Below are positions 1-64,000 of a DNA stretch of 64,000 nt, in pieces (position 1 is the stretch's first letter; each line of letters opens with the position of its first letter). The position numbers were made by a program, and so were the translations under genes. The notes beneath the pieces were generated by a model, which ran no database searches, had not been told where the DNA came from, and was given only the letters and a program-made list of their open reading frames with translations. Source of the DNA: Phreatobacter sp. (GTDB lineage Bacteria; Pseudomonadota; Alphaproteobacteria; Rhizobiales; Phreatobacteraceae); contig NZ_JAPZTZ010000016.1 of assembly GCF_027532945.1 (NCBI RefSeq), forward strand, positions 1 to 64,000. Reading direction: 5' to 3'.

Positions 1-89
1 GAGGGGTAATCGCCCTCGTGATCCAGCACCAATCGCACCGCGCGCTCCCGCACCTCGGGAGAGAACTTGTTCGTTGTCTTGCTCGTCAT
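1..89 (-). CDS. IS3-family transposase OrfA, N-terminal fragment (runs off window)
   Basis: The first 29 residues are visible and begin [20 protein letters not shown], followed by VLDHEGDYP. This is the characteristic start of the helix-turn-helix OrfA protein of IS3-family elements, which binds the terminal repeats. In the family a downstream OrfB carries the DDE integrase core, made by frameshifting. The gene continues to the left of position 1, so activity cannot be judged. The start is the ATG whose complement is at 87-89, inside the IS end. Confidence 0.8.
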
Positions 90-140
90 GGCTCCATCCT
101 ATTTGGAAGTTGGAGCCTCCGACAAACCGGGGGCGGTTCA
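1..140 (-). mobile_element. IS3-family insertion sequence, one end (cut by window edge)
   Basis: The outer end lies at 140. Read on the minus strand it begins TGAACCGCCCCCGGTTTGTC, the TGAACCGCCCC-type terminal repeat typical of a large IS3-family group. A transposase start codon follows about 50 bases inside. The rest of the element lies beyond position 1. The stop codon of the neighbouring Mur-ligase frame falls inside this IS sequence, so the element inserted into that gene. The flanking triplet at 141-143 (agg) would be half of a target duplication if the other end could be seen. A decayed relative lies at 15098-15383. Confidence 0.8.
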
Positions 141-1393
141 AGGTGAAGATCTCGCGATCCCTTCAGCAGGATCAGGTCGTCCGTGCCAGCCTGCTGCAGA
201 ATGAGGTCCGCCACGGCCTTGACCGACCTGCCCTCGACGAAGCGGCCGGTAGCGCGATCGTCCTGGCTCGCCATGGACCGGTGCGCGTGGTCGCCGACGA
301 AGATCACCTGATCAGCGGCGTCCCGCGCGTCCCGATAGGCGTCTCGATACTTGGCCTTCGGACTGCCCGTGTAGTCGGATAGCATTCCAAGGACGATGCG
401 CCGGCGCTTGGCCTGCGCATGTCGGAGCACGTCGAAAGCAAGCCCCAGCGTCTGCCAGGGAGCCTTCCACGTATCGAGGATGAAGACAGGTCCCGTACGG
501 GTAGGGAACGGCTGGCACCGGTCGGGAATCGGTTCGAAGCTCGCGATCCTTGCTCGCGCCCTTTCGACAGGCACACCGAGTTCGATGGCCGTTGCGAAGG
601 CAGCCGTTACAGGCAGCCAGAAGTGCTCGCCAAGGATTCGCGTCTCGAGTGGCGTGACATGTCCTTTCCATTCGACCTCGAGGCGAAGGCACTCCGGGTA
701 GCGCGACGCAATTGCGGTCGCCCTGAAGTCGGCGCCAGGCCCTCGCCCGAAGGTGACCGTACGGGCGGTGGTCCCGTGCCGCATGGCCAGCGTCAGATCG
801 TCATCGGCATTGAGGACGGCCAACCCGGTGTCTGACAGCGCTTCGACAAGCTGGCCCTTTTCGGCAGCGATATTCTCGCGAGTCCGGTATTCCTTGTAGT
901 GCTCGATGCCGATGAAGGTGACGATGGCGACATCCGGCTGCACCATCCTCACGACATGCTTGAGATGACCCCTCCGGCCGACGCTCAGTTCGGCGACATA
1001 GTACTGTGTGCTCCGCCTGAGGCGCGCGACCGACTTCACGATGTCGCTGGTAACAACGGCCGACGCCAGCGTCTCCACGCTCCCATGACCCTTGAGAATG
1101 TGAGACAGGAGAAGCGTCGTCGTTGATTTGGCGGAGCTTCCGGTCACCGCAATACAGGTCGCGGTCGCGAAGCGCCGGTTGGCCAGGGCTCCGACAAAAC
1201 GCAGCGTCCGGCGCAGATTTCGTTCGAACAATCGGCCCCAGCGGCGCACCGCTCCGTCCCGATCCAGCACCGACCCGATCACATGGAACCCCGGACTCCC
1301 GAGAGATTGAAGGGCGATGCCATGACGAGCCTCATGCGTTGCAAAGGGATCGTCTGATGCATGGGGAGCAATGAGCAACGCCCCATTCGACAT
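86..1393 (-). CDS. Mur-ligase-family protein (MurF-like), 3' end interrupted by IS
   Basis: The predicted protein has 435 residues. It has a Mur-ligase central domain: a P-loop [10 protein letters not shown] near residues 83-92, an AELS acidic segment, a GIEHYKEY segment, EKGQL, and the LNADDD motif. The C-terminal domain ends [11 protein letters not shown]. Mur ligases use ATP to form an amide bond between a carboxylate and an amine. From about HLE onward the frame reads through the IS end, so the last about 17 residues are IS-derived and the native C terminus is lost. The GSRDLHLE motif normally lies close to the end of MurF-like proteins, so the loss may be small. It is divergent from the PqqD gene. 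An essential cell-wall MurF is unlikely here: the N-terminal region is divergent and no dcw genes are nearby. The start at 1393 was chosen because sequence further upstream does not look like Mur ligase. No strong ribosome site is visible. Confidence 0.75.
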
Positions 1394-1702
1394 CGTCCGC
1401 GCCGGGGATGCAATGCTCGCCGCTCCCCGGTTTGACGCCGATGGCGACGCCCCCCGCAGGTGTTTCCAGCAATGCGCGGCGCGGAAATGACGAGTCCGAG
1501 CCCCTGGTGCTGCGCCCCGAAGGCGCATTTGTCGCGCCAGCAGCGATTCGAATTGTGGCGCAGGCGCTGGTTGGCTATCGGTGTCGGCGTGGTGATCTGG
1601 ATGATCGCGATTGCGGCCTGGCCGTTTCGTGGTCTCAAGGACCAGTTCACGATGCAATTGCCTGCCAGGGTCGCGACAGGCCGCGCGGCAGGTCCGGGAA
1701 AC
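1394..1702. other. Divergent intergenic region between Mur ligase and PqqD gene
   Basis: About 309 bases separate the Mur-ligase start from the most conservative PqqD start, so promoters for both strands should lie here. On the plus strand the PqqD frame stays open back to 1460. From an ATG at 1490 it would encode arginine-rich residues followed by a hydrophobic run WLAIGVGVVIWMIAIAAW, resembling one membrane helix. It is unclear whether this is a real N-terminal anchor or an accident of GC-rich DNA. I see no convincing sigma-70 promoter or terminator. Confidence 0.4.
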
Positions 1703-2008
1703 ATGCGGACAGGGCGACACAATTCCGTGGATATCAGGACGAAGAGCGTGAAACTGGCGCCCACCGCGGCCTTCAGGGCCATGGGGGATGAGGGGGTGAT
1801 CCTCATGACGGATAGCGGCCAGATCTACTCCACCAATCCGAGCGGCACGGCCTTCATCCGGCAGATCACGGTGGGACGTTCGGTGGCCGATGCGGTGAAT
1901 GCTGTGCTGGACGAGTTTGATGTGGGGGAGGATGTTCTCCTGGCCGACCTGGAAGAGCTGGTCACTTTCCTGGAGGCTGAAGGGGTTGTCGTCACTACCG
2001 GTTCCTGA
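1703..2008 (+). CDS. PqqD-family peptide-recognition protein (RiPP recognition element)
   Basis: The 101-residue protein (from the ATG at 1703) has the PqqD winged-helix pattern: GVILMTDSGQIYSTNPSGTAF, then a helix ending VLDEFDVGEDVLLADLEELV, then a final strand GVVVTT. PqqD-like proteins bind the leader of a precursor peptide and present it to modifying enzymes. In lasso-type clusters this is protein B1. The best-fitting neighbours are the B2-like protease and HprK-like kinase that follow directly, matching the HprK/PqqD/nucleotidyltransferase sets known from Proteobacteria. The likely partners are the five small peptides at 6819-7510. The start is uncertain: the frame is open to 1460 and could add a membrane-helix-like segment. 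Confidence 0.8.
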   Translation: MRTGRHNSVDIRTKSVKLAPTAAFRAMGDEGVILMTDSGQIYSTNPSGTAFIRQITVGRSVADAVNAVLDEFDVGEDVLLADLEELVTFLEAEGVVVTTGS

Positions 2009-2048
2009 CCTTCGGGAGGGGCTGCCTGACAGCGGCCGGGCAGCGCGG

Positions 2049-2432
2049 ATGCGTCGCCTGATGTGGTGGCACGCCCGGATGCTGCCCGCCATCGTCGGCA
2101 GGCGGGATCTGCAGGCGGTCCTGCGCTATGCGGATGTTCGGCCCGACCCGCGCTTCGCCGGGATTCCCGCCGAGGCGATTGCCGGATGGGTGATAGCAGC
2201 CACGCGCAAGCCGTGGCTGATGCGCAAGCGCCGCTGCCTGCGCCAGGGCCTTCTCGGCATGCGGTTCATGCGCCTGGCCGGACACGATCCGGAACTGCAT
2301 TTCGGTATCGAAAGGCAGTCCCTCGCACGACCCGCAGTCGCAGCTCACTGCTGGGTGGTCCTCTCCGGCAGGCCTGTTCTCAACGACATCCTCGAGGACA
2401 TGGAGCCTCTGCATGTCTGGCGGCCGGCATGA
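2049..2432 (+). CDS. Lasso B2-like transglutaminase-fold cysteine protease
   Basis: The 127-residue protein matches the lasso peptide biosynthesis B2 family, which cleaves the leader from the precursor. The catalytic set is visible: Cys63 in RRCLRQG, His100 in AHCW and Asp113 in LND. Order and spacing agree with the family, which is usually about 130-150 residues. The N terminus is uncertain: ATG 2049 lacks a clear ribosome site, and an in-frame TTG at 1986, overlapping the PqqD gene, would give 148 residues. The stop overlaps the start of the kinase gene (ATGA at 2429-2432), indicating translational coupling. No B3/C macrolactam synthetase gene is found in the window, so cleavage may serve a non-lasso product. 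Confidence 0.82.
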   Translation: MRRLMWWHARMLPAIVGRRDLQAVLRYADVRPDPRFAGIPAEAIAGWVIAATRKPWLMRKRRCLRQGLLGMRFMRLAGHDPELHFGIERQSLARPAVAAHCWVVLSGRPVLNDILEDMEPLHVWRPA

Positions 2433-3442
2433 CCGGCCCTGAGACCCGCTTCGATCTTCACACCGTCGAACTGATCTGCGCGATGGAAGACCTCCCCGCC
2501 AGCGCGGAGCACGCAGCGATGCTGGACTGGCTCATCGGCGAGCGGCGGATCGAGACACCTGGCGACCTGCCGAAGGCGCGCTTCACGGTCCGACGGGCCG
2601 GCAAGGACGGGCTCGCGCTTCCGGCGGACATGGTCGAAATGCCTGTCGCCGATGGAGGTCGGCTGAGAACCGGACGCACGGCCGACGGCCACCCCGTGCT
2701 GGCCTTGGAGGAGGCCGTCTGCCTGAGGCTGCTCCCCGGCGGTCACAGCCTGCTGGAGGCAGCGCTCCAAGCGGACCGGCTTCTACCCGCGCTTGGCGAT
2801 GCCACGATTTTCGCGCTCGACCACGCGCTGTCATCCAATGGCCAGTGTCTCGCCCATGCCGCCTGCCTCGCGACCCCGGATGGCCGCGGCATGGTGATGC
2901 TCCATGCCGCCAGCGGCACTGGCAAGACGACGACGGCGATGGCGCTGGCGCTGGCCGGCTTCCGCCTGTCGGGCGATGACACGACGGCGCTTCTGTCGCC
3001 AGGCGGATCCGGGCAGCTCATGGGCTGGGGCTTGCCGCGCGGCGCCAAGGTCCATCGCAGAACGGCCGACATGCTGCCGGCCTTGCGGAAACTCGTCAGC
3101 GATGACGCATGGGATCGTCATGGCGAGCAGATGATCAGCCGGTCGACGCAGCATGGTGCAGGCCTTGCCACAGACGCCGGCCCGCTGCCTGTCATCGGCG
3201 TCGTGTCCCTCGCTCATGCGGACGAAGGGACGAGCCCCTACACCGTGCAGGGCGCCTTCGAAGCCCTCGAATCCTTGATGCGTGACAACATCAGCCCTCA
3301 TCCGAATGGCTTTTTCCCAGGTCATGAGGCGCGCTTCGACATCTTTTCGTCGCTCGTCTCGGCCACCAGGTGCCTCCGCGTCCCGGTGCGCGGCCATCCC
3401 TCCGAGGTCGCCGCCACCATCGCCGCGGCGCTGGGCTATTGA
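2429..3442 (+). CDS. HprK-like (HPr kinase-related) kinase
   Basis: The 337-residue protein has a P-loop ASGTGKTT at residues 161-168, followed by the acidic GDDTT about 20 residues later. This is the arrangement of the HPr serine kinase C-terminal fold. The N-terminal half (about 1-145) is not the canonical HprK N domain. Such HprK-related proteins occur next to PqqD and nucleotidyltransferase genes. Some act on peptides, as lasso-peptide kinases phosphorylate a serine. Here a Ser or Thr of the tandem peptides is a plausible target, by inference only. The start overlaps the upstream stop by ATGA. Its 3' end overlaps the convergent nucleotidyltransferase gene by seven bases. Confidence 0.78.
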   Translation: MTGPETRFDLHTVELICAMEDLPASAEHAAMLDWLIGERRIETPGDLPKARFTVRRAGKDGLALPADMVEMPVADGGRLRTGRTADGHPVLALEEAVCLRLLPGGHSLLEAALQADRLLPALGDATIFALDHALSSNGQCLAHAACLATPDGRGMVMLHAASGTGKTTTAMALALAGFRLSGDDTTALLSPGGSGQLMGWGLPRGAKVHRRTADMLPALRKLVSDDAWDRHGEQMISRSTQHGAGLATDAGPLPVIGVVSLAHADEGTSPYTVQGAFEALESLMRDNISPHPNGFFPGHEARFDIFSSLVSATRCLRVPVRGHPSEVAATIAAALGY

Positions 3443-4443
3443 TCGTCCGCCGCTGCGTGCCGCTTCTGCTGCCAGCGAAAGGCGAAGCGTCGGAAGCGCG
3501 AGCGGATATCGCCGCGCAGATGTGCGTTGGTGATCGTGTCGCGGTCGAGCCAGCGCGGCGTGTCCATCAGGCTGGCGAGCCCGTTGATGGGCGCGTCGGC
3601 CTGGGCGTCCGGAAAAAGGCGGCCGACGAGGCTGGCCGCAGCCGCCAGTTCATAGGTGAGGTCCAGTTGGCGGGCGGCCGCGATGGCCTGCGGCATCGCG
3701 CCCCCGAGCCTCCTGATCGCCTGAAGCACGTCGACGGCCAGTTTCAGCTGGTGGAACTTGTGCCCGATCGCGCCATGGACCACCGCGGTGAGGAGATGCC
3801 CCGAAGCGGGGGAAGTGCCGCCATAGTCGGCGATCTCGACCTGTTGAAAGCCGAAGGTCACGCGCCGGCGCATCGCCGGCAGGTGAACCAGGTCCGTATG
3901 GACCTCGATCAGAAGATGCGGCTCGCCCTCCCGTATCCACTTCTGCTCGCGGTAGATCTCGGCCTTTTCCGGCCGCGGCAGGACGGCCAGTGCGAAGCCC
4001 GACGCGACCATGGCGGCACCGACGTCGTCGAGCACCGCCGCGGGAACGAGGATATCCACATCGGTGTAGGGCCGGTCCGAGATCTGCGGATAGAGCGCTC
4101 CGGCGAAGGCTGCGCCCTTCACCAGTCTGTGCGGCAGCCCTCTGGCTCTCAATTCATGAACGATGCGCGCCGCGTGAGCCTCAAGCATCATGGTCACGCC
4201 CGTGGCGACACGAACCCGCTCGGTTAGTGCCTCCATCGCTCCGGCCCAGCCATGGCCGGGGATGCCCGACAGTGGCGAAAGCTTGCGCCAAACGGTGGCT
4301 TCTATGGCGTGGTAGCAGACAAGATCGACCAGGTCCGCAGGCTCGAAGCAGGAGAGTTCCCCTGCCTCGGGCGCGGGCACCTCGGGGTCAGCGAGATGGC
4401 AGAGCAGCGCCTGCTGCCGCGGGTCAAGCCGTCGACGTGTCAT
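3436..4443 (-). CDS. Nucleotidyltransferase family protein (NTP_transf_5-like)
   Basis: The 335-residue protein has the signature LVKGAAFAGALYP (about residues 108-119), then TDVDILVP with the metal-binding pair Asp128 and Asp130. This is the core of the uncharacterised nucleotidyltransferase family often found beside HprK-like and PqqD-like genes and in lasso clusters. The active-site residues are intact, but its substrate is unknown. It is the last gene of a four-gene minus-strand operon (ligase, GNAT, ACP, this gene). Its start lies 20 bases inside the ACP gene. It ends tail to tail with the kinase gene. Confidence 0.75.
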   Translation of the reverse strand: MTRRRLDPRQQALLCHLADPEVPAPEAGELSCFEPADLVDLVCYHAIEATVWRKLSPLSGIPGHGWAGAMEALTERVRVATGVTMMLEAHAARIVHELRARGLPHRLVKGAAFAGALYPQISDRPYTDVDILVPAAVLDDVGAAMVASGFALAVLPRPEKAEIYREQKWIREGEPHLLIEVHTDLVHLPAMRRRVTFGFQQVEIADYGGTSPASGHLLTAVVHGAIGHKFHQLKLAVDVLQAIRRLGGAMPQAIAAARQLDLTYELAAAASLVGRLFPDAQADAPINGLASLMDTPRWLDRDTITNAHLRGDIRSRFRRFAFRWQQKRHAAADDQ

Positions 4444-4690
4444 GGGCAGCGGGCCGGCCGGCAGGAATGGATGCGAGGAAGTCTGCGATCGCTCCGACGC
4501 TGAGCAAGCCAGCGACCCTGTCGTGTGGAATCACACCTCCGGCGCGTTCCTCCAGGGCCAGCATGATGTTGATATGCACGATACTGTCCCAAGCCTCGGT
4601 ATTGAGTACGCCCGTATCGGCTCCAACAACCGCGGGGTCCACTTGCAGGGCCTCAGCCACCATCTGGCGCGCATCCTCAAGCGGCGACAA
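4424..4690 (-). CDS. Acyl carrier protein
   Basis: The protein has about 88 residues. The carrier-protein motif is AWDSIVHINIMLALEE, in which the Ser of DSI carries 4'-phosphopantetheine, followed by a helix ending VGAIADFL. The TTG at 4690 is preferred as start because GAAGGAAGG lies at good spacing; GTG 4696 and ATG 4663 are alternatives. It overlaps the end of the GNAT gene and the start of the nucleotidyltransferase gene. With the AMP-dependent ligase and GNAT of the same operon it forms a plausible set: ligase loads an acyl group on the carrier, GNAT transfers it to an amine. That pathway is inference. Confidence 0.8.
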   Translation of the reverse strand: MSPLEDARQMVAEALQVDPAVVGADTGVLNTEAWDSIVHINIMLALEERAGGVIPHDRVAGLLSVGAIADFLASIPAGRPAAHDTSTA

Positions 4691-5279
4691 GGGCACCTTC
4701 CTTCTCCCAGGCATCGACAGACCGCCGCAGGGCATCGCCCCGCAAAGAGAAGACCAGGAAGTCCGCGGGTTCATCGCGGAACTCGTCATAGGCCGCCATG
4801 GGGCTGGCCCCCACATGTTCGAAGCCCAGTTTTCCGTAGTTGAGAACCGAACCGAAATTGCGCGAATGAACCAGGCTGAGCATCTGCTCAAGCCCGGCCT
4901 GGCGGACCAGGACAATGATCAGAGCCTTGCGAACCTCGGGGACCACGTCTCGGCCCCACCAGGCCCTCTCGCCGAGGATGACCTCGAAGCCTGCAGTCCT
5001 GAAGGGGATCAGGCGGGTCGAATGGGTACCGATCACGGCCTTCGTGGTCCGATCGACGATCGCATGATGGAACCGTGTTCGCCCGTTCGCCCGGCCTATC
5101 CGTCGAAAGGACCGCCAGAGCGATGGCGGCTTGCGGTGCAAGGTGAGCAGGGCGCGGATTCCATCGTCCTTCAGGTAGCGATGTTGCAGCCGGGCCATCT
5201 GCCAGCGGGTGATCGGCTTCAGCACGAAGCGCGGCGTCACGATATCGCCCATCAGCGCCTCGATACGCCGCCGTCTCAT
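4677..5279 (-). CDS. GNAT-family N-acyltransferase
   Basis: The 200-residue protein resembles RimJ/RimL-type GNAT enzymes: a strand-turn GFEVILGERAWWGRDVV (about 95-115), the helix EVRKALIIVLVRQAGL, then VHSRNFGSVLNYGKLGFEHVG, the usual CoA-side motif with Asn and the KLGF turn. Members transfer an acyl group from CoA or a carrier protein to an amine. It lies between the AMP-ligase gene (4-base ATGA overlap at its start) and the ACP gene (overlapping its end), so acyl-ACP is a reasonable donor. GNAT maturases that acylate peptide side chains are known from selidamide-type RiPPs. Lysine-rich peptides encoded 1.5 kb away are candidate acceptors. Confidence 0.75.
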   Translation of the reverse strand: MRRRRIEALMGDIVTPRFVLKPITRWQMARLQHRYLKDDGIRALLTLHRKPPSLWRSFRRIGRANGRTRFHHAIVDRTTKAVIGTHSTRLIPFRTAGFEVILGERAWWGRDVVPEVRKALIIVLVRQAGLEQMLSLVHSRNFGSVLNYGKLGFEHVGASPMAAYDEFRDEPADFLVFSLRGDALRRSVDAWEKEGALVAA

Positions 5280-6703
5280 CCTGTGCTCCCCGGTCCGGCC
5301 ACGAGCGCGCGCACCTGGTCGCGCAGCACCTTGCCACGTTCATTACGCGGAATGTCCGGCACGACAAACAGGCGCACCGGCACCGCCTCGGCGCGCACCT
5401 GGCTGCGGCACCAGGACCGGAGCGCCGCGACGTCGAGATGCCGGCCGGCGATCGGAACAACCGCGGCTGCCACGGCCTCGCCGCTGGCCGGATCCGGCAG
5501 GCCGAAGGCGCAGGCTTCCGCAACGTCGGGATGACGTTCCAGCATCATGTCGATTTCCTCGGCCTGAATCTTGATGCCGGCACGGTTGATCTCGAACTTG
5601 ATCCGGCCGACCAGTGTCAGCCCGCCATCGTCATCGATCTCCCCGATATCGCCGGTTCGAAACCAGGGACCGGCGAAGGCGGCCCGCGTCGGGTCGGGCT
5701 GGTCCAGATAGCCGCTCATGATGGACGGTGACAGCACCACGGCCTCGCCGCGCCCCCGGTCTCTCACCTGTCCGTCGCCGTCCAGTACGGCGATCCGGCC
5801 GCCCCATGGCCGGCCGACATAGCCATCGCGGCCGCGGGCCTCGCTGAGCGGGGCGCCCCCGATCCAATTGGCGGTCTCCGTCATGCCGAACATGTTCCAG
5901 ACATCACCTGTACCGGACCATCCCGCGATCGCCTCCCATTGCGGTAGGGACAGAGGCGAGGACCCGACATGAATGCGTCTCGGCGGTCGCTGCGGCGGTG
6001 CAGACATCCGCATGGCGAGCTTCCAGAAGGCTGGAACGGAGCTCATGAAGGTGATGGATTGATCCGACAACCGCGTCGCGAAATCGACCAGTTCCGCCGC
6101 CGTCGGGGAGGTCCAGAGATGCAGCCTTCCGCCAGCGGCAAGCGGCGTCAGGCAGTTGCCGATCAGACCGTGGCCGAAGAAGACCGGCAGGACACAGAGC
6201 GTTTCGGTTAGCGGCGCTGGCCCGATCGCCGCAAGATTGAGTGCGATCCGGGCATGAAGACTGCGCAGTGTGTGGACGATCCCCTTCGGCACCCCTGTGG
6301 TGCCAGACGTCATCAGCACCAGCGCCGGATCGTCCGGATCTGATGGTCGAGGTGCCTGTCGATGCGCCGAGCGCCGGGACAGCAACACCTCGGGGCCGTC
6401 GCTGCCGATCCAGACGGACGGACGGGCGCGGGCGACAATGTTTGCCCTCTCGACAGTTGTAATGGCCGGATTGACGACGATTGCCGTCAGGCCGGTCTCC
6501 CACGCCGCGAACATCCACAGCAGCGCGTCGGCCGCGCCGGCAGGCGCGATGACACAGCGGTCTCCGCGCGCGACACCGTTCCGTAAGAGGATATTGCCCC
6601 TTGCGCGCGCCTCCGCCTCGATGTCGTGCCCGGTCCATCCTTGGCCGGACCGCAGGTCAACCATTGCTGCCGATGACGGGAACATGGCGGGAAGTATGCT
6701 CAT
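5276..6703 (-). CDS. AMP-binding acyl/aryl ligase (class I adenylate-forming)
   Basis: The 475-residue protein carries the adenylation motifs in order: LMTSGTTGVPKG (residues 130-141), MFGMTET, WFRTGDIG, GRIKFEINRAGIKI, and the C-terminal NERGKVLR with catalytic Lys458. The enzyme activates a carboxylic acid as acyl-AMP and passes it to a thiol, CoA or a carrier protein. The ACP two genes downstream is the likely acceptor. It is first in a minus-strand operon and its stop overlaps the GNAT start (ATGA). At 475 residues it is somewhat shorter than many acyl-CoA synthetases (about 500-550), matching stand-alone carrier-loading ligases. The substrate cannot be read from the sequence. Confidence 0.85.
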   Translation of the reverse strand: MSILPAMFPSSAAMVDLRSGQGWTGHDIEAEARARGNILLRNGVARGDRCVIAPAGAADALLWMFAAWETGLTAIVVNPAITTVERANIVARARPSVWIGSDGPEVLLSRRSAHRQAPRPSDPDDPALVLMTSGTTGVPKGIVHTLRSLHARIALNLAAIGPAPLTETLCVLPVFFGHGLIGNCLTPLAAGGRLHLWTSPTAAELVDFATRLSDQSITFMSSVPAFWKLAMRMSAPPQRPPRRIHVGSSPLSLPQWEAIAGWSGTGDVWNMFGMTETANWIGGAPLSEARGRDGYVGRPWGGRIAVLDGDGQVRDRGRGEAVVLSPSIMSGYLDQPDPTRAAFAGPWFRTGDIGEIDDDGGLTLVGRIKFEINRAGIKIQAEEIDMMLERHPDVAEACAFGLPDPASGEAVAAAVVPIAGRHLDVAALRSWCRSQVRAEAVPVRLFVVPDIPRNERGKVLRDQVRALVAGPGSTG

Positions 6704-6818
6704 GTGCGATATCTAGGGCACGGTCCGGCAAAGAGTCTGCTATTGCTCAATCGTCGCATTGACTCCATCGCCAATGATTGCCTCTGATGCGCGCTCTCCG
6801 CGTCAAGGATGGATCACG
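6704..6818. promoter_or_regulatory. Divergent promoter region between ligase operon and peptide genes
   Basis: These 115 bases separate the minus-strand ligase operon from the first small peptide gene on the plus strand, so both promoters should be here. A short inverted repeat TCAAT/ATTGA with a six-base spacer spans 6747-6762. A TTGACT hexamer begins at 6759, but no good -10 box follows at the expected spacing. The function is inferred from position only. Confidence 0.35.
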
Positions 6819-6914
6819 ATGAAGAAGCTCTACGTCAAGGCCGCGGCCCAGAAGCGCCAGCCTCTGACGGCGGTCACCGCCGGCAAGCCGGTATCTTTCG
6901 GCAAGCCCGTCTGA
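6819..6914 (+). CDS. Tandem small peptide 1 (putative modified-peptide precursor)
   Basis: It encodes 31 residues, beginning MKKLYVKAAAQKRQPL and ending AGKPVSFGKPV. It shares the KRQPLTAVTA..KPVS block with the four following copies but has the most divergent tail. The peptide is strongly basic with no Asp, Glu or Cys. AAGGATGGA lies about ten bases before the ATG. Conserved front and variable end are typical of RiPP precursors, but no leader/core boundary such as a double glycine is visible. It is the first gene after the divergent promoter region. Confidence 0.7.
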   Translation: MKKLYVKAAAQKRQPLTAVTAGKPVSFGKPV

Positions 6915-6955
6915 CGGATCGCGGGAACTCTCGTTCGGCAGACAGGAGGCCTGAA

Positions 6956-7060
6956 ATGGTGATCACCAAGAAGACCTATGCCAAAGCGGTAGCCATGAAG
7001 CGCCAGCCTCTCGCGGCGGTGACGGCCATCAAGCCGGTATCCGGCGCCGCGCTCGGATGA
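6956..7060 (+). CDS. Tandem small peptide 2 (putative modified-peptide precursor)
   Basis: It encodes 34 residues: MVITKKTYAKAVAMKRQPLA, then AVTAIKPVSG with tail AALG. A strong ribosome site (ACAGGAGG) lies nine bases upstream, as in the other copies. There are no acidic residues and no Cys. It is the only copy with Ala instead of Thr after KRQPL. The gap to peptide 1 is 41 bases, so one transcript probably covers all five. Confidence 0.72.
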   Translation: MVITKKTYAKAVAMKRQPLAAVTAIKPVSGAALG

Positions 7061-7104
7061 CGCTGAGCAGTTGGCACTCTCTATCGAGGGACAGGAGGCT
7101 TGAA

Positions 7105-7209
7105 ATGGCGATGATCAGGAAGGCCTACGTCAAGGCCGCGGCCCAGAAGCGCCAGCCTCTCACGGCGGTGACCGCTATCAAGCCGGTCTCAGGGCCCGTC
7201 GCGACCTGA
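7105..7209 (+). CDS. Tandem small peptide 3 (putative modified-peptide precursor)
   Basis: It encodes 34 residues, starting MAMIRKAYVKAAAQKRQPLT and ending IKPVSGPVAT. ACAGGAGG precedes the start. The DNA from AAGCGCCAGCC through GGGCCCGTCG is identical to copy 4 for over 50 bases, so the two are a recent duplication that diverged at the last few codons. No acidic residue or Cys is present. In copies 4 and 5 the first ATG here (Met-Ala-Met) is changed to ACG, shortening them to the second Met. Confidence 0.74.
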   Translation: MAMIRKAYVKAAAQKRQPLTAVTAIKPVSGPVAT

Positions 7210-7259
7210 TGGCCTCAAAGGGGCCAAGCTTGTCGACAGCTAGGAGGCTCGAAACGGCC

Positions 7260-7358
7260 ATGATCAAGAAGACCTATGCCAAGGCGGTAGCCATGAAGCG
7301 CCAGCCTCTCACGGCGGTGACCGCTATCAAGCCGGTCTCAGGGCCCGTCGACTTCTGA
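7260..7358 (+). CDS. Tandem small peptide 4 (putative modified-peptide precursor)
   Basis: It encodes 32 residues, starting MIKKTYAKAVAMKRQPLT and ending KPVSGPVDF. It is the only copy with an acidic residue (Asp31, next to last). TAGGAGG lies upstream, and the spacer before it contains the palindrome TGTCGACA. The core DNA matches copy 3 almost exactly while the last codons differ, showing that variation is concentrated at the C terminus. Confidence 0.74.
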   Translation: MIKKTYAKAVAMKRQPLTAVTAIKPVSGPVDF

Positions 7359-7408
7359 TGCCCCCAAAGGCGCCAAGCTTGTCGACAGCCAGGAGGCTCG
7401 AAACGGCC

Positions 7409-7510
7409 ATGATCAAGAAGACCTATGCCAAGGCCGCAGCCATGAAGCGCCAGCCTCTCACGGCGGTGACCGCCCTCAAGCCGGTCTCAAAGAATATTTC
7501 ACAGCAGTGA
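7409..7510 (+). CDS. Tandem small peptide 5 (putative modified-peptide precursor)
   Basis: It encodes 33 residues, starting MIKKTYAKAAAMKRQPLT and ending LKPVSKNISQQ. The tail KNISQQ is unlike the others. CAGGAGG lies upstream and the spacer is nearly identical to the one before copy 4, including TGTCGACA. It is the last copy; the formyltransferase gene follows on the same strand about 100 bases later. Confidence 0.73.
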   Translation: MIKKTYAKAAAMKRQPLTAVTALKPVSKNISQQ

Positions 7511-7612
7511 CGGCGCCTTTGGCCTCTGGCCGCACCGGTCAGTGGTACGATTGGTCCGGCGGCGACGATATGTCTTGCGGTCCGAGGATCCGCGGCGCCA
7601 CGCCGCAGAACG

Positions 7613-8713
7613 GTGGATGATGGAACGAAAGCCAGGCCGCTACCCATCCGGCATGGAGCTTCGCGAGCCGTTGCCTCCATTGCCCTGGCACTCGGCCGGC
7701 ATGGCCGCTGGACTCAACGCGTGTCTGGCCTTTTGAACCCAGTCTCCGGTTCCGGCGACGCGCCTGTCGATTGCGTGCTCGTCGCAGACCCCGACGCCAT
7801 GGGAGCCATGGCGATGGACGCTCTTCGGGCTGGCGGCTATCGGATCGTTGAAGTGTGGACGTCCGGCGTCGAGACCCCATCGGGCGCCATGTCCCGCATC
7901 GCGTCTCTTGCCTCTGCCCGCCAGCGCGCGGCCTCGAGGGTGCTGTCCAGAGCGGCGGCCCCGGTTCGCCGCTTGCGCCGTCCCTGGGCAGCGAGCCTTG
8001 ATAACGCGTTGGAGGCTGCCCCGGCCTTCGACGTGCTTGTTTGCGCAGGGTCGCAGATCATCTTTCCGGCCGCCTTCCTGGAGCGCCTTCGGGGGCGCGC
8101 GGTCAATCTCCACCCCGCCCTGCTGCCGCATTACCGCGGCCCGAGGCCCCTCCATGCCCTGCTGATCGATGGCATGGCCGACACGTATGGCGGCATGACG
8201 CTTCATCTCATCACCAGCGAGATCGACGGGGGCCCCATCATCGGCCAAAGGCGGGTAGGGCTTGTTGATCATGGCACGCCGGACAACTGGCAAAGGGCCG
8301 TGATGGAGACCATGACGCCGCTCCTGGCCGATGATCTGCGTGCCTATCTCGCCGGCAGGCGCGAGCCTGTGCCGCAGCTGTCCGGCTCCGGCAGCTACCA
8401 GGCCTTGCGTGACGTGCCGCTTCATGCCGCGCCCGACCAGACGGTGGACCGGATTGCCCGTTACCTTGCGGCTGCCGCGGGAATGCAGCGCCACGCCATG
8501 GCGGTCCTGCCCGACCCGCACCGGCCGCGTCGCTTCGTCGTCACCGGAGGCGTGCGGATCATCGGCCGGCCAACGGGCGAGGCACCGGTCGTCAGCCTCG
8601 GCCATGTCGAATTCGACGCCTTGGATGCGCGGATCAGGATCCGGCGAATGACCCGTCCGGAGCGGCTCCTTCGCAAGATTCGCCGCCGTCTTGCGGCCGT
8701 CTTCCGTCGCTGA
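7613..8713 (+). CDS. Formyltransferase-family protein
   Basis: The protein has 366 residues from the ATG at 7613; a GTG at 7721 is an alternative start. The formyltransferase core is clear: NLHPALLPHYRG with Asn165 and His167, then TLHLITSEIDGGPII with Asp205. This is the Asn-His-Asp set used by GART, methionyl-tRNA and sugar-amine formyltransferases with 10-formyltetrahydrofolate. The C-terminal part (about 270-366) is not the usual Fmt domain and ends very basic. A housekeeping Fmt would normally sit with def, so this is more likely a specialised enzyme. Lying directly after the peptide array, it may formylate a peptide amine or a small donor molecule. The acceptor is unknown. Confidence 0.75.
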   Translation: MDDGTKARPLPIRHGASRAVASIALALGRHGRWTQRVSGLLNPVSGSGDAPVDCVLVADPDAMGAMAMDALRAGGYRIVEVWTSGVETPSGAMSRIASLASARQRAASRVLSRAAAPVRRLRRPWAASLDNALEAAPAFDVLVCAGSQIIFPAAFLERLRGRAVNLHPALLPHYRGPRPLHALLIDGMADTYGGMTLHLITSEIDGGPIIGQRRVGLVDHGTPDNWQRAVMETMTPLLADDLRAYLAGRREPVPQLSGSGSYQALRDVPLHAAPDQTVDRIARYLAAAAGMQRHAMAVLPDPHRPRRFVVTGGVRIIGRPTGEAPVVSLGHVEFDALDARIRIRRMTRPERLLRKIRRRLAAVFRR

Positions 8714-8883
8714 GAGCCCGATCGCCGCGGGGCTCTGGCACACGGCAATATTCGCGGCGTGTCACCCGCCGGCAGGCCCTCGCTCATGCCGGGCTTGCTC
8801 CAGCGCATCCAGAACGACGCTGGCTCGGGCCGTCGTCGCGGGGTCGTCAAAGTCGCCGAAATCAATGCACAGGGAAGCTTCTC

Positions 8884-9792
8884 TCAGCCTCGATCGTCAC
8901 GTAGGCGTCGATCGGGAAGCTGCGACCCGGCCCTCACGAAGGCCTGAACGGCGGGTGATGTCTCCCCCTGACGCGCACCGATACAGACCTCGACGGCCTC
9001 GGGTCCATCGCTGATGCGCAGGAAGCGGACGCCTCTCACACCGAGGCGAGCCGCCACCTCCGGGACAAGTGCGACGCCCAGGCCGGCCGAGACAAGACCG
9101 ACGACCGTGTGGATCTGCGTCGCCTCCTGAACGATGGGTGGCGTCACGCCGGCCCGGTCCAGGGCGCCGGTGACGCGCGCATGGAACATCGGGCTCGTCA
9201 ATTGCGGAAAGCCGATCATCGCCGTGGTGGCCAGATCGCGCAACGATACCATCTGGCGCGCGGCGAGCGCCCAGTCGTCGGGGACGGCCAGCAGAAAATG
9301 CTCGCGGCCGATGGTTGTGAAGCAGAGGCCCTCGACGCCCGACACCGGCCGGAGGATGCCGACGTCGATTTCACCGGCAACGAGGGCGGCAGCCTGCTCG
9401 ACCATCGTCATTTCCGAAAGGTCGAGCACCACCTGCGGATGATCATGCGCGAACAGGCGCAGCAGTTCCGGCAAAGTGCCGTAGGTCGAGGAGTGAATGA
9501 ACCCGATACGAAGGCGGCCCGACTTTCCTTCGGCGATGGCACGCGTCTCGTCGCTGGCGCGACGGAGATCGTCGAGAATGCGCCGCGCCCGCGGCAGCAG
9601 GGCGGCGCCCGGTCGGCTCAGCACGACGCGGCGCTGGCTGCGCTCGAACAACACGGCGCCGACGTCGTCCTCCAGTTCGCGGATGCGTCGACTGAGATGA
9701 GGTTGAGCGATGCCGAGGCGCGCCGCTGCCCGGCCGAAGTGAAGATCCTCGGCGAGAACGACGAAGCTGCGCAGGCGAACGATATCCATCAT
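8884..9792 (-). CDS. LysR-family transcriptional regulator
   Basis: The 302-residue protein has the LysR helix-turn-helix at the N terminus (LRSFVVLAEDLHFGRAAARLGIAQPHLSRRIRELE) split over about residues 7-45, a linker helix, and a substrate-binding domain beginning LRIGFIHSSTYGTLPELL. Its length is typical. It is divergent from the RraA/Ldh/Bug/HIBADH operon with 97 bases between, and a perfect LysR-type palindrome overlaps its start. It therefore probably controls that operon and itself. The 170 bases after its stop, up to the formyltransferase, hold nothing I can identify. Confidence 0.92.
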   Translation of the reverse strand: MMDIVRLRSFVVLAEDLHFGRAAARLGIAQPHLSRRIRELEDDVGAVLFERSQRRVVLSRPGAALLPRARRILDDLRRASDETRAIAEGKSGRLRIGFIHSSTYGTLPELLRLFAHDHPQVVLDLSEMTMVEQAAALVAGEIDVGILRPVSGVEGLCFTTIGREHFLLAVPDDWALAARQMVSLRDLATTAMIGFPQLTSPMFHARVTGALDRAGVTPPIVQEATQIHTVVGLVSAGLGVALVPEVAARLGVRGVRFLRISDGPEAVEVCIGARQGETSPAVQAFVRAGSQLPDRRLRDDRG

Positions 9793-9810
9793 GATACGAT
9801 TACCGTATCA
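9792..9810. promoter_or_regulatory. Probable LysR operator (perfect palindrome)
   Basis: Arms TGATACG and CGTATCA are perfect inverted repeats around a five-base spacer. The inner part fits the LysR T-N11-A rule (TAC...GTA). It overlaps the start of the LysR gene and lies about 80 bases before the RraA-like gene, the expected place for an autoregulating LysR activator. Confidence 0.7.
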
Positions 9811-9889
9811 AAGGTGCTCTTTCAATTTATTGGACGTCTGTTTGGCCCTGTTCATACTCCCTGCACAAGAAAAGCGTCGGGGAGAGCAC

Positions 9890-10558
9890 ATGAGCATCGG
9901 TTTTCGCGTGCGGCCGCGGGTCTCCGCGGACAAGGCCCTCGTCACAGGCTTCGATGGGGTCCCGACCTCCATCGCCTCCGACAATATGGGTCGGCTCTTT
10001 GCCGGCGGCTGCGGTCTGAGGCCTTTGCACCGCGGCGGCGCGCTCCTCGGCACCGCTTTCACCGTTCGCACCCGACCCGGTGACAATCTCATGGTCCATA
10101 AGGCGATCGACATGGCCGAGCCCGGCGATGTCGTCGTCGTCGATGCGGGCGGCGACCTGACCAATGCGATCATCGGCGAGATCATGCTGTCGATCGCCGC
10201 ACGCCGCGGCCTTGCCGGCTTCGTCATCGACGGGGCGGTCCGTGACACCGACCATATCGGCGCCTCGTCGCTGCCGGTCTATGCGCGGGGCGTTTCTCAC
10301 CGCGGTCCCTACAAGGACGGGCCTGGCGAGCTGAACGGACCGGTGAGCGTCGGCGGCATGCCGGTCATGCCCGGTGACATCATTCTCGGTGACGCCGACG
10401 GGATCCTCGCCATTCCGCAGGCTGACGCGGCTGAGGTCGCCCGCCTCAGTCGCGCGCAGATGGCACGTGAGCGGGCGATCCTCGACTCCATCGCCGACGG
10501 CACGATCGATCGCTCCTGGGTGGACGCCACGCTGAAGGCGAGGGGGTGCTCCCTATGA
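9890..10558 (+). CDS. RraA-like / HMG-type aldolase family protein
   Basis: The 222-residue protein belongs to the RraA/4-hydroxy-4-methyl-2-oxoglutarate aldolase fold. Visible motifs are HKAIDMAEPGDVVVVDAGGD, the GE pair at residues 96-97 and the Arg-Asp pair of DGAVRD (118-119), which in aldolases hold substrate and metal. Catabolic members cleave or decarboxylate short oxo-acids. Its place in an operon with an Ldh-type dehydrogenase, a Bug receptor and a hydroxyisobutyrate-type dehydrogenase supports organic-acid catabolism rather than RNase E regulation. The start is the ATG after GGGGAGAG. The stop overlaps the next start (ATGA). Confidence 0.85.
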   Translation: MSIGFRVRPRVSADKALVTGFDGVPTSIASDNMGRLFAGGCGLRPLHRGGALLGTAFTVRTRPGDNLMVHKAIDMAEPGDVVVVDAGGDLTNAIIGEIMLSIAARRGLAGFVIDGAVRDTDHIGASSLPVYARGVSHRGPYKDGPGELNGPVSVGGMPVMPGDIILGDADGILAIPQADAAEVARLSRAQMARERAILDSIADGTIDRSWVDATLKARGCSL

Positions 10559-11646
10559 CCCGCTACGCGCCCGAGGTTCTGACCGCCTTCTGCACGGACG
10601 TGCTCGTTGCGAGCGGCGTGAGGCAACCCGTGGCCGCCACGGTAGCCGCGTCGCTCATCTACGCGGACGTGCGCGGGGTTGATTCCCACGGCGTTCTTCG
10701 CCTGCCCATCTATGTGCGCCGGGTGCGCGAGGGGATGGTGGATGTCGAGCGGGAACCGGGGATCATCGAGGATCGCGGTGCCACGGCGCTCCTCGACGGC
10801 GGCAACAATTTCGGCGCCTATGTCGGTCAGAAGGCCCTCGACCTCGCCATCGAGCGGGCGCGACGGCACGGGGTGGCGACCATCGCCGTGCGCCGCTCCA
10901 ACCATTTCGGTACCGCCGCCTATTTCGCTGAACAGGCGGCGGCCGGCGGTCTGATCGCCGTCATCGTCTCCAATGCGTCGCAGACAATGCCGCCAACGGG
11001 GGGTGTCAGGCCGTTTCTCGGCACCAATCCGCTGGCTATCGCCGCCCCCTCTGGTGGTGTCAGCCCGTTCCTGCTCGACATGGCGACCAGCCAGGTCGCG
11101 CGTGGCAAGATCATCGCGGCCGCACGGCGGGGCGAGCCGATCCCGGAGGGCTGGGCGATCGATGCGGCGGGTCAGCCGACCCGCGACGCCGAAGCGGGCC
11201 TTGCCGGCGCCGTGCTGCCTTTGGGCGGCGCCAAGGGCTATGGCCTGTCCATGGCCATCGACATCTTGGCGGGCGTGCTCACCGGCGCCGGCTATGGGCC
11301 CTATGTGCGCAACATGTACGAGGATTGGGACAACCCGCAGGATGTCGGCCATGCCTTCATCCTCATCGACATTGCCGCCTTCATGCCGCTGTCGTCGTTT
11401 GTCGCCCGCATGAGGGAATATCTGGGCCTGCTGAAGACCGAGCCACGGGCGCCCGGCGTTGCCGAAATCCTCTTCGCCGGCGAGTACGAGCACCGGCTGG
11501 CGGAGGGGACCCGCGAAAGCGGCATCGCGCTTTCCCCGGCGCTCGTCCAGGAACTGGCCGTGCTGGCGAAGGACCTTGCAGTGGCCCCGCCGGTGCCCAT
11601 TGTCACGCCCCTCGATCTGCGTGGCGCGGCCGCGGCCGGAAGTTGA
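10555..11646 (+). CDS. Ldh-family NAD(P)-dependent dehydrogenase
   Basis: The 363-residue protein is of the malate/L-lactate/ureidoglycolate dehydrogenase family (not Rossmann-type LDH). Motifs include DVRGVDSHGVLRLPIYVRR near residues 40-60, RRSNHFGTAAYF, and FLGTNPLAIAAP, with the family's catalytic His in DSHG and in SNHFG. These enzymes oxidise 2-hydroxy acids or reduce oxo acids with NAD(P). The start is set at the ATG overlapping the RraA stop; another ATG at 10546 adds three residues. Confidence 0.9.
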   Translation: MTRYAPEVLTAFCTDVLVASGVRQPVAATVAASLIYADVRGVDSHGVLRLPIYVRRVREGMVDVEREPGIIEDRGATALLDGGNNFGAYVGQKALDLAIERARRHGVATIAVRRSNHFGTAAYFAEQAAAGGLIAVIVSNASQTMPPTGGVRPFLGTNPLAIAAPSGGVSPFLLDMATSQVARGKIIAAARRGEPIPEGWAIDAAGQPTRDAEAGLAGAVLPLGGAKGYGLSMAIDILAGVLTGAGYGPYVRNMYEDWDNPQDVGHAFILIDIAAFMPLSSFVARMREYLGLLKTEPRAPGVAEILFAGEYEHRLAEGTRESGIALSPALVQELAVLAKDLAVAPPVPIVTPLDLRGAAAAGS

Positions 11647-11697
11647 CCGATCAATCGTGAAGTCGCCGCAGCGCGACACCGTCAAGGGAGGAATGCC

Positions 11698-12651
11698 ATG
11701 TTCGACCGCAGGCAGGTTCTTGGTCTCGCGGGATCCGCTGTCCTGGCTCCGGCCATCTCGGCCAGGGCCCAGTCCGGCTGGACCCCCGATCGCCCGATCA
11801 CGCTCATCGTCGGCTTCCAGGCCGGCGGCGGGACGGATGTGACGGCGCGAACGACCGCGCAGGCGGCAGAGGGCATCTCGCCGGTCCCGGTGGTCGTCGT
11901 GAACCGTCCGGGGGCGGCTGGAGCCATCGCCGCCGAGTTCGTGGCGCGGGCCGAACCGGATGGCCATACGATGCTGATTGGCGGCGGGAGCGAAAGCACG
12001 ACCCTGCCGCACTACAATCGCCTCAACTACAAGCTTGAAGATTTCCGCGGTATCGCCCGCGTCAACCGGGAGCACATGGTTCTGGTCACGTCCTCGAAAG
12101 GCGGCATCAACTCGGTCGCCGAACTGGTGAGACGCGCCAAGGCCGATCCCGGCAAGCTGACCTATGGGTCGTCAGGTCAGGGCGGTATTTTGCATGCCGC
12201 GTTCCAGGCGCTCGAGAAGACCGCGGGCATCCAGATGACCCACGTCGCCTATCGGGGCGGCGCCCATGCGTTCCAGGATGTTCTGGGCGGCCGGCTCGAC
12301 ATGACGCTGCTGACCCCGGCGGAGGCGAAAAACCAAGCCGATGCAGGAAATGCCTTCATCCTTGCAACAACGTCCAATCGCTCTGGCATCCTGCCAGAGA
12401 CCCCCTCGCTGACCGAGGCGGGAGTCGCCGTCAACATCGAGAACATGAAGGGGCTGATGATCTCCGCCCGCACCCCCGAACCGGTGATCGCCTATCACGA
12501 GGCGCTGTTTGCCCGCGTGCTGCAGAGCGACCGCATGAAGGAACTGGCGCAGCGGACCAATCTCGACCTCGCCTATCTCAATGGCGCGGGCTTCATGAAG
12601 GCCATGGACGACACGTCACGTGCCGTGCTGGCTGCCAAGAGAGACGCCTGA
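11698..12651 (+). CDS. Bug/TctC-family periplasmic solute-binding protein
   Basis: The 317-residue protein begins with a twin-arginine-like or Sec signal (MFDRRQVLGLAGSAVLAPAI...RAQ). It has the Bug signatures PDRPITLIVGFQAGGGTD, NRPGAAGAIAAEFVARAEPDGHT and the YRGGAHAFQDVLGGRLDM loop. Bug proteins bind carboxylates in the periplasm, often for a TctAB importer. No TctAB gene lies nearby. AAGGGAGG is seven bases or more upstream of the start. It sits between the Ldh and hydroxyisobutyrate-type dehydrogenase genes, so it probably captures that pathway's substrate. Confidence 0.93.
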   Translation: MFDRRQVLGLAGSAVLAPAISARAQSGWTPDRPITLIVGFQAGGGTDVTARTTAQAAEGISPVPVVVVNRPGAAGAIAAEFVARAEPDGHTMLIGGGSESTTLPHYNRLNYKLEDFRGIARVNREHMVLVTSSKGGINSVAELVRRAKADPGKLTYGSSGQGGILHAAFQALEKTAGIQMTHVAYRGGAHAFQDVLGGRLDMTLLTPAEAKNQADAGNAFILATTSNRSGILPETPSLTEAGVAVNIENMKGLMISARTPEPVIAYHEALFARVLQSDRMKELAQRTNLDLAYLNGAGFMKAMDDTSRAVLAAKRDA

Positions 12652-12654
12652 GCC

Positions 12655-13566
12655 ATGGCGCAACCGGGCGGACGTGTGACGTTCATCGGGCTTGGCGTCA
12701 TGGGAGCCGGAATGGCCACCAACCTCGTCCGCAAAGGCTTTGACACGACGGTGTACAATCGCACCGCCGCCAAGGCCGAGCCGGTCGTCGCCGCCGGTGC
12801 GCGTCTGGCATCGTCACTGCGCGAGGCGGTGGAGGATGCCAGCGTCGTCTTCCTGTGTTTGCCGGCGACCGGTGACGTCGAGGCGGCGCTGTTTGGTCCC
12901 ACGGGCATGGCCTCAGGTCTTGCCGCCGGGACCGTGGTCGTCGACACCAGCACGATCGACCCGGTGGCAAGCCGCGGCTTTGCCGAGCGCCTCGCCGCAC
13001 AGGACGTCATGATGCTCGATGCGCCGGTCTCCGGTGGCCAGAAAGGCGCCGTGGACGGCACACTGACCTGCATGGTGGGCGGCCCGGACGAGGCGCTGGC
13101 CATCGCCCGGCCGTTCCTCGCGGCCATTGCGACGACCATCGTCCATATTGGTGGCCATGGCGCAGGGCAGGTGGCCAAGGCCTGTAACCAGCTCTGCGTC
13201 TCCGCCAACCTCGCGGGGGCGAGCGAGGCCATGGCTCTGGCGATGAAAATGGGCGTCGACCCTTCGCGCGTGCGCGAGGCCCTGCTCGGCGGCGCGGCGC
13301 GCAGCGTGGTGCTCGAACGGCACGTGCAGAAGCTTCTCGACCGCGACTTCCGGCCTGGATTCAGAACGGCCCTTATCGCCAAGGACCTCAGCATCGCTGC
13401 AAAGGCGCTGAACGACGCAGGCGTCTTCGCGCCGGTATCCGCTGCCGTGATGCAGGTCATCAAGGCTCTCGCTGCCTCGGGCCGGCAGGACGACGATTGG
13501 AGCTCTGTTGGTGCGCTCGTCCAGCAGCTCTCGGGCGTGCAGGAGTCGGACGCCGCCCAACCGTGA
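12655..13566 (+). CDS. NAD(P)-dependent oxidoreductase, 3-hydroxyisobutyrate dehydrogenase family
   Basis: The 303-residue protein has the N-terminal Rossmann motif FIGLGVMGAGMATNL (about 9-23), the DAPVSGGQKGAVDGTL substrate motif, and KACNQL with the catalytic Lys. The family oxidises beta-hydroxy acids such as 3-hydroxyisobutyrate, tartronate semialdehyde or 6-phosphogluconate-like compounds. It begins three bases after the Bug stop and is the last gene of the operon. Confidence 0.92.
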   Translation: MAQPGGRVTFIGLGVMGAGMATNLVRKGFDTTVYNRTAAKAEPVVAAGARLASSLREAVEDASVVFLCLPATGDVEAALFGPTGMASGLAAGTVVVDTSTIDPVASRGFAERLAAQDVMMLDAPVSGGQKGAVDGTLTCMVGGPDEALAIARPFLAAIATTIVHIGGHGAGQVAKACNQLCVSANLAGASEAMALAMKMGVDPSRVREALLGGAARSVVLERHVQKLLDRDFRPGFRTALIAKDLSIAAKALNDAGVFAPVSAAVMQVIKALAASGRQDDDWSSVGALVQQLSGVQESDAAQP

Positions 13567-14186
13567 TCCCCGGCGTTGCAGAGGCTACCTCGCAATCCAA
13601 AAGCGCCCTCGATTGTTGCGCGCCAGAAGCTTTGGCCGGGACTGCCGTCGCCAGCGTGAACTGTCGCTGAGGAGATGTCTTTTGGCCTTCTGCCGGTCTC
13701 CCTGGCACCGTGTCCTCCCGGCCAGAGGCCGGTTTTCTGCGGCGGCCATGAAAGGCCCCCTGACGGCCGAACAGATCCGGCGGCTTCGATCGGAGGGGCA
13801 CGGGATCAGCGGGAGCCATCGCATCCAGATGGCAGACGTCCTGTTGGCGTCGCCGCCCGACACTCACCTTCAGACCTTCTGGGCAGATGAGGCCTCAGGT
13901 GCCGTCCACGATTCCGCTTTTTCGCGCCGTCGGCAATGGAGACGTCGCTGGCTCCCATGATGTCGCGGAGTCGGTCCAGCCCCGGCGCATTGTTGCCGGC
14001 GAACGGTAACGTCATCCCTTTTACCCTTCGTCAGGTGCCGAAAGGCTGGTTGCCAGGCGGCATGTGCGATGGTTCACTTGTCTATGGTGGGAGACAACGT
14101 TTTCCGGTTGCCTGATCGCTATCCTGCGGCAGGCGCCGATAAGGCCGAAGCGCCATTCCGGAAAACAGCCCGCCACGGGGAACGTC
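13567..14186. other. 620-base region without a convincing gene; leader of the B12-protein gene
   Basis: Open frames on both strands show no recognisable domain, ribosome site or family resemblance. Short frames near 13749 (plus) and 13806-14015 (minus) may be debris of lost genes. The right part holds a PpsR/CrtJ-type palindrome at 14078-14097 and should contain the promoter of the downstream B12-binding gene. No tRNA or strong terminator is visible. Confidence 0.5.
14078..14097. promoter_or_regulatory. PpsR/CrtJ-type binding site
   Basis: TTGTCT and AGACAA form a perfect inverted repeat with an eight-base spacer. This contains exactly TGTC-N10-GACA, within the TGT-N12-ACA consensus bound by PpsR/CrtJ, repressors of photosynthesis genes in phototrophic Alphaproteobacteria. 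It lies 90 bases before an AerR/PpaA-like gene. PpsR sites often occur in pairs; I see only one here. Confidence 0.55.
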
Positions 14187-15092
14187 ATGGCAGGGACCCA
14201 CCGTACATCGTCCAGCGAAGACACTTGTCTTGATCTTCAGACGCGTGAGGCCAAGGCGACAACGCACAAGATTCTTCATCCCCTCGCAGACGTTCTGTCC
14301 CCGAACGGGCAAGGGAAGCTCAAACGAGCCATCGAGACCCAGATCATTCCGCGTTTGATGACCGCGCACCGGTCGGACTTGGGGTCCGGCTACGATCTGA
14401 GGCCCAGCGCGAGCGGCGGAACGTCATTCTCCTATGCCGAGGTCGAGGCCTTCTGTGACCTGCTGATCCGGCAGCCCTATGCAGCCGCCGATGCCTATGT
14501 CGAGAAGTTGCTCGACGACGGCTTTCCCATCGAAGCGGTCATCTCATCGGTTCTCTGCAGCGCTGCCCGGCATCTCGGCCTGCTCTGGGACAGCGACCGT
14601 GTGACCTTCGTTTCCGTCACGGTCGGACTGTCGCGGATCCAGCAGCTGCTGCGTTCCTTCGGGCCGAGTTTCAGCGCCAACGTCAAACCGCGCGGGGAGG
14701 GGTTTCACATTCTCCTCGCCCTTGTGCCGGGTGGCGGTCATTCGCTGGGCGTGTCGGTCGTCGAGGAGTATTTTCGACACGCGGGTTGGGAGGTCGACAA
14801 TCTTGGCTCTGCGTCGCGGCCAGCACTGCTCGATCGAGTCCACGACAGATGGTTTGATGCCGTCGGCCTGTCGGCGGGCGGCGAGGTGTCGAACGACGAC
14901 ATCGCGGCGACCATCGCGCTTCTTCGAGACGCTTCGGCCAATCCGCGGATCTGCGTGGTGGTGGGAGGCTATCACTTCACCGAAAATCCCGACCTGGCCT
15001 TGACGCTCGGCGCCGATTTCGGCGCGCGCGACCCTGACCAGGCCATCGCGTTGCTTGAACAGGTGCCGCGTATGCAGCGTATCGGAGGCTAA
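14187..15092 (+). CDS. Cobalamin-binding regulator, AerR/PpaA-like
   Basis: The 301-residue protein has a helical domain (about 80-160, with LGLLWDSDRVTFVSVTVGLSR, the pattern of B12-sensor helix bundles). A Rossmann-like B12 domain follows, starting LLALVPGGGHSLGVSVVEEYF, where His185 fits the DxHxxG cobalamin-ligand position. Further motifs AVGLSAGG and ICVVVGGYHF match the corrinoid fold. AerR/PpaA proteins bind B12 in a light-dependent way and modulate PpsR/CrtJ. The PpsR-type palindrome upstream supports this. The first 40 residues are not conserved. No photosynthesis gene is in the window. Start chosen at ATG 14187 after GGGGAAC; an upstream ATG at 14064 lies before the palindrome and is less likely. 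Confidence 0.72.
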   Translation: MAGTHRTSSSEDTCLDLQTREAKATTHKILHPLADVLSPNGQGKLKRAIETQIIPRLMTAHRSDLGSGYDLRPSASGGTSFSYAEVEAFCDLLIRQPYAAADAYVEKLLDDGFPIEAVISSVLCSAARHLGLLWDSDRVTFVSVTVGLSRIQQLLRSFGPSFSANVKPRGEGFHILLALVPGGGHSLGVSVVEEYFRHAGWEVDNLGSASRPALLDRVHDRWFDAVGLSAGGEVSNDDIAATIALLRDASANPRICVVVGGYHFTENPDLALTLGADFGARDPDQAIALLEQVPRMQRIGG

Positions 15093-15097
15093 GGGGC

Positions 15098-15383
15098 TCA
15101 ACGGGCCGTCCGGCTCACCCGCGAACCCACGATGTGCCGCTTCCAGGTGTCGATGACGACGGACACGAAGACGAAGTCTGACCACGTCGAGTGATCGGCG
15201 CAGCCGCGCCTGGCGGCAATCGAGGCGCAAGCGTCCTAAACACCAGGACTGCTCAGCCTCCTGGACCGGTCCAAGCCGTACCGGGCGCGCGCTGACCGCA
15301 GGTAAAAACAGGTTCGTGAGCTTGCTCGTCATGGCTCCGACCCAGCTGGACTTTGGAACCCCCCGCAGACCCGCGGCGGTTCA
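15098..15383 (-). pseudogene. Decayed IS3-family element with internal deletion
   Basis: The outer end at 15383 reads TGAACCGCCGCGGGTCTGCG on the minus strand, then a start codon and MTSKLTNLFLPAV, a degenerate OrfA start resembling the element at 1-140. About 100 bases later a fragment reads TWSDFVFVSVVIDTWKRHIV followed by GSRVSRTAR and a stop at 15098. This matches the OrfB integrase core (TWSGF.YV.FVID..RRIVGWRVS). The middle of the element is deleted and no second terminal repeat was found, so it is inactive. Together with the 99 bases to kdpE, which hold no gene, it fills the gap 15093-15482. Confidence 0.72.
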
Positions 15384-15482
15384 CATCTCAGCGGCAGGTC
15401 AGGGACAAGCCGAGGTGCTGTTGACGGTGGCCCCCGCCGCGCCCCTCGCAGGGTCGCGCGTCCTCTCGCCGCCACTAAGGCA

Positions 15483-16175
15483 TCACTTCAGCCGGTAGCC
15501 GACGCCCGGTTCCGTCAGGACGAACCGCGGATCGGCCGCATCGTCGCCGAGCTTGTCGCGGATATGGCCAACGGCGATGCGCAGGTAATGGGTGTCCTCG
15601 ACATGGGCCGGACCCCAGATCGTCGTCAGCAGCTGGCGATGGGTGAAAAGGCGGCCGTGATGGCGGGCGAGCAGCGCCAGCACGTCGTATTCCTTGCGAG
15701 TCAGCTTCACCTCGGCGCCATCAAGGGTCACGGTGCGGCGCGCGAGGTCGATGGCGAGTGCACCGATGGTCACCGCCGGTGTCTCGGCAGCCGTGGGCCG
15801 CCGGCTGCGCGTGAGGGCTCTGAGACGTGCCAGCAATTCGCCCGCGGCGAAGGGTTTGGTCACGTAATCGTCGGCACCGGCATCAAGGGCGGCGATCTTC
15901 TCGCCCTCGCCGTCGCGCACCGAGAGGACGAGGATCGGCACCTGCGACCATTCGCGAATGGCCGCCACCACCGCCTTGCCGTCCATGTCGGGCAGGCCAA
16001 GGTCGAGGACGACCACGTCGGGCGCCGAGGTCGCGGCCCGCTCGATGCCGTCGCGGCCGCGCGAGGCCTCCTCCACCGCCATCCCGGCGCTGCCGAGGAT
16101 GATGCCGAGGAACCGCCGGATCGGCGCCTCGTCCTCGACCACCAGCACGCGCAGCGACTGTGCGCTCTCCGTCAT
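15483..16175 (-). CDS. kdpE: KdpE response regulator
   Basis: The 230-residue OmpR-type regulator has a receiver domain with acidic Glu14/Asp15, phosphoacceptor Asp58 (VVVLDLGLPDMDG) and Lys in YVTKPF. A winged-helix DNA-binding domain at about 130-230 contains LTRKEYDVLALLARHHGRLFTH and the terminal GVGYRLK. It activates kdpFABC when K+ is scarce. Its start overlaps the kdpD stop by four bases (ATGA). Confidence 0.97.
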   Translation of the reverse strand: MTESAQSLRVLVVEDEAPIRRFLGIILGSAGMAVEEASRGRDGIERAATSAPDVVVLDLGLPDMDGKAVVAAIREWSQVPILVLSVRDGEGEKIAALDAGADDYVTKPFAAGELLARLRALTRSRRPTAAETPAVTIGALAIDLARRTVTLDGAEVKLTRKEYDVLALLARHHGRLFTHRQLLTTIWGPAHVEDTHYLRIAVGHIRDKLGDDAADPRFVLTEPGVGYRLK

Positions 16176-18871
16176 CGCGCCTCCTCGGGCGGCTCGTTCA
16201 CCGGCGCACGGGGCAGGGTGAGGGCGATGGCGGTGCCGCGGCCCCCGGGCCCTGCGTCGATGCTGACGCGGCCACCATGGGCTTCCACGAAGCCGCGCAC
16301 GATGGCAAGCCCGAGGCCCGTTCCCGAGGGGGCGCCGTCGCCGCGGGCTGCACGGTAGAACTGGTCGAAGACGCGCTCCCGGTCGGCGGCGGGAATGCCC
16401 GGCCCGTCATCGGTGACAGTCAGGATCACCATGTCATCGGTCGGCTGGCCACCAATGACGATGCGCCCGCCGGGCGGGCCATACTTCGCGGCGTTCTCCA
16501 CCACATTGGCGAGGGCCTGGCCGATCAGCACGGGATCGACGAGGGCGCGGGGCAGATCGCGCGGCATGTCGACGACGACCTCGTGGCCGGCGAGAGGGCG
16601 GGCAAGATCACCGCGCACCCGGCCGACCACCTCGCGCAGGTCGACGCTCTGCGCGTTCGGGGTCAGCGCCCCGTGGCCGAGGCGGGTCATGTCGAGGAGG
16701 TTCTGCACATAGCGGTCGAGACGGCGGGCCTCGTCCAGCGCCGTGCCGATCAGCTCCGACCGGTTCTCCGCCGTCAGCACCGTTTCGGCATCGGCGAGCG
16801 TGGTGACAGCACCGATGACGGTCACGAGCGGCGTCCTGAGGTCGTGGCTCACCGAGTTGAGAAGCGCCGCGCGCAGCTTCTCGCCCTCGGCGCTGACGCG
16901 CGCATCCTCGAGATCGGCAGCCAGCGTGAAGCGCTCCAGTGCCACGGCCACCTGGTCCTCCACGGCGAGAAGCAGCCGCTTGGTCTCAGGGTCCAGCCCC
17001 TGTGCCTCGCGGAACTGCACGCCGATGACGCCGAGGATGCGGCGGGCGGTTGCGAGCGGCACGAAGAGCCAGTCCGAGGTTGGCAGCGTGGTGGTGCCGG
17101 CGCCTGCCGGCTCGTTGCGCTCGAAGGCCCAGCGGGCCGCGCCCTCGGCCTTGGCATCCAGCTCCTCGATGGAGGGATGGCCCTGGACCTGTTCGAGGGC
17201 CCCCGAGGCTCCGGGCATGAGGATGAGCGAACGGCAATTGAGGGTGACGGCGATATGGGCCGCCGCTGCCCAGAGCACGTCATCGGCCTTGGTCGCGGCG
17301 GCGATCTTGCGGGCGAATTCATAGAGCGTCTCGGTGCGGCGCCGCGCGGCACGCATCGAATCGACCTGGGCCTTGAGCCGGCTCGCCAGCGTGCCTGTGA
17401 ACACCGCACTGATGAGGAAGACGAGCAGCGCCACCACCGCCTCGTGCTGCTCGACGGCCAGCGAGTAATAGGGCGTGGTGAAGAAGAAATTGTAGGTGAG
17501 GAAGCCGAGCGCGCTGGCCAGCAGTGCCGCCGCAAGCCCCTGCCGGAAGGCGACGATGGAGACGGCGAGGAGATAGACCACGGCGATGGAGGCGACCGGC
17601 AGATGCGCCGAGAAGGGCCAGGCGATGGCGGTGGCTGCCGCCATGGCGCCGCAGGTCTCGGAGAGGATCGCGCCCCAGTCGCGCCAGCCTGCCATGTCGG
17701 GCGCGGAGAGAATCCGGCGCCGCTCGACACGGGCGCGATGGGTGACCACCGTCACCTCGAAATCGGTGGCGAGGTCGAGGATCCTGTCGCTCACCGGCTC
17801 GCGCAGCAGCACCCAGGGCCAGCGCTGGCGGGGACGTCCCACCACAAGCCGGGTCACGTTGCGCGAACGCGCGAAGGCAAGGAGCTCCGCCGCCACGTCC
17901 CTCTCGGTGTGGCGAGTCACGACCTCCGCCCCCAGCGTTTCGGCGAGCCTTAGCGCTTCGGTCGTTGTCGCCCGCGCCTCCTCGCCGAGCGCCTCGTGAC
18001 GCGGCGTCACGACGGTCGCGACGATCCAGGGGATGCGGGCGCGGTCGGCCATGCGCTTGCCGGCTCGCACCAGGGCCTTGGCCACCGGCGCCTCGTTGAC
18101 GCAGACCAGCAGCCGCTCCTGCGTCGGCCAGGGGCCCTTCACCGCATGGGCCTGCATGTAGGTGAGCATGTCGGCGTCGACGCGGCTCGCCGCCGTGCGC
18201 AGGGCAAGTTCGCGCAGTGCCGTCAGGTTGCCCTTGGTGAAGAAGCTCTCTAGCGCCTTCCCCACCTGCTGCGGCACATAGACCTTGCCGTCGCGCAGCC
18301 GGTTGATGAGCTCGTCCGGCGGCAGGTCGATCAGCTCGATCTCGTCGGCCCGCTGCAGCACCTCGTCCGGCACGGTCTCCTGCACGCGCACGCCGGTGAT
18401 GCTGGCGACGACGTCGTTGAGGCTCTCGATATGCTGGATGTTGAGCGTTGTGGTGACGTCGATCCCCGCGTCCAGCACCTCCACCACGTCCTGCCAGCGC
18501 TTCGGGTGGCGGGCGCCCGGCACGTTGGTATGGGCGAACTCGTCGATCAGGGCGAGCTGCGGGCGACGCGCCAGCAGCCCGTCGAGATCGAGCTCCTCCA
18601 GCATCTGGCCACGATAGGGCACCGTCTTGCGCGGCAGTACCTCGAGGCTGGCGACGAGGGCCGCTGTTTCCGCACGGCCATGGGTCTCGACCAGCGCCAC
18701 CACCACGTCGCGCCCGGCGCGCTGACGCTGCCGGGCCTCTTCTAGCATGGCGAAGGTCTTCCCCACGCCGGGCGAGGCGCCGAGGAAGACCTTGAGCCGG
18801 CCGCGCCCGTCGCGGCGATGCGCGTCGAGCAGGGCTTGGGGATCGGGGCGGTCGGGTTCTGTCGTCGGCAT
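16172..18871 (-). CDS. kdpD: KdpD sensor histidine kinase
   Basis: The protein has 899 residues from the ATG at 18871; an upstream in-frame start at 18913 would overlap kdpC. Order of domains: KdpD N-terminal domain with Walker A GASPGVGKT (31-39), Usp domain (LLVCVNEAPVAKALV), four closely spaced membrane helices, a GAF-like region, HisKA with His676 in SVSHDLRTPL, and HATPase motifs NVVENAAKYGPPGG and DDGPGIP. It senses K+ limitation and phosphorylates KdpE. Length is normal for the family. Confidence 0.97.
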   Translation of the reverse strand: MPTTEPDRPDPQALLDAHRRDGRGRLKVFLGASPGVGKTFAMLEEARQRQRAGRDVVVALVETHGRAETAALVASLEVLPRKTVPYRGQMLEELDLDGLLARRPQLALIDEFAHTNVPGARHPKRWQDVVEVLDAGIDVTTTLNIQHIESLNDVVASITGVRVQETVPDEVLQRADEIELIDLPPDELINRLRDGKVYVPQQVGKALESFFTKGNLTALRELALRTAASRVDADMLTYMQAHAVKGPWPTQERLLVCVNEAPVAKALVRAGKRMADRARIPWIVATVVTPRHEALGEEARATTTEALRLAETLGAEVVTRHTERDVAAELLAFARSRNVTRLVVGRPRQRWPWVLLREPVSDRILDLATDFEVTVVTHRARVERRRILSAPDMAGWRDWGAILSETCGAMAAATAIAWPFSAHLPVASIAVVYLLAVSIVAFRQGLAAALLASALGFLTYNFFFTTPYYSLAVEQHEAVVALLVFLISAVFTGTLASRLKAQVDSMRAARRRTETLYEFARKIAAATKADDVLWAAAAHIAVTLNCRSLILMPGASGALEQVQGHPSIEELDAKAEGAARWAFERNEPAGAGTTTLPTSDWLFVPLATARRILGVIGVQFREAQGLDPETKRLLLAVEDQVAVALERFTLAADLEDARVSAEGEKLRAALLNSVSHDLRTPLVTVIGAVTTLADAETVLTAENRSELIGTALDEARRLDRYVQNLLDMTRLGHGALTPNAQSVDLREVVGRVRGDLARPLAGHEVVVDMPRDLPRALVDPVLIGQALANVVENAAKYGPPGGRIVIGGQPTDDMVILTVTDDGPGIPAADRERVFDQFYRAARGDGAPSGTGLGLAIVRGFVEAHGGRVSIDAGPGGRGTAIALTLPRAPVNEPPEEAR

Positions 18872-18875
18872 GCGC

Positions 18876-19469
18876 TCAGGGAAGTTCAGCGTCGAGGGCG
18901 AGGTTGAGCGCAAGAACGTTGACGCGCGGTTCGCCGATCACCCCGAAACTACGCCCTTCCACGTGCCGTTGCACCAGGGCCTCGACTCGGGCAGGCGCGA
19001 CGCCCCGGGCGGTGGCGACGCGGGCCGCCTGCATCAGCGCCGCAGCCGGTGAAATGTGCGGGTCGAGGCCCGAGGCCGAAGCGGTGACGAGGTCGGCCGG
19101 CGCCTGCGCCACGCCCAGCGCGTCGGCACGCGCCTGCATCGCCTCGAGCAGCGCCTTGGACGAGGGGCCGAGGTTCGAGCCGCTGGACGCGGCGGCGTTG
19201 TACGGCGCATCCACCGTCTTGGTGGCGTCGGCGGGATCGGCGGCGCTGGTCGCCGCAGACGGGCGGGCATGGATATAGCGCGGGCCGGCGAAGGCCTGGC
19301 CGATCAGTTCCGAACCGACGACGCGGTCGCCGCGCGTGATCAGGGAGCCGTTGGCCTGGCGGGGCATGAGCCCCTGGGCGAGGCCGGTGATCGCTAGGGG
19401 ATAGGCGAGGCCGGTCAGCACGGTGAAGAGCGCCGTCAGGACGAGGGCGGGACGCAGCAGGGTGAGCAT
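18876..19469 (-). CDS. kdpC: KdpC, K+-transporting ATPase subunit C
   Basis: The 197-residue protein has one N-terminal membrane helix ([20 protein letters not shown]), then the periplasmic domain with [18 protein letters not shown] and the late motif [19 protein letters not shown], all typical. KdpC stabilises the KdpFABC complex and assists K+ binding. Spacing to kdpB is 11 bases. Confidence 0.97.
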
Positions 19470-19480
19470 GGAAGCCTCCT

Positions 19481-21544
19481 TTAGGCGAGGCGCAGGAGAT
19501 CGACGATGATGTCGATCGCCTTGATGCCGATGAAGGGCACGACGAGGCCGCCGAGGCCATAGATCGTGAGGTTGCGGGCGAGCAGGGCGGAGGCCGAGGA
19601 CGGCACGTAGGAGACGCCCTTCAGGGCAATGGGGATCAGCGCGACGATGACCAGCGCGTTGAAGATGATCGCCGACAGGATCGCCGACTGGGGCGTGCCG
19701 AGGCCCATCACGTCCAGCACGGCGAGGCCGGGATAGGCCGTGACGAACAGCGCCGGGAGGATTGCGAAGTACTTCGCCACGTCATTGGCGATGGAGAAGG
19801 TCGTCAGCGCACCGCGCGAGATGAGCAGCTGCTTGCCGACCAGCACGATCTCGATGAGCTTGGTCGGGTCGCTGTCGAGGTCGATGAGGTTGCCTGCCTC
19901 CTTGGCGGCGGGCGTACCGGAATTCATGGCGACGCCCACATCGGCCTGGGCGAGGGCGGGCGCGTCGTTGGAGCCGTCGCCGCACATGGCCACGAGGCGG
20001 CCCTCGGCCTGCTCCTTGCGGATGAGCTCGAGCTTGCGCTCCGGGGTCGCCTCGGCGAGGAAATCGTCGACGCCGGCCTCCGCGGCGATGGCCGCGGCGG
20101 TGAGCGGGTTGTCGCCGGTGATCATCACCGTGCGAATGCCCATGCGGCGCAATTCGGCGAAGCGCTCGCGGATGCCGGGCTTCACGATGTCCTTGAGGTG
20201 GACGACGCCGAGAACGCGGTCGCCCCGGGCGACGACGAGCGGCGTGCCGCCGCTCATGGCGATCTTGCGGACGATGCCCTCGAGCGCCGCATCGGCCGGC
20301 CGGCCGACGAGCCGCAGCATCGCGTCTGAGGCGCCCTTGCGGATGGCGGTGCCACCGGCGAGGTCGACGCCCGACATGCGGGTCTGGGCGGTGAAGGGGA
20401 CGAAGGTCATGCCGACCCGGTCGGTGCGGGTGATCCCGAATTTGCGGGCGGCGAGATCGACGATGGACTTGCCCTCCGGCGTATCGTCGGCCAGCGAGGC
20501 GAGGCAGGCCGCCTCGGCGAGGTCGCGCTCCGCGACACCGGGGACCGGCTCGAAGGCATCGGCCATGCGGTTGCCGAAGGTGATCGTGCCGGTCTTGTCG
20601 AGCAGCAGCACGTCAATGTCACCGGCGGCTTCCACGGCGCGGCCGGACTTGGCCACGACATTGGCCTTCACCAGGCGGTCCATGCCGGCAATGCCGATGG
20701 CCGAGAGCAGACCGCCGATCGTCGTCGGGATCAGCGTGATGAACAGGGCGGCCAGATAGATCACGGGGATCTCGGTGTTCGACCAGGAGGCGAAGACCGG
20801 CAGCGTCACCACGACGAAGAGGAAGACCAACGTCAGGCCTGCGAGCAGGATGTCGAGGGCGATCTCGTTCGGCGTCTTCTGGCGCTTGGCGCCCTCGACC
20901 AGCGCGATCATCCGGTCGAGGAAGGTCTCGCCCTGGCGGGCGGTGACGCGCACCACCAGCCAGTCCGAGACGAGCCGCGTGCCGCCGGTGACGGAGGAGC
21001 GATCGCCGCCGGATTCGCGGATGACCGGGGCGCTCTCGCCGGTGATGGCGCTCTCGTCCACCGAGGCGACGCCCTCGATCACCTCGCCATCGGTCGGCAC
21101 CGTGTCGCCGGCCTCGACGAGGATCACGTCGTCGATGGCGACGTCATCGATGTCCTTCGCCTGCCAGACGTCGCGGCGCGAGGGGTCCGCCAGCACCTTG
21201 GCGCGGGCGCTCGAACGCGTCGCGCGGAAGGCGTCGGCGCGGGCCTTGCCGCGGCCCTCGGCCACGGCTTCGGCGAAATTGGCGAAGAGCACGGTGAACC
21301 ATAGCCAGATGGCGATCTGCACGCCGATGAAGGCGTTGACGCCGCCACTGGCGACCTCGCGAGCGGCGAGAATGGTGGCCAGCACCGCCACCAGCGCGGT
21401 GACGAAGATGACGGGATTGCGGACGAGGCCGCGCGGATCGAGCTTGGCGAAGGCCTGGACAGCTGCGGCCTTGAGGATGCGGCCATCGAACAGGCCGATC
21501 TCGGCGGTCGGCGACGGCGCGGTGGTGTTGGGACTCTGGGTCAT
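19481..21544 (-). CDS. kdpB: KdpB, K+-transporting P-type ATPase subunit
   Basis: The 687-residue catalytic subunit has phosphorylation motif [13 protein letters not shown] with Asp316, actuator motif [15 protein letters not shown], hinge [23 protein letters not shown], and seven hydrophobic segments. It hydrolyses ATP to drive K+ uptake through KdpA. Length and order are normal. Confidence 0.98.
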
Positions 21545-21555
21545 GGCGGGGACTT

Positions 21556-23247
21556 TCAGAAGGTCTTGGCCGCCAGGATCGACACCTGCTCGGCGATGGG
21601 GCCGAGGGCGAGGACCGGCAGGAAGGTGAGGGCGCCGACGATCAGGATGGTGACCACCAGCAGCACGACGAAGACGGGGCCGTGGGTGGGGAAGGTGCCG
21701 GCGGAGGCGGGAGCCGTTTTCTTCGCCGCCAGCGAGCCGGCAATGGCGAGGATCGGCACGATGTATCCGAAGCGGCCGAGCATCATCGCAAGGCCCAGCA
21801 TCGTGTTGTGGAACGGCACGTTGGCGTTGAAGCCGGCAAAGGCCGAGCCGTTGTTCCCCGTCGCGGAGGAATAGGCGTAGAGCAGCTCCGAGAGGCCGTG
21901 CGGGCCTGCATCCTGGATGGAGCCCTGCGCCGCGCCCGCGACGATGGCGATGGCCGCCAACGCCAGCGCGCCGATCGGCATGACCATGAGCGTCAGGGCC
22001 GCCAGTTTCACCTCGCGCGCCTCGATCTTCTTGCCGAGATATTCCGGCGTGCGGCCGACCATCAGACCGGCGAGGAAGACGGTGAGAATGACGAAGAGCA
22101 GCATGCCGGTGAGGCCGACGCCGACGCCGCCGAAGACGATCTCGCCGAGCTGCATCTGCAGCATGGCGACGAGGCCGCCGAGCGGCGTCAGGCTGTCATG
22201 CATGGCATTGACCGAGCCGTTGGAGGCGGCCGTCGTGGCCACCGCCCAGAGCGCCGAGCCGATGATGCCGAAGCGGACATCCTTGCCCTCCATATTGCCG
22301 GAACCGGGGGCGACGAGGCCGGCATGGAGCGGGTTGCCGATGCGCTCGGCCGCATAGAGCACCACGAAGGCGAGGACGAGCATCACGCCCATGGCGGCGA
22401 AGAGGGCGACGCCCTGGCGGCGATCGCCGACCATGCGGCCATAGGTGAAGCAGAAGGCTACCGGCAGGGCGAGGATGGCGAGGAGCGACAGAAGGTTCGA
22501 GATGGCGGTCGGGTTCTCGAAGGGATGGGCGGAATTGACGTTGAAGAAGCCGCCGCCATTGGTGCCGAGCTGCTTGATCGCAATCTGGCTGGCCACCGGC
22601 CCGAGCGCCAGGGTCTGCCGGCCGCCCTCGACCGTCGTTGCGTCCACCGAGGCCGCCAGCGTCTGCGGCATGCCGGTGGCGACGAAGGCGATGGCGAGCA
22701 GCACGGAGAGCGGCAGCAGCACGTAGAGGACGGAGCGGACGAGGTCGCTCCAGAAATTGCCAATGGTGCGCACCTGGCGGCCGGCGAAGCCGCGGGCAAC
22801 GGCAGCAGCGACCGCCATGCCGGAGGCGGCCGAGACGAAGTTCTGCGTCGTCAGGCCGACCATCTGGGAGAGGTGCGAGAGCGTCGTCTCGCCGCCATAG
22901 GACTGCCAGTTGGTGTTGGTGACGAAGGAGATGGCGGTGTTGAAGGCGAGATGCGCCGGAACGCCATCGAAGCCCTGCGGGTTCAGCGGCAGCAGGTTCT
23001 GGAAGCGCAGCAGCAGGAAAAGCACCAGAAATCCGGCGGCGTTGAAGGCGATGAGCGACAGCGCATAGCGCGTCCAGTGCTGGCCTTCCTCGCCGCGGAT
23101 GCCGGCGGGAGCGAGCAGCGCGCGCTCGAGCGGGGCGAGGAACGTGGCCTCGCCGGAGAAGACGCGGGCCATGTAGAGGCCGAGCGGCACGGCGATGACG
23201 ACGAGCAGGGCCGCGTAGAGCGCGGCCTGGAGAAGGTCGGGTGTCAT
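21556..23247 (-). CDS. kdpA: KdpA, K+-binding subunit
   Basis: The 563-residue membrane protein has about ten hydrophobic segments and selectivity-filter-like loops such as [35 protein letters not shown] and [19 protein letters not shown]. It forms the K+ channel part of KdpFABC. Eight-base-scale gaps separate it from kdpF and kdpB, consistent with one operon. Confidence 0.98.
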
Positions 23248-23260
23248 GGGATGGGGTCTT

Positions 23261-23350
23261 TCAGAAGCGCTCGGGACGCAGCAGGGCGACCGTGAGGTAG
23301 CCGAGGGCGAAGAGTGCGAAGGCGAGGCCGAGGCCGATATCGAAGGTCAT
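23261..23350 (-). CDS. kdpF: KdpF small subunit
   Basis: This 29-residue membrane peptide ([20 protein letters not shown], then VALLRPERF) ends in the LxxPERF motif typical of KdpF. It stabilises the Kdp complex in the inner membrane. It lies 13 bases before kdpA. Confidence 0.9.
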
Positions 23351-23357
23351 TGCCGCC

Positions 23358-23444
23358 TCACACGCGCTCGGCGCCGGTGACGGCGGCGGCCACCAGGGCG
23401 AAGCCGGCAAGCCCGCCGGCGAGGAACAAGAGGTCGATCCACAT
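23358..23444 (-). CDS. Small single-helix membrane peptide upstream of kdpF
   Basis: It encodes 28 residues: MWIDLLFLAGGLAGFALVAA followed by AVTGAERV. One hydrophobic helix has a short charged end. CCGGAG lies nine bases before the ATG. It ends seven bases before kdpF, so it is probably the first gene of the kdp operon. It could be a second KdpF-like subunit; short ORFs at this position are seen ahead of other alphaproteobacterial kdp operons, from memory. Confidence 0.6.
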   Translation of the reverse strand: MWIDLLFLAGGLAGFALVAAAVTGAERV

Positions 23445-23867
23445 GGGAATGGCTCCGGATGATGAGATCCGGAGGCTAGGAGCGCGGTGCGTAAAGCCGC
23501 GATGCGGAAGGTGGCGCGGGGCGTAAGGCGAGCGTAAAGCCCAGACGATGCAGGGGGCGGTGGTTCCTGCCGCCAGTTCCGGGCTAGCTGGAAATGGGGC
23601 TCCGTAAGGTCCGCTTTGGGCTCAATAAGAGTGTGTTCCTTGCGCGCTGCGTTGATGAGCCCAAGCCGGGCCACCGGTCTGGCATGATCGCGCTGCCGCG
23701 CGCTTTCTCCAGGCGTCAGCGGCCGGTGGGAATTTGGGCGCAAAATCGGTATGACTATGCTTGTGATGGGGGTTATAAATTATTGAAAATAAATATTATT
23801 TATTGCTTTTTCTGAGCCCCGTTGGAGGTGCCGCTACTGTGCCGCCTGGTTGATCCTGCCGATCCCG
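23445..23867. other. kdp promoter region with AT-rich island
   Basis: This 423-base gap precedes the kdp operon (minus strand) and follows the end of the dehydrogenase gene. It should hold the KdpE-controlled promoter, which I cannot place. At 23768-23812 there is an AT-rich island (ttataaattattg, aaataaatattatttattg) unlike anything else in the window, followed by CTTTTTCTGAG. No gene was recognised. Confidence 0.45.
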
Positions 23868-25031
23868 TCACGCCGCCAGCTGCAGGATCGCCAGCACGTC
23901 AGCCGGGCCGGTGATCGGGCGGGGATTCGCCTTCACGAAGGGGTTGCTCATCGCCAGCTCGGCGATGCGCTCGAACTGGTCCTCGCGCACGCCGACATCC
24001 GCCAGACGGCAGGGCTGGCCAAGATCAGCGATGAGCCGCGCCACCGCCGTCGCCGCGTCCGGGGCGCTCGCATCCACAGCCTCGTGGACCAACCGGTCGC
24101 GGCCGCCGACATGGCCGGCATTCCACCTCATCACTGCCGGCAGCATGACGCAGGAGGTGTGGCCATGGGCGACGCCCGCGACTGCGCCGAGCTGATGGCC
24201 GATCCCGTGGCTCGCGCCATAGCGCACGCGGCCGACGCTTTGCGATGCGAGCCAGACGCCGAACTGGCTGTCCTGGCGGGCCAGACGATCGCCGGGATCA
24301 GCCCTGGTCACCCGAAGGCTGCTGCCGAGGAGGCGCAGCGCATGCAGGGCGCAGCCGTCGATGAAGGGATTGGCGTCGGGTGACAGGATGGCCTCCACCG
24401 CATGATCGATCGCCCGGACGCCGCTGGACAGCCACAGTCCTTCCGGCGTCGCCTGGCCAAGGGCCGGATCGAAAATGACCGTCTCGGCCGGAAACCAGGA
24501 TGCTGCGAAGCCGAACTTGATGCGCGTCTGCGGATCGACCGATCCGCCGATGGCGCCGAACTCCGCGCCTGACAGCGTCGTCGGGGCCGCGATGTAGCGC
24601 GGCGGATTCGCCACCGCCAGGGGCTGGCCGCCCTTCTGCATGGAGCGGGCAATCAGCGTCTCGCGGTCGCCGATAGCCTCGGCCTGGATGAGGCCGGCGA
24701 TCTTCACCGCGTCGATCACGCTGCCGCCGCCAAGCGCCAGGATGAGGTCCGGGCGGAAGGCGGCGAGGCGCTGAGCCAGCGCGAAGACCGAGGGCATGGG
24801 CGTATGGGCGGGGATGGCATCCTCGACCTCCACCGCATCAAGGCCATCATGGGCCTTGGCCAGCGCCGCCGCCCGCTCGGCAAGCGAACGGGTGGTGACG
24901 ATGAACAGCCGTCGGGTGCCGCGCTTGCTCACCTCCTCGGCGAGGGCTGCGTCGAGCGACTGGCCCCATGCGACAGCCTTCTGGTCGAGGAGGGCGAAAC
25001 GGCCGGCCGGGGGAGTGGCATGGGTGGACAT
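23868..25031 (-). CDS. Iron-type (group III) alcohol dehydrogenase, maleylacetate-reductase-like
   Basis: The 387-residue protein has the NAD-binding motif ALGGGSVIDAVK, the substrate-domain motif PTTLSGAEFGAIGG and the metal-binding histidine motif ASHGIGHQLGAVAGVAHGHTSC, in which His side chains replace the usual Fe site as in maleylacetate reductases. It reduces a carbonyl or maleylacetate-type compound with NAD(P)H. ATG 25031 is preferred (GGAG six bases upstream) over ATG 25043. It is separated from the BKACE gene by about 230 bases and may be independent. Confidence 0.88.
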   Translation of the reverse strand: MSTHATPPAGRFALLDQKAVAWGQSLDAALAEEVSKRGTRRLFIVTTRSLAERAAALAKAHDGLDAVEVEDAIPAHTPMPSVFALAQRLAAFRPDLILALGGGSVIDAVKIAGLIQAEAIGDRETLIARSMQKGGQPLAVANPPRYIAAPTTLSGAEFGAIGGSVDPQTRIKFGFAASWFPAETVIFDPALGQATPEGLWLSSGVRAIDHAVEAILSPDANPFIDGCALHALRLLGSSLRVTRADPGDRLARQDSQFGVWLASQSVGRVRYGASHGIGHQLGAVAGVAHGHTSCVMLPAVMRWNAGHVGGRDRLVHEAVDASAPDAATAVARLIADLGQPCRLADVGVREDQFERIAELAMSNPFVKANPRPITGPADVLAILQLAA

Positions 25032-25257
25032 GAGCGGCTCCATGGCAGCACCGTTCAGGCGACGACGCCTTCTCCCTCAATGGTGCTGCCGGTTCGACGA
25101 TGGGGACAAGCCTGCGGTTCGTTGATGCCCTTTTGACCGGGAGCCGGGCCGGCCACCGCGACATATGGATTGCACCATGCCGGTTGTGCCGGAGGTCGCC
25201 CATCGTCGCGGTGGGAGCGCAGATCCCTGTGCGGCCTGGAACTGCCCGATAGGGGCG

Positions 25258-26190
25258 TCAGAAATTGACCTTGTCGCCGCCCTTGAGGCCGAGGATCTCG
25301 CGGGCGTCGTCGGGGGTGGCGATCTCCAGCCCCATGCCCTCGATGATCTGGCGCACCTTGGTGACCTGCTCGGCATTGTTCTTCGCGAGCTTGCCGGGGC
25401 CGATCCACAGCGAGTCCTCAAGGCCGACGCGGACATTGCCACCCATGGCGAGCGCCATGGCGGCGATGGTCATCTGGTTGCGCCCGGCGCCGAGCACGGA
25501 CCACTGGTACTGATCGCCAAACAGCCGGTCGGCCGTGCGCTTCATCATCACCACGTCCTCGTAATGGCCGCCGATGCCGCCGAGGATGCCGAAGACCGAC
25601 TGGATGAAGAAGGGCGGCTTGATGACGCCGCGGTCGGCGAAGTGGCGCAGGGTGTAGAGGTGGCCGATGTCGTAGCACTCCACCTCGAAGCGGGTGCCAT
25701 TGTTGGCGCAGGTGGTGAGGATGTACTCGATGTCGGCAAGCGTGTTCTTGAACATGCCGGCGCGCGAGCCCTCGAGATAGGGGCGCTCCCAGTCGTATTT
25801 GAACTCCTTGTAGCGCTCCAGCATCGGATAGAGGCCGAAGTTCATCGTGCCCATGTTGAGGCTCGCCACCTCGGGCGCGTAGTGCGCGGCAGGCTTCACC
25901 CGCTCGTCGACGGTCATCGTCTGCGAGCCGCCGGTGGTGATGTTGATGGCGACGTTGGAGGCCTGCTTGATCACCTTCAGGAAGGGCGCATAGGCCTCGA
26001 TCGACTGGTCGGGCCGGCCGTCCTTCGGGTCGCGCGCGTGGAGGTGGACGATGGCCGCGCCGGCCTCCGCCGCGGCGATCGCATTCTCCGCGATCTCCTG
26101 CGCGGTCACCGGCAAGTGCTCCGACATGGTCGGCGTGTGGATCGAGCCGGTGATGGCGCAGGTGATGATGACTTTCTTCGACTTGGCCAT
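25258..26190 (-). CDS. Beta-keto acid cleavage enzyme (BKACE, 3-keto-5-aminohexanoate cleavage family)
   Basis: The 310-residue TIM-barrel protein has the Zn-binding HLH pair (His49, His51 in AAIVHLHARDPKDG), ITTGGS, and GGNVRVGLEDSLW with the conserved Glu. BKACEs condense a beta-keto acid with acetyl-CoA, giving acetoacetate and a CoA ester. The adjacent 3-hydroxyacyl-CoA-type dehydrogenase and Liv importer suggest breakdown of a beta-hydroxy compound taken up from outside, such as carnitine. The substrate is not proven. Start: ATG 26190 (MAKSKK). Confidence 0.9.
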   Translation of the reverse strand: MAKSKKVIITCAITGSIHTPTMSEHLPVTAQEIAENAIAAAEAGAAIVHLHARDPKDGRPDQSIEAYAPFLKVIKQASNVAINITTGGSQTMTVDERVKPAAHYAPEVASLNMGTMNFGLYPMLERYKEFKYDWERPYLEGSRAGMFKNTLADIEYILTTCANNGTRFEVECYDIGHLYTLRHFADRGVIKPPFFIQSVFGILGGIGGHYEDVVMMKRTADRLFGDQYQWSVLGAGRNQMTIAAMALAMGGNVRVGLEDSLWIGPGKLAKNNAEQVTKVRQIIEGMGLEIATPDDAREILGLKGGDKVNF

Positions 26191-26228
26191 GCGTGGCTCC
26201 TTACGTCGGCATGCGGGACAGGCGAGGA

Positions 26229-27155
26229 TCAGGCTGGCTTCTTCTTCGCGCCGCGTTTGTGGGCCTTCAAGGCCGCCAAACGGCTGTCGCGCCATTTCGA
26301 CAGGCGGGCTATGCGCTCGGGCGTCTGCTCGCCCGGCCATTCCGCCATGATCGCGGCTTCGTTGGCGGCGGTGAACACCTTGCGGCCGGTCAGGCGGGTG
26401 AGGCTCGGCCCATAGCGGCGGTTGTAGTCGGGGATGCCGCCGGGGGCATTGAGTTCGATGGTCTCGAAGGGCCCCATGAAGCTCCAGCGCAGGCCGAGCC
26501 CGTCGCGGATGGTCTTGTCGAGGTCCTCCGGCGAGACGACGCCGGAGCCGACGAGGTCGAAGGCCTCGGCCATCAGCACGGCCTGCAGGCGGTTCAGGAC
26601 GAAGCCGTCGACCTCCTTGCGCACGATGATCGGGACCTGGCCGGCACGGGCATAGAGGCCGCGCGCCTTCTCGACCACTTTCGGGTCCGTCCAGGGCGAG
26701 GGACAGAGCTCGACGATGGGCACGAGGTGCGGCGGGTTGACCGGATGGGCGACCAGCACGCGCGAGCGGTGCTTCAGGTCTTTGGCCCAGAGCGAGGCGA
26801 AGAGGAAGGAGGTCGAGGAGACGACGATGGCCGATGCCGGTGCCAGGGTGTCGATCTCGGTGTGGATGGCGATCTTGGCCGCCACCGTCTCCGGCCCGTT
26901 CTCCTGGACGAGGGCGGCGCCGGCGAGGGCCTCGGCGAGGCTACCGCAGGCGATGAGCCTTGCCGCCGAGCCCTTCGGGTCCTCGACGAGCCCGAGTTCG
27001 GCGAGTTCGGCGAGGTTGCGGCGGATATGGGCCTTGGCCGCTTTGGCGACGCCGGGGACGGGATCGTAGAGCGCCGTCGTCCAGCCGTGGCTGCAGAAGA
27101 CCGTGGCCCAGGCCCGGCCGATCAGGCCCGATCCGATGATGGCGACCTTCGGCAT
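26229..27155 (-). CDS. 3-hydroxyacyl-CoA dehydrogenase family protein (L-carnitine-dehydrogenase-like)
   Basis: The 308-residue protein has an N-terminal Rossmann motif IIGSGLIGRAWA (6-17) and the substrate motifs SSTSFLFASLWA, HPVNPPHLVPIVELCP (catalytic His) and FVLNRLQ, as in 3-hydroxyacyl-CoA and carnitine dehydrogenases. The C terminus is lysine-rich. The pair with BKACE is the arrangement known for carnitine to dehydrocarnitine to betaine conversion. It lies 38 bases upstream of the BKACE start in the same operon direction. Confidence 0.87.
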   Translation of the reverse strand: MPKVAIIGSGLIGRAWATVFCSHGWTTALYDPVPGVAKAAKAHIRRNLAELAELGLVEDPKGSAARLIACGSLAEALAGAALVQENGPETVAAKIAIHTEIDTLAPASAIVVSSTSFLFASLWAKDLKHRSRVLVAHPVNPPHLVPIVELCPSPWTDPKVVEKARGLYARAGQVPIIVRKEVDGFVLNRLQAVLMAEAFDLVGSGVVSPEDLDKTIRDGLGLRWSFMGPFETIELNAPGGIPDYNRRYGPSLTRLTGRKVFTAANEAAIMAEWPGEQTPERIARLSKWRDSRLAALKAHKRGAKKKPA

Positions 27156-27203
27156 GTCAGTTGCCCTTCCTGGCAATGAAGTTTGGGTGGAAGCGCGGGC
27201 TCG

Positions 27204-29732
<2,529 letters not shown>

Positions 29733-29733
29733 G

Positions 29734-30612
29734 TCACTCGAATTTCTGGATGCGCTCGCCGAAGAGGCCGCGCGGCCGCATCAGCAGGACGAGGACCATC
29801 AACAGGTAGACCGAGGCCTCGGTGGCGGCCGGGTAGAAATGGGCCGCGACGCCGCGGGTCATGCCGACGATGGCGGCTGCCGCCACCACCCCCCAGAAGG
29901 AGCCGAGACCGCCGATGACCACCACGACGAAGGCGAAGGTGATGATCTCCTGGCCCATGGCCGGGTGGACGCCGGCAATCGGCGCGATCAGCACGCCGGC
30001 CAAAGCCGCGAGGCCGACGCCGATCATTACAACCGCCGTCATGTAGGGCTTCAGCGAAATGCCGAGGGCGCCGACCATGTCGGGGTTCTGCACGCCGGCC
30101 CGCACCACCTTGCCGAAGGCCGTGCGGGTGAGCAGCAGCCACAGGCCGAGCACCGACAGGGCGGTGATGCCGAGGATGATGAGCCGGTAGCGGGAATAGA
30201 CGAAGTCGCCGATGAAGACCTGACCGCGCAGCTCCGGCGGGATGGAGAAGGGGATGGGCGCGGCGCCATAGGCCATGCGCAGGCCCTGCTCGGCGACCAT
30301 GGCCAGGCCGAAGGTCAGCAACAGGCCGAGGATGGGGTCGGCCGTGTAGAAGCGGCGCAGCAGGTAGCGCTCCACGATCATGCCGATGACCGCGACGATC
30401 AGCGGAGAGACCACCAGCGCGCCGCCGAAGCCGATGCGGTCGGCGAGCGTGACCGCGAGATAGGCGCCAATGGCATAGAAGGCCCCGTGGGCGAGGTTCA
30501 CGATGCCGCCGAGGGAAAAGATCATCGACAGGCCGAGCGCGATCATCAGGTAGTAGGACCCGGCAAGCAGGCCGTTGAGGATCTGCGACAGGAGCGGGAT
30601 CAGGTCAGGCAC
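29734..30612 (-). CDS. Liv-type ABC transporter permease (LivH)
   Basis: The 292-residue protein has about eight membrane helices and the LivH signatures LAHGAFYAIGAYLA and FGKVVRAGVQNPDMVGALGI. It pairs with the fused LivMGF protein, whose start lies one base after its stop. The importer probably takes up an amino acid or carnitine-like compound, given the adjacent catabolic genes. Confidence 0.93.
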   Translation of the reverse strand: MPDLIPLLSQILNGLLAGSYYLMIALGLSMIFSLGGIVNLAHGAFYAIGAYLAVTLADRIGFGGALVVSPLIVAVIGMIVERYLLRRFYTADPILGLLLTFGLAMVAEQGLRMAYGAAPIPFSIPPELRGQVFIGDFVYSRYRLIILGITALSVLGLWLLLTRTAFGKVVRAGVQNPDMVGALGISLKPYMTAVVMIGVGLAALAGVLIAPIAGVHPAMGQEIITFAFVVVVIGGLGSFWGVVAAAAIVGMTRGVAAHFYPAATEASVYLLMVLVLLMRPRGLFGERIQKFE

Positions 30613-30773
30613 GGAATCCGTCCAGATTGCGGGATGGCATCGGCGTTCGGCGTGGGGAGGGGGTCGCTCGCGGCGCGGTCCGCAGGTTCGGCAGTGGCGC
30701 TTTGCGAGGAGCCGGGACCAGGTAGCACGGCAACCGGAGCGGCGAGATCCGCCGCCCCGGCCTTGCCGTCAGG

Positions 30774-32042
30774 TCACGCCCGGAACGTGCACTTGTTCTC
30801 GTCGTCGGTCGCCGCGATCACCTCGAGGCTCTCGTTGGCGGCCGGAACCGGGGGCGACGATGTGAAGATGTCGTACTGGTTCCTGATCTGCGCCGCGGGG
30901 AGCGCGGTGATCGCGTACATCTCCATCATCATCTGATGGTCCTTGGCCCGGAAATAGCCCTCGCGGGTCTTCAGGAGGTCGAACTTCGCGCCCTTCTCGA
31001 AATGTTCGACGATCTTCACCGGATCGGTCGCGCGCGTCTCGGCGATCGCCTGCGCGACGATCTTGAGCGAGCAATAGTCGCCCCAGGCCTGGTTCTCCGG
31101 CATCCGGTTGTACTTCCGCTGGAAGCCGCTGACGAAGGACTTCGAGCCGGGCGTATCGATCAGGTGGTGCCAGACGACCGGCCAGATGCCGCCGAAATTG
31201 CCGCGGCCCGCGCCCCAGGCCAGCGCCGTGTCGAAGCCGAAGCCGGCGACCGGGAAGGTGAGGCCGAACTCGGCATATTGCTTGAGGAAGTTGGTGATCT
31301 GCGTGCCTGCGAGGTTGAGGCAGACCACGTCCGGGCGGGCCTGACGGATCTTCAGCAGGAAGGGCGAGAAGTCCGCAAGGTCGGTCGGGATCAGGTCGTC
31401 GCCGGCATGGTTGCCGCCATTCGCCGCCATGTAGCGCTTGGCGACGTTCAGGAGGTCGTGGCCGAAGGCATAGTCGGCCGTCAGCGAGTACCACCTCTTG
31501 CCCGAGACGAGGCCGTCGCGGATGAGCGAGCGGCCGACCGCCTTCACATACATCGAGTTCTGCGCCTCGATGTGGAACATGAATTTCTGGCAGTCGGAGC
31601 CGCGCAGCGCGTCCGAATTGGCGCCGGTGTTGATGAACAGCACCTTCTCGCGCTGGACGACCTGGGCGATGGCGAGGGCCGAAGCCGAGGAGATTTCGCC
31701 GAGCAGGGCGATGATCTTGTCGCGCTGGACGAGGCGCTCGGCCTTGGCGGAGGCCTGCTGCGGGTTGGGGCTGTCGTCGAGGATGAGCTCGATCCGCCGG
31801 CCGAGGACGCCGCCTGCGGCGTTGATCTCCTCCGCCGCAAGCTGGACCGCCTGGGCGGCATATTCGCCCAAAGGACCGAGGAAGCCGGTGCGGGGGGTGA
31901 TGTGGCCGATCTTGATGGTTTCGGCCTGGGCATAGCTGATGGCGGGGGCGCCAATGGCGCCGAGCGCCGTGATGCCGGCCGACGCCTTCAGCACGGTGCG
32001 GCGGGACAGGCTCTTGTGGTCCGGGGTCGTATTGCCCGTCAT
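30774..32042 (-). CDS. ABC transporter substrate-binding protein (LivK type)
   Basis: The 422-residue protein begins with a twin-arginine signal (SRRTVLKASAGITALGAIGAPAI, split at about 13-35). It then follows the LivK pattern: IKIGHITPRTGFLGPLGEYA, AAEEINAAGGVLGRRIEL, and AERLVQRDKIIALLGEISSASALA. It is the first gene of the minus-strand importer/catabolic operon. A perfect palindrome in its leader (32138-32149) is a likely operator. Confidence 0.93.
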   Translation of the reverse strand: MTGNTTPDHKSLSRRTVLKASAGITALGAIGAPAISYAQAETIKIGHITPRTGFLGPLGEYAAQAVQLAAEEINAAGGVLGRRIELILDDSPNPQQASAKAERLVQRDKIIALLGEISSASALAIAQVVQREKVLFINTGANSDALRGSDCQKFMFHIEAQNSMYVKAVGRSLIRDGLVSGKRWYSLTADYAFGHDLLNVAKRYMAANGGNHAGDDLIPTDLADFSPFLLKIRQARPDVVCLNLAGTQITNFLKQYAEFGLTFPVAGFGFDTALAWGAGRGNFGGIWPVVWHHLIDTPGSKSFVSGFQRKYNRMPENQAWGDYCSLKIVAQAIAETRATDPVKIVEHFEKGAKFDLLKTREGYFRAKDHQMMMEMYAITALPAAQIRNQYDIFTSSPPVPAANESLEVIAATDDENKCTFRA

Positions 32043-32137
32043 GGGACGTCTCCTCGAGGTGCGTTTCCAGGCCCTGCGTCACACCGGCGGGCGCGTTGGC
32101 CGCTCCTCGCCGACGGCCAGCCGAAGCTTGCCGTGAT

Positions 32138-32149
32138 CTGTGATCACAG
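32138..32149. promoter_or_regulatory. Probable GntR (FCD) operator
   Basis: CTGTGATCACAG is a perfect 12-base palindrome located between the divergent LivK-type and GntR genes, 96 bases from the LivK start and 88 from the GntR start. FadR/FCD-type GntR regulators bind short palindromes of this kind (TGTGATCACA-like). Confidence 0.55.
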
Positions 32150-32236
32150 TTAGGGTTTCTCATTGGCGGCGCTTTGTCCAGTCCCTTCGCAGGGGTGGCG
32201 GGCCGCCGGACAGAAAGGTCGCAGCCCGGAGCCCCG

Positions 32237-32950
32237 ATGAGCGTCGCCGACGCCCTCACCACGATCGGCCCGCTGGAGCGGGAGACGCTCGGCGAGCGCG
32301 TCTATGGTCACCTGCGGGAGCTGCTGATGGCCGGCCGGCTGGCGCCGGGCGACAAGATCTCCCTTCGGGCGACGGCGCTGGCGCTCGGCACCAGCATGAT
32401 GCCGGTGCGCGAGGCGGTGAGCCGGCTTGTGGCCGACCATGCGCTGGAGGTCACCCCGAACCGGGCCGTGCGCGTGCCGGTCATGTCTGTGGAGGGGTTC
32501 CGCGAACTGACCACCGTGCGCATCGCCATCGAGGGCTTCGCGGCGGAAACTGCCGCGGCGGCGGCCGGTAGCGAGGCCATCGCACGCATCGCGGCGCATG
32601 AGAGCGCCTTCCGGGCGCTCGGCGGCCAGCCGAACGCCGACCTGTCTGAGGCCGTACGCATCAACAAGGACCTGCATTTCGCCATTTACGAGGCGGCGGG
32701 CCTGCCGACTCTTGTCGAGATCATTGGTGCGCTTTGGCTCAAGGCTGGACCGGTGCTCAATCTCGATCTCGGCGCCAATCCGGATCGCCTGGCGCGGGGC
32801 GGGGCGATCCGGTTCCACGCCAACGCACTTGCCGCCATCACCCGGCGGGACGGTGCCGCGGCACGGGCGGCCATTGCCGCCGACATCCGCGGCGCGGCTG
32901 ATTTCATCATCGGGCGTGGCGGCCTCGCGGCCGCCCGCGACAGGGCATAG
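32237..32950 (+). CDS. GntR-family regulator with FCD domain
   Basis: The 237-residue protein has an N-terminal winged helix (GERVYGHLRELLMAGRLAPGDKISL, TSMMPVREAVSRL) and a C-terminal FCD all-helical domain (INKDLHFAIYEAAGLPTLVEII, with the HxxF metal motif and a later His). It is divergent from the Liv operon and followed 11 bases later by the SDR gene. It probably represses one or both until a pathway substrate is bound. Confidence 0.92.
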   Translation: MSVADALTTIGPLERETLGERVYGHLRELLMAGRLAPGDKISLRATALALGTSMMPVREAVSRLVADHALEVTPNRAVRVPVMSVEGFRELTTVRIAIEGFAAETAAAAAGSEAIARIAAHESAFRALGGQPNADLSEAVRINKDLHFAIYEAAGLPTLVEIIGALWLKAGPVLNLDLGANPDRLARGGAIRFHANALAAITRRDGAAARAAIAADIRGAADFIIGRGGLAAARDRA

Positions 32951-32961
32951 GGAGAACGATC

Positions 32962-33738
32962 ATGGATCTCGGCATCGGCGGGCTGCGTGTCCTGGTGACG
33001 GCTGGCGCGAACGGCATTGGTCGTGAGGTTGCGCGCGCCTTTGCCGAGGAGGGGGCCAAGGTCCATGTCTGCGACGTCGACCGGGAGGCGCTCACGGCGC
33101 TTGCGGCCACCGATCCCGGGATCTCGTCGTCTTGGTGCGACGTGGCCGACCGGAGCGCGGTCAAGGCGCTGTTCGACACCGCCATCGACCGGCTCGGCGG
33201 CCTCGACGTGCTCGTCAACAATGCCGGGATCGCCGGGCCCACGGGCCGTGTCGAGGAGATCAATCCCGAGGACTGGGACCGCTGCATCGAGGTCTGCCTC
33301 ACCAGCCAGTTCAACTGCGCAAGGCTCGCCGTGCCGCATCTGAAGGGCAGCACCAACGCCTCGATCATCAATCTCGCCTCGGTCGCCGGGCGCTTCGGTT
33401 TCGCGCTGCGCACGCCCTATGCGGCGGCGAAATGGGGCGTCGTCGGCTTCACCAAGTCGCTCGCCATCGAGCTTGGCGAGTTCGGCATCCGCGTCAACGC
33501 CATCCTGCCGGGGCTCGTCGAGGGCGACAGGATCCGGCGGGTGCTGGAAGCCAAGGCCCAGTCGCGCGGCGTGTCCTTCCGCGAGATGGAGAACCAGGCG
33601 ATGGCCTACACGTCGCTCAAGACCTTCGTCACGGCTCGTCAGCTCGCCGACCAGATGCTGTTCCTGGCATCCCCAAAGGGCCGGACCATCTCAGGCCAGG
33701 CCCTGTCGATCTGCGGCGACATGCAGATGCTGACCTGA
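32962..33738 (+). CDS. SDR-family NAD(P)-dependent oxidoreductase
   Basis: The 258-residue protein is a classical short-chain dehydrogenase: cofactor motif TAGANGIGREVA, NNAG in LVNNAGIAGP, and the catalytic triad Ser (SVAGR), Tyr and Lys (PYAAAKWG). It resembles 3-oxoacyl or hydroxy-acid dehydrogenases. It is co-oriented with the GntR gene and probably serves the same pathway as the Liv/BKACE operon. Confidence 0.92.
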   Translation: MDLGIGGLRVLVTAGANGIGREVARAFAEEGAKVHVCDVDREALTALAATDPGISSSWCDVADRSAVKALFDTAIDRLGGLDVLVNNAGIAGPTGRVEEINPEDWDRCIEVCLTSQFNCARLAVPHLKGSTNASIINLASVAGRFGFALRTPYAAAKWGVVGFTKSLAIELGEFGIRVNAILPGLVEGDRIRRVLEAKAQSRGVSFREMENQAMAYTSLKTFVTARQLADQMLFLASPKGRTISGQALSICGDMQMLT

Positions 33739-33786
33739 CGCCGGCGCGCTGTGGGGAGATGGGGGAGAGCCGCTCGGCGTCCGTCC

Positions 33787-34905
33787 TCAGCGGACCGAAA
33801 AGCCCCCAACAAAGCGCTGGTCGATCCAGTCCTTCCACCACCAGACCCACCGCCCCTCGACGGCAAACCCGTCCCCCCAGGCGGCAACGGCCCGACCATC
33901 GCCAGTGGACAGGATGGAGAGCGCCCGGCCCTGTGGCCGGTAGGCGATTGGCGGCTCCCCGCGGCTTCGCCGGCGCAGGTTTTGGGCAAGCACCGGACCT
34001 TGCCGCACGGCATAGACGCCCGCCTTCTCAAGCGGTTCACCCATCAGCTCGGCGCAGTCTCCCGCGGCGAAAACCGCGTCATCGCCGGTGCAGGCAAGCG
34101 TGCTGCGGACCATTACCGATCCATCCGCCGAGAGAGGGAGATCCGTTCCTGCGAGCCAGGGCTGTCCCCTGGCCGCGGTCGCCATGATCGTCAGGTCCGC
34201 GGCGATCCACCGGCCATCGTGATCCCTTGCGCCATCCGGGTGGACCTCATCGATCCGACAGGGCGACAGGACCTCGATGTTCTTGCGCGCCAGAATCATC
34301 GCCAATTTGCTCCTGGCGCGATGATTGAGGCGGGGGACAAGGCCGCGACCCGTCGCGATGCCGATCCAGGGCTGGCGCGCGCCGCGGGTGAGCCGAGCCC
34401 GCAAGGCAAGGGCGATCTCGACTCCCGCAGGTCCGCCCCCGACCACCAGAATGCGACCGGGACCCGTCGGCGCTCCTGCTCCACCAAACGCCTCATCCAG
34501 CTTCGCAAGGAGGCTTCCGATCGGCTTGAGCGCCAGCGCATACCGGTCCGCCCCCCTGACGGACGAGCGGTCGGGCGTGATGCCGATGTTCAGCGAGAGC
34601 GTGTCGTAGGGAACAAGGCTTCCATCCGCGAGGACAACCCTGCGGCCTGTCCTGTCGATGCCGACCGCGGCCTGAGGCACGATGTCCGCCGCGCAGCGAG
34701 CAGCAAGGCCCTGGAGGTCGATATGCATGGCCGCGCGCGTATAGAGACCGGCAATGTGCCCCGGCAGCATGCCCGAATAGGGCGCTTCCAGGCGGTCGCT
34801 CACCAGCGTCAGCCTGACCCGCGGCTCGGGACGCTCCGCGAAAGCCCGAAGCACCAGGACATGGCTGTGGCCTCCGCCGATCAGAACGATGCGGTGGTCA
34901 TCCAT
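33787..34905 (-). CDS. FAD/NAD(P)-dependent oxidoreductase, SelD-N-terminal-like
   Basis: The 372-residue protein has an N-terminal FAD motif IVLIGGGHSHVLVLRAFAERP and a second dinucleotide fold with GRILVVGGGPAGVEIALAL. It also has YSGMLPGHIAGLYT, and a C-terminal ATG-like motif DDAVFAAGDCAEL. This matches the pyridine-nucleotide-disulfide-oxidoreductase-like proteins related to the domain sometimes fused N-terminally to SelD, and NDH-2-like enzymes. No SelD domain is fused here. It may be a quinone-linked NADH dehydrogenase. The start is the ATG at 34905 (MDDHRI); an upstream ATG at 34938 is possible. It lies in line with the TVP38 and flavoprotein genes. Confidence 0.8.
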   Translation of the reverse strand: MDDHRIVLIGGGHSHVLVLRAFAERPEPRVRLTLVSDRLEAPYSGMLPGHIAGLYTRAAMHIDLQGLAARCAADIVPQAAVGIDRTGRRVVLADGSLVPYDTLSLNIGITPDRSSVRGADRYALALKPIGSLLAKLDEAFGGAGAPTGPGRILVVGGGPAGVEIALALRARLTRGARQPWIGIATGRGLVPRLNHRARSKLAMILARKNIEVLSPCRIDEVHPDGARDHDGRWIAADLTIMATAARGQPWLAGTDLPLSADGSVMVRSTLACTGDDAVFAAGDCAELMGEPLEKAGVYAVRQGPVLAQNLRRRSRGEPPIAYRPQGRALSILSTGDGRAVAAWGDGFAVEGRWVWWWKDWIDQRFVGGFSVR

Positions 34906-34959
34906 GCAACGGCCTGTCCGTGCTGACGGGCGTTCCACGAGTCGCCGCGCCCGAACGGG

Positions 34960-35688
34960 TCATGGATTGGATGCCTCCTCGGATCGGGAGAGCCATTTTC
35001 GCAGCGGAATCGCGACAAGCGACAGGAGAGCAAGGCCGCACAGGCCGATGATGATCTCAGGGGTGACGATGGATGCCGGCGACAGGGTCTCCCCGCGGTC
35101 GAGAACGGCACCGAGACCGGCACCGGTGACCGAGAAGACGGCCGTTGCCGGGATGATCCCGACAAAGGTCGTCGCCACATAGGTCCGCAGGGGCACGCCG
35201 ATCAGGGCGGGGACGAGGTTCACCACGAAGAACGGGAACATGGGGACGAGACGGAGGACGAGCAGATAGGAGGCGGCATTGCGCCGGACGCCCGCCGCCA
35301 TGGCGGCAGCGGCGGGGCCGAACCGCTCCAGGGCATCGGCGCCGAACATGGTGCGGGCGAAGAGAAAGATCAGCGTTGCGCCAAGGGTTGCGGCCACGAC
35401 GGTGAACAAGGTGCCGGACAGGGCCCCGAACAGGAACCCGCCGGCGAGCGTGAGAAACACCGCGCCGGGGAGGGACACGGCAACCGCCGCCACATAGACC
35501 GCCATATAGGCGAGGGCGGCGCCGAGCGGATGCCCCGCGACCCAGTCCTGCAGCACTCCCCGGTGGGTCCGTAGCGTGTCCAGCGACAGCTGGTCCGCCA
35601 ATCCCGACCACCTCAGCCCAACAAGCAGGCCAACGATCGCCACAGCGGCCCACAGGCGTTTGTCCCGCAGATGAGATCGCAGCGCCAT
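34960..35688 (-). CDS. TVP38/TMEM64-family membrane protein
   Basis: The 242-residue protein has about six membrane helices and the VTT/SNARE-associated domain: LPGAVFLTLAGGFLFGALSGT, LVLRLVPMFPFFVVNLVPAL, and TFVGIIPATAVF with conserved prolines. The family (also DedA-related) acts in membrane lipid or solute handling. It starts eight bases after the flavoprotein stop, so the two are co-transcribed. Confidence 0.92.
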   Translation of the reverse strand: MALRSHLRDKRLWAAVAIVGLLVGLRWSGLADQLSLDTLRTHRGVLQDWVAGHPLGAALAYMAVYVAAVAVSLPGAVFLTLAGGFLFGALSGTLFTVVAATLGATLIFLFARTMFGADALERFGPAAAAMAAGVRRNAASYLLVLRLVPMFPFFVVNLVPALIGVPLRTYVATTFVGIIPATAVFSVTGAGLGAVLDRGETLSPASIVTPEIIIGLCGLALLSLVAIPLRKWLSRSEEASNP

Positions 35689-35696
35689 GGTGCCGC

Positions 35697-37163
35697 CTAG
35701 GGAACGAGGCGCTGGATGAGGCCGACCAGCCGGCGGGTGGTCGGCCCGAACAGGCGCGGCGTGAAGTGGCTCCCCGCGGCGCGCTTCGAGATCTCCGACA
35801 GGGTGGGGTAGGGCAGGACCAGCCCCGCCATGGCGGCGAGCGGCAGGCGCTGCGAAATGGCCAGAGCCCACAGACCGATCAACTCGCCGGCGCCTGGGCC
35901 GACAATGGTCGCCCCGAGGATCCGCCCCCGACGGCCGACGATGATCTTGGCGAAGCCTTCGGTCTGGCGCTCGGTCTGGGCACGGTCATTGGCCGCGAAG
36001 GGCGATACCAGCACCTCGACGGCCTGACCCGCTTCGCGGGCGTCCTGCTCGGTCATCCCCACCTGGGCGAGTTCAGGGGCGGTGTAGGTCACCCGGGGCA
36101 GGGCGCGATAATCCACCTTGGCGGGGAGCAGAAACAGGGCGTTGCGGATGACAATGCCCGCCTGCTGGGATGCAGCATGGGTGAAAAGCGGTCCGCCAAT
36201 GACGTCGCCGAGCGCGAAGATGCGTCGATTGCTGGTGCGCAGGCGCGCATCCACCGTAATGCCTCTGGCGCTGGTCGTGACCCCCGCATCCGCGAGGCCG
36301 AGGTCCTCGATGTTCGCCATGCGGCCTGTCGCAACGAGAAGATGCGTGCCGCTGATGACGCGCCCTGCATCAAGTTGAACCTCGACCCTCTCAGCGGTCC
36401 GGGCGACGGAGGCAACGCCCTCGTGCTCGATGATCGCGACACCCTCCGCCGTCAGCCTGTCTCGCACGACGGCCACGGCCTGTGGATCATCGCGGCAGAG
36501 GATGCTGTCCTTCTCGATGATGGTCACGACCGACCCGAGCCGCCGGAAGGCCTGCGCCATCTCCACGCCGATGGGCCCACCGCCGATGATGACGAGTGCG
36601 CCCGGCAAGGCCGTGAGCGCGAAGATCCTCTCGTTGGTGAGGAAACCGCTCTCTGCGAGCCCCGGTATGGCCGGGACGGCTGGCCGCGATCCGGTGGCGA
36701 TCACGAAGCGTCGCGCTCTGATCCGTCGTCCCGCCGCATCAACCGTTTGCGGGTCGAGGAAGCGGGCAGGGGCCTTGATCACCTCTACCCCCAGGCCTGC
36801 GAAGCGCGCCTCGCTGTCGTGGGGGGCGATGGCGCCGATCACGCCGTGAATGTGGTCGTGCACCAGCCTGTGGTCGATGGATGCCGGGGCGAGCGCCACG
36901 CCGAAGGCCGGGCTGACCAGGGGCGCGCGAGCCTTTGCCGCGGCGGCAATGAGGGCCTTGGAGGGAACACATCCGGCGTTGAGACAGTCTCCGCCCATCT
37001 CGCCCTTCTCGATGAGGACGACTGCGGCCCCCATCTGCACCGCTCCGGCGGCGACGGAGAGGCCCGCTGACCCCGCACCGATGACGCAGATGTCGCAGAC
37101 GAGATGGTCGCCACGCTGCACCGGTCGACGGGCCGTCGGGGGAGGAGCGGTTGCCTCTTGCAT
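35697..37163 (-). CDS. Mercuric-reductase-like / dihydrolipoamide-dehydrogenase-family flavoprotein
   Basis: The 488-residue protein has FAD motif CVIGAGSAGLSVAAGAVQMG, the redox-active disulfide GGDCLNAGCVPSK with Cys60 and Cys65, NAD motif LVIIGGGPIGVEMAQAF, and a C-terminal dimerisation domain. It lacks MerA's N-terminal HMA domain and terminal Cys pair, and the usual HPT motif reads YPT (LPYPTLSEI). It is thus a generic disulfide reductase or quinone-linked flavoprotein, a type often found with TVP38 genes. Confidence 0.88.
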   Translation of the reverse strand: MQEATAPPPTARRPVQRGDHLVCDICVIGAGSAGLSVAAGAVQMGAAVVLIEKGEMGGDCLNAGCVPSKALIAAAAKARAPLVSPAFGVALAPASIDHRLVHDHIHGVIGAIAPHDSEARFAGLGVEVIKAPARFLDPQTVDAAGRRIRARRFVIATGSRPAVPAIPGLAESGFLTNERIFALTALPGALVIIGGGPIGVEMAQAFRRLGSVVTIIEKDSILCRDDPQAVAVVRDRLTAEGVAIIEHEGVASVARTAERVEVQLDAGRVISGTHLLVATGRMANIEDLGLADAGVTTSARGITVDARLRTSNRRIFALGDVIGGPLFTHAASQQAGIVIRNALFLLPAKVDYRALPRVTYTAPELAQVGMTEQDAREAGQAVEVLVSPFAANDRAQTERQTEGFAKIIVGRRGRILGATIVGPGAGELIGLWALAISQRLPLAAMAGLVLPYPTLSEISKRAAGSHFTPRLFGPTTRRLVGLIQRLVP

Positions 37164-37280
37164 CAGATCTCAGACCCCCTTGGCCTTGCTTGCACGTCGG
37201 GACGTCCCTTGCGTGTCCGTTGGAGCGCCATCCTGCCACAGCTTGGCGCGATCGGCTGCAATCGCGACAGCCGCAGCCCG

Positions 37281-37892
37281 CTAAGGGGCATCATGGAAGA
37301 GCCGCGCCGCGTCGAGGCAGCGGCCTGCTGCCGTGACCACGCACATGGCCGCGAAGATCCAGGCGATCAAGGCAAAGCTCTGCGGAAAGAGGCACATCAG
37401 GCAAAACGCCGCAATCGTCTCGGTTCCTTCCGCCAGGCCTCCCGCGTGAAAGAAGCTCTTGGCGCCTCGTGCCGTGCTGGTCATCCCGCGCTTGGCGGCG
37501 ATGGTCGCGAAGGCGAGGAAGCTTGTTCCAGACAGGAGAAAACTCGCGACGAGGACGAGCGCCGGCAAGGCGTTCGCAGCGTCGGCGACACCGAAGGCAA
37601 CGGGGATGGCGGCATAGAATGCGAAATCCGCGATGATGTCGAAATAGCCGCCGAGATCGGTCGGGCCGCGCGCGCGGGCAACGGCGCCATCCAGCCCGTC
37701 AGCGATCCGCGACAGGGCGACGAGCAGGAGGCCGAGGGTGAAATGGCCTGCGGCAATCGCCACCGCTGCCATGAGGCCGAGGCCGAGACCGGTCGCCGTG
37801 ATCGCGTTGGCGGTCGCTCCGCGATCCGCCAACCAGGCCCCTGCGCGGGTCAGCGGCGGATCGATGATGCGCCGCGCGAGTGGGTCCAGCAT
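37281..37892 (-). CDS. CDP-alcohol phosphatidyltransferase family protein
   Basis: The 203-residue membrane protein has the family motif in DGLDGAVARARGPTDLGGYFDIIADFA, split around residues 66-92, with the catalytic aspartates of the D-G-x2-A-R-x8-G-x3-D-x3-D pattern all present. It makes a phospholipid from a CDP-alcohol and an alcohol acceptor, though the exact acceptor is unknown. It is upstream of the flavoprotein gene in the same direction. The start chosen is ATG 37892 (MLDPLARR). Confidence 0.87.
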   Translation of the reverse strand: MLDPLARRIIDPPLTRAGAWLADRGATANAITATGLGLGLMAAVAIAAGHFTLGLLLVALSRIADGLDGAVARARGPTDLGGYFDIIADFAFYAAIPVAFGVADAANALPALVLVASFLLSGTSFLAFATIAAKRGMTSTARGAKSFFHAGGLAEGTETIAAFCLMCLFPQSFALIAWIFAAMCVVTAAGRCLDAARLFHDAP

Positions 37893-38032
37893 GCGACGAT
37901 CTCCCGTTCCGCCGGCAGGGATATCGGCCAGACATGATGTCCAATGCCTTGGCCCTGCCGCCGCGGCCGCAAGCCTCGACCATACCACGGCAAAGGCCCA
38001 TCAGTCAGCGCGCGGGACCGTCGGAGCAGCTC

Positions 38033-38893
38033 TCAGACCGGCGTCAACCGCGTGATGCGGCTCGGATTGACCTCGGCGAGGAAGAGGGTGCCGTCGGCGG
38101 TGCCCCAGATGCCGTGGGCGCCGTTCAGAACGGGACGGCAGGAGCCGACGAGGCGACCGTCGGCATCGTAGCGCGACAGCCGCGGCACCTGGTCGGTCAC
38201 GAAGACGGACCCATCGGGAGCGCTCCAGACGTCCATGGCGCGCGGCAGGTCGGGCCAGGCGTCGAGCGGTTCTCCGTCCGCGGAGAAGACCTGGAGGCGG
38301 TCGTTTTCGCGGTCGGTCACCAGGACCCGCCCGTCTGCCGCCACCCAGACGCCGTGCGGCGTGCTGAATTCGCCCGGCGCCTTGCCACGCCGCCCGAAGC
38401 TTCCGACGAGGTCGCCCGCCGCCGAAAAATGCTGCACGCGCGAGGTCCCGTACCCGTCGGCGACGTAGAAGCTGCCATCGGCGGCGAAGGCGACGGACGA
38501 GGGGTGCGAGAAGGGTTCGCCCGGGCATTCCGGTGAGCCGATCGTTCGCATCGCCCGGCCATCGGTCCCGAAAAAGACCAGGCGATGGGCGTCACGGTCG
38601 ACGACGACGACACGATCATCAGCGTCCACGGCCAGCATGTGGGCATCGAGGATGTCCGCGGCGCCGAAGGACCTGACGAAAGCGCCCTGCGGGTCCAGTT
38701 CGACGACGGGGTCTGCGGGTGCGTCCACCAGCGGATCGAGCCGCAGCAGCACGAAGACGTGGCCGCGGCTGTCGCAGGCAACGTCGCTGACCAGGGCGCG
38801 GCCGCGGTCGAAGTCACCGAAGGGGCGTTCGACCCGATATCGCTGCGGTCCCAGTGTCACGAAGAGGCGACGGTCGCCCGGTTCGGCGGTCAT
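38033..38893 (-). CDS. NHL-repeat / six-bladed beta-propeller protein
   Basis: The 286-residue protein shows repeated blades such as HPSSVAFAADGSFYVADGYG, TPHGVWVAADGRVLVTDREN, and DVWSAPDGSVFVTDQ. NHL propellers bind ligands or act as lyase/lactonase-like enzymes. No signal peptide is seen, so it is probably cytosolic. It is placed last in the polyamine-type ABC operon (after 28 bases), so it may act on the imported compound. Start ATG 38893. Confidence 0.85.
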   Translation of the reverse strand: MTAEPGDRRLFVTLGPQRYRVERPFGDFDRGRALVSDVACDSRGHVFVLLRLDPLVDAPADPVVELDPQGAFVRSFGAADILDAHMLAVDADDRVVVVDRDAHRLVFFGTDGRAMRTIGSPECPGEPFSHPSSVAFAADGSFYVADGYGTSRVQHFSAAGDLVGSFGRRGKAPGEFSTPHGVWVAADGRVLVTDRENDRLQVFSADGEPLDAWPDLPRAMDVWSAPDGSVFVTDQVPRLSRYDADGRLVGSCRPVLNGAHGIWGTADGTLFLAEVNPSRITRLTPV

Positions 38894-38920
38894 GGCGGCG
38901 CTCCTGATGGTCCGGCGGGG

Positions 38921-39712
38921 CTAGATCGAGGCCATCCGCTTCAGCCCCACCAGCCGGTCGCAGACGATGAGGGCGGCGATGGTGCCGAGGATGAGAAGGG
39001 CCGAGATGGCGGCAACCGTCGGGTCCGGCGACATCTCGACCTGGTTGAGGAGCTGGATCGGCAGCGTCTTGGTGCGCACGTCCACGAGGAAGATCGAGAC
39101 GGGATAGTTGTCGAAAGAGGCGATGAAGGCGAAGAGCCCACCGCTGACGAAGCCCGGCAGAATGTTCGGCACCAGCACGGTCCACAGTGCCGCCGGATAG
39201 GAGCGGCCGAGCATGCGGGCGGCGTCCACCATGGCGAAGTCGAACAGCGACAGGCTCGCAAGCACCGTGCGCATGATGAAGGGCATGGTGATGACGACAT
39301 GGGCGATCAGCAGGGTCGAGTAGGTGTCGCGCAGGCCGAAGTCGCGTGCCGCCTGGAGGAAGGCGATGCCGAGAACGAGGCCGGGCAGCATGAGCGGCGA
39401 GGCCATGAAGGTCGCCACTACCTTGGCGCCGGGGATCATGCCGCGCGTGATGGCGATGGCGCAGAGAGTGCCGAGCACCAGGGATATGGCGGTGGAGAGG
39501 GCGGCGATCTGCGTCGACAGCCAGACCGCCTGCAGCATCGAATCCGCGTTGGCGAGGGAGGCGTACCAGCGCAGCGAAAAGCCGGGCGGCGGGAAGGCGA
39601 AGACGGCCGAGGATGAGAATGACACCGTCAGCACGATCAGGATCGGCAGAAAGAGGAAGACGATGACAAAGCCGAGGACGAGGCGACAGAAGAGCGAGCC
39701 GAAAAGGGCCAT
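38921..39712 (-). CDS. ABC transporter permease, PotC type
   Basis: The 263-residue protein has about six membrane helices and the EAA-like loop VDAARMLGRSYPAALWTVLVPNILPG. It is the second permease of a spermidine/putrescine-type ABC importer. It starts three bases after the stop of the first permease. Confidence 0.93.
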   Translation of the reverse strand: MALFGSLFCRLVLGFVIVFLFLPILIVLTVSFSSSAVFAFPPPGFSLRWYASLANADSMLQAVWLSTQIAALSTAISLVLGTLCAIAITRGMIPGAKVVATFMASPLMLPGLVLGIAFLQAARDFGLRDTYSTLLIAHVVITMPFIMRTVLASLSLFDFAMVDAARMLGRSYPAALWTVLVPNILPGFVSGGLFAFIASFDNYPVSIFLVDVRTKTLPIQLLNQVEMSPDPTVAAISALLILGTIAALIVCDRLVGLKRMASI

Positions 39713-39715
39713 GGG

Positions 39716-40597
39716 TCAGCGCCTCTCTCCGCCCGGCGTGCGGACGAGGTACGAGGACGCAAGGATCAGCGCTGCCGAGATGACCAGCATGATCACCGCC
39801 ATGCTCGCCCCCAGCTGGAAGTCGCGGATGTTGAGATAGGCCTTGGCCATGACCTGCGACATGGTCATGAAGCGGTCGCCGACGAGCAGGCCCGGCGTCA
39901 CATAGGCCGCCACCGAAATCGAGAAGACGAGCGTTCCGCCGGCAATGACGCCCGGCATGGTGAGCGGCAGGGTCACACGCAGGAAAGTGTGAACCGGGCC
40001 GGCGCCGAGCGAGGCGGAGGCGTCGAGCAGCCGCGGGTCCAGCATGCGCATGACCGAATAGAGCGGTAGGATCATGAAGGGCAGAAAGACGTTGACCATA
40101 CCGAAATAGAGGCTGAATTCGGTGAAGACGAGCCGCATCGGCCGCTCGATGAAGCCGAGATTGACCAGCAGGAAATTGATGATGCCGTCGCGGCGCATCA
40201 TGATGGTCAGGCCGAAGGTCTTGACGACAATCGACACCGTCAGCGGCAGGAAGATCAGCGCGAAGAGGATCACCTGCCACACGCCGCGGATGCGGGCGAG
40301 TGCCCAGGCGGCCGGATAGCCCACCGCGAGGCAAACGGCTGTCGTGATACAGGCGAGCTGCAGCGAGTTGCCGATGATGCCGATGTAGTAGGGATCGCCG
40401 AGCACCTTGCGGTAGCCGGCGAGGCTGAGGCCGTCGCGGTCGACGAAGCTGTCACCGATCAGCATCAGCACGGGCACCGCGAAGGCGAGGCCCATGAAGA
40501 TGAGCCCCGGCGCGGCGATGAGCGCCTTGGCGTCGAAGGACCAGCGCGCGGGTTTCGCCGTCGACGCCACCGCTAGGTCGTCCCGGGCGAGGGTCAT
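39716..40597 (-). CDS. ABC transporter permease, PotB type
   Basis: The 293-residue protein has six membrane helices and the EAA loop LDASASLGAGPVHTFLRVTLPLTMPG. It is the first permease of the importer; its start overlaps the ATPase stop by four bases (ATGA). Confidence 0.93.
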   Translation of the reverse strand: MTLARDDLAVASTAKPARWSFDAKALIAAPGLIFMGLAFAVPVLMLIGDSFVDRDGLSLAGYRKVLGDPYYIGIIGNSLQLACITTAVCLAVGYPAAWALARIRGVWQVILFALIFLPLTVSIVVKTFGLTIMMRRDGIINFLLVNLGFIERPMRLVFTEFSLYFGMVNVFLPFMILPLYSVMRMLDPRLLDASASLGAGPVHTFLRVTLPLTMPGVIAGGTLVFSISVAAYVTPGLLVGDRFMTMSQVMAKAYLNIRDFQLGASMAVIMLVISAALILASSYLVRTPGGERR

Positions 40598-41724
40598 CGG
40601 TCGTCACCGGCCGGTGCGGGAAAGACGCGGCTGTCGTCAACGCGCCAGCGCACCGTCATCTCGACGCCGGGCGACACGGTATCGGGCAGGCGGTTGAGCT
40701 CGACGTGGAGGCGGTCGTCGTCCTGCGCGGTGCGGAAGTGGAGGAGGGTGCGCGAGCCGAAATAGATGACCTCGGCGACGGTCCCCCGCACGGTGTTGTA
40801 TTCGCCGGCCGGCCCCTCGCCCGCGGCGATCGCTTCCGGCCTGACGCCGACGACGACCTTGCTGCCGCTGAGAAAATGCCCCGGTGCCCGGATCAGGCCG
40901 AAGGGCGTGTCGATCTCGACAAGGCCGTCGCGCCCGCCCGTCACCACGCCGCCGATTCGGCTCGACTGCCCCACGAACTCCATCGTGTAGAGCGATTTCG
41001 GCCGGGCATAGACCTCCGACGGGGTGCCGAGATGCTCGATCCGTCCCTCGTTCATCACCGCGATGCGGTCGCTCATGACCAGCGCTTCGTCCTGGTCGTG
41101 GGTGACGAAGATCGAGGTGATGCCGAGGTCGCGCAGAATGTGGCGCAGCTCGATCTGCATGGTCTCGCGCAGCTTGCGGTCGAGGGCCGAGAAGGGCTCG
41201 TCGAGGAGGAGGAGGCTGGGCTCCACCACCACCGCGCGGGCGACAGCGATGCGCTGCTGCTGACCGCCGGAGAGCGCGGTGACGGCGCGGTCGGCAAAGG
41301 CCTCCATCCGGACGAGGCCGAGAGCGTCAGCCACCTTCTTCGCCTGCTCCGCCTTCGGCACGCCCTTGGCGCGCAGCCCATAGGCGATGTTCTCGGCGAC
41401 GGTCAGATGCGGGAACAGCGCATAGTTCTGGAACACCACGCCGATGTTGCGCCGGTGGGCGGCGACCCGCGTGAGGTCGCGACCGCCCACCTCGATCGCG
41501 CCCTGATCGGGCGCGAGGAGGCCGGCAATCAGCCGCAGCAGCGTTGTCTTCCCGCAGCCCGAGGGGCCGAGGAGCGACACGAATTCGGCCCGGCCCACGG
41601 ACAGGCTAAGGCTGTCGAGAACCGTGGCGGCCCCGAAACGCTTGGTGACGTTGGAGACCGCCAGGTAGCCCGGCTCATGCTGCGCCTCCGCCTCGGGCGG
41701 CAGGGCGGTTGCCTGCTGGCTCAT
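40594..41724 (-). CDS. ABC transporter ATPase, PotA type
   Basis: The 376-residue ATPase has Walker A GPSGCGKTT, signature LSGGQQQR, Walker B LLLLDEPFSALD, and a C-terminal TOBE domain (VRPEAIAAGEGPAG..NTVRGTVAEVIYFGS). It powers the importer with the two permeases. Its start overlaps the binding-protein stop (ATGA). Confidence 0.95.
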   Translation of the reverse strand: MSQQATALPPEAEAQHEPGYLAVSNVTKRFGAATVLDSLSLSVGRAEFVSLLGPSGCGKTTLLRLIAGLLAPDQGAIEVGGRDLTRVAAHRRNIGVVFQNYALFPHLTVAENIAYGLRAKGVPKAEQAKKVADALGLVRMEAFADRAVTALSGGQQQRIAVARAVVVEPSLLLLDEPFSALDRKLRETMQIELRHILRDLGITSIFVTHDQDEALVMSDRIAVMNEGRIEHLGTPSEVYARPKSLYTMEFVGQSSRIGGVVTGGRDGLVEIDTPFGLIRAPGHFLSGSKVVVGVRPEAIAAGEGPAGEYNTVRGTVAEVIYFGSRTLLHFRTAQDDDRLHVELNRLPDTVSPGVEMTVRWRVDDSRVFPAPAGDDR

Positions 41725-42752
41725 CGCGAGGAGACTTCCCGCTCGAAGCGCTCGATCATGGCGTTGCGATTGTCGGCGAAATACTCCCAGTCCAGCGAGA
41801 TCAGCTCGGGGAAAGTGATGCCCTGCGGCAGGACCGTCTTGGTGTTGGTGGGCTTCGACCAGAAGGTGCGGGCGATGAGGGCCTGGGTCTCCGGGTTCAG
41901 CATCTCGTTGATGAAGGCGATGCCGAGATCCTGGTTCGGACCGCCCTCGACGAGGGCAACGCCGGCGGGCATGGCGAGCACGCCCTCACGCGGCAGACCC
42001 TTGTCGACAGGCGCGCCCTGTGCCTTGCGGAAGAGCGTCGTGCGCGAATCCGGCGCCATGTAAAGGTCGCACTCGCCGGTCTCGAGCAGCTGCTGGGCCT
42101 GCGGCGCGTTGGACGAGACCTGGATGACGTTGGGCCGCAGCTCCTTGAGCCGCTCGATGCCCGCGCCCCAGTCCTTCAGTGCCTGGTCGAGGGGCTTCTT
42201 CGTGGCGTAGGAGGCGGCCGCCACGAGCGGCGCCACGGCCTGCGTGATGCGCATCGAGATCATGATGATGCGCTCGCGGAAACGGCGGTCCCAGGCGTCG
42301 TTGTAGGAGGGAAGCCCCTGCGGCAGCGCGCGGCTGTTGTAGGAGAAGGAGCACATGGGCTGGCACCAGTTCGCCCACATGGCGTCGCGCGGCTTGGCGC
42401 CGGCCGGAACGTCGGCAAGGTTGGTGATGTCTGCGGGAAGCTTGCGGATGACCTTCTCGCGCTCGGCGAGGACGAGGACCGGGTCGTCCATCATCGTCAC
42501 CGTCATCGTTGGACGGGCCTTGTTGGCGCGGATCTTCTCGAGATTGATCAGCGAGTTGGTCCCCTCGAAGAGGATCTTCATGTTGTGCTTGCGCTCGATG
42601 ACCGGGAACAGGATGTCGGTCAGGCCGGGGGACGCGGGCCCGCCGACGAAGATCTCACGCGTCTGGCCGCGGACGATGTTGGGAAAGCCGGTGACAGCCA
42701 GGAGCGAACCAGCGGCGAATGCACGGCGCGACATGCGGGTCGGGGAGGCCAT
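41721..42752 (-). CDS. Extracellular solute-binding protein of PotD/polyamine-type importer
   Basis: The 343-residue protein has a twin-arginine signal (SRRAFAAGSLLAVTG) and the fold-1 binding-protein pattern: FPVIERKHNMKILFEGTNSLINLEKI, and FSYNSRALPQGLPSYNDAWD. It captures an organic cation or acid in the periplasm. The downstream hydrolase, of the cyclic-amide type, suggests a nitrogenous substrate. Confidence 0.9.
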   Translation of the reverse strand: MASPTRMSRRAFAAGSLLAVTGFPNIVRGQTREIFVGGPASPGLTDILFPVIERKHNMKILFEGTNSLINLEKIRANKARPTMTVTMMDDPVLVLAEREKVIRKLPADITNLADVPAGAKPRDAMWANWCQPMCSFSYNSRALPQGLPSYNDAWDRRFRERIIMISMRITQAVAPLVAAASYATKKPLDQALKDWGAGIERLKELRPNVIQVSSNAPQAQQLLETGECDLYMAPDSRTTLFRKAQGAPVDKGLPREGVLAMPAGVALVEGGPNQDLGIAFINEMLNPETQALIARTFWSKPTNTKTVLPQGITFPELISLDWEYFADNRNAMIERFEREVSSR

Positions 42753-42841
42753 TCTGCGTCATCCTTGCACGGGGGCGCGGCGTTGCGCTCGGCCTTGGGG
42801 CTGGCAAGGGACGTGCCAGCCGGGCCGGACGTGACGTAAAG

Positions 42842-44293
42842 TCAGGTGAGCTTGCCCTCAACCGCGTTGAACGGTGTCGGGAAGCGCTGGAGGGGCGCGA
42901 TCATCGGGTAGGGCTGGCGCGCGATGAAGCGGCCGCCACCGGCAGCGCCAACGACGGTCTCGCCGTCGAAGATCGGTTTGCCGCGCAGGAAGGTGGCGAC
43001 CGGATAGCCCTGCGTCCGATAGCCCTCATAGGGCGTATAGTCGCCGCCGTGGTGCATCAGCGCATTGGTCAGGGTGACCGCCTTGTGCGGGTCCCAGAGG
43101 ATGAAATCGGCATCGCTGCCGACAGCCAGGCTGCCCTTCTGGGGGAAGAGCCCGAACAGCTTGGCCGGATTGGTGCTGGTGAGGCGGACGAAGGTCGGCA
43201 GGTCGATGCGGCCTTTCGAGACTCCCTCGGTGAAAAGGACGGGCAGCCGTGCCGCGAGGCCCGGAATACCGTTCGGCACCTTGTTGAAGGGGGCGGGGTC
43301 GCCCGCGAACTTCTTGCCCTTGGGATCGTCGAAGCGGGTCGGTGAATGGTCCGAAGAGACCACCTCGATAACGCCGCGCTTCAGATAGCCCCAGAGCGCG
43401 TCCTGGTCGGCCTCGGTACGGGCCGGCGGGCCGAAAATGTACTTGGCGCCCTCGAAACCCGGCCGGTCGAGATCCTCCGCGGTCAGCGTCAGATAGTGGA
43501 CGCAGGTCTCGCCCCAGACCTTGAGGCCGCGGGCCTGCGCCCGGGCGATCTCCTCAGCCGACTGGGCCCCCGACACATGGAAGATCTGGATGGGGACGTC
43601 CAACGCCTCGGCGAGGCTGATGATCCTGTATACAGCTTCCCGCTCGGCGATCATCGGTTTGGCATATGCATGAAATTTAGGCGCCGTTAATTCGGCAGAG
43701 ACCAGTTGTTCAGTTAGCCAGGCGATGAGGTCGTGGTTCTCCGCGTGGACGCAGACGAGCGCCTCGTTGCGGCGGGCGGCTGCCAGGGTCCGCAGCACCT
43801 GGCGATCGTCGAGGCGGACGCCGTCATAGGTCATGAAGACCTTCACCGAGCGGCAGCCTTCGGCGATCAGCTGCGGCAGCTCCACCTCCAGGACCTCGGG
43901 CGTCGGGTCGGTCACCGTGAGGTGGAAGGAATAGTCGACCCGCGCCTTCTGCGCCTTGATCCGGTAGTCCGCGGCGACGGCGGCCAGCGAGCCGCCCTTG
44001 GGCTGCCAGGCGAAGCAGACCACGGTGGTGGTGCCGCCGGCGGCAGCCGATGCGGTGCCGCTCTCCCAGCTGTCGCACATTTCCGGCCCGAGGCCGGTCT
44101 GCTCCAGATGGACGTGGGTATCGACCCCGCCGGGGAGGATCAGCATGCCCGATGCGTCGATGATCTCTGCGGCTGTCCCGAGATCGCTCCCGATGGCGGC
44201 GACCACACCGTCCTTGATGGCGAGGTCGGCCAGGAAGACGTCGCTGGCGGTCACGATCGTGCCGCCACGAACGATGCTGTCGTAGTCTGCCAT
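42842..44293 (-). CDS. Dihydropyrimidinase / D-hydantoinase-family amidohydrolase
   Basis: The 483-residue protein has metal-binding His60 and His62 (DTHVHLE), the carboxylated Lys151 (RSVKVFMTYDG), later histidines (VCVHAENHD, IQIFHVSGAQ), and the catalytic Asp in SSDHSPTRFDD. Such enzymes open cyclic diamide or imide rings (dihydropyrimidines, hydantoins, allantoin). It lies 89 bases upstream of the ABC binding-protein gene in the same direction, probably in one regulon. Confidence 0.92.
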   Translation of the reverse strand: MADYDSIVRGGTIVTASDVFLADLAIKDGVVAAIGSDLGTAAEIIDASGMLILPGGVDTHVHLEQTGLGPEMCDSWESGTASAAAGGTTTVVCFAWQPKGGSLAAVAADYRIKAQKARVDYSFHLTVTDPTPEVLEVELPQLIAEGCRSVKVFMTYDGVRLDDRQVLRTLAAARRNEALVCVHAENHDLIAWLTEQLVSAELTAPKFHAYAKPMIAEREAVYRIISLAEALDVPIQIFHVSGAQSAEEIARAQARGLKVWGETCVHYLTLTAEDLDRPGFEGAKYIFGPPARTEADQDALWGYLKRGVIEVVSSDHSPTRFDDPKGKKFAGDPAPFNKVPNGIPGLAARLPVLFTEGVSKGRIDLPTFVRLTSTNPAKLFGLFPQKGSLAVGSDADFILWDPHKAVTLTNALMHHGGDYTPYEGYRTQGYPVATFLRGKPIFDGETVVGAAGGGRFIARQPYPMIAPLQRFPTPFNAVEGKLT

Positions 44294-44438
44294 GACGTCT
44301 GTCCTCTCGCCGCGACCTCGCGGGCGTGACGCAGGGTCAGCAACTTGCGTGCCGTCGATAGTGGAGGCGCGACGGTCACGGCCGCCGCCATCGCGGCAGC
44401 GGCCGTCAGGGCAGGGCGCGTGACGGAAGGGGCTGGTC

Positions 44439-45422
44439 TTACTGGACCACCAGCTTCAGTTCGGTGATGAGCGGCCGCACGCCGTCGGCCTGACGCCGCA
44501 GGACCGCGAGGAATTCCGCCGGTGTCGACCCGATGGGATCCGCCCCTAGGGCAATGAGCCGCGCCCGCAATTCCGGCTCCTGCATCGCCCGCTTCACCCC
44601 CGCCTCCAGCTTGTCGACGATGTCGTCCGGGGTCGCAGCCGGCGCGAAGAAGCCGTTCCAGCCCTGCATCTCCATGTTGGGGAAGCCGAGTTCGCGAACG
44701 GTCGGAACGTCGGGGAGGGCCGTCGGCCGGCTGCTCGACAGAGTCGCAAGCGGTCTCACCGCCCCCGACCGGATGAATTCCAGGGAGGTCGACAATTGGT
44801 CACCGCCGAGATGCAGGCGGCCGGCGATGAGTTCCTGCAGCAGTGGTGCGGCGCCGCGGAATGGGACGTGGTCGAGCTTCAAGCCGGAATCCCGCCGAAA
44901 CACTTCCATGGCGAAGTTCATGACGCTGCCCGGGCCGGTCGACCCGTAAAGAGCGGATTCGCTGGACTGGCGGGCGGCCGTGACGAAGTCGGCGAGCGTG
45001 CCCGGCGGACCATTGGCGCGTCCAAGGACGATCATGGGCACATGGGCCGCCAGCGATACCGGCCGGAAATCGCGGAACATGTCGTGCGTCGCACGCCCGG
45101 CGATCTCGAGCGACACGCTGGTCGTGGAGAATGTCAGGTTGTGGAACAGCAGCGTGTAGCCGTCGGGCGTGGCCTTGGCGACCCGATCAGCCCCGAGGGA
45201 GCCGCCGGCGCCGCCGACGTTCTCCACCACGAAAGGCTGGCCCCAGTAAGTCTGGAGCCGTTCGCTCACCAGGCGTGCCAGGAGGTCCGTGGTGCCGCCT
45301 GCGGGGAAGGGCACGATGACCCTGACCGCCCGGTTGGGATAGGCCGTCTGGCCCATGGCGCGGCTTGCGGCCGCCACCGACATCAATCCACCCGCGACAA
45401 AGCTTCTGCGATCGACCCGCAT
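44439..45422 (-). CDS. Bug/TctC-family periplasmic solute-binding protein
   Basis: The 327-residue protein has a signal peptide (MRVDRRSFVAGGLMSVAAAS...MGQT) and Bug motifs YPNRAVRVIVPFPAGGTTD, NVGGAGGSLGADRVAKATPDG, and VPFRGAAPLLQELIAGRLHL. GGGAGGAT precedes the start. It is divergent from the 45638 dehydrogenase gene. No TctAB partner is nearby. Confidence 0.93.
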   Translation of the reverse strand: MRVDRRSFVAGGLMSVAAASRAMGQTAYPNRAVRVIVPFPAGGTTDLLARLVSERLQTYWGQPFVVENVGGAGGSLGADRVAKATPDGYTLLFHNLTFSTTSVSLEIAGRATHDMFRDFRPVSLAAHVPMIVLGRANGPPGTLADFVTAARQSSESALYGSTGPGSVMNFAMEVFRRDSGLKLDHVPFRGAAPLLQELIAGRLHLGGDQLSTSLEFIRSGAVRPLATLSSSRPTALPDVPTVRELGFPNMEMQGWNGFFAPAATPDDIVDKLEAGVKRAMQEPELRARLIALGADPIGSTPAEFLAVLRRQADGVRPLITELKLVVQ

Positions 45423-45637
45423 TCTATCCTCCCTGGTGAGCAGCCCCTGTTCCGAGGCTTGCGCCCAGCCAATCACGAAAGCGGCTGGCCTTGAAGACAT
45501 GCATTTTGCAATGTGCTGCGCGGGGGGCGGCGCAGGCCGCATCCGGTCCGCGCGACCGGTGTCCCCGTTGAAGGAGCAGAGGCGCCAACGGAAGCGGTCA
45601 CCGTGCCGCGAAGGCGCCCACGCAAGAGGGTGGATGG

Positions 45638-46525
45638 ATGACGATGATCGGAGTGGCCGGGCTCGGCCGGATGGGGGCGGCAATCGCCCAGCGCCTGATC
45701 GAGACAGGCGCGGGCGTGGTTGTCTGGAACCGCAGCGCGGAGAAATGCGAGGCCTTGCGCGCACGGGGGGCAACGGTCGCTCCGTCCCCGGCGGCCCTGG
45801 CGGCGCAATGCGACGTCATCATCACGATCCTGACCGACGCGCATGCGATCGAGGCCGTCTATCGCGGTCCCGATGGGCTGCTCTCGGCCGCGGTCTCGAC
45901 CAGGCTGTTCATCGAGATGAGCACCGTTCGCCCGCAGACGGAGCAGGCGCTCGCGCGGGACGTTGCTGCCGCCGGAGCCGCTTTCGTGGAATGTCCGGTC
46001 GGCGGGACGGTCGGCCCGGCCCTCAAGGGGCAGTTGCTCGGCTTTGCCGGTGGCGAGGCCGCGGCAGTGGAACGGGCGCGGCCGGTGCTCGAGAAGCTGT
46101 GCCGCCGCTTCGACCATGTCGGCGATGTGGGCGCCGGCTCGAGCTTCAAGCTCGCCATCAACCTGCCGCTCGCCGTGTACTGGCAGGCGCTGGGAGAGGC
46201 CTACGCCCTCTGTGAGCATCTGCCCATCGACCGGGCCAGGATGATCGAGATCTTCCAGGAGACGTCGGGGGCACCGAATGTCCTGAAAGCGCGGGGCGCA
46301 ACCGTGGCGGAGGCGCTCGGCGGCAAGTCCCTCGGCCCCGGCCTGTTCGACTGCGACGGGATGCGCAAGGACCTCAGCACGATGATCGCCGAAGCCGGGG
46401 CGCGCGGCTATCAGCTGCCAGTGGCCGCCTCAGCCCTTGCCGTCTTCGACGAGGCCAGTGCCGCAGGTTGGGGCGCCAGGGACTGCATGGAAATGCCGAC
46501 CTACACGGTGAAGCGCAGGTCCTGA
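45638..46525 (+). CDS. NAD(P)-dependent oxidoreductase, 3-hydroxyisobutyrate dehydrogenase family
   Basis: The 295-residue protein has the Rossmann motif GVAGLGRMGAAIAQRL, substrate motif VECPVGGTVGPALKGQL, and KLAINLPLA with the catalytic Lys. It follows the same fold as the 12655 gene but differs clearly in sequence. It is divergent from a Bug receptor, again coupling this enzyme type with Bug uptake. A second in-frame ATG is two codons downstream. Confidence 0.92.
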   Translation: MTMIGVAGLGRMGAAIAQRLIETGAGVVVWNRSAEKCEALRARGATVAPSPAALAAQCDVIITILTDAHAIEAVYRGPDGLLSAAVSTRLFIEMSTVRPQTEQALARDVAAAGAAFVECPVGGTVGPALKGQLLGFAGGEAAAVERARPVLEKLCRRFDHVGDVGAGSSFKLAINLPLAVYWQALGEAYALCEHLPIDRARMIEIFQETSGAPNVLKARGATVAEALGGKSLGPGLFDCDGMRKDLSTMIAEAGARGYQLPVAASALAVFDEASAAGWGARDCMEMPTYTVKRRS

Positions 46526-46687
46526 CGGGGCCGCAGGTTCGGCACGGCTGGAGCCGCATCCCCGCCTCACGGGCGCCAGGCCTGGATCGCCTGGCGCCGC
46601 CCCCGCAGCAACGCGGCGCCTGTCGGATGCGCGACCTGTTGCCGGCTCAGTCGGTCTCACTGCAATGGTCGGCTCCCCTGCGCTTGG

Positions 46688-46708
46688 CGCAACCCCTATT
46701 TGGTTGCG
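46688..46708. promoter_or_regulatory. Inverted repeat upstream of sugar-type ABC operon
   Basis: Arms CGCAACC and GGTTGCG are perfect reverse complements with a seven-base spacer, 54 bases before the binding-protein start. A second short dyad (ACTGC/GCAGT) follows at 46718-46730. These are candidate operator sites; no regulator gene is adjacent. Confidence 0.45.
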
Positions 46709-46762
46709 TGCAATGACACTGCATCGCAGTCTGCCTGACGCAGCGTCAAAGAGGGTGTCGCC

Positions 46763-48094
46763 ATGGCTTTCCCGGATCGTTCTCGCATCTCCCGTCGATC
46801 GCTCCTGAAGGCCTCCGCGGCTGGCGGGCTCGTCGCCACCACGGGCGGGATCAGCGCCACTTTCGGCCAGGGCGCGCCCGTCAACTTCACCTCCTGGTCT
46901 GCGGCCGTCGATCAGGTCCGCAGCCATGTCTCGGCCTTCGAGCGCGCGACCGGCCTGAAGGTGAACTACGAGAACTTCCCCTGGGCACAGTATCGCACCT
47001 CCGTGGTGACACGCCTGGTCGGCAATGCGCCGATGGACGTGCTCTGGGTGAGCGATGCCTGGCTGCCGGAATTCGCCGAGGCCGGCTGGCTCGCGACCAT
47101 CGACGATGTGCCGGAGCTGATGAAGTACAACGCCGATGCCGCCCAGTTCTGCACCCAGTCGATGGTCTACAAGGGCAAGCAGTACGGCCTCGCCTATTAC
47201 GGCGACCACATGTCCTTCATCTACAACACCGAAATCCTCCAGAAGGCGGGTATCACCACCCCGCCGACCAGCTGGGAGGAGGTCGTCCAGCAATCGCTGA
47301 AGATCAAGCAGTCCGGCGGGCCTGAATTCCCCATGCTGATGGCGCTTGGCATCGACACCTGGCTGATCGAGTTCATGAGCGCGCTCGTCTTCGCCCATGG
47401 CGGTCGCTTCGTCGATGCCTCCGGCAATGCCATCATGGCCGATGCGAACCGTGGCGTGGTGGAGGCGGTGAGCTGGGTGCGTGAGGCGATCCACACCCAC
47501 AAGATCGTCTCGCCGGGTGCGGTTGAGACCACCGAGATCAATGCGCTTCGGGCGATGGGCGCGGGCCAGCACGCTTTCGCCATCGTGCCAACCTATCGCC
47601 TGCGCGCCCTCAACGACCCCTCCCAGGCCCCGGCCGCCGGGAAACTGCGTCCCGCACTGATGCCGAGGGGGCCGCGGGCGACCGCCAGCGCCACCTGCGG
47701 CTGGATCCGCTTCTACGGCATGACGCCCGGCGCCAAGGCCAATGCGGGTCGCCGGGCCAATGCGGTGAGGTTCATGGAGTTCTTCGGCGGCAAGGACACG
47801 ACCGGTTCCTACACGTTGCAGAAGCTCCTCTTGACCGATGTCGGCCTTCCCTTCTGCACGACGCCACTTTCGGCGGATCCGGAGGTGCAGGCCTTCTGGA
47901 CGCGCTGGGCCGGCGGCGGCGATGTCATCGCCCAGCAGGCCGCGACTGCCGTCAAGAAGGACGTTATCGCCCCCTGGTTCGGCGAGTGGAACGAGACCGC
48001 CAATGCGGCCTGGCAGTCGGTCTTCCTCAACCGGGCGACGCCCCAGGCCGCTGCCACAGCCATGGCCGCAAAATGGAAGGACCTGAAGGGCTGA
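46763..48094 (+). CDS. Extracellular solute-binding protein of sugar-type (family 1) ABC importer
   Basis: The 443-residue protein has a twin-arginine signal (SRRSLLKASAAGGLVATTGGI), followed by the family-1 pattern FERATGLKVNYENFPW, VLWVSDAWLPEFAEAGWLATI, YGLAYYGDHMSFIYNTEIL. It starts a co-oriented operon with two permeases, an ATPase and a Mo-type subunit. Confidence 0.9.
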   Translation: MAFPDRSRISRRSLLKASAAGGLVATTGGISATFGQGAPVNFTSWSAAVDQVRSHVSAFERATGLKVNYENFPWAQYRTSVVTRLVGNAPMDVLWVSDAWLPEFAEAGWLATIDDVPELMKYNADAAQFCTQSMVYKGKQYGLAYYGDHMSFIYNTEILQKAGITTPPTSWEEVVQQSLKIKQSGGPEFPMLMALGIDTWLIEFMSALVFAHGGRFVDASGNAIMADANRGVVEAVSWVREAIHTHKIVSPGAVETTEINALRAMGAGQHAFAIVPTYRLRALNDPSQAPAAGKLRPALMPRGPRATASATCGWIRFYGMTPGAKANAGRRANAVRFMEFFGGKDTTGSYTLQKLLLTDVGLPFCTTPLSADPEVQAFWTRWAGGGDVIAQQAATAVKKDVIAPWFGEWNETANAAWQSVFLNRATPQAAATAMAAKWKDLKG

Positions 48095-48097
48095 GCG

Positions 48098-49003
48098 ATG
48101 GCCGACACATGGGCTGATCGGCTCAGCCGCAAGGCCGGCTACGACGAGCGCAGCGCCGCGATCCTCATCCTGCCGGTCTTCGTCGTGCTGATGGTGGTCG
48201 CGCTCTATCCGATCATCTACTCGTTCTACACGAGCCTGTTCGATATCGTGCTGACCCGGCCCTGGCGCCGGCCCTTCGTCGGCTATGGCAACTATGCCCG
48301 CATCTTCCAGGACCCGATGTTCTGGGTCGCGGTGCAACGGACGACGGTCTACACGGTCGTCACCGTGTCGATCACCACGGTCTTCGCCCTGGTCGTCGCC
48401 CTGCTGCTGAACGAGGCCTTTCCGGGCCGGCGGCTGCTCTCGGCGCTGATCCTGCTGCCCTGGGCGACGCCGAGCATCGTCAACGGCCTGATGTGGAAGT
48501 GGATCTACGATCCGGGCTACGGGCTGCTCAACGGCATCCTCGTCCAGGTCGGCCTTCTGGAGAGCTACACGGTCTGGCTCGGCAATCCCGACCGCACCCT
48601 GTTCATGATCGCCAATGCGGCGATCTGGAAGCAGATGCCACTCGCCGCCATCCTGCTGCTGGTCTCGATGAAGGCGATCCCGCAGGATCTCTATCGCGCC
48701 GCGACCGTCGACGGCGCCAATGTCTTCCAGCGGTTCTGGCATGTGACCCTGCCGGCGCTGAAGCCCGGCCTGATGCTGGTGCTGGTCTACGAGACGATGA
48801 TCTCGATCCGCCACTTCGACCTGTTCCTGATCATGACGCAGGGCGGACCGGGGGATGCCTCCTACACCCTGTCCTGGCAGATCTATGTCGAGACCTTCCG
48901 CAACCTGAAGTTCGGCATCGGCGCGGCGCTGTCCTATCTCCTGGCGATCGCGACCTTCGTTCTGTCCTACCTGTTCATCCGCGGCTTCGGATCCAAGTCA
49001 TGA
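48098..49003 (+). CDS. ABC transporter permease, MalF/UgpA type
   Basis: The 301-residue protein has six helices and the EAA loop YRAATVDGANVFQRFWHVTLPALKPG. It begins three bases after the binding-protein stop and ends with an ATGA overlap into the next permease. Confidence 0.93.
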   Translation: MADTWADRLSRKAGYDERSAAILILPVFVVLMVVALYPIIYSFYTSLFDIVLTRPWRRPFVGYGNYARIFQDPMFWVAVQRTTVYTVVTVSITTVFALVVALLLNEAFPGRRLLSALILLPWATPSIVNGLMWKWIYDPGYGLLNGILVQVGLLESYTVWLGNPDRTLFMIANAAIWKQMPLAAILLLVSMKAIPQDLYRAATVDGANVFQRFWHVTLPALKPGLMLVLVYETMISIRHFDLFLIMTQGGPGDASYTLSWQIYVETFRNLKFGIGAALSYLLAIATFVLSYLFIRGFGSKS

Positions 49004-49959
49004 GCGCAGGACCGGTCATGGGCATGGCGTCGGACGGAGGACGGGGGGCGATGATGTGGCGGCGGGGCCTCCGCGCGCTGGTCATCACGGTCTTGTCGCT
49101 GCTGCTGGTCATCTATGTCGCCGGGCCGGTCGCGTGGCTCGTCTCCTCCTCGCTGCAGTCGGAATCCGACATCACCGCCGTGCCGCCGAACTGGCTCCCG
49201 CCGAAGGTGACCTTCGACAATTTCGAGGCGATCTTCGCCCCGCCGAAGCGCGAGGTGACCTATGAGACCCGCCGCCAGGGCGATCCCGCGACGGGTCGCT
49301 TCCTGCCCTCGGGTGCCGAGAACCTTTTGCCAGCCCTGTGGAACAGCTTCGCGGTGGGAATGCTGGTCGCGATCCTCAACCTCGTGGTTTCGATGACCGC
49401 CGCCTATGCCATCGCCGTCATTCACTTCAAGGGACGAAAGGCGGCCCTCTACACGATCCTGGTGACGCGGGTCATTCCGGACATCGCGTTGATCGTGCCG
49501 CTCTTCCTCGTCATGCGGCAGCTCGACCTCGTCAACACGCGCTTCGCCCTGGTCGTCACCTACCTCGCGGTGACCGTGCCCTTCACCATCTTCATCCTCA
49601 TCTCCTATTTCGAGCAGATCCCGCGCGACCTCTACCGGGCGGCGCGCGCCGACGGCTGCTCGCACTGGCAGGCGCTGCGCTTCGTCTATCTGCCGCTGTC
49701 GTTGCCGGCGCTCGTCGCCTCGGTGATGTTCGCCTTCCTGACCAGCTGGAACGAGTTCATCTTCGCGCTGATCCTCACCCAGAACATCACGTCGCAGACC
49801 CTGCCGATCATCATTTCCGGCTTTGTGATGGACTTCACCACCAGTTTCTCGTTCATCAATGCGGCGGGCGTCATCGCCATTGTGCCGCCGGTCGTGCTCG
49901 CCATGATGTTCGAGCGCTACATCGTCTCCGGCCTGACCGCCGGGGCCGTGAAGGGTTAG
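49000..49959 (+). CDS. ABC transporter permease, MalG/UgpE type
   Basis: The 319-residue protein has six helices and the EAA loop YRAARADGCSHWQALRFVYLPLSLPA. A longer than usual periplasmic loop (about 75-110, APPKREVTYETRRQGDPATG) follows the first helix. Its start overlaps the upstream stop (ATGA). Confidence 0.92.
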   Translation: MSAGPVMGMASDGGRGAMMWRRGLRALVITVLSLLLVIYVAGPVAWLVSSSLQSESDITAVPPNWLPPKVTFDNFEAIFAPPKREVTYETRRQGDPATGRFLPSGAENLLPALWNSFAVGMLVAILNLVVSMTAAYAIAVIHFKGRKAALYTILVTRVIPDIALIVPLFLVMRQLDLVNTRFALVVTYLAVTVPFTIFILISYFEQIPRDLYRAARADGCSHWQALRFVYLPLSLPALVASVMFAFLTSWNEFIFALILTQNITSQTLPIIISGFVMDFTTSFSFINAAGVIAIVPPVVLAMMFERYIVSGLTAGAVKG

Positions 49960-49962
49960 GCC

Positions 49963-51042
49963 ATGGCTCGCATCCGCCTCGACGGCATCACCAAGCGCTA
50001 CGGCCAGGTGACCGCGCTGCAGCGCCTCGACCTCGACATCCGCGACCGCGAATTCATGGTGTTCCTCGGCCCCTCCGGCTGCGGCAAGACCACAACGCTG
50101 AACATTATCGCAGGGCTCGAGGAGATTTCCGACGGCGATATCTGGTTCGATGACCGCCGCGTGACCTTCATCCCGCCGCACCAGCGGGAAATCGCCATGG
50201 TCTTCCAGTCCTATGCGCTCTACCCGCAGAAGAGCGTCTACGAGAACATCGCCTTCGGCCTCAGGCTGCGGAAGGTCGACGAGGCGACCATCGATGCCAA
50301 GGTGCGGGCGGCCGCGACCCAGCTGGAGATCGAGCATCTCCTGGACCGCAAGCCCCAGCAGCTCTCCGGCGGCCAGCGCCAGCGTGTCGCCCTCGGCCGG
50401 GCGCTGGTCCGCCAGCCCACCGTCTTCCTCATGGATGAGCCGCTGTCCAACCTCGACGCGGCGCTGCGCGTGTCGATGCGGGCGCTGATCAAGAAGCTGC
50501 ACATCGCCATGGGCACCACCTTCGTCTATGTCACCCACGACCAGGCCGAGGCCATGACGCTGGCCGACCGGATCACCGTGATGCGCGACGGCGTGGTGCA
50601 GCAGCTCGACACTCCGGATGCGATCTACAACCGGCCGGCCAACCGCTTCGTCGCCGGGTTCCTCGGCAGTCCGCAGATGAACTTCGTCGAGGGCGAGATC
50701 GCGGAAGGGCCGGGCGGCCCGGCCTTCACCCGCGGTGCCCTCCGCATTCCCGTGGATCCAGCCGTCGCGGCCGGGCAGGGCGGGCGCAAGGTCGTTCTCG
50801 GGCTCAGGGCGGAGGATGCGGTGATCGCCGAGGGCGGGCCGCTCCGCGGCGAGGTCGCGCTGATCTCGCCGCTCGGCTCCGAACAGCATGTCCATGTCGC
50901 CGCCGGTGACAGCGAGCTCATTATCCGCGCCCCGAAGGACCAGCGTGTCGCGGTCGGCGAGGCCATCGCTCTCGCTTTCGATCCCGCCCGCCTGCACCTG
51001 TTCGACGCCGCCACCGAGCAGCGGCTCGGGCAGCAGCCATGA
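49963..51042 (+). CDS. ABC transporter ATPase, MalK/UgpC type
   Basis: The 359-residue ATPase has Walker A GPSGCGKTT, Q-loop VFQSYALYPQ, signature LSGGQRQR, Walker B VFLMDEPLSNLD and a C-terminal TOBE region. It drives the sugar-type importer. Its stop overlaps the start of the molybdopterin-subunit gene (ATGA), so the latter is translated from the same message. Confidence 0.94.
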   Translation: MARIRLDGITKRYGQVTALQRLDLDIRDREFMVFLGPSGCGKTTTLNIIAGLEEISDGDIWFDDRRVTFIPPHQREIAMVFQSYALYPQKSVYENIAFGLRLRKVDEATIDAKVRAAATQLEIEHLLDRKPQQLSGGQRQRVALGRALVRQPTVFLMDEPLSNLDAALRVSMRALIKKLHIAMGTTFVYVTHDQAEAMTLADRITVMRDGVVQQLDTPDAIYNRPANRFVAGFLGSPQMNFVEGEIAEGPGGPAFTRGALRIPVDPAVAAGQGGRKVVLGLRAEDAVIAEGGPLRGEVALISPLGSEQHVHVAAGDSELIIRAPKDQRVAVGEAIALAFDPARLHLFDAATEQRLGQQP

Positions 51043-53420
51043 GCGCGCCGTCGTCCGGGTCGGCGGGCCCGCGCTCGTCCGGGGGCATCGGCGCCGCCGT
51101 GCCCCGGCGCGAGGACGAGCGCTTCGTGAAGGGCCAGGGGCGCTATCTCGCCGACATCGCCGTGCCGCGGGCGCTCCACGCGGTCTTCGTCCGCAGCCCC
51201 CATGCCCATGCCGACATCCGCGCCATCGATGCAACGGCCGCGCTGGCCATGGAGGGCGTCGTCGCGGTGTGGACGGGCGCCGATGTGGCGCGCCATGCCA
51301 CGACGCTGCGGATGGCGCCGCCGATCGAGGGCCTCAAGCCCGTCGACGTGCCGCCGTTCCCTGTCGACAAGGTGCGCTTCGTCGGCGACCTCGTGGCGGT
51401 CGTCGTTGCCGAGCGGCTGGACATGGCCGTCGATGCGGCTGAGCAGGTGGCGGCGACCTATGGCCCGCGGGCCGCGGCTCCCGGCATGGCGGAGGCGGGC
51501 GAGCCGGTCGATCCCGGCCTGCCGACCAATCTCGTCTCGCACCAGACCTTCGCCAATGGCGACCTGCGCGCGGCCTTCGCCAAGGCGGATCGCATCGTCG
51601 AGAGCCGCTTCGCCCAGGGCCGGCAGACCCACATGCCGCTGGAGCCGCGGGGCATTGTCGCCGAGTGGGACGAGGGGCGGCGTCATCTCACGGTGCGGCT
51701 CGGCAACCAGGCGCCGCATCCGCTGCGATCGGCGCTGGCCGCTCGCCTGGGGCTTGCGGAAAGCGCCGTCACCGTCATTTCACCCGACATGGGCGGCGGC
51801 TTCGGCCAGAAGATCGCGTTGCTGCGGGAGGAGCTCACCATCGCCGCCCTGGCCCGCGCTCTTGGCCGTCCCGTGCGCTGGCAGGAGACACGCGGGGAGA
51901 ACCTCATCGCCTCGCTTCACGCGCGCGAGGAGACCATCGTCACCCGCGCCGCCGTCACCCGCGAGGGCCAGATCCTCGGCCTCGAGGCCTGGATGGAGGC
52001 CGATGTCGGCGCCTATTGCTTCTTTCCCGCCAACTACATGGCACGCGTCGTCGCGCTCATCCTCCCGGGGCCCTACCGCATCCCCGCCTATGCCTATGAC
52101 GTGAAGGTCTATCTCTCCAACAAATGCCCATCCGGGCCGATGCGCGCCCCCATGGCGAGCGCCTCCTGGGTGATGGACGGCACGATCGACGCAATCGCCC
52201 GCGCCCTCGATCTCGACCCCGTCACCGTCCGTCGCCGCAACACGATCCGCGACGGCGACCTGCCGTTCACGACCATCACCGGCGAGACCTATGTCGACGT
52301 CACGCCAGCGCAGACGCTGGAAGCGGCGGTCAAGGCGCTCGACTATGGCGCCCGCCGCGCCGAACAGGCCCGTGCGGCCCGCGCCGGGCGTCTCCTCGGC
52401 ATCGGCTTCTGCACCGTCGTCGAGCCGACCACCTATGGCTCGGCCTTCTACAAGAATGCGGGGATCGCCGGTTCCGGCCACGAGACCGCGACGGTGCGCA
52501 TCGAGCCCTCCGGTGCCGTGCTGGTCTCCTGCGGCATCATGGGATCGGGGCAGGGCTACGAGACGACGCTCGCCCAATGCGCCGCCGAGGGGCTCGGAGC
52601 GCGTTTCGAGGATATCTCGGTCCGGATCGGCAATACCGACGAGGCGCCCTATGGCATGGGCAGCCGCGGCGCGCGCGGGGCCGCCGCCGGCGGCGGCGTC
52701 GTGCTCATCGCGACGCGGCGCATGCGCGAGAAGCTGCTGAAGCTCGCCGCCCATCTCCTTGGCCTCAACAGTGCCGAAAGCCTCGCCATTGCCGACGGCC
52801 GGGTCCTCCGCCTCGTCGACGGGGCCTGGACCTCGACCGACCATTCGATCGCCAGCCTCGCCCGCATCGCCCATCTCGATCCGCTGCGGCTGCCGGAGGG
52901 CATGGAGCCTGGCCTTCACCTCACTGCCGCCTATGACCCACCGGCGATGACCTATGCCAACGCCACCCATGCCTGTGTGGTCGACATCGACCCGGGCTCG
53001 GGGGGGGTGAAGGTCCTGCGCTACCTCGTGGCGCATGATTGCGGCGTCGAGATCAATCCCACCATCGTCGCCGGCCAGGTGCACGGCGCCGTCGCCATGG
53101 GCCTATCCGGCGCATCCATGGAACGCTGCGCCTATGACGCGGATGGGCAGGCGCTCGCCGGCTCGCTGATGGACTATGCCGTGGCGCGGGCCACCGACAT
53201 CCCGCCGATCGAGATCGTCGCGGTGAACCGGCCGAACCGCCTGACCCCCGGCGGCATGAAGGGCATGTCGGAGGGCGGCGTGATGGGGGCGAGCGGTGCG
53301 CTCGCCAATGCCATCAACGACGCGCTCGGCAAGGTCGATGGATCGCTGTCGCAGCAGCCCTTCACGCCCGAGGCGGTCTGGCGGGCGATCTGGCCAGCGC
53401 CATCGCCGTCGTCGCGCTGA
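51039..53420 (+). CDS. Xanthine-dehydrogenase-family molybdopterin-binding (large) subunit
   Basis: The 793-residue protein has the CoxL/XdhB-type large-subunit pattern: PRREDERFVKGQGRYLADI (N terminus), Moco motif MGGGFGQK near 247-254, and the late Glu motif GMSEGG near 742. The active-site loop reads GPMRAPMASASW where CO dehydrogenases have AYRCSFR, so it is not a CO dehydrogenase. Other hydroxylases of this family oxidise aldehydes, purines or N-heterocycles. The usual FeS (small) and FAD (medium) subunit genes are absent from this window. Coupling to an ABC importer suggests that it acts on the imported compound. Confidence 0.87.
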   Translation: MSAPSSGSAGPRSSGGIGAAVPRREDERFVKGQGRYLADIAVPRALHAVFVRSPHAHADIRAIDATAALAMEGVVAVWTGADVARHATTLRMAPPIEGLKPVDVPPFPVDKVRFVGDLVAVVVAERLDMAVDAAEQVAATYGPRAAAPGMAEAGEPVDPGLPTNLVSHQTFANGDLRAAFAKADRIVESRFAQGRQTHMPLEPRGIVAEWDEGRRHLTVRLGNQAPHPLRSALAARLGLAESAVTVISPDMGGGFGQKIALLREELTIAALARALGRPVRWQETRGENLIASLHAREETIVTRAAVTREGQILGLEAWMEADVGAYCFFPANYMARVVALILPGPYRIPAYAYDVKVYLSNKCPSGPMRAPMASASWVMDGTIDAIARALDLDPVTVRRRNTIRDGDLPFTTITGETYVDVTPAQTLEAAVKALDYGARRAEQARAARAGRLLGIGFCTVVEPTTYGSAFYKNAGIAGSGHETATVRIEPSGAVLVSCGIMGSGQGYETTLAQCAAEGLGARFEDISVRIGNTDEAPYGMGSRGARGAAAGGGVVLIATRRMREKLLKLAAHLLGLNSAESLAIADGRVLRLVDGAWTSTDHSIASLARIAHLDPLRLPEGMEPGLHLTAAYDPPAMTYANATHACVVDIDPGSGGVKVLRYLVAHDCGVEINPTIVAGQVHGAVAMGLSGASMERCAYDADGQALAGSLMDYAVARATDIPPIEIVAVNRPNRLTPGGMKGMSEGGVMGASGALANAINDALGKVDGSLSQQPFTPEAVWRAIWPAPSPSSR

Positions 53421-53657
53421 CCGGCGTTCCACAGGGCACGAGACGCGCCGAGACTGCTACCCCGTGATGAAGAGCGGCACGGAGAGGGTAACAAGGCCGG
53501 CGGTGTCTTGCGCGCCCATCAACGGACTGCGTGCGCCCCCCATGCGGGGGAGAGTGCCTGGAGATCTTCGCCATGCGGGGGCCTTTCCGCGGAGGCGTCA
53601 TGGCGATAAGGCTCGCCATCGACCGATCCGTTTTGCATGCCCGTGAAGGTGTCGCCC

Positions 53658-54635
53658 ATGACCTCTGGCCCGTTCACCCGCCGCGCCGCCCTCGCGGGTC
53701 CGGCAGTCCTTGCCGCCGCCGGTCTTGCGCCGGCCTTCGGCCAGCCAGCCTATCCCAGCCGTCCCGTGACCCTGGTCGTGACCTTCGCTGCGGGTGGCGG
53801 GGTGGACACCGTCTCCCGGCTCTTCGCCGATGCCATCGGGCGCGCGCTGAAGGAGCGGGTGGTGGTCGACAATCGCGGCGGTGGCGGCACGGTGCTCGGC
53901 ACGCAGGCCGTGACCTCGGCGACGCCCGATGGGTACACCCTGCTGGCGGCACCGACGACCCTCGTCATCAACGCTGCCGTCCGGCCCTCCTTGCCCTATG
54001 ACTGGCAGCGCGATCTCGTCCCTGTGGGGCTCATGGCCAAGCTTCCCTTCGTGGCTGTGGTCCGGCCTCAATCGCCGTTGCGGGGTACGGCCGACCTCCT
54101 GCCGGCGAGCCATTCGCGGGGCGTGCTGAACTACGCCTCCGGCGGTGTCGGCACGGTCGCTCATCTCGCCGGCGAGCTTTTCGCGCTGAAGACCGGAGCG
54201 AAGATGCAGCACGTGCCCTATCGCGGCGAGGGTCCGGCCATCACTGACCTGCTCAACGGCTCGCTGGACCTGACCTTCGCGACGCTTGCGGCGGTGGCGG
54301 GCCAGATCGAGAGCGGCCAGCTTCGGGCCCTCGGCATGACCACGGCCGAGCGGGCGCCGCTGCTCAAGGACGTGCCGACGGTGCAGGAACAGGGCGTCGC
54401 GCCCTTCGACGTGTCGGCCTGGATCGCGCTGATGACGCCGGCCCGCACGCCGGCCGAGGTCGTGACCCGGCTGCGGCAGGCGCTGGGCGAGGTGCTGGCG
54501 GATGCGGCGCTGGTCGACCGGCTGACGACGATCGGTGCGGTTGCGGCATCGCCCACGCTGGATGCGGCGGCCTTCATGGCGCGCGAGGCCGAAACCTGGG
54601 CCGAGGTCATCCGCCAGGCACGGCTCAGCTTCTGA
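53658..54635 (+). CDS. Bug/TctC-family periplasmic solute-binding protein
   Basis: The 325-residue protein has a signal peptide with twin arginine (FTRRAALAGPAVLAAAGLAPAFG) and Bug motifs YPSRPVTLVVTFAAGGGVD, NRGGGGTVLGTQAVTSATPDG, VPYRGEGPAITDLLNGSLDL. The start at 53658 is preferred (GAAGG upstream); ATG 53637 adds seven residues. It lies 237 bases after the Mo-type subunit and may belong to the same pathway. Confidence 0.92.
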   Translation: MTSGPFTRRAALAGPAVLAAAGLAPAFGQPAYPSRPVTLVVTFAAGGGVDTVSRLFADAIGRALKERVVVDNRGGGGTVLGTQAVTSATPDGYTLLAAPTTLVINAAVRPSLPYDWQRDLVPVGLMAKLPFVAVVRPQSPLRGTADLLPASHSRGVLNYASGGVGTVAHLAGELFALKTGAKMQHVPYRGEGPAITDLLNGSLDLTFATLAAVAGQIESGQLRALGMTTAERAPLLKDVPTVQEQGVAPFDVSAWIALMTPARTPAEVVTRLRQALGEVLADAALVDRLTTIGAVAASPTLDAAAFMAREAETWAEVIRQARLSF

Positions 54636-54695
54636 TCCGGGGCGCAGAGGAGCGGCAGGTCGCCGATCCTCTCGCGGGCCGCTTCTCCAACGTGT

Positions 54696-55436
54696 TCAGG
54701 CTGCGTCGTCGGCGAGACCGCCGCCGAGGAAGAGCTGGCCGACGCGGGGATCGGCGAGGATCTCCGCTGCCGGACCCTGCATCCGCGTGCGGCCGAGCTC
54801 CAGCACCAGTGCCTCATCGGAAATCTGCAACGCCGAGCGGGCGTTCTGCTCGACCATGAGGATGGTGACGCCCTTGTCGCGCAGGTCGGTGAGGATGCCA
54901 AAGGTCTCCTGCACCATGAGGGGCGAGAGGCCGATCGAGGGCTCGTCGATGAGGATCAGCTTCGGGTCCAGCAGCAGCCCGCGCATGATCTCCAGCTGCT
55001 TCTGCTGGCCACCCGACAGTGTCGAGGCCTGCTGGTCGGCCTTCTGACGCAGGATGGGAAAGCGGTCGAGCGCCCGCTCGATGCGTGCGGGAACATCCGT
55101 GATGCCGGGGCCGGCCGCGACCGCGCCGAGCTCCAGATTGTGGCGCACCGAGAGTTCGGGGAAGATGTTGCGGCCCTGCGGCACATAGACGATGCCGGCC
55201 TCGATCAGGCGGCGGGGCGTCCAGCTGGTGATGTCGGTCCCGGCGAAGCGGATACGGCCTGCGGTCGGGCGTATCAGGCCGAAAATGGCCTTGAAAACGG
55301 TCGATTTGCCGGCGCCGTTCGGGCCGATGATCGTCGTCAGCGTGCCGCGGCGGACCTGGAAGGAGCAGCCATTGAGGATGGTGATGCGGCCATAGCCGCC
55401 CACCACGCCGTCGAGATCGAGGATCGTGTCGCTCAT
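54696..55436 (-). CDS. Liv-type ABC ATPase (LivF)
   Basis: The 246-residue ATPase has Walker A GPNGAGKST, the LivF-type YVPQGRNIFPELSV, LSGGQQKQ signature and LILIDEPSIGLSP. It forms a normal five-gene importer with the following LivG, LivM, LivH and LivK-type genes. Its start lies ten bases after the LivG stop. Confidence 0.93.
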   Translation of the reverse strand: MSDTILDLDGVVGGYGRITILNGCSFQVRRGTLTTIIGPNGAGKSTVFKAIFGLIRPTAGRIRFAGTDITSWTPRRLIEAGIVYVPQGRNIFPELSVRHNLELGAVAAGPGITDVPARIERALDRFPILRQKADQQASTLSGGQQKQLEIMRGLLLDPKLILIDEPSIGLSPLMVQETFGILTDLRDKGVTILMVEQNARSALQISDEALVLELGRTRMQGPAAEILADPRVGQLFLGGGLADDAA

Positions 55437-55446
55437 CGCGTCGCCC

Positions 55447-56193
55447 TCAATGACCGAGATAGGCGTCGAGCACGGCCGGATCGGCGCGCACCTCGGCGGG
55501 CGTGCCGCTCATCAGCACCTTGCCCTCGACCATGACGATGACGCGGGTGCACAGGCTCATGACGAAGTCCATGTTGTGCTCGATGACGACAAAGGTCGCG
55601 CCGTGCTCGACATTCATCGCCCGTAGCCGCTCCTTGAGATCGGCGAGCATGGTGAGGTTCACGCCGCCCGCGGGCTCGTCGAGCAGCACGAGGCGGGGGC
55701 CGGCCATGAAGGCCATGGCGGCATCGAGCAGCTTCTGCTGGCCATAGGACAGGCCGCCGGCCTTGGCTTTTGTCAGATGGCCGAGGCGGAACACCTCGGC
55801 CATGCGGTCGGCCTCGGCGGTGAGGCCGGCATCCCCGGGACCGAAGAGGCGCGAGAGCATGGAGCCGCGATGCTCCTGGCCGGCGAGGATCAGGTTCTCG
55901 CGCACGGTCAGTTCGGGGAAGACCTGGAGCAGCTGGAAGGTGCGCGAGACGCCCTGGCGGTTCATCGCCTCGGGCGTCGCGCCGGTGACATCCATCCCGT
56001 CGAGCCGCACCGTGCCGGCACTGGGCAAGAGCTGGCCCAGGATGCAGTTGAACAGGGTGGACTTGCCGCAGCCATTCGGCCCGATAATGCCGAGGATCTC
56101 GCCCTCGTTCACGGTGAAGGAGACGCCATCCACCGCGACGACACCGCCGAAATGCTTCGCGAGGCCCGAGACCTCGAGGACCGGGCGCGTCAC
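55447..56193 (-). CDS. Liv-type ABC ATPase (LivG)
   Basis: The 248-residue ATPase has Walker A GPNGCGKST, the LivG-type FQLLQVFPELTVRENL, LSYGQQK and LVLLDEPAGGVN. The GTG at 56193 is chosen as start because it overlaps the LivM stop (GTGA) and gives the normal LivG length. Confidence 0.92.
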   Translation of the reverse strand: MTRPVLEVSGLAKHFGGVVAVDGVSFTVNEGEILGIIGPNGCGKSTLFNCILGQLLPSAGTVRLDGMDVTGATPEAMNRQGVSRTFQLLQVFPELTVRENLILAGQEHRGSMLSRLFGPGDAGLTAEADRMAEVFRLGHLTKAKAGGLSYGQQKLLDAAMAFMAGPRLVLLDEPAGGVNLTMLADLKERLRAMNVEHGATFVVIEHNMDFVMSLCTRVIVMVEGKVLMSGTPAEVRADPAVLDAYLGH

Positions 56194-57221
56194 GGGCGGC
56201 TCCCGTCGGACGCGCCGAACCGCGCCTTCAAGGCCGTCCAGCCGCGGTCGAGGAGGCCGAGGATACCGGTCGGGCAGACGATCAGCAGCAGCAGCACCAC
56301 GATGCCGAAGACGATGAGGTAGAGGCCGCCGGTGAAGCGCAGCCATTCGGGCAGCGCCACGGCGAGCAGCGCCCCGAGGAAGGGGCCGAGCTGGTAGCCG
56401 GAGCCGCCCGCCACCACCATCAGCAGCAGCATGAAGGAGGCCGAGAGGGCGAAGGGCGTGGGATCGATGAACTCGACGAGCGGGGCATAGAGGGCGCCGG
56501 CAAAGCCGCCATAGGCCGAGCCGATGGCGAAGGCGAGGAGCGTATAGGCGCGGATGTCGATGCCGAGGGAGGCCGCACGGATCGGGTTTTCGCGAAGCGC
56601 GAGGAAAGCGCGGCCCCAGGGGCTGCGGACGAGCCACCACAGGGCCAGCGCGAGGATGAGCGTCACCACGACAACGAAGCGGTGGAAGGCCAGCGCTCCG
56701 TCGGTGCGCAGCCCGAACAGGGTCGGGCGCGCGATGTTGGAAATCCCGAACGTGCCGCCGGTGAGCCATTGCTCGTTGCGGAGCACCAGCCAGACCAGCG
56801 TCGAGAAGGCGAGCGTGACGAAGGCGAGGTAATGCGCCTTCACCCGGAGCGCCGGAAAGCCGAGGACCAGGCCGAGGGCGAAGCAGGCGAGCCCCGACAG
56901 CGCGAAGCAGGTGTACCAGTCGATCCCGAGCTTCGTGCCGAGGATGGCGGTGATATAGGCGCCGATCCCCATGAAGGCGCCCTGCGCCAGCGATTTCAGG
57001 CCGGCGATGCCCAGGGTGAGGTTCAGCCCCATGACGGCGATGGCGGTGACCAGCCAGAGGGTCAGCACATAGGTGCCGTAGCGCCCCATGCCGACGGGCA
57101 GGAACCAGAGGATCACCGCGCCGGCGACCAGCGTCAGCAGCACGCCGTCGAGACGGCCAAGGAGGCCGCCGGCAAGGCCCGACGCCTTGGCCGGCACAGG
57201 GGAGGCTGCCGTCTCGCTCAT
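56190..57221 (-). CDS. Liv-type ABC permease (LivM)
   Basis: The 343-residue protein has about nine helices and the LivM signatures LGIAGLKSLAQGAFMGIGAYI and WGRAFLALRENPIRAASLGI. Unlike at 27204, permease and ATPases are separate genes here. Its start overlaps the LivH stop (ATGA). Confidence 0.92.
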   Translation of the reverse strand: MSETAASPVPAKASGLAGGLLGRLDGVLLTLVAGAVILWFLPVGMGRYGTYVLTLWLVTAIAVMGLNLTLGIAGLKSLAQGAFMGIGAYITAILGTKLGIDWYTCFALSGLACFALGLVLGFPALRVKAHYLAFVTLAFSTLVWLVLRNEQWLTGGTFGISNIARPTLFGLRTDGALAFHRFVVVVTLILALALWWLVRSPWGRAFLALRENPIRAASLGIDIRAYTLLAFAIGSAYGGFAGALYAPLVEFIDPTPFALSASFMLLLMVVAGGSGYQLGPFLGALLAVALPEWLRFTGGLYLIVFGIVVLLLLIVCPTGILGLLDRGWTALKARFGASDGSRP

Positions 57222-58096
57222 ACCCGGCGCTCCTCGCGGCGGCCGAACAGGCCCTCGGGCTTGACGAGGATGATGACAACCAGCAGCACCAGCGGCACGG
57301 CGAGCCGGTAGGAGGAGGAGATGTAGGCGGCGGCCAGGCTGTCGACGACGCCGACGATGAGGCCGCCGGCAAGCGCCCCGCGCACCTGGTTGAAGCCACC
57401 GACGATGGCGGCGATGAAGGCGAAGAGACCGATCACATCGCCGTTGGAGAACTTGGCGAGATAGATCGGCGAGATCAGCACCGAGGCCAGCACGGCGAGG
57501 CCTGCGTTGATGGCGAAGGTCAGCATGACCATGCGGGCAACGGGAATGCCGAGAATGAGCGCAACGCCCGGGTTCTGCGCGGTCGCCTGCATCTGCCGGC
57601 CCGTCCGCGTCGCGGTGACGAACCATTGCAGGGCGCCGATCGCGACGAAGGCCACGGCGATGATGGCGATGTGCTGGAGCGACAGCGACACGCCCAGCAC
57701 GTCGACCGCGCCCGCCGGGAAGGGTGAGGGGAAGGTCTGGGCCTCGGAGGAGAAGAAGTCCTTGGCGCTCTCCTTCATGATGATGGCGAGCGCCATGGTG
57801 GCGATGGCGAGCGGCAGTACGCCGTGGCGGATCATCGGGTCGACCACGGCGAGCTTGAAGCCGAGGCCGAAGACCACGACGAAGAGCGCCGCGCCGAGGA
57901 TCGCCGCCGCCCAGACCGGCAGGCCGAGGAACGCCACGGCCGCGAGAATGAGGATGGCCGGCAGCATCACATATTCGCCCTGGGCGAAATTGATCGTCTG
58001 CGAAGTCTGCCAGACCAGCGTGAAGCCGATCGCCGCCAGCGCGTAGATGGCGCCGGTGGCGAGGCCTGCCACGATATAGGCGACGAGTTCGGCCAT
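57218..58096 (-). CDS. Liv-type ABC permease (LivH)
   Basis: The 292-residue protein has about eight helices and the LivH motifs TINFAQGEYVMLPA and TGRQMQATAQNPGVALILGI. Start ATG 58096 (MAELVAYI). The binding-protein gene is upstream in the same direction, 50 bases away. Confidence 0.92.
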   Translation of the reverse strand: MAELVAYIVAGLATGAIYALAAIGFTLVWQTSQTINFAQGEYVMLPAILILAAVAFLGLPVWAAAILGAALFVVVFGLGFKLAVVDPMIRHGVLPLAIATMALAIIMKESAKDFFSSEAQTFPSPFPAGAVDVLGVSLSLQHIAIIAVAFVAIGALQWFVTATRTGRQMQATAQNPGVALILGIPVARMVMLTFAINAGLAVLASVLISPIYLAKFSNGDVIGLFAFIAAIVGGFNQVRGALAGGLIVGVVDSLAAAYISSSYRLAVPLVLLVVIILVKPEGLFGRREERRV

Positions 58097-58146
58097 GCCG
58101 GCGTCCGTCCTGGGATATGCGAGGGGGCGCCGGTGCCGCTGGCGCC

Positions 58147-59298
58147 TTACGGGTTGATCATCGGCAGCGTGGCCTTGATCACCTGCTGGCCATTCTCGAC
58201 CTCGGCGAGGAAGCTCTCGCGGTCGAGGTCGCCATTGGCCTCGATCTTCGTGGTGATGAGGATGCCGGGCTCCATCTGCGGGGTGATGGTGGCTCCGCGC
58301 AGGGTGTCGGCGACGCCCTTGCGGTCGAAGCGGCCCATGCGCTCGGTCGCCCACTTGATCATGTGGACGGCCATGTAGCCCTTGAGGCCGTTATGGTCCG
58401 AGGCGATGTTGAAGCGCGCCTGATAGCGGCGGCCGAAATCCTGGAAGGCCGGCACCGGCGCGTCGATCGACAGGCCGACATGGCCGCGGGCACCGTTCGC
58501 CGCCTCGCCGGCGAGCTGGATGACGCGGGCGCCGAGCAAGGTGGTCTCGCCGATCATCGGCTTGTTGACGTTCTGCTGGCGGGCGGCGAGCAGGAAGCGG
58601 GCGCTCTCGTCCTCGTTCAGATAGACGAAGACCGCGTCGACATTGGCGTTGCGGATGCGGATGGCGTCGGCGGTGAAATCCGCCTGGCCCTGCTCGGTGG
58701 AGACGTCGAGGGCCACCTGGATGCCGCGGCGCTGCAATTCGGGCAGCATGGCGTCGCGGCCGCCCTTGCCAAAGTCGTTGTTGACCCAGACGACGGCGAT
58801 GCGGGACGCCTTCACCGTGTCCTTCAGATAGGTCGCGAGCTTCGGCATGGCCGCGGCCTGGCTGAGCGAGGTTCGGAACAGGAACTGGTTGCCCTGGCGG
58901 GTGAGGCCGGCCGCCTCGCCCCCGACGATCTGGGCGATCTCGGCGCGCTGGGCGATCTGCATCGAGGCGCCGATCGGACCGGAGAAGACCGGGCCGAGGA
59001 CAGAATAGGTGCCCTCGTCGATGGCGCGCTGGACGGCGGCGCGGGTGTTCCCGGGATTGGTCTGGGTGTCGTAGTGGACGATGTCGATCTGCCGGCCGAG
59101 GATGCCGCCGCGGGCATTGATGTCGGCAACCGCGAGGTCGATGCCGTTGCGCCACTGCGTGCCGGCGGTCGCGCCCGCTCCCGACAGCTCGACGACGTTG
59201 ATGAGCTTGACGCGTTCCTGCGCCGATCCCGGCATCGCCGCAGTGAGGGCCAGTGCGGCTCCAAGCGCCAGAACGCGGGCGCGCGACATTGTGGTCAT
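58147..59298 (-). CDS. Liv-type ABC substrate-binding protein (LivK)
   Basis: The 383-residue protein has a Sec signal (LALGAALALTAAMPGSAQ) and the pattern VELSGAGATAGTQWRNGIDLAVADIN, LGRQIDIVHYDTQTNP, VLGPVFSGPIGASMQIA. It is the first gene of the second Liv operon. The ligand is unknown, likely an amino acid, amide or aromatic acid. Confidence 0.92.
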   Translation of the reverse strand: MTTMSRARVLALGAALALTAAMPGSAQERVKLINVVELSGAGATAGTQWRNGIDLAVADINARGGILGRQIDIVHYDTQTNPGNTRAAVQRAIDEGTYSVLGPVFSGPIGASMQIAQRAEIAQIVGGEAAGLTRQGNQFLFRTSLSQAAAMPKLATYLKDTVKASRIAVVWVNNDFGKGGRDAMLPELQRRGIQVALDVSTEQGQADFTADAIRIRNANVDAVFVYLNEDESARFLLAARQQNVNKPMIGETTLLGARVIQLAGEAANGARGHVGLSIDAPVPAFQDFGRRYQARFNIASDHNGLKGYMAVHMIKWATERMGRFDRKGVADTLRGATITPQMEPGILITTKIEANGDLDRESFLAEVENGQQVIKATLPMINP

Positions 59299-59416
59299 CG
59301 GCAGATCCTCCCTCGATCGCCCTTCATGCGGGGCGTTGATCGTTGGCCGTGACTTAGCAAGCCCGATGCGGTGGAGGCAACGGCCTTTCACGTTCGGGAA
59401 GGTGGATGGAGCCGCC

Positions 59417-60403
59417 CTAGTCGCCCGAGCGGATATTCGCGATGCGCACGAGCCGGCCCCATTTCTCGGATTCGGCGGCGAGCAGCGCCGCGAGATCCGC
59501 CGGCGGCGTGCCGCGCGCCTCGACCGAGAGTTCGGCAAGGCGGCTCTTCACGCCGTCCTCGTCCATGACCGCCGCGCTGGCTCCAGACAGCAGCTCGACC
59601 ACGGCTGGCGGCGTTGCCGCCGGCGCGAAGACGCCGTTCCAGGTGGTCACCTCGAAGCCCGGCAGCGTGTCCGCCACCGGCGGCAGGTCGGGCAGGAGCG
59701 GATTGCGCTGGAGCGTCGTGACACCAAGAGCGCGAACGCTCCCCGCCTTCACCTGGCCGATGGCGGCGGTGAGGATGTCGAACATGACGTCGAGCCGGCC
59801 GCCGACGAGGTCGTTCAGCGCCGGTCCAGTGCCGCGATAGGGCACATGGGTCATCGTCACGCCGGTTATCTGGCAGAAGAGTTCGGCGGCCAGATGGGCC
59901 GAGGTGCCGATGCCGGCGGAACCATAGGTGATCTTTCCCGGCGCCGCCCTGGCGGCGGCGATCAGGTCGGCGGTCGAGCGGACGGACATGTGCGGGCCCG
60001 CGAGCAGCGCGTTGGGCACGGTTGCGACGAAACTGACGGGGGCGAGGTCCTTGACGGGATCGAAGGCGAGGTTGCGGAAAATGTGGTGATTGGTTGAGAT
60101 CGACACCGAGGCGATGAGCAGCTCATGGCCGTCGGGGGCGGCCTTCGCCACCTGCGTCGCGCCGATGGTGCCGCCGGCGCCGGGCTTGTTCTCGATGACG
60201 ACAGGCAGCGCCAGCCGTGTTGCGAGGCCTTCGGCCATGATGCGGCCGATAACGTCGGTCGATCCGCCGGCGGGGAAGGGGACCACCAGCTTGATGGGCC
60301 GGCCCGGCTGCAGAGCCTGGGCCAGGGCGGATGGGATGCTGCCCGCGGACAGGCAACCTGCTGCGAAACTAGCCGTACTGGCGATGAAGAGGCGTCGATC
60401 CAT
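59417..60403 (-). CDS. Bug/TctC-family periplasmic solute-binding protein
   Basis: The 328-residue protein has a signal peptide (MDRRLFIASTASFAAGCLSAGSI), split, and Bug motifs GRPIKLVVPFPAGGSTDVIG, NKPGAGGTIGATQVAKAAPDG, VPYRGTGPALNDLVGGRLDV. It lies between the second Liv operon and another Bug gene, both on the minus strand. Confidence 0.93.
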   Translation of the reverse strand: MDRRLFIASTASFAAGCLSAGSIPSALAQALQPGRPIKLVVPFPAGGSTDVIGRIMAEGLATRLALPVVIENKPGAGGTIGATQVAKAAPDGHELLIASVSISTNHHIFRNLAFDPVKDLAPVSFVATVPNALLAGPHMSVRSTADLIAAARAAPGKITYGSAGIGTSAHLAAELFCQITGVTMTHVPYRGTGPALNDLVGGRLDVMFDILTAAIGQVKAGSVRALGVTTLQRNPLLPDLPPVADTLPGFEVTTWNGVFAPAATPPAVVELLSGASAAVMDEDGVKSRLAELSVEARGTPPADLAALLAAESEKWGRLVRIANIRSGD

Positions 60404-60519
60404 GGGGCTCGGGCTCGTCGGGGAGTGAAGCGTGCTTCCCTCACCGCAAGGCCGATGCCAAATGCCGCCGACCCGCGATCACGACATCGCGGGTCGGTCG
60501 GTTCCGATGCGGCCGGGCC

Positions 60520-61515
60520 TCAGCTCGGCTGGAAATCGACGAGCCTCAGCAATTCCGTCGCCCGGACGATGTCGCTGCGGATGAAGGCGCGCGTCGCCTC
60601 GCGGCTTTCGGAGATCGGCTCGATGAGGGTGGTGCGCAGGCGCTGGACGACTTCCGGATCCGCCATGGTTTCCTGGATCAGCCCGCTGATCGCGTTGGCG
60701 ATGTCTGCGGGCAGGTTCTTCGGTGCCCAGATGCCATACCAGGACTGGAACTCAAAGCCGGGCATGCCGGCCTCCGCCATGGTGGGCACGGACGGCGCCA
60801 GCACCGAGCGCTCCTTGGTGGCGATACCGAGCGCGCGAACGCGGCTGCCGTCGAGAGCGGCTGGCAGGAGGGCGAAGCTCGGATCGATCAGCAACTGGAC
60901 ATTGCCGCCCATGATGTCCTGCAGCGCCGGCTGGGTACCGCGATAGGGCACCATCTGGATGTTGACGCCGGCGCGGCGGAGGAAATCGATGGTGGCGAGG
61001 TGGCCGGCCGAGCCGAGCGAGGAAATGGCGAAGTTCCACTTCGACGGCTCGGCCTTGGCGGCGGCGATAACCTCGGGCAGCGTCTTCTGCGGCAGGGACG
61101 CGCTCATTACGCAGACAAGCGGGGCGACTGCGGTGCGGCCGAGTACCTCAAGATCGGTCTCCGGATTGAAGTCGGCCGCGGCCTTCAGCACGAGTGGCAT
61201 GACGGCGGTGTTGAAGGCGCTGGCGAGCAGCGTGTAGCCGTCCGGGTCGGCCTGGACGACGGCCTTGGTGCCGAGAAGGCCGGCACCGCCGACGCGGTTC
61301 TCGGTGACGGCGGCGACGCCGAACTTTTGCTGCAGCCGTTCGGCGATGAGCCGGCCGAGGGCGTCGTTGGCGGCGCCCGCCGGCCAGGGCACGATCATGC
61401 GCAGCGTGCGACCACGCTGCGGCCAGCCGGATTGGGCGCCGGCCGATGAGACGAGGGCGGGGGCGGCGATGGCCGCCATGGATGACATCAGGAATGTGCG
61501 CCTGCGCAGGGTCAT
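60520..61515 (-). CDS. Bug/TctC-family periplasmic solute-binding protein
   Basis: The 331-residue protein has a signal (MTLRRRTFLMSSMAAIAAPAL) and Bug motifs GRTLRMIVPWPAGAANDALG, NRVGGAGLLGTKAVVQADPDG, VPYRGTQPALQDIMGGNVQL. It is the second adjacent Bug gene. The start at 61515 follows GGGAG; an earlier in-frame ATG at 61572 is less likely. Confidence 0.92.
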   Translation of the reverse strand: MTLRRRTFLMSSMAAIAAPALVSSAGAQSGWPQRGRTLRMIVPWPAGAANDALGRLIAERLQQKFGVAAVTENRVGGAGLLGTKAVVQADPDGYTLLASAFNTAVMPLVLKAAADFNPETDLEVLGRTAVAPLVCVMSASLPQKTLPEVIAAAKAEPSKWNFAISSLGSAGHLATIDFLRRAGVNIQMVPYRGTQPALQDIMGGNVQLLIDPSFALLPAALDGSRVRALGIATKERSVLAPSVPTMAEAGMPGFEFQSWYGIWAPKNLPADIANAISGLIQETMADPEVVQRLRTTLIEPISESREATRAFIRSDIVRATELLRLVDFQPS

Positions 61516-61578
61516 TTTGGGCTCCCTCAGTGCTTCTCTTGCGTCTTGATTTGGATGGGCTGCGGCCCGCATCCCGCT

Positions 61579-62748
61579 TCAGGCGGGAGGCGCGAGCCGC
61601 ACATGCTTGATCGCCTGCCGGTGGTAGGTGAAGGCGACGTGGATGGCTCCGTCCGGCGATTGATGGACGGAGGGATAGGACAGTTCGCGGTTGCGCCTGT
61701 CGGTGGAGTTGTTGGTCATGCAATAGCCGTCGCCGTCCTCGATGAGGCGACGATCCGGCCAGGTCCGCCCGCCGTCCGAGGAGATGGCGAGCATGAGCGG
61801 GGCCCGCGGCGCGCCCCAGAAGGCGGTGCGGGCCGGCGGCACGTGGTCGGCGGGCGGCGTGGCGCCGTCCTCCTCGTCCTCGATCTCGTCGTAGAGCGAC
61901 AGGCGGCGCTCCGCGGCATTGGCGGCGCTCGAATGGTTGTAGACAAGCGCGATCCGGCCATCGGCGAGGCGGGTCGCTTGGATCGAGGAATTGTTGTTGG
62001 GCAACTCGGTCGGCACCGGCGCGGACCAGGTCGCTCCGCCGTCGGTCGAGCGCGAGGCGTGGATGAAATCCGCCCAGCGCGATCGATAGAGGGCGAGGAA
62101 CTCGCCGTTCCCGGCCTCGACGATGCTCATATGGACACAGCCGAGGCTTCCCGGCACCGCGACGCTTGCCCAGGTCGCGCCTTCGTCGCGGGAGATGCGC
62201 ACGGCGCTGACATCGTCGTCGCCGACCCATCGGACGCCCGGCACGGTGCGGCAGAGGAATGTCGGCAGGAGGATCGCGCCATCGGGACGGCGGAGCGGCG
62301 GCTGGCGCACGAAGGTGCCGGTATCGCCGATCAGGGTCTCAGGCGCCGACCAGCTCCACCCGTCATCGCGTGACCGGCGGCGGCGGACCACGGCCGTGTC
62401 CTGGTTGCCGGAGCGCTGGGAGGTATAGAGCAGCCACAGGTCGCCGGGGCCTGCCTGGAACAGGATCGGGTTCTGCTCCGAGCGCGTCGCATCGTCGGCG
62501 AGCTTTACCGCCTCGCTCCAGCGCGCAGCGCCGGGCTCCAGGCGCGCCATGTGGACGGAAATGTCGGCCATGCCTTCCTGGGTCCCGCCGAACCAGACGC
62601 AGGCGAGCGAGCCGTCCGCCAGGGTGAGCAGGTTTGCTGCATGGTTCTGGGGGGAGGGCGAAGGGATGAAGGCCTCGGACTGGCCGGCAAGGCCGTCCCG
62701 GGGCTTGAGAATACCGTCGAGGACGAGGGTCGCTGTGTCGCTGGTCAT
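61579..62748 (-). CDS. BNR/Asp-box repeat (sialidase-fold) protein
   Basis: The 389-residue protein has four Asp-box-like repeats (SRDDGWSW, SRDEGATW, STDGGATW, SSDGGRTW), the mark of the six-bladed sialidase propeller. No signal peptide is seen, so it may be cytosolic. Active-site arginines of sialidases cannot be assigned with confidence. It sits between a Bug gene and an iron-type dehydrogenase, suggesting a catabolic lyase or hydrolase role rather than sialic-acid release. Confidence 0.85.
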   Translation of the reverse strand: MTSDTATLVLDGILKPRDGLAGQSEAFIPSPSPQNHAANLLTLADGSLACVWFGGTQEGMADISVHMARLEPGAARWSEAVKLADDATRSEQNPILFQAGPGDLWLLYTSQRSGNQDTAVVRRRRSRDDGWSWSAPETLIGDTGTFVRQPPLRRPDGAILLPTFLCRTVPGVRWVGDDDVSAVRISRDEGATWASVAVPGSLGCVHMSIVEAGNGEFLALYRSRWADFIHASRSTDGGATWSAPVPTELPNNNSSIQATRLADGRIALVYNHSSAANAAERRLSLYDEIEDEEDGATPPADHVPPARTAFWGAPRAPLMLAISSDGGRTWPDRRLIEDGDGYCMTNNSTDRRNRELSYPSVHQSPDGAIHVAFTYHRQAIKHVRLAPPA

Positions 62749-62758
62749 TGGCGGCTAC

Positions 62759-63886
62759 TCAGAAGGCTGCGCGGTACATGGCGAGGATGGCCTCGCTGGA
62801 GAGCGGCCGCGGGTTGTTGTCGATCAGCCGCTTGATGGCGAAGGCCTCATCGGCCATGGCCGGCAGGTCGTCCTGCGGCACGCCGCGCGGTCCCATGCGC
62901 ATCTCGATGCCGAGGCGGGCGCAGAAGCCGTTCGTGCGCTCCAGCACGGTTGCCGGGTCGTCGGAAGCCGGCAGGCCGAGCGCCTCCAGCACCAGCGCCG
63001 TCTTCGCCGGCACGGCAGGTGCGTTGTAGGCGAGCACATGCGGGAAGATCACCGCATTGGCCGCGCCGTGGGCAATGTGGTGCCGCGTGCCGAGCGGATA
63101 GGCGATGGCATGGCCGCCGGCTGTGTTCACAGGGCCAAGGCAGATGCCGCCATAAAGCGAGGCCAGCGCCATCCCACCGCGCGCTTCGAGGTCGCCGCCA
63201 TCGGCGACGGCGCGGGCGAGATAGCGGCCGACGAGCCGCGTACCCTCGATGGCATAGGCGTCGATGATCGGATGGGCCTTGATGTTGGTGAAAGCCTCGA
63301 CGCAATGCGCCATGGCGTCGATGCCGGTCTCGGCGGTCACCTGCGGCGGTACGGTCACCATCAGCGCCGGGTCGACAATGGCGATGTCGGCGAGGAGGTG
63401 GCGGCTCTGCACCGCCCATTTGTTGCGAGACACCGGATCGGTGACGAGGGCGCGGGTGCCAACTTCGCTGCCCGTGCCGGCAGTGGTCGCGACCTGCGCG
63501 AGGCCGACGCGGCGGCCCGTCACCTTGTCCGGGCCGACCACGTCGGCAAGCGCCTGCCCGCCATCGAGAAGCGCGGCGACCAGCTTCGCCACGTCCATGA
63601 CGCTGCCGCCGCCGAAGCCGATGACGAGATCGGGCTTGTAACGGGTCGCGGAGGCCAGCGCCGCCTCGAAGTTCGGCACGTCGGGCTCCGCCACCACGTC
63701 GGTGAAAGCGGCGACATCGCCGAGGCCGAGCAGGTCGAGCCGACGAGCATGGAAGGAGGAGGCGAGAACGAAGGGCCGCGCATAGCCCTGCTCGCGCGCC
63801 CATTGGGCGAGGCGGGCGACGGTGCCGGTGCCAAAGGCGATCAGCGCCGGGCGAACGAGGTCGATGGGGGTGGCGAAGGTGTTCAT
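62759..63886 (-). CDS. Iron-containing alcohol dehydrogenase
   Basis: The 375-residue protein has the NAD motif IGFGGGSVMDVAK, QVATTAGTGSEVGTRALVT, AHCVEAFTN, and the metal-binding histidine region AGGHAIAYPLGTRHHIAHGAANA. It oxidises an alcohol or reduces an aldehyde/oxo-acid. Its start lies eight bases after the PdxA-like stop, so the two are co-transcribed. ATG 63886 is chosen; 63919 is inside the PdxA-like gene. Confidence 0.9.
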   Translation of the reverse strand: MNTFATPIDLVRPALIAFGTGTVARLAQWAREQGYARPFVLASSFHARRLDLLGLGDVAAFTDVVAEPDVPNFEAALASATRYKPDLVIGFGGGSVMDVAKLVAALLDGGQALADVVGPDKVTGRRVGLAQVATTAGTGSEVGTRALVTDPVSRNKWAVQSRHLLADIAIVDPALMVTVPPQVTAETGIDAMAHCVEAFTNIKAHPIIDAYAIEGTRLVGRYLARAVADGGDLEARGGMALASLYGGICLGPVNTAGGHAIAYPLGTRHHIAHGAANAVIFPHVLAYNAPAVPAKTALVLEALGLPASDDPATVLERTNGFCARLGIEMRMGPRGVPQDDLPAMADEAFAIKRLIDNNPRPLSSEAILAMYRAAF

Positions 63887-63893
63887 CGGGATC

Positions 63894-64000
63894 TCACGCG
63901 GCTGCGAGCCGTTCGGCATATTCGATGGCCTCGATCAGGCTCGTCTCCGAGGCGACGCCCTTGCCGGCGATGTCGAAGGCGGTCCCATGGTCGACTGAGG
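63894..64000 (-). CDS. PdxA-family dehydrogenase, C-terminal fragment (cut by window edge)
   Basis: The last 35 residues are visible: [17 protein letters not shown], then [31 protein letters not shown] is the near-invariant end of 4-hydroxythreonine-4-phosphate dehydrogenase (PdxA) and its catabolic paralogues. Placement before an iron-type dehydrogenase and Bug genes suggests a catabolic PdxA2-like role rather than vitamin B6 synthesis. Confidence 0.8.

Follow-up and report, generated by a model that had tools for sequence, protein, structure and literature searches.

Gene content of the locus

The window, a stretch of 64,000 nucleotides from a contig of Phreatobacter sp., carries at positions 86–8713 a gene set in which five small peptides adjoin a series of modifying enzymes (Table 1). 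Every gene that the initial annotation had named is present; in the family scans, the kinase and the acyl carrier protein (ACP) gave the weaker matches. There is good support for its reading of the region as a RiPP-like cluster in which five precursors stand in tandem: they have a conserved leader and a variable core and adjoin modifying enzymes.

Table 1. Features of the locus (positions are those of the window)
Feature	Position	Strand	Evidence
IS3-family element end and contig start; Mur ligase tail replaced	1..139	-	same 139 bp at end of contig C34; 83.5% to annotated plasmid IS3 family transposases
MurF-like amide ligase, 3′ end swapped for IS3 sequence after LHLE (~window 138)	86..1393	-	Mur_ligase_M PF08245 93.6 bits (cut-off 24), PF02875 31.4; MurF structures E 2e-28; 88% identity to G003
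PqqD-type RiPP recognition element (RRE), start uncertain	1703..2008	+	PF05402 46.7 bits (cut-off 23.4); 92% in G003
B2-type (transglutaminase-like) leader protease	2049..2432	+	lasso_biosyn_B2 NF033537 50.2 bits (cut-off 33)
HprK-like peptide kinase (putative)	2429..3442	+	TIGR04352 24.7 bits, under cut-off 200; P-loop conserved
NTP_transf_5 nucleotidyltransferase (NTase)	3436..4443	-	PF14907 87.8 bits (cut-off 31.2); model pLDDT 89
Acyl carrier protein (ACP), WDS site	4424..4714	-	PF00550 17.2 bits, under PP-binding cut-off 20.8
GNAT acyltransferase (Acetyltransf_3)	4677..5279	-	PF13302 33.9 bits (cut-off 25.4)
AMP-forming acyl/amino-acid ligase	5276..6703	-	PF00501 (AMP-binding 166.8 bits, cut-off 29.9), PF13193
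Precursor peptide 1, core GKPVSFGKPV	6819..6914	+	ORF
Precursor peptide 2, core IKPVSGAALG	6956..7060	+	ORF; AGGAGG upstream
Precursor peptide 3, core IKPVSGPVAT	7105..7209	+	ORF; AGGAGG upstream
Precursor peptide 4, core IKPVSGPVDF	7260..7358	+	ORF; AGGAGG upstream
Precursor peptide 5, core LKPVSKNISQQ	7409..7510	+	ORF; AGGAGG upstream
Formyltransferase, uncertain start at GTG 7613 or downstream of it	7613..8713	+	Formyl_trans_N PF00551 66.8 bits (cut-off 26.1); 66% in G003

Based on the Pfam scan, the cluster proteins include no exporter, no macrolactam synthetase (C) and no product of a glycosyltransferase or sugar-nucleotide gene. Neither a SipW-like SpI leader peptidase nor an MsbA-like transporter was found among the nine cluster proteins scanned. 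The reading frame at 86–2092 encodes 668 amino acids and is Mur-like only from about residue 234 (ATG at 1393). The IS3 insertion cuts this gene at its 3′ end, and the contig begins at the insertion.

The TIGR04352 match of the kinase spans 56 residues, and no Pfam family passed its cut-off. HPr kinases were its top matches in the profile search (E 0.0035), the structure match being restricted to the P-loop stretch, where GTGKTT is present. The HPr-rel-A system (TIGR04352) likewise places an HprK-related kinase beside a PqqD-like protein, although the score of the window kinase lies far under the curated cut-off. In B2, the Cys and His were conserved in 14 of 14 aligned sequences, and the third position was variable. 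No solved relative of the NTase was found by sequence (profile of six NTases, best E 0.075). Foldseek with the NTase model gave no match under E 0.001, and the VIA ranking, a second look at these same candidates, aligned the model with MenT1 (Z 10.4, rmsd 3.0–3.1 over 166) and ANT(2′′) (Z 8.9, rmsd 3.4–3.6 over 146–162). FKRP also appeared in the Foldseek list at E about 0.5, and we did not lean on it. The structure prediction for the formyltransferase had a pLDDT of 41 (two sequences), and no reading was based on it. ACPs bearing the WDS site also adjoin homologous AMP ligases.

Precursor peptides

The tandem peptides are 31–34 residues long, and all lie on the plus strand. They share a lasso-type leader ending in VTA, with the consensus [KR]KxYxKAxAxKRQPLxAVTA in the window, and a very small core in which one Ser is invariant. 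All five window leaders carry KA where other leaders carry the KP of a YxxP motif. In a hand-compiled list of related copies, which form five or six independent groups and whose core starts we assigned, all 18 peptides had a Ser among their first six core residues, and the next commonest residues (P, V) were found there in 12.

The peptides look coding. Single-base codon differences in the leaders, counted pairwise over pairs that are not independent, were synonymous in 36 cases and non-synonymous in 19 within the window, and 133 and 52, respectively, between the window and the congener G003, with 26% synonymous expected for random changes. The candidate ribosome-binding site AGGAGG is absent only before peptide 1, and four homologues stand beside the same enzymes in G003.

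Distribution and modular organization

In 199 sampled genomes of the order, the source genome (G000) included, PqqD, B2, HprK and NTase genes were found together in all eight NTase loci; in the kinase scan of named genomes, this cassette was present at six of eight loci among the matches listed. At class level, the NTase profile matched in 5 of 385 genomes, four of them weakly. Near one of these class-level matches, L098, a weak PqqD match was found. When searched against plasmid records, the NTase and the kinase gave no match, and the AMP ligase reached at most 33.4% identity among the matches listed (20 of 2022).

The initial annotation had proposed recurrence of the peptides beside the same enzymes as its test. 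Besides the array of G003, G053 has one divergent peptide, which occupies the corresponding divergent position next to AMP-GNAT-ACP-NTase; a model built without this peptide matched it alone among 590 fragments (E 0.0078). Across the 13 cassette loci retrieved, peptides lie near five, and none was detected near the other eight; a model built from the nine window and G003 peptides only found no peptide in the other 12 loci. Three peptides escaped the left-out models (the S74-fused one of L039, the L036 one and the second of L080), and L040 was reached at E 0.0078 only, so the L036 and L039 peptides were both counted as weak. Conversely, L026 has four such peptides and no cassette gene in 18 kb, but a cassette lies on another contig of that genome. 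Both patterns that the annotation had named as counting against its reading, enzymes without peptide arrays and peptides without the enzymes, were seen in part.

Its view of the enzymes as one combined set also stands in part. The genes do lie together in the window, but the core consists of PqqD-B2-HprK-NTase and the peptides, and the Mur ligase/formyltransferase and AMP-ligase/GNAT/ACP modules come and go separately. G000 and G003 are the only genomes in which the Mur ligase and formyltransferase lie inside the cluster. The AMP-ligase/GNAT/ACP module accompanies the cassette in the window and in G053, and elsewhere occurs without it, once in a pseudaminic-acid locus. Among 385 sampled genomes of the class, the formyltransferase was represented by the source genome's own copy only; G003, outside that draw, also carries one, and the retrieved cassette loci L035–L040 contain none.

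The MurF-like ligase is not confined to the genus. In a search of 21 genomes it was found in G000 and G003 and, at 44–49%, in three cassette-bearing Mesorhizobium genomes, where it lies apart from the cassette, the surrounding 14–20 kb containing neither a peptide nor another gene of the cluster. At the search threshold, it was absent from ten congeners without the cassette, from the cassette-bearing G053 and G086, and also from G750, G134 and G067. A match in G167 (E 9e-21) was read as belonging to a housekeeping cell-wall cluster. The site in G000 that matches the position of the G003 cluster is nearly empty, so the cluster is a movable unit.

Proposed pathway and relation to known systems

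On balance, we lean towards a RiPP cluster of lasso descent that has no cyclase and yields short linear phosphopeptides, in which the two tailoring modules are optional and the whole is movable. It is best read as the alphaproteobacterial counterpart, with processing by B2, of the linear polyphosphorylated peptide (LPP) systems, and we infer all of its chemistry. Judging from its family and the leader motif (KKxYxK...KRxxLxxVTA), PqqD would bind the leader and present the peptide. The HprK-like kinase would phosphorylate the Ser that is invariant in the core (position 5 of IKPVS), as this invariance and the precedents of LPP and paeninodin suggest. The NTase, whose fold is taken from the model only, may extend the Ser phosphate with a sugar, nucleotide or phospho-sugar moiety, and B2 would cleave on the C-terminal side of the Ala following the conserved Thr(-2). 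A free amine, either at the new peptide N-terminus or in an amino sugar on the phosphate, may be formylated by the formyltransferase or acylated through the AMP-ligase, ACP and GNAT in turn. The MurF-like ligase could join an amino acid or similar compound to a carboxylate at the C-terminus or in a sugar acid. More tentative, and in our view somewhat short of probable, is the full version, a ribosomal phosphopeptide of about ten residues finished by the MurF-type amide ligase, the formyltransferase and an ACP-borne acyl group, chemistry that is otherwise familiar from the assembly of glycans and cell walls. If true, this would be the first RiPP route with a Mur ligase and a dedicated ACP, as far as the literature searched shows; in agreement with the initial annotation, no described pathway combining the set was found in the openly licensed literature.

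A possible, if rather unlikely, variant is that the tailoring is carried out on a sugar borne by the phosphoserine, with the NTase adding the sugar in the manner of PsmN, the formyltransferase and GNAT acting on its amino group and the Mur ligase on its carboxylate. The accessible text on pseudomycoidin reports that PsmN adds one or two hexoses to its phosphorylated Ser (PMC9266682). In G482, the AMP-GNAT-ACP genes lie in a locus with PseB, PseC and PseG, all over their cut-offs, and near the ligase of G522 there are PseB/PseC-like genes that stay below cut-off. The solved relatives of the formyltransferase include PseJ and ArnA, but PurN scores above these sugar enzymes, the gramicidin-synthase formyl domain lies not far below them, and the cluster itself lacks sugar genes in the scan described above.

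Equally doubtful is a capping of both ends of the freed core, in which a formyl or acyl group is placed on the new N-terminus and an amino acid is added C-terminally by the Mur ligase. The GNAT belongs to PF13302, a family of the RimL type associated with protein N-termini, and the related formyl domain of linear gramicidin synthase is consistent with this reading, as is the distribution of the modules: the formyltransferase alone in G003 and the acyl module alone in G053 could be alternative N-caps. The occurrence of the same acyl module among the amino-sugar genes of G482 argues against it.

It is improbable that the AMP-ligase/GNAT/ACP triad is an unrelated passenger. The ligase clade does usually occur without the cassette (0 of 13 class loci and 0 of 3 further order loci, with 12–20 kb retrieved), and G003 lacks the triad; at the class loci, the ligase is accompanied by both GNAT and ACP in ten cases, by ACP only in two and by neither in one. 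However, the window and G053, although from different families, have the same gene order (AMP-GNAT-ACP-NTase), the same close packing of the genes and a divergent peptide in common, and their ligases are sisters (support 96/90), which points to one recruitment.

The truncated Mur ligase, whose tail was removed by IS3, and the loss of the first start codon in peptides 4 and 5 mean that the window copy could be decaying; we give a non-functional copy little credence, since the other reading frames are open, the leaders show a synonymous excess and, ahead of the break, MurF likeness extends as far as residue 464 of the 474 in 4ziy. An ordinary lasso cluster with its cyclase encoded elsewhere is scarcely credible and was rejected: B1/B2 and the leader T(-2) are of lasso type, and G000 (contig C19) and G053 each have one full-length Asn-synthase, but no cyclase lies in the cluster, G003, with four peptides and the core genes, has in its whole genome only a weak partial PF00733 match (profile positions 18–172 of 354, E 1e-8), and a ring acid (Asp/Glu at core position 7–9) is present in just two of the nine window and G003 cores.

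The favoured reading, a cyclase-less phosphopeptide cluster, finds its nearest counterpart in LPP, reported in 2026 and, according to the accessible text, restricted to Bacillota (PMC13381572). There, the HprK-like LppK modifies a linear peptide by phosphorylating its core Ser3. An RRE, an NTP-transferase, a SipW-like SpI peptidase and an MsbA-like exporter also belong to the system, and no cyclase is described (PMC13381572). The window resembles this system, as far as that text describes it, in the discrete RRE, the missing cyclase, the leader Tyr motif, the Ser near the core start, by family the NTP-transferase (PF14907 here; LppN by description) and perhaps the kinase, whose likeness to HprK lies below the family cut-off. 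It differs in having a B2 protease and no exporter, in its alphaproteobacterial host, in its very short cores and tandem peptides, in the Mur ligase, formyltransferase and AMP/GNAT/ACP genes, and in leaders that depart from the LPP motif YxxPxVLxHQxIxFETxxS.

The phosphorylated lasso peptides paeninodin and pseudomycoidin have, in the accessible text, a kinase and, for pseudomycoidin, an NTase acting on a Ser (PMC9266682); the window has putative counterparts of both, and B2 and T at leader position -2 are shared. The window cluster differs in lacking a macrolactam synthetase; most of its cores are without a ring acid, and the Ser is internal rather than C-terminal. The split B1/B2 of lasso pathways in general is also present in the cluster.

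For LPP, the final products and the NTase role are described as open (PMC13381572). A similar kinase/NTase core with a different protease in Alphaproteobacteria may bear on this, and the extra enzymes may be of the missing-partner type that its authors suspect. If the reading holds, linear phospho-RiPPs extend beyond Bacillota, with a different leader protease. The window, G003 and G053 differ naturally in the modules they carry, which allows the steps to be separated experimentally, and peptides of this small size suit straightforward mass spectrometry. Acylation by a GNAT is reportedly part of nostolysamide biosynthesis. Acylation of ribosomal peptides is a known idea; the nostolysamides are lanthipeptides acylated on Lys (PMC13060382). 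In the window, the GNAT gene has those of an AMP-ligase and an ACP as neighbours.

Gene content and precursor peptides

Family scans recovered all of the genes that the initial annotation had named in the RiPP-like cluster, with the kinase and the ACP scoring under curated cut-offs. The cluster opens contig C27 (134 kb of a 4.13 Mb genome), the first 64 kb of which make up the window. The five tandem peptides are encoded on the forward strand and are flanked by the divergent AMP-ligase on one side and the formyltransferase on the other. Each consists of a leader of the form [KR]KxYxKAxAxKRQPLxAVTA and a core that begins xKPVS and ends in a variable tail, and AGGAGG was found upstream of peptides 2–5. 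Among codons with a single change, 36 were synonymous and 19 non-synonymous in pairwise comparison within the window, and 133 and 52 between the window and the congener G003 (pairs not independent in either set), while random changes are expected to be 26% synonymous. The five peptides are genes. Their penultimate leader residue is Thr, as in lasso precursors (PMC10368454), and Ala occupies the position where the RRE motif has Pro. In a manually compiled list, 18/18 peptides from five or six independent groups had Ser within the first six core residues.

Recurrence and mobility of the cluster

When 12 genomes of the genus were searched for the peptides, strong matches were found only in the studied genome, G000, and in G003. 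The G003 locus encodes the formyltransferase (66% identity to the window protein), NTase (nucleotidyltransferase, 74%), kinase (80%), Mur ligase (88%), B2 protease (88%) and PqqD (92%), with three peptides in the cluster and a fourth beyond the Mur ligase. The AMP-ligase, GNAT and ACP were absent from this locus, no AMP-ligase of the window's clade was found anywhere in the G003 genome, and this triad is extra in the window relative to the G003 cluster. The aligned DNA was 82% identical, and that of the formyltransferase 73%.

The cluster is a movable unit. Its G003 flanks lie about 130 bp apart on contig C4 of G000, where the cluster is missing, the G000 cluster being located on C27; the C4 site is not perfectly empty, as about 1.9 kb peculiar to it lies within the left flank. 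In G003, extra sequence with a putative TadG-like ORF adjoins the formyltransferase. In the window, the Mur tail is replaced by an IS3 end, and the G003 stretch with the Mur tail and fourth peptide had no DNA match in the G000 genome. A partial copy of the IS3 end (72% identical) is also present in the window.

The NTase was present in 8 of 199 sampled genomes of the order, and PqqD, B2 and the kinase, which form a cassette with it, accompanied it in all eight, G000 included. In the same 199 genomes, the peptide model added one genome, G078, in which an 18-kb stretch of contig C22 encodes four leader peptides and the cassette lies on a different contig; that cassette locus shares 83–89% DNA identity with loci in named Mesorhizobium and Rhizobiales records, so that the order corresponds to Hyphomicrobiales in NCBI naming. 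The G078 peptides have tiny, Cys/Ser-rich cores (e.g., ACTPSTCPV and IACPISQCGD) and are possibly trans-processed RiPPs in Mesorhizobium. One of the eight NTase genomes, G053, from a different family, also encodes an AMP-ligase (50%), GNAT (32%), ACP and NTase in the same gene order as the window, as well as a peptide (MNTKIKKAYAKPSIEKRVKISTVVSA plus core) divergent from its AMP-ligase. The kinase scan of named genomes gave at least eight loci; among the matches listed, 6/8 had the full cassette (five Mesorhizobium and one Rhizobiales isolate).

The peptide recurrence beside the same enzymes, which would favor the proposed cluster, was observed in G003 and G053, but 8 of 13 cassette loci had no detectable peptide in their vicinity (L035, L037, L038, L076–L079 and L081). 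Peptides were found near the remaining five, two of them weak (L036 and L039). Homologous peptides apart from the enzymes, which would speak against it, occur in G078, where cassette genes are absent near the four peptides, yet that genome has the cassette elsewhere. At L039, a possible leader peptide is fused to a phage-tail chaperone-like (S74-like) domain beside a PqqD-B2-HprK-NTase cassette; it was missed once excluded from the peptide model.

Coordinates of the features discussed
Feature	Sequence	Positions
Segment aligned with G003 cluster	window	138–4455
Segment aligned with window	L022 (G003)	10102–14420
Flanks of G003 cluster	L022	1–7085, 14958–19901
Extra sequence, TadG-like ORF	L022	7086–8425
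IS3 end	window	1–139
Partial IS3 copy	window	15277–15382
Four leader peptides	L026 (G078)	6833–12059
Fused leader peptide	L039	5857–6252
Triad in pseudaminic-acid-type locus	L064	3824–15794
ATP-grasp-like protein	L061	10768–11916
ATP-grasp-like protein	L062	7970–9133
Stand-alone MurF-like ligase	L108	9354–10658
Stand-alone MurF-like ligase	L109	9212–10516
Stand-alone MurF-like ligase	L110	2883–4193
HprK-like kinase match	L082	10001–10435

The AMP-ligase/GNAT/ACP triad

The AMP-ligase clade was found in 14 of 385 sampled genomes of the class, including G000. At the other 13 loci, a GNAT and an adjoining WDS-site ACP were present in ten, the ACP alone in two and neither in one; none carried the RiPP cassette within the 12–20 kb fetched. 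Leader peptides were not detected in 16 cassette-less ligase loci or in the rest of the window. In the order, the clade occurred in 5/397 genomes (G000, G053 and three without the cassette). The window and G053 ligases are sisters (support 96/90), and the ligase of the cassette-less G750 is placed next to this pair (100/99). The triad is thus a portable module for acyl activation and transfer that probably joined the RiPP cassette in a single event.

One triad lies in a pseudaminic-acid-type locus, with PseB, PseC and PseG over cut-off, and this arrangement suggests that an amino sugar is acylated in an ACP-dependent manner. Two genomes from a single family have an apparently ATP-grasp-like protein, with no NCBIfam match at 1e-8, adjoining the module.

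Tailoring enzymes and proposed pathway

Among the 385 class genomes sampled, the formyltransferase was found in G000 alone; its relatives include PurN (top score), PseJ, ArnA and the formyl domain of gramicidin synthase. The Mur enzyme resembles MurF, its best solved match beginning at residue 39. Three cassette-bearing Mesorhizobium genomes (G078, G113 and G143) have stand-alone relatives of it, 44–49% identical, away from the cassette, and no relative was found at E 1e-20 in 10 cassette-less congeners; a functional link to the cassette is possible. Putative glucose-6-phosphate dehydrogenase-like and Edd-like genes lie near these ligases.

The kinase likeness consists of a weak model match and a P-loop. 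A kinase match (30%) without other cassette genes was also found in a MAG of the archaeon Candidatus Sysuiplasma. The NTase structure model (pLDDT 89) resembles nucleotidyltransferases, namely MenT1 (Z 10.4, rmsd about 3.0 over 166) and ANT(2'') (Z 8.9, rmsd 3.4–3.6), and its DxD residues are invariant.

In the linear polyphosphorylated peptides (LPP) of Bacillota, the kinase phosphorylates core Ser3 of the linear peptide and an lppN deletion had no visible effect, the authors suspecting a partner outside the core cluster (PMC13381572). PsmN is reported to add hexoses to phosphoserine (PMC9266682). Based on these precedents, the Ser conservation and the likenesses of the NTase, formyltransferase and Mur ligase, we suggest that the core peptide would be phosphorylated, possibly extended by the NTase, released from its leader by B2 and tailored by formyl, acyl or amide groups. 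A sugar and the peptide ends are equally likely as tailoring sites. Arguing against this pathway are the weak kinase match, the Ala of the window leaders at the Pro position of the RRE motif, the eight cassette loci with no peptide detected nearby and the absence of an exporter from the cluster proteins scanned.

The view that this gene set had not been described agrees with the open-licence literature searched, which yielded no description of the combination and no RiPP with a Mur ligase. Judged by title and abstract, it held nothing relevant on RiPPs with a formyltransferase or on the acyl triad, and open-licence work on lasso/HprK/NTase combinations and on product names did not describe the gene set. 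The core is built from known machinery, and what appears to be new is the way the genes are combined, the group of hosts and the tailoring.
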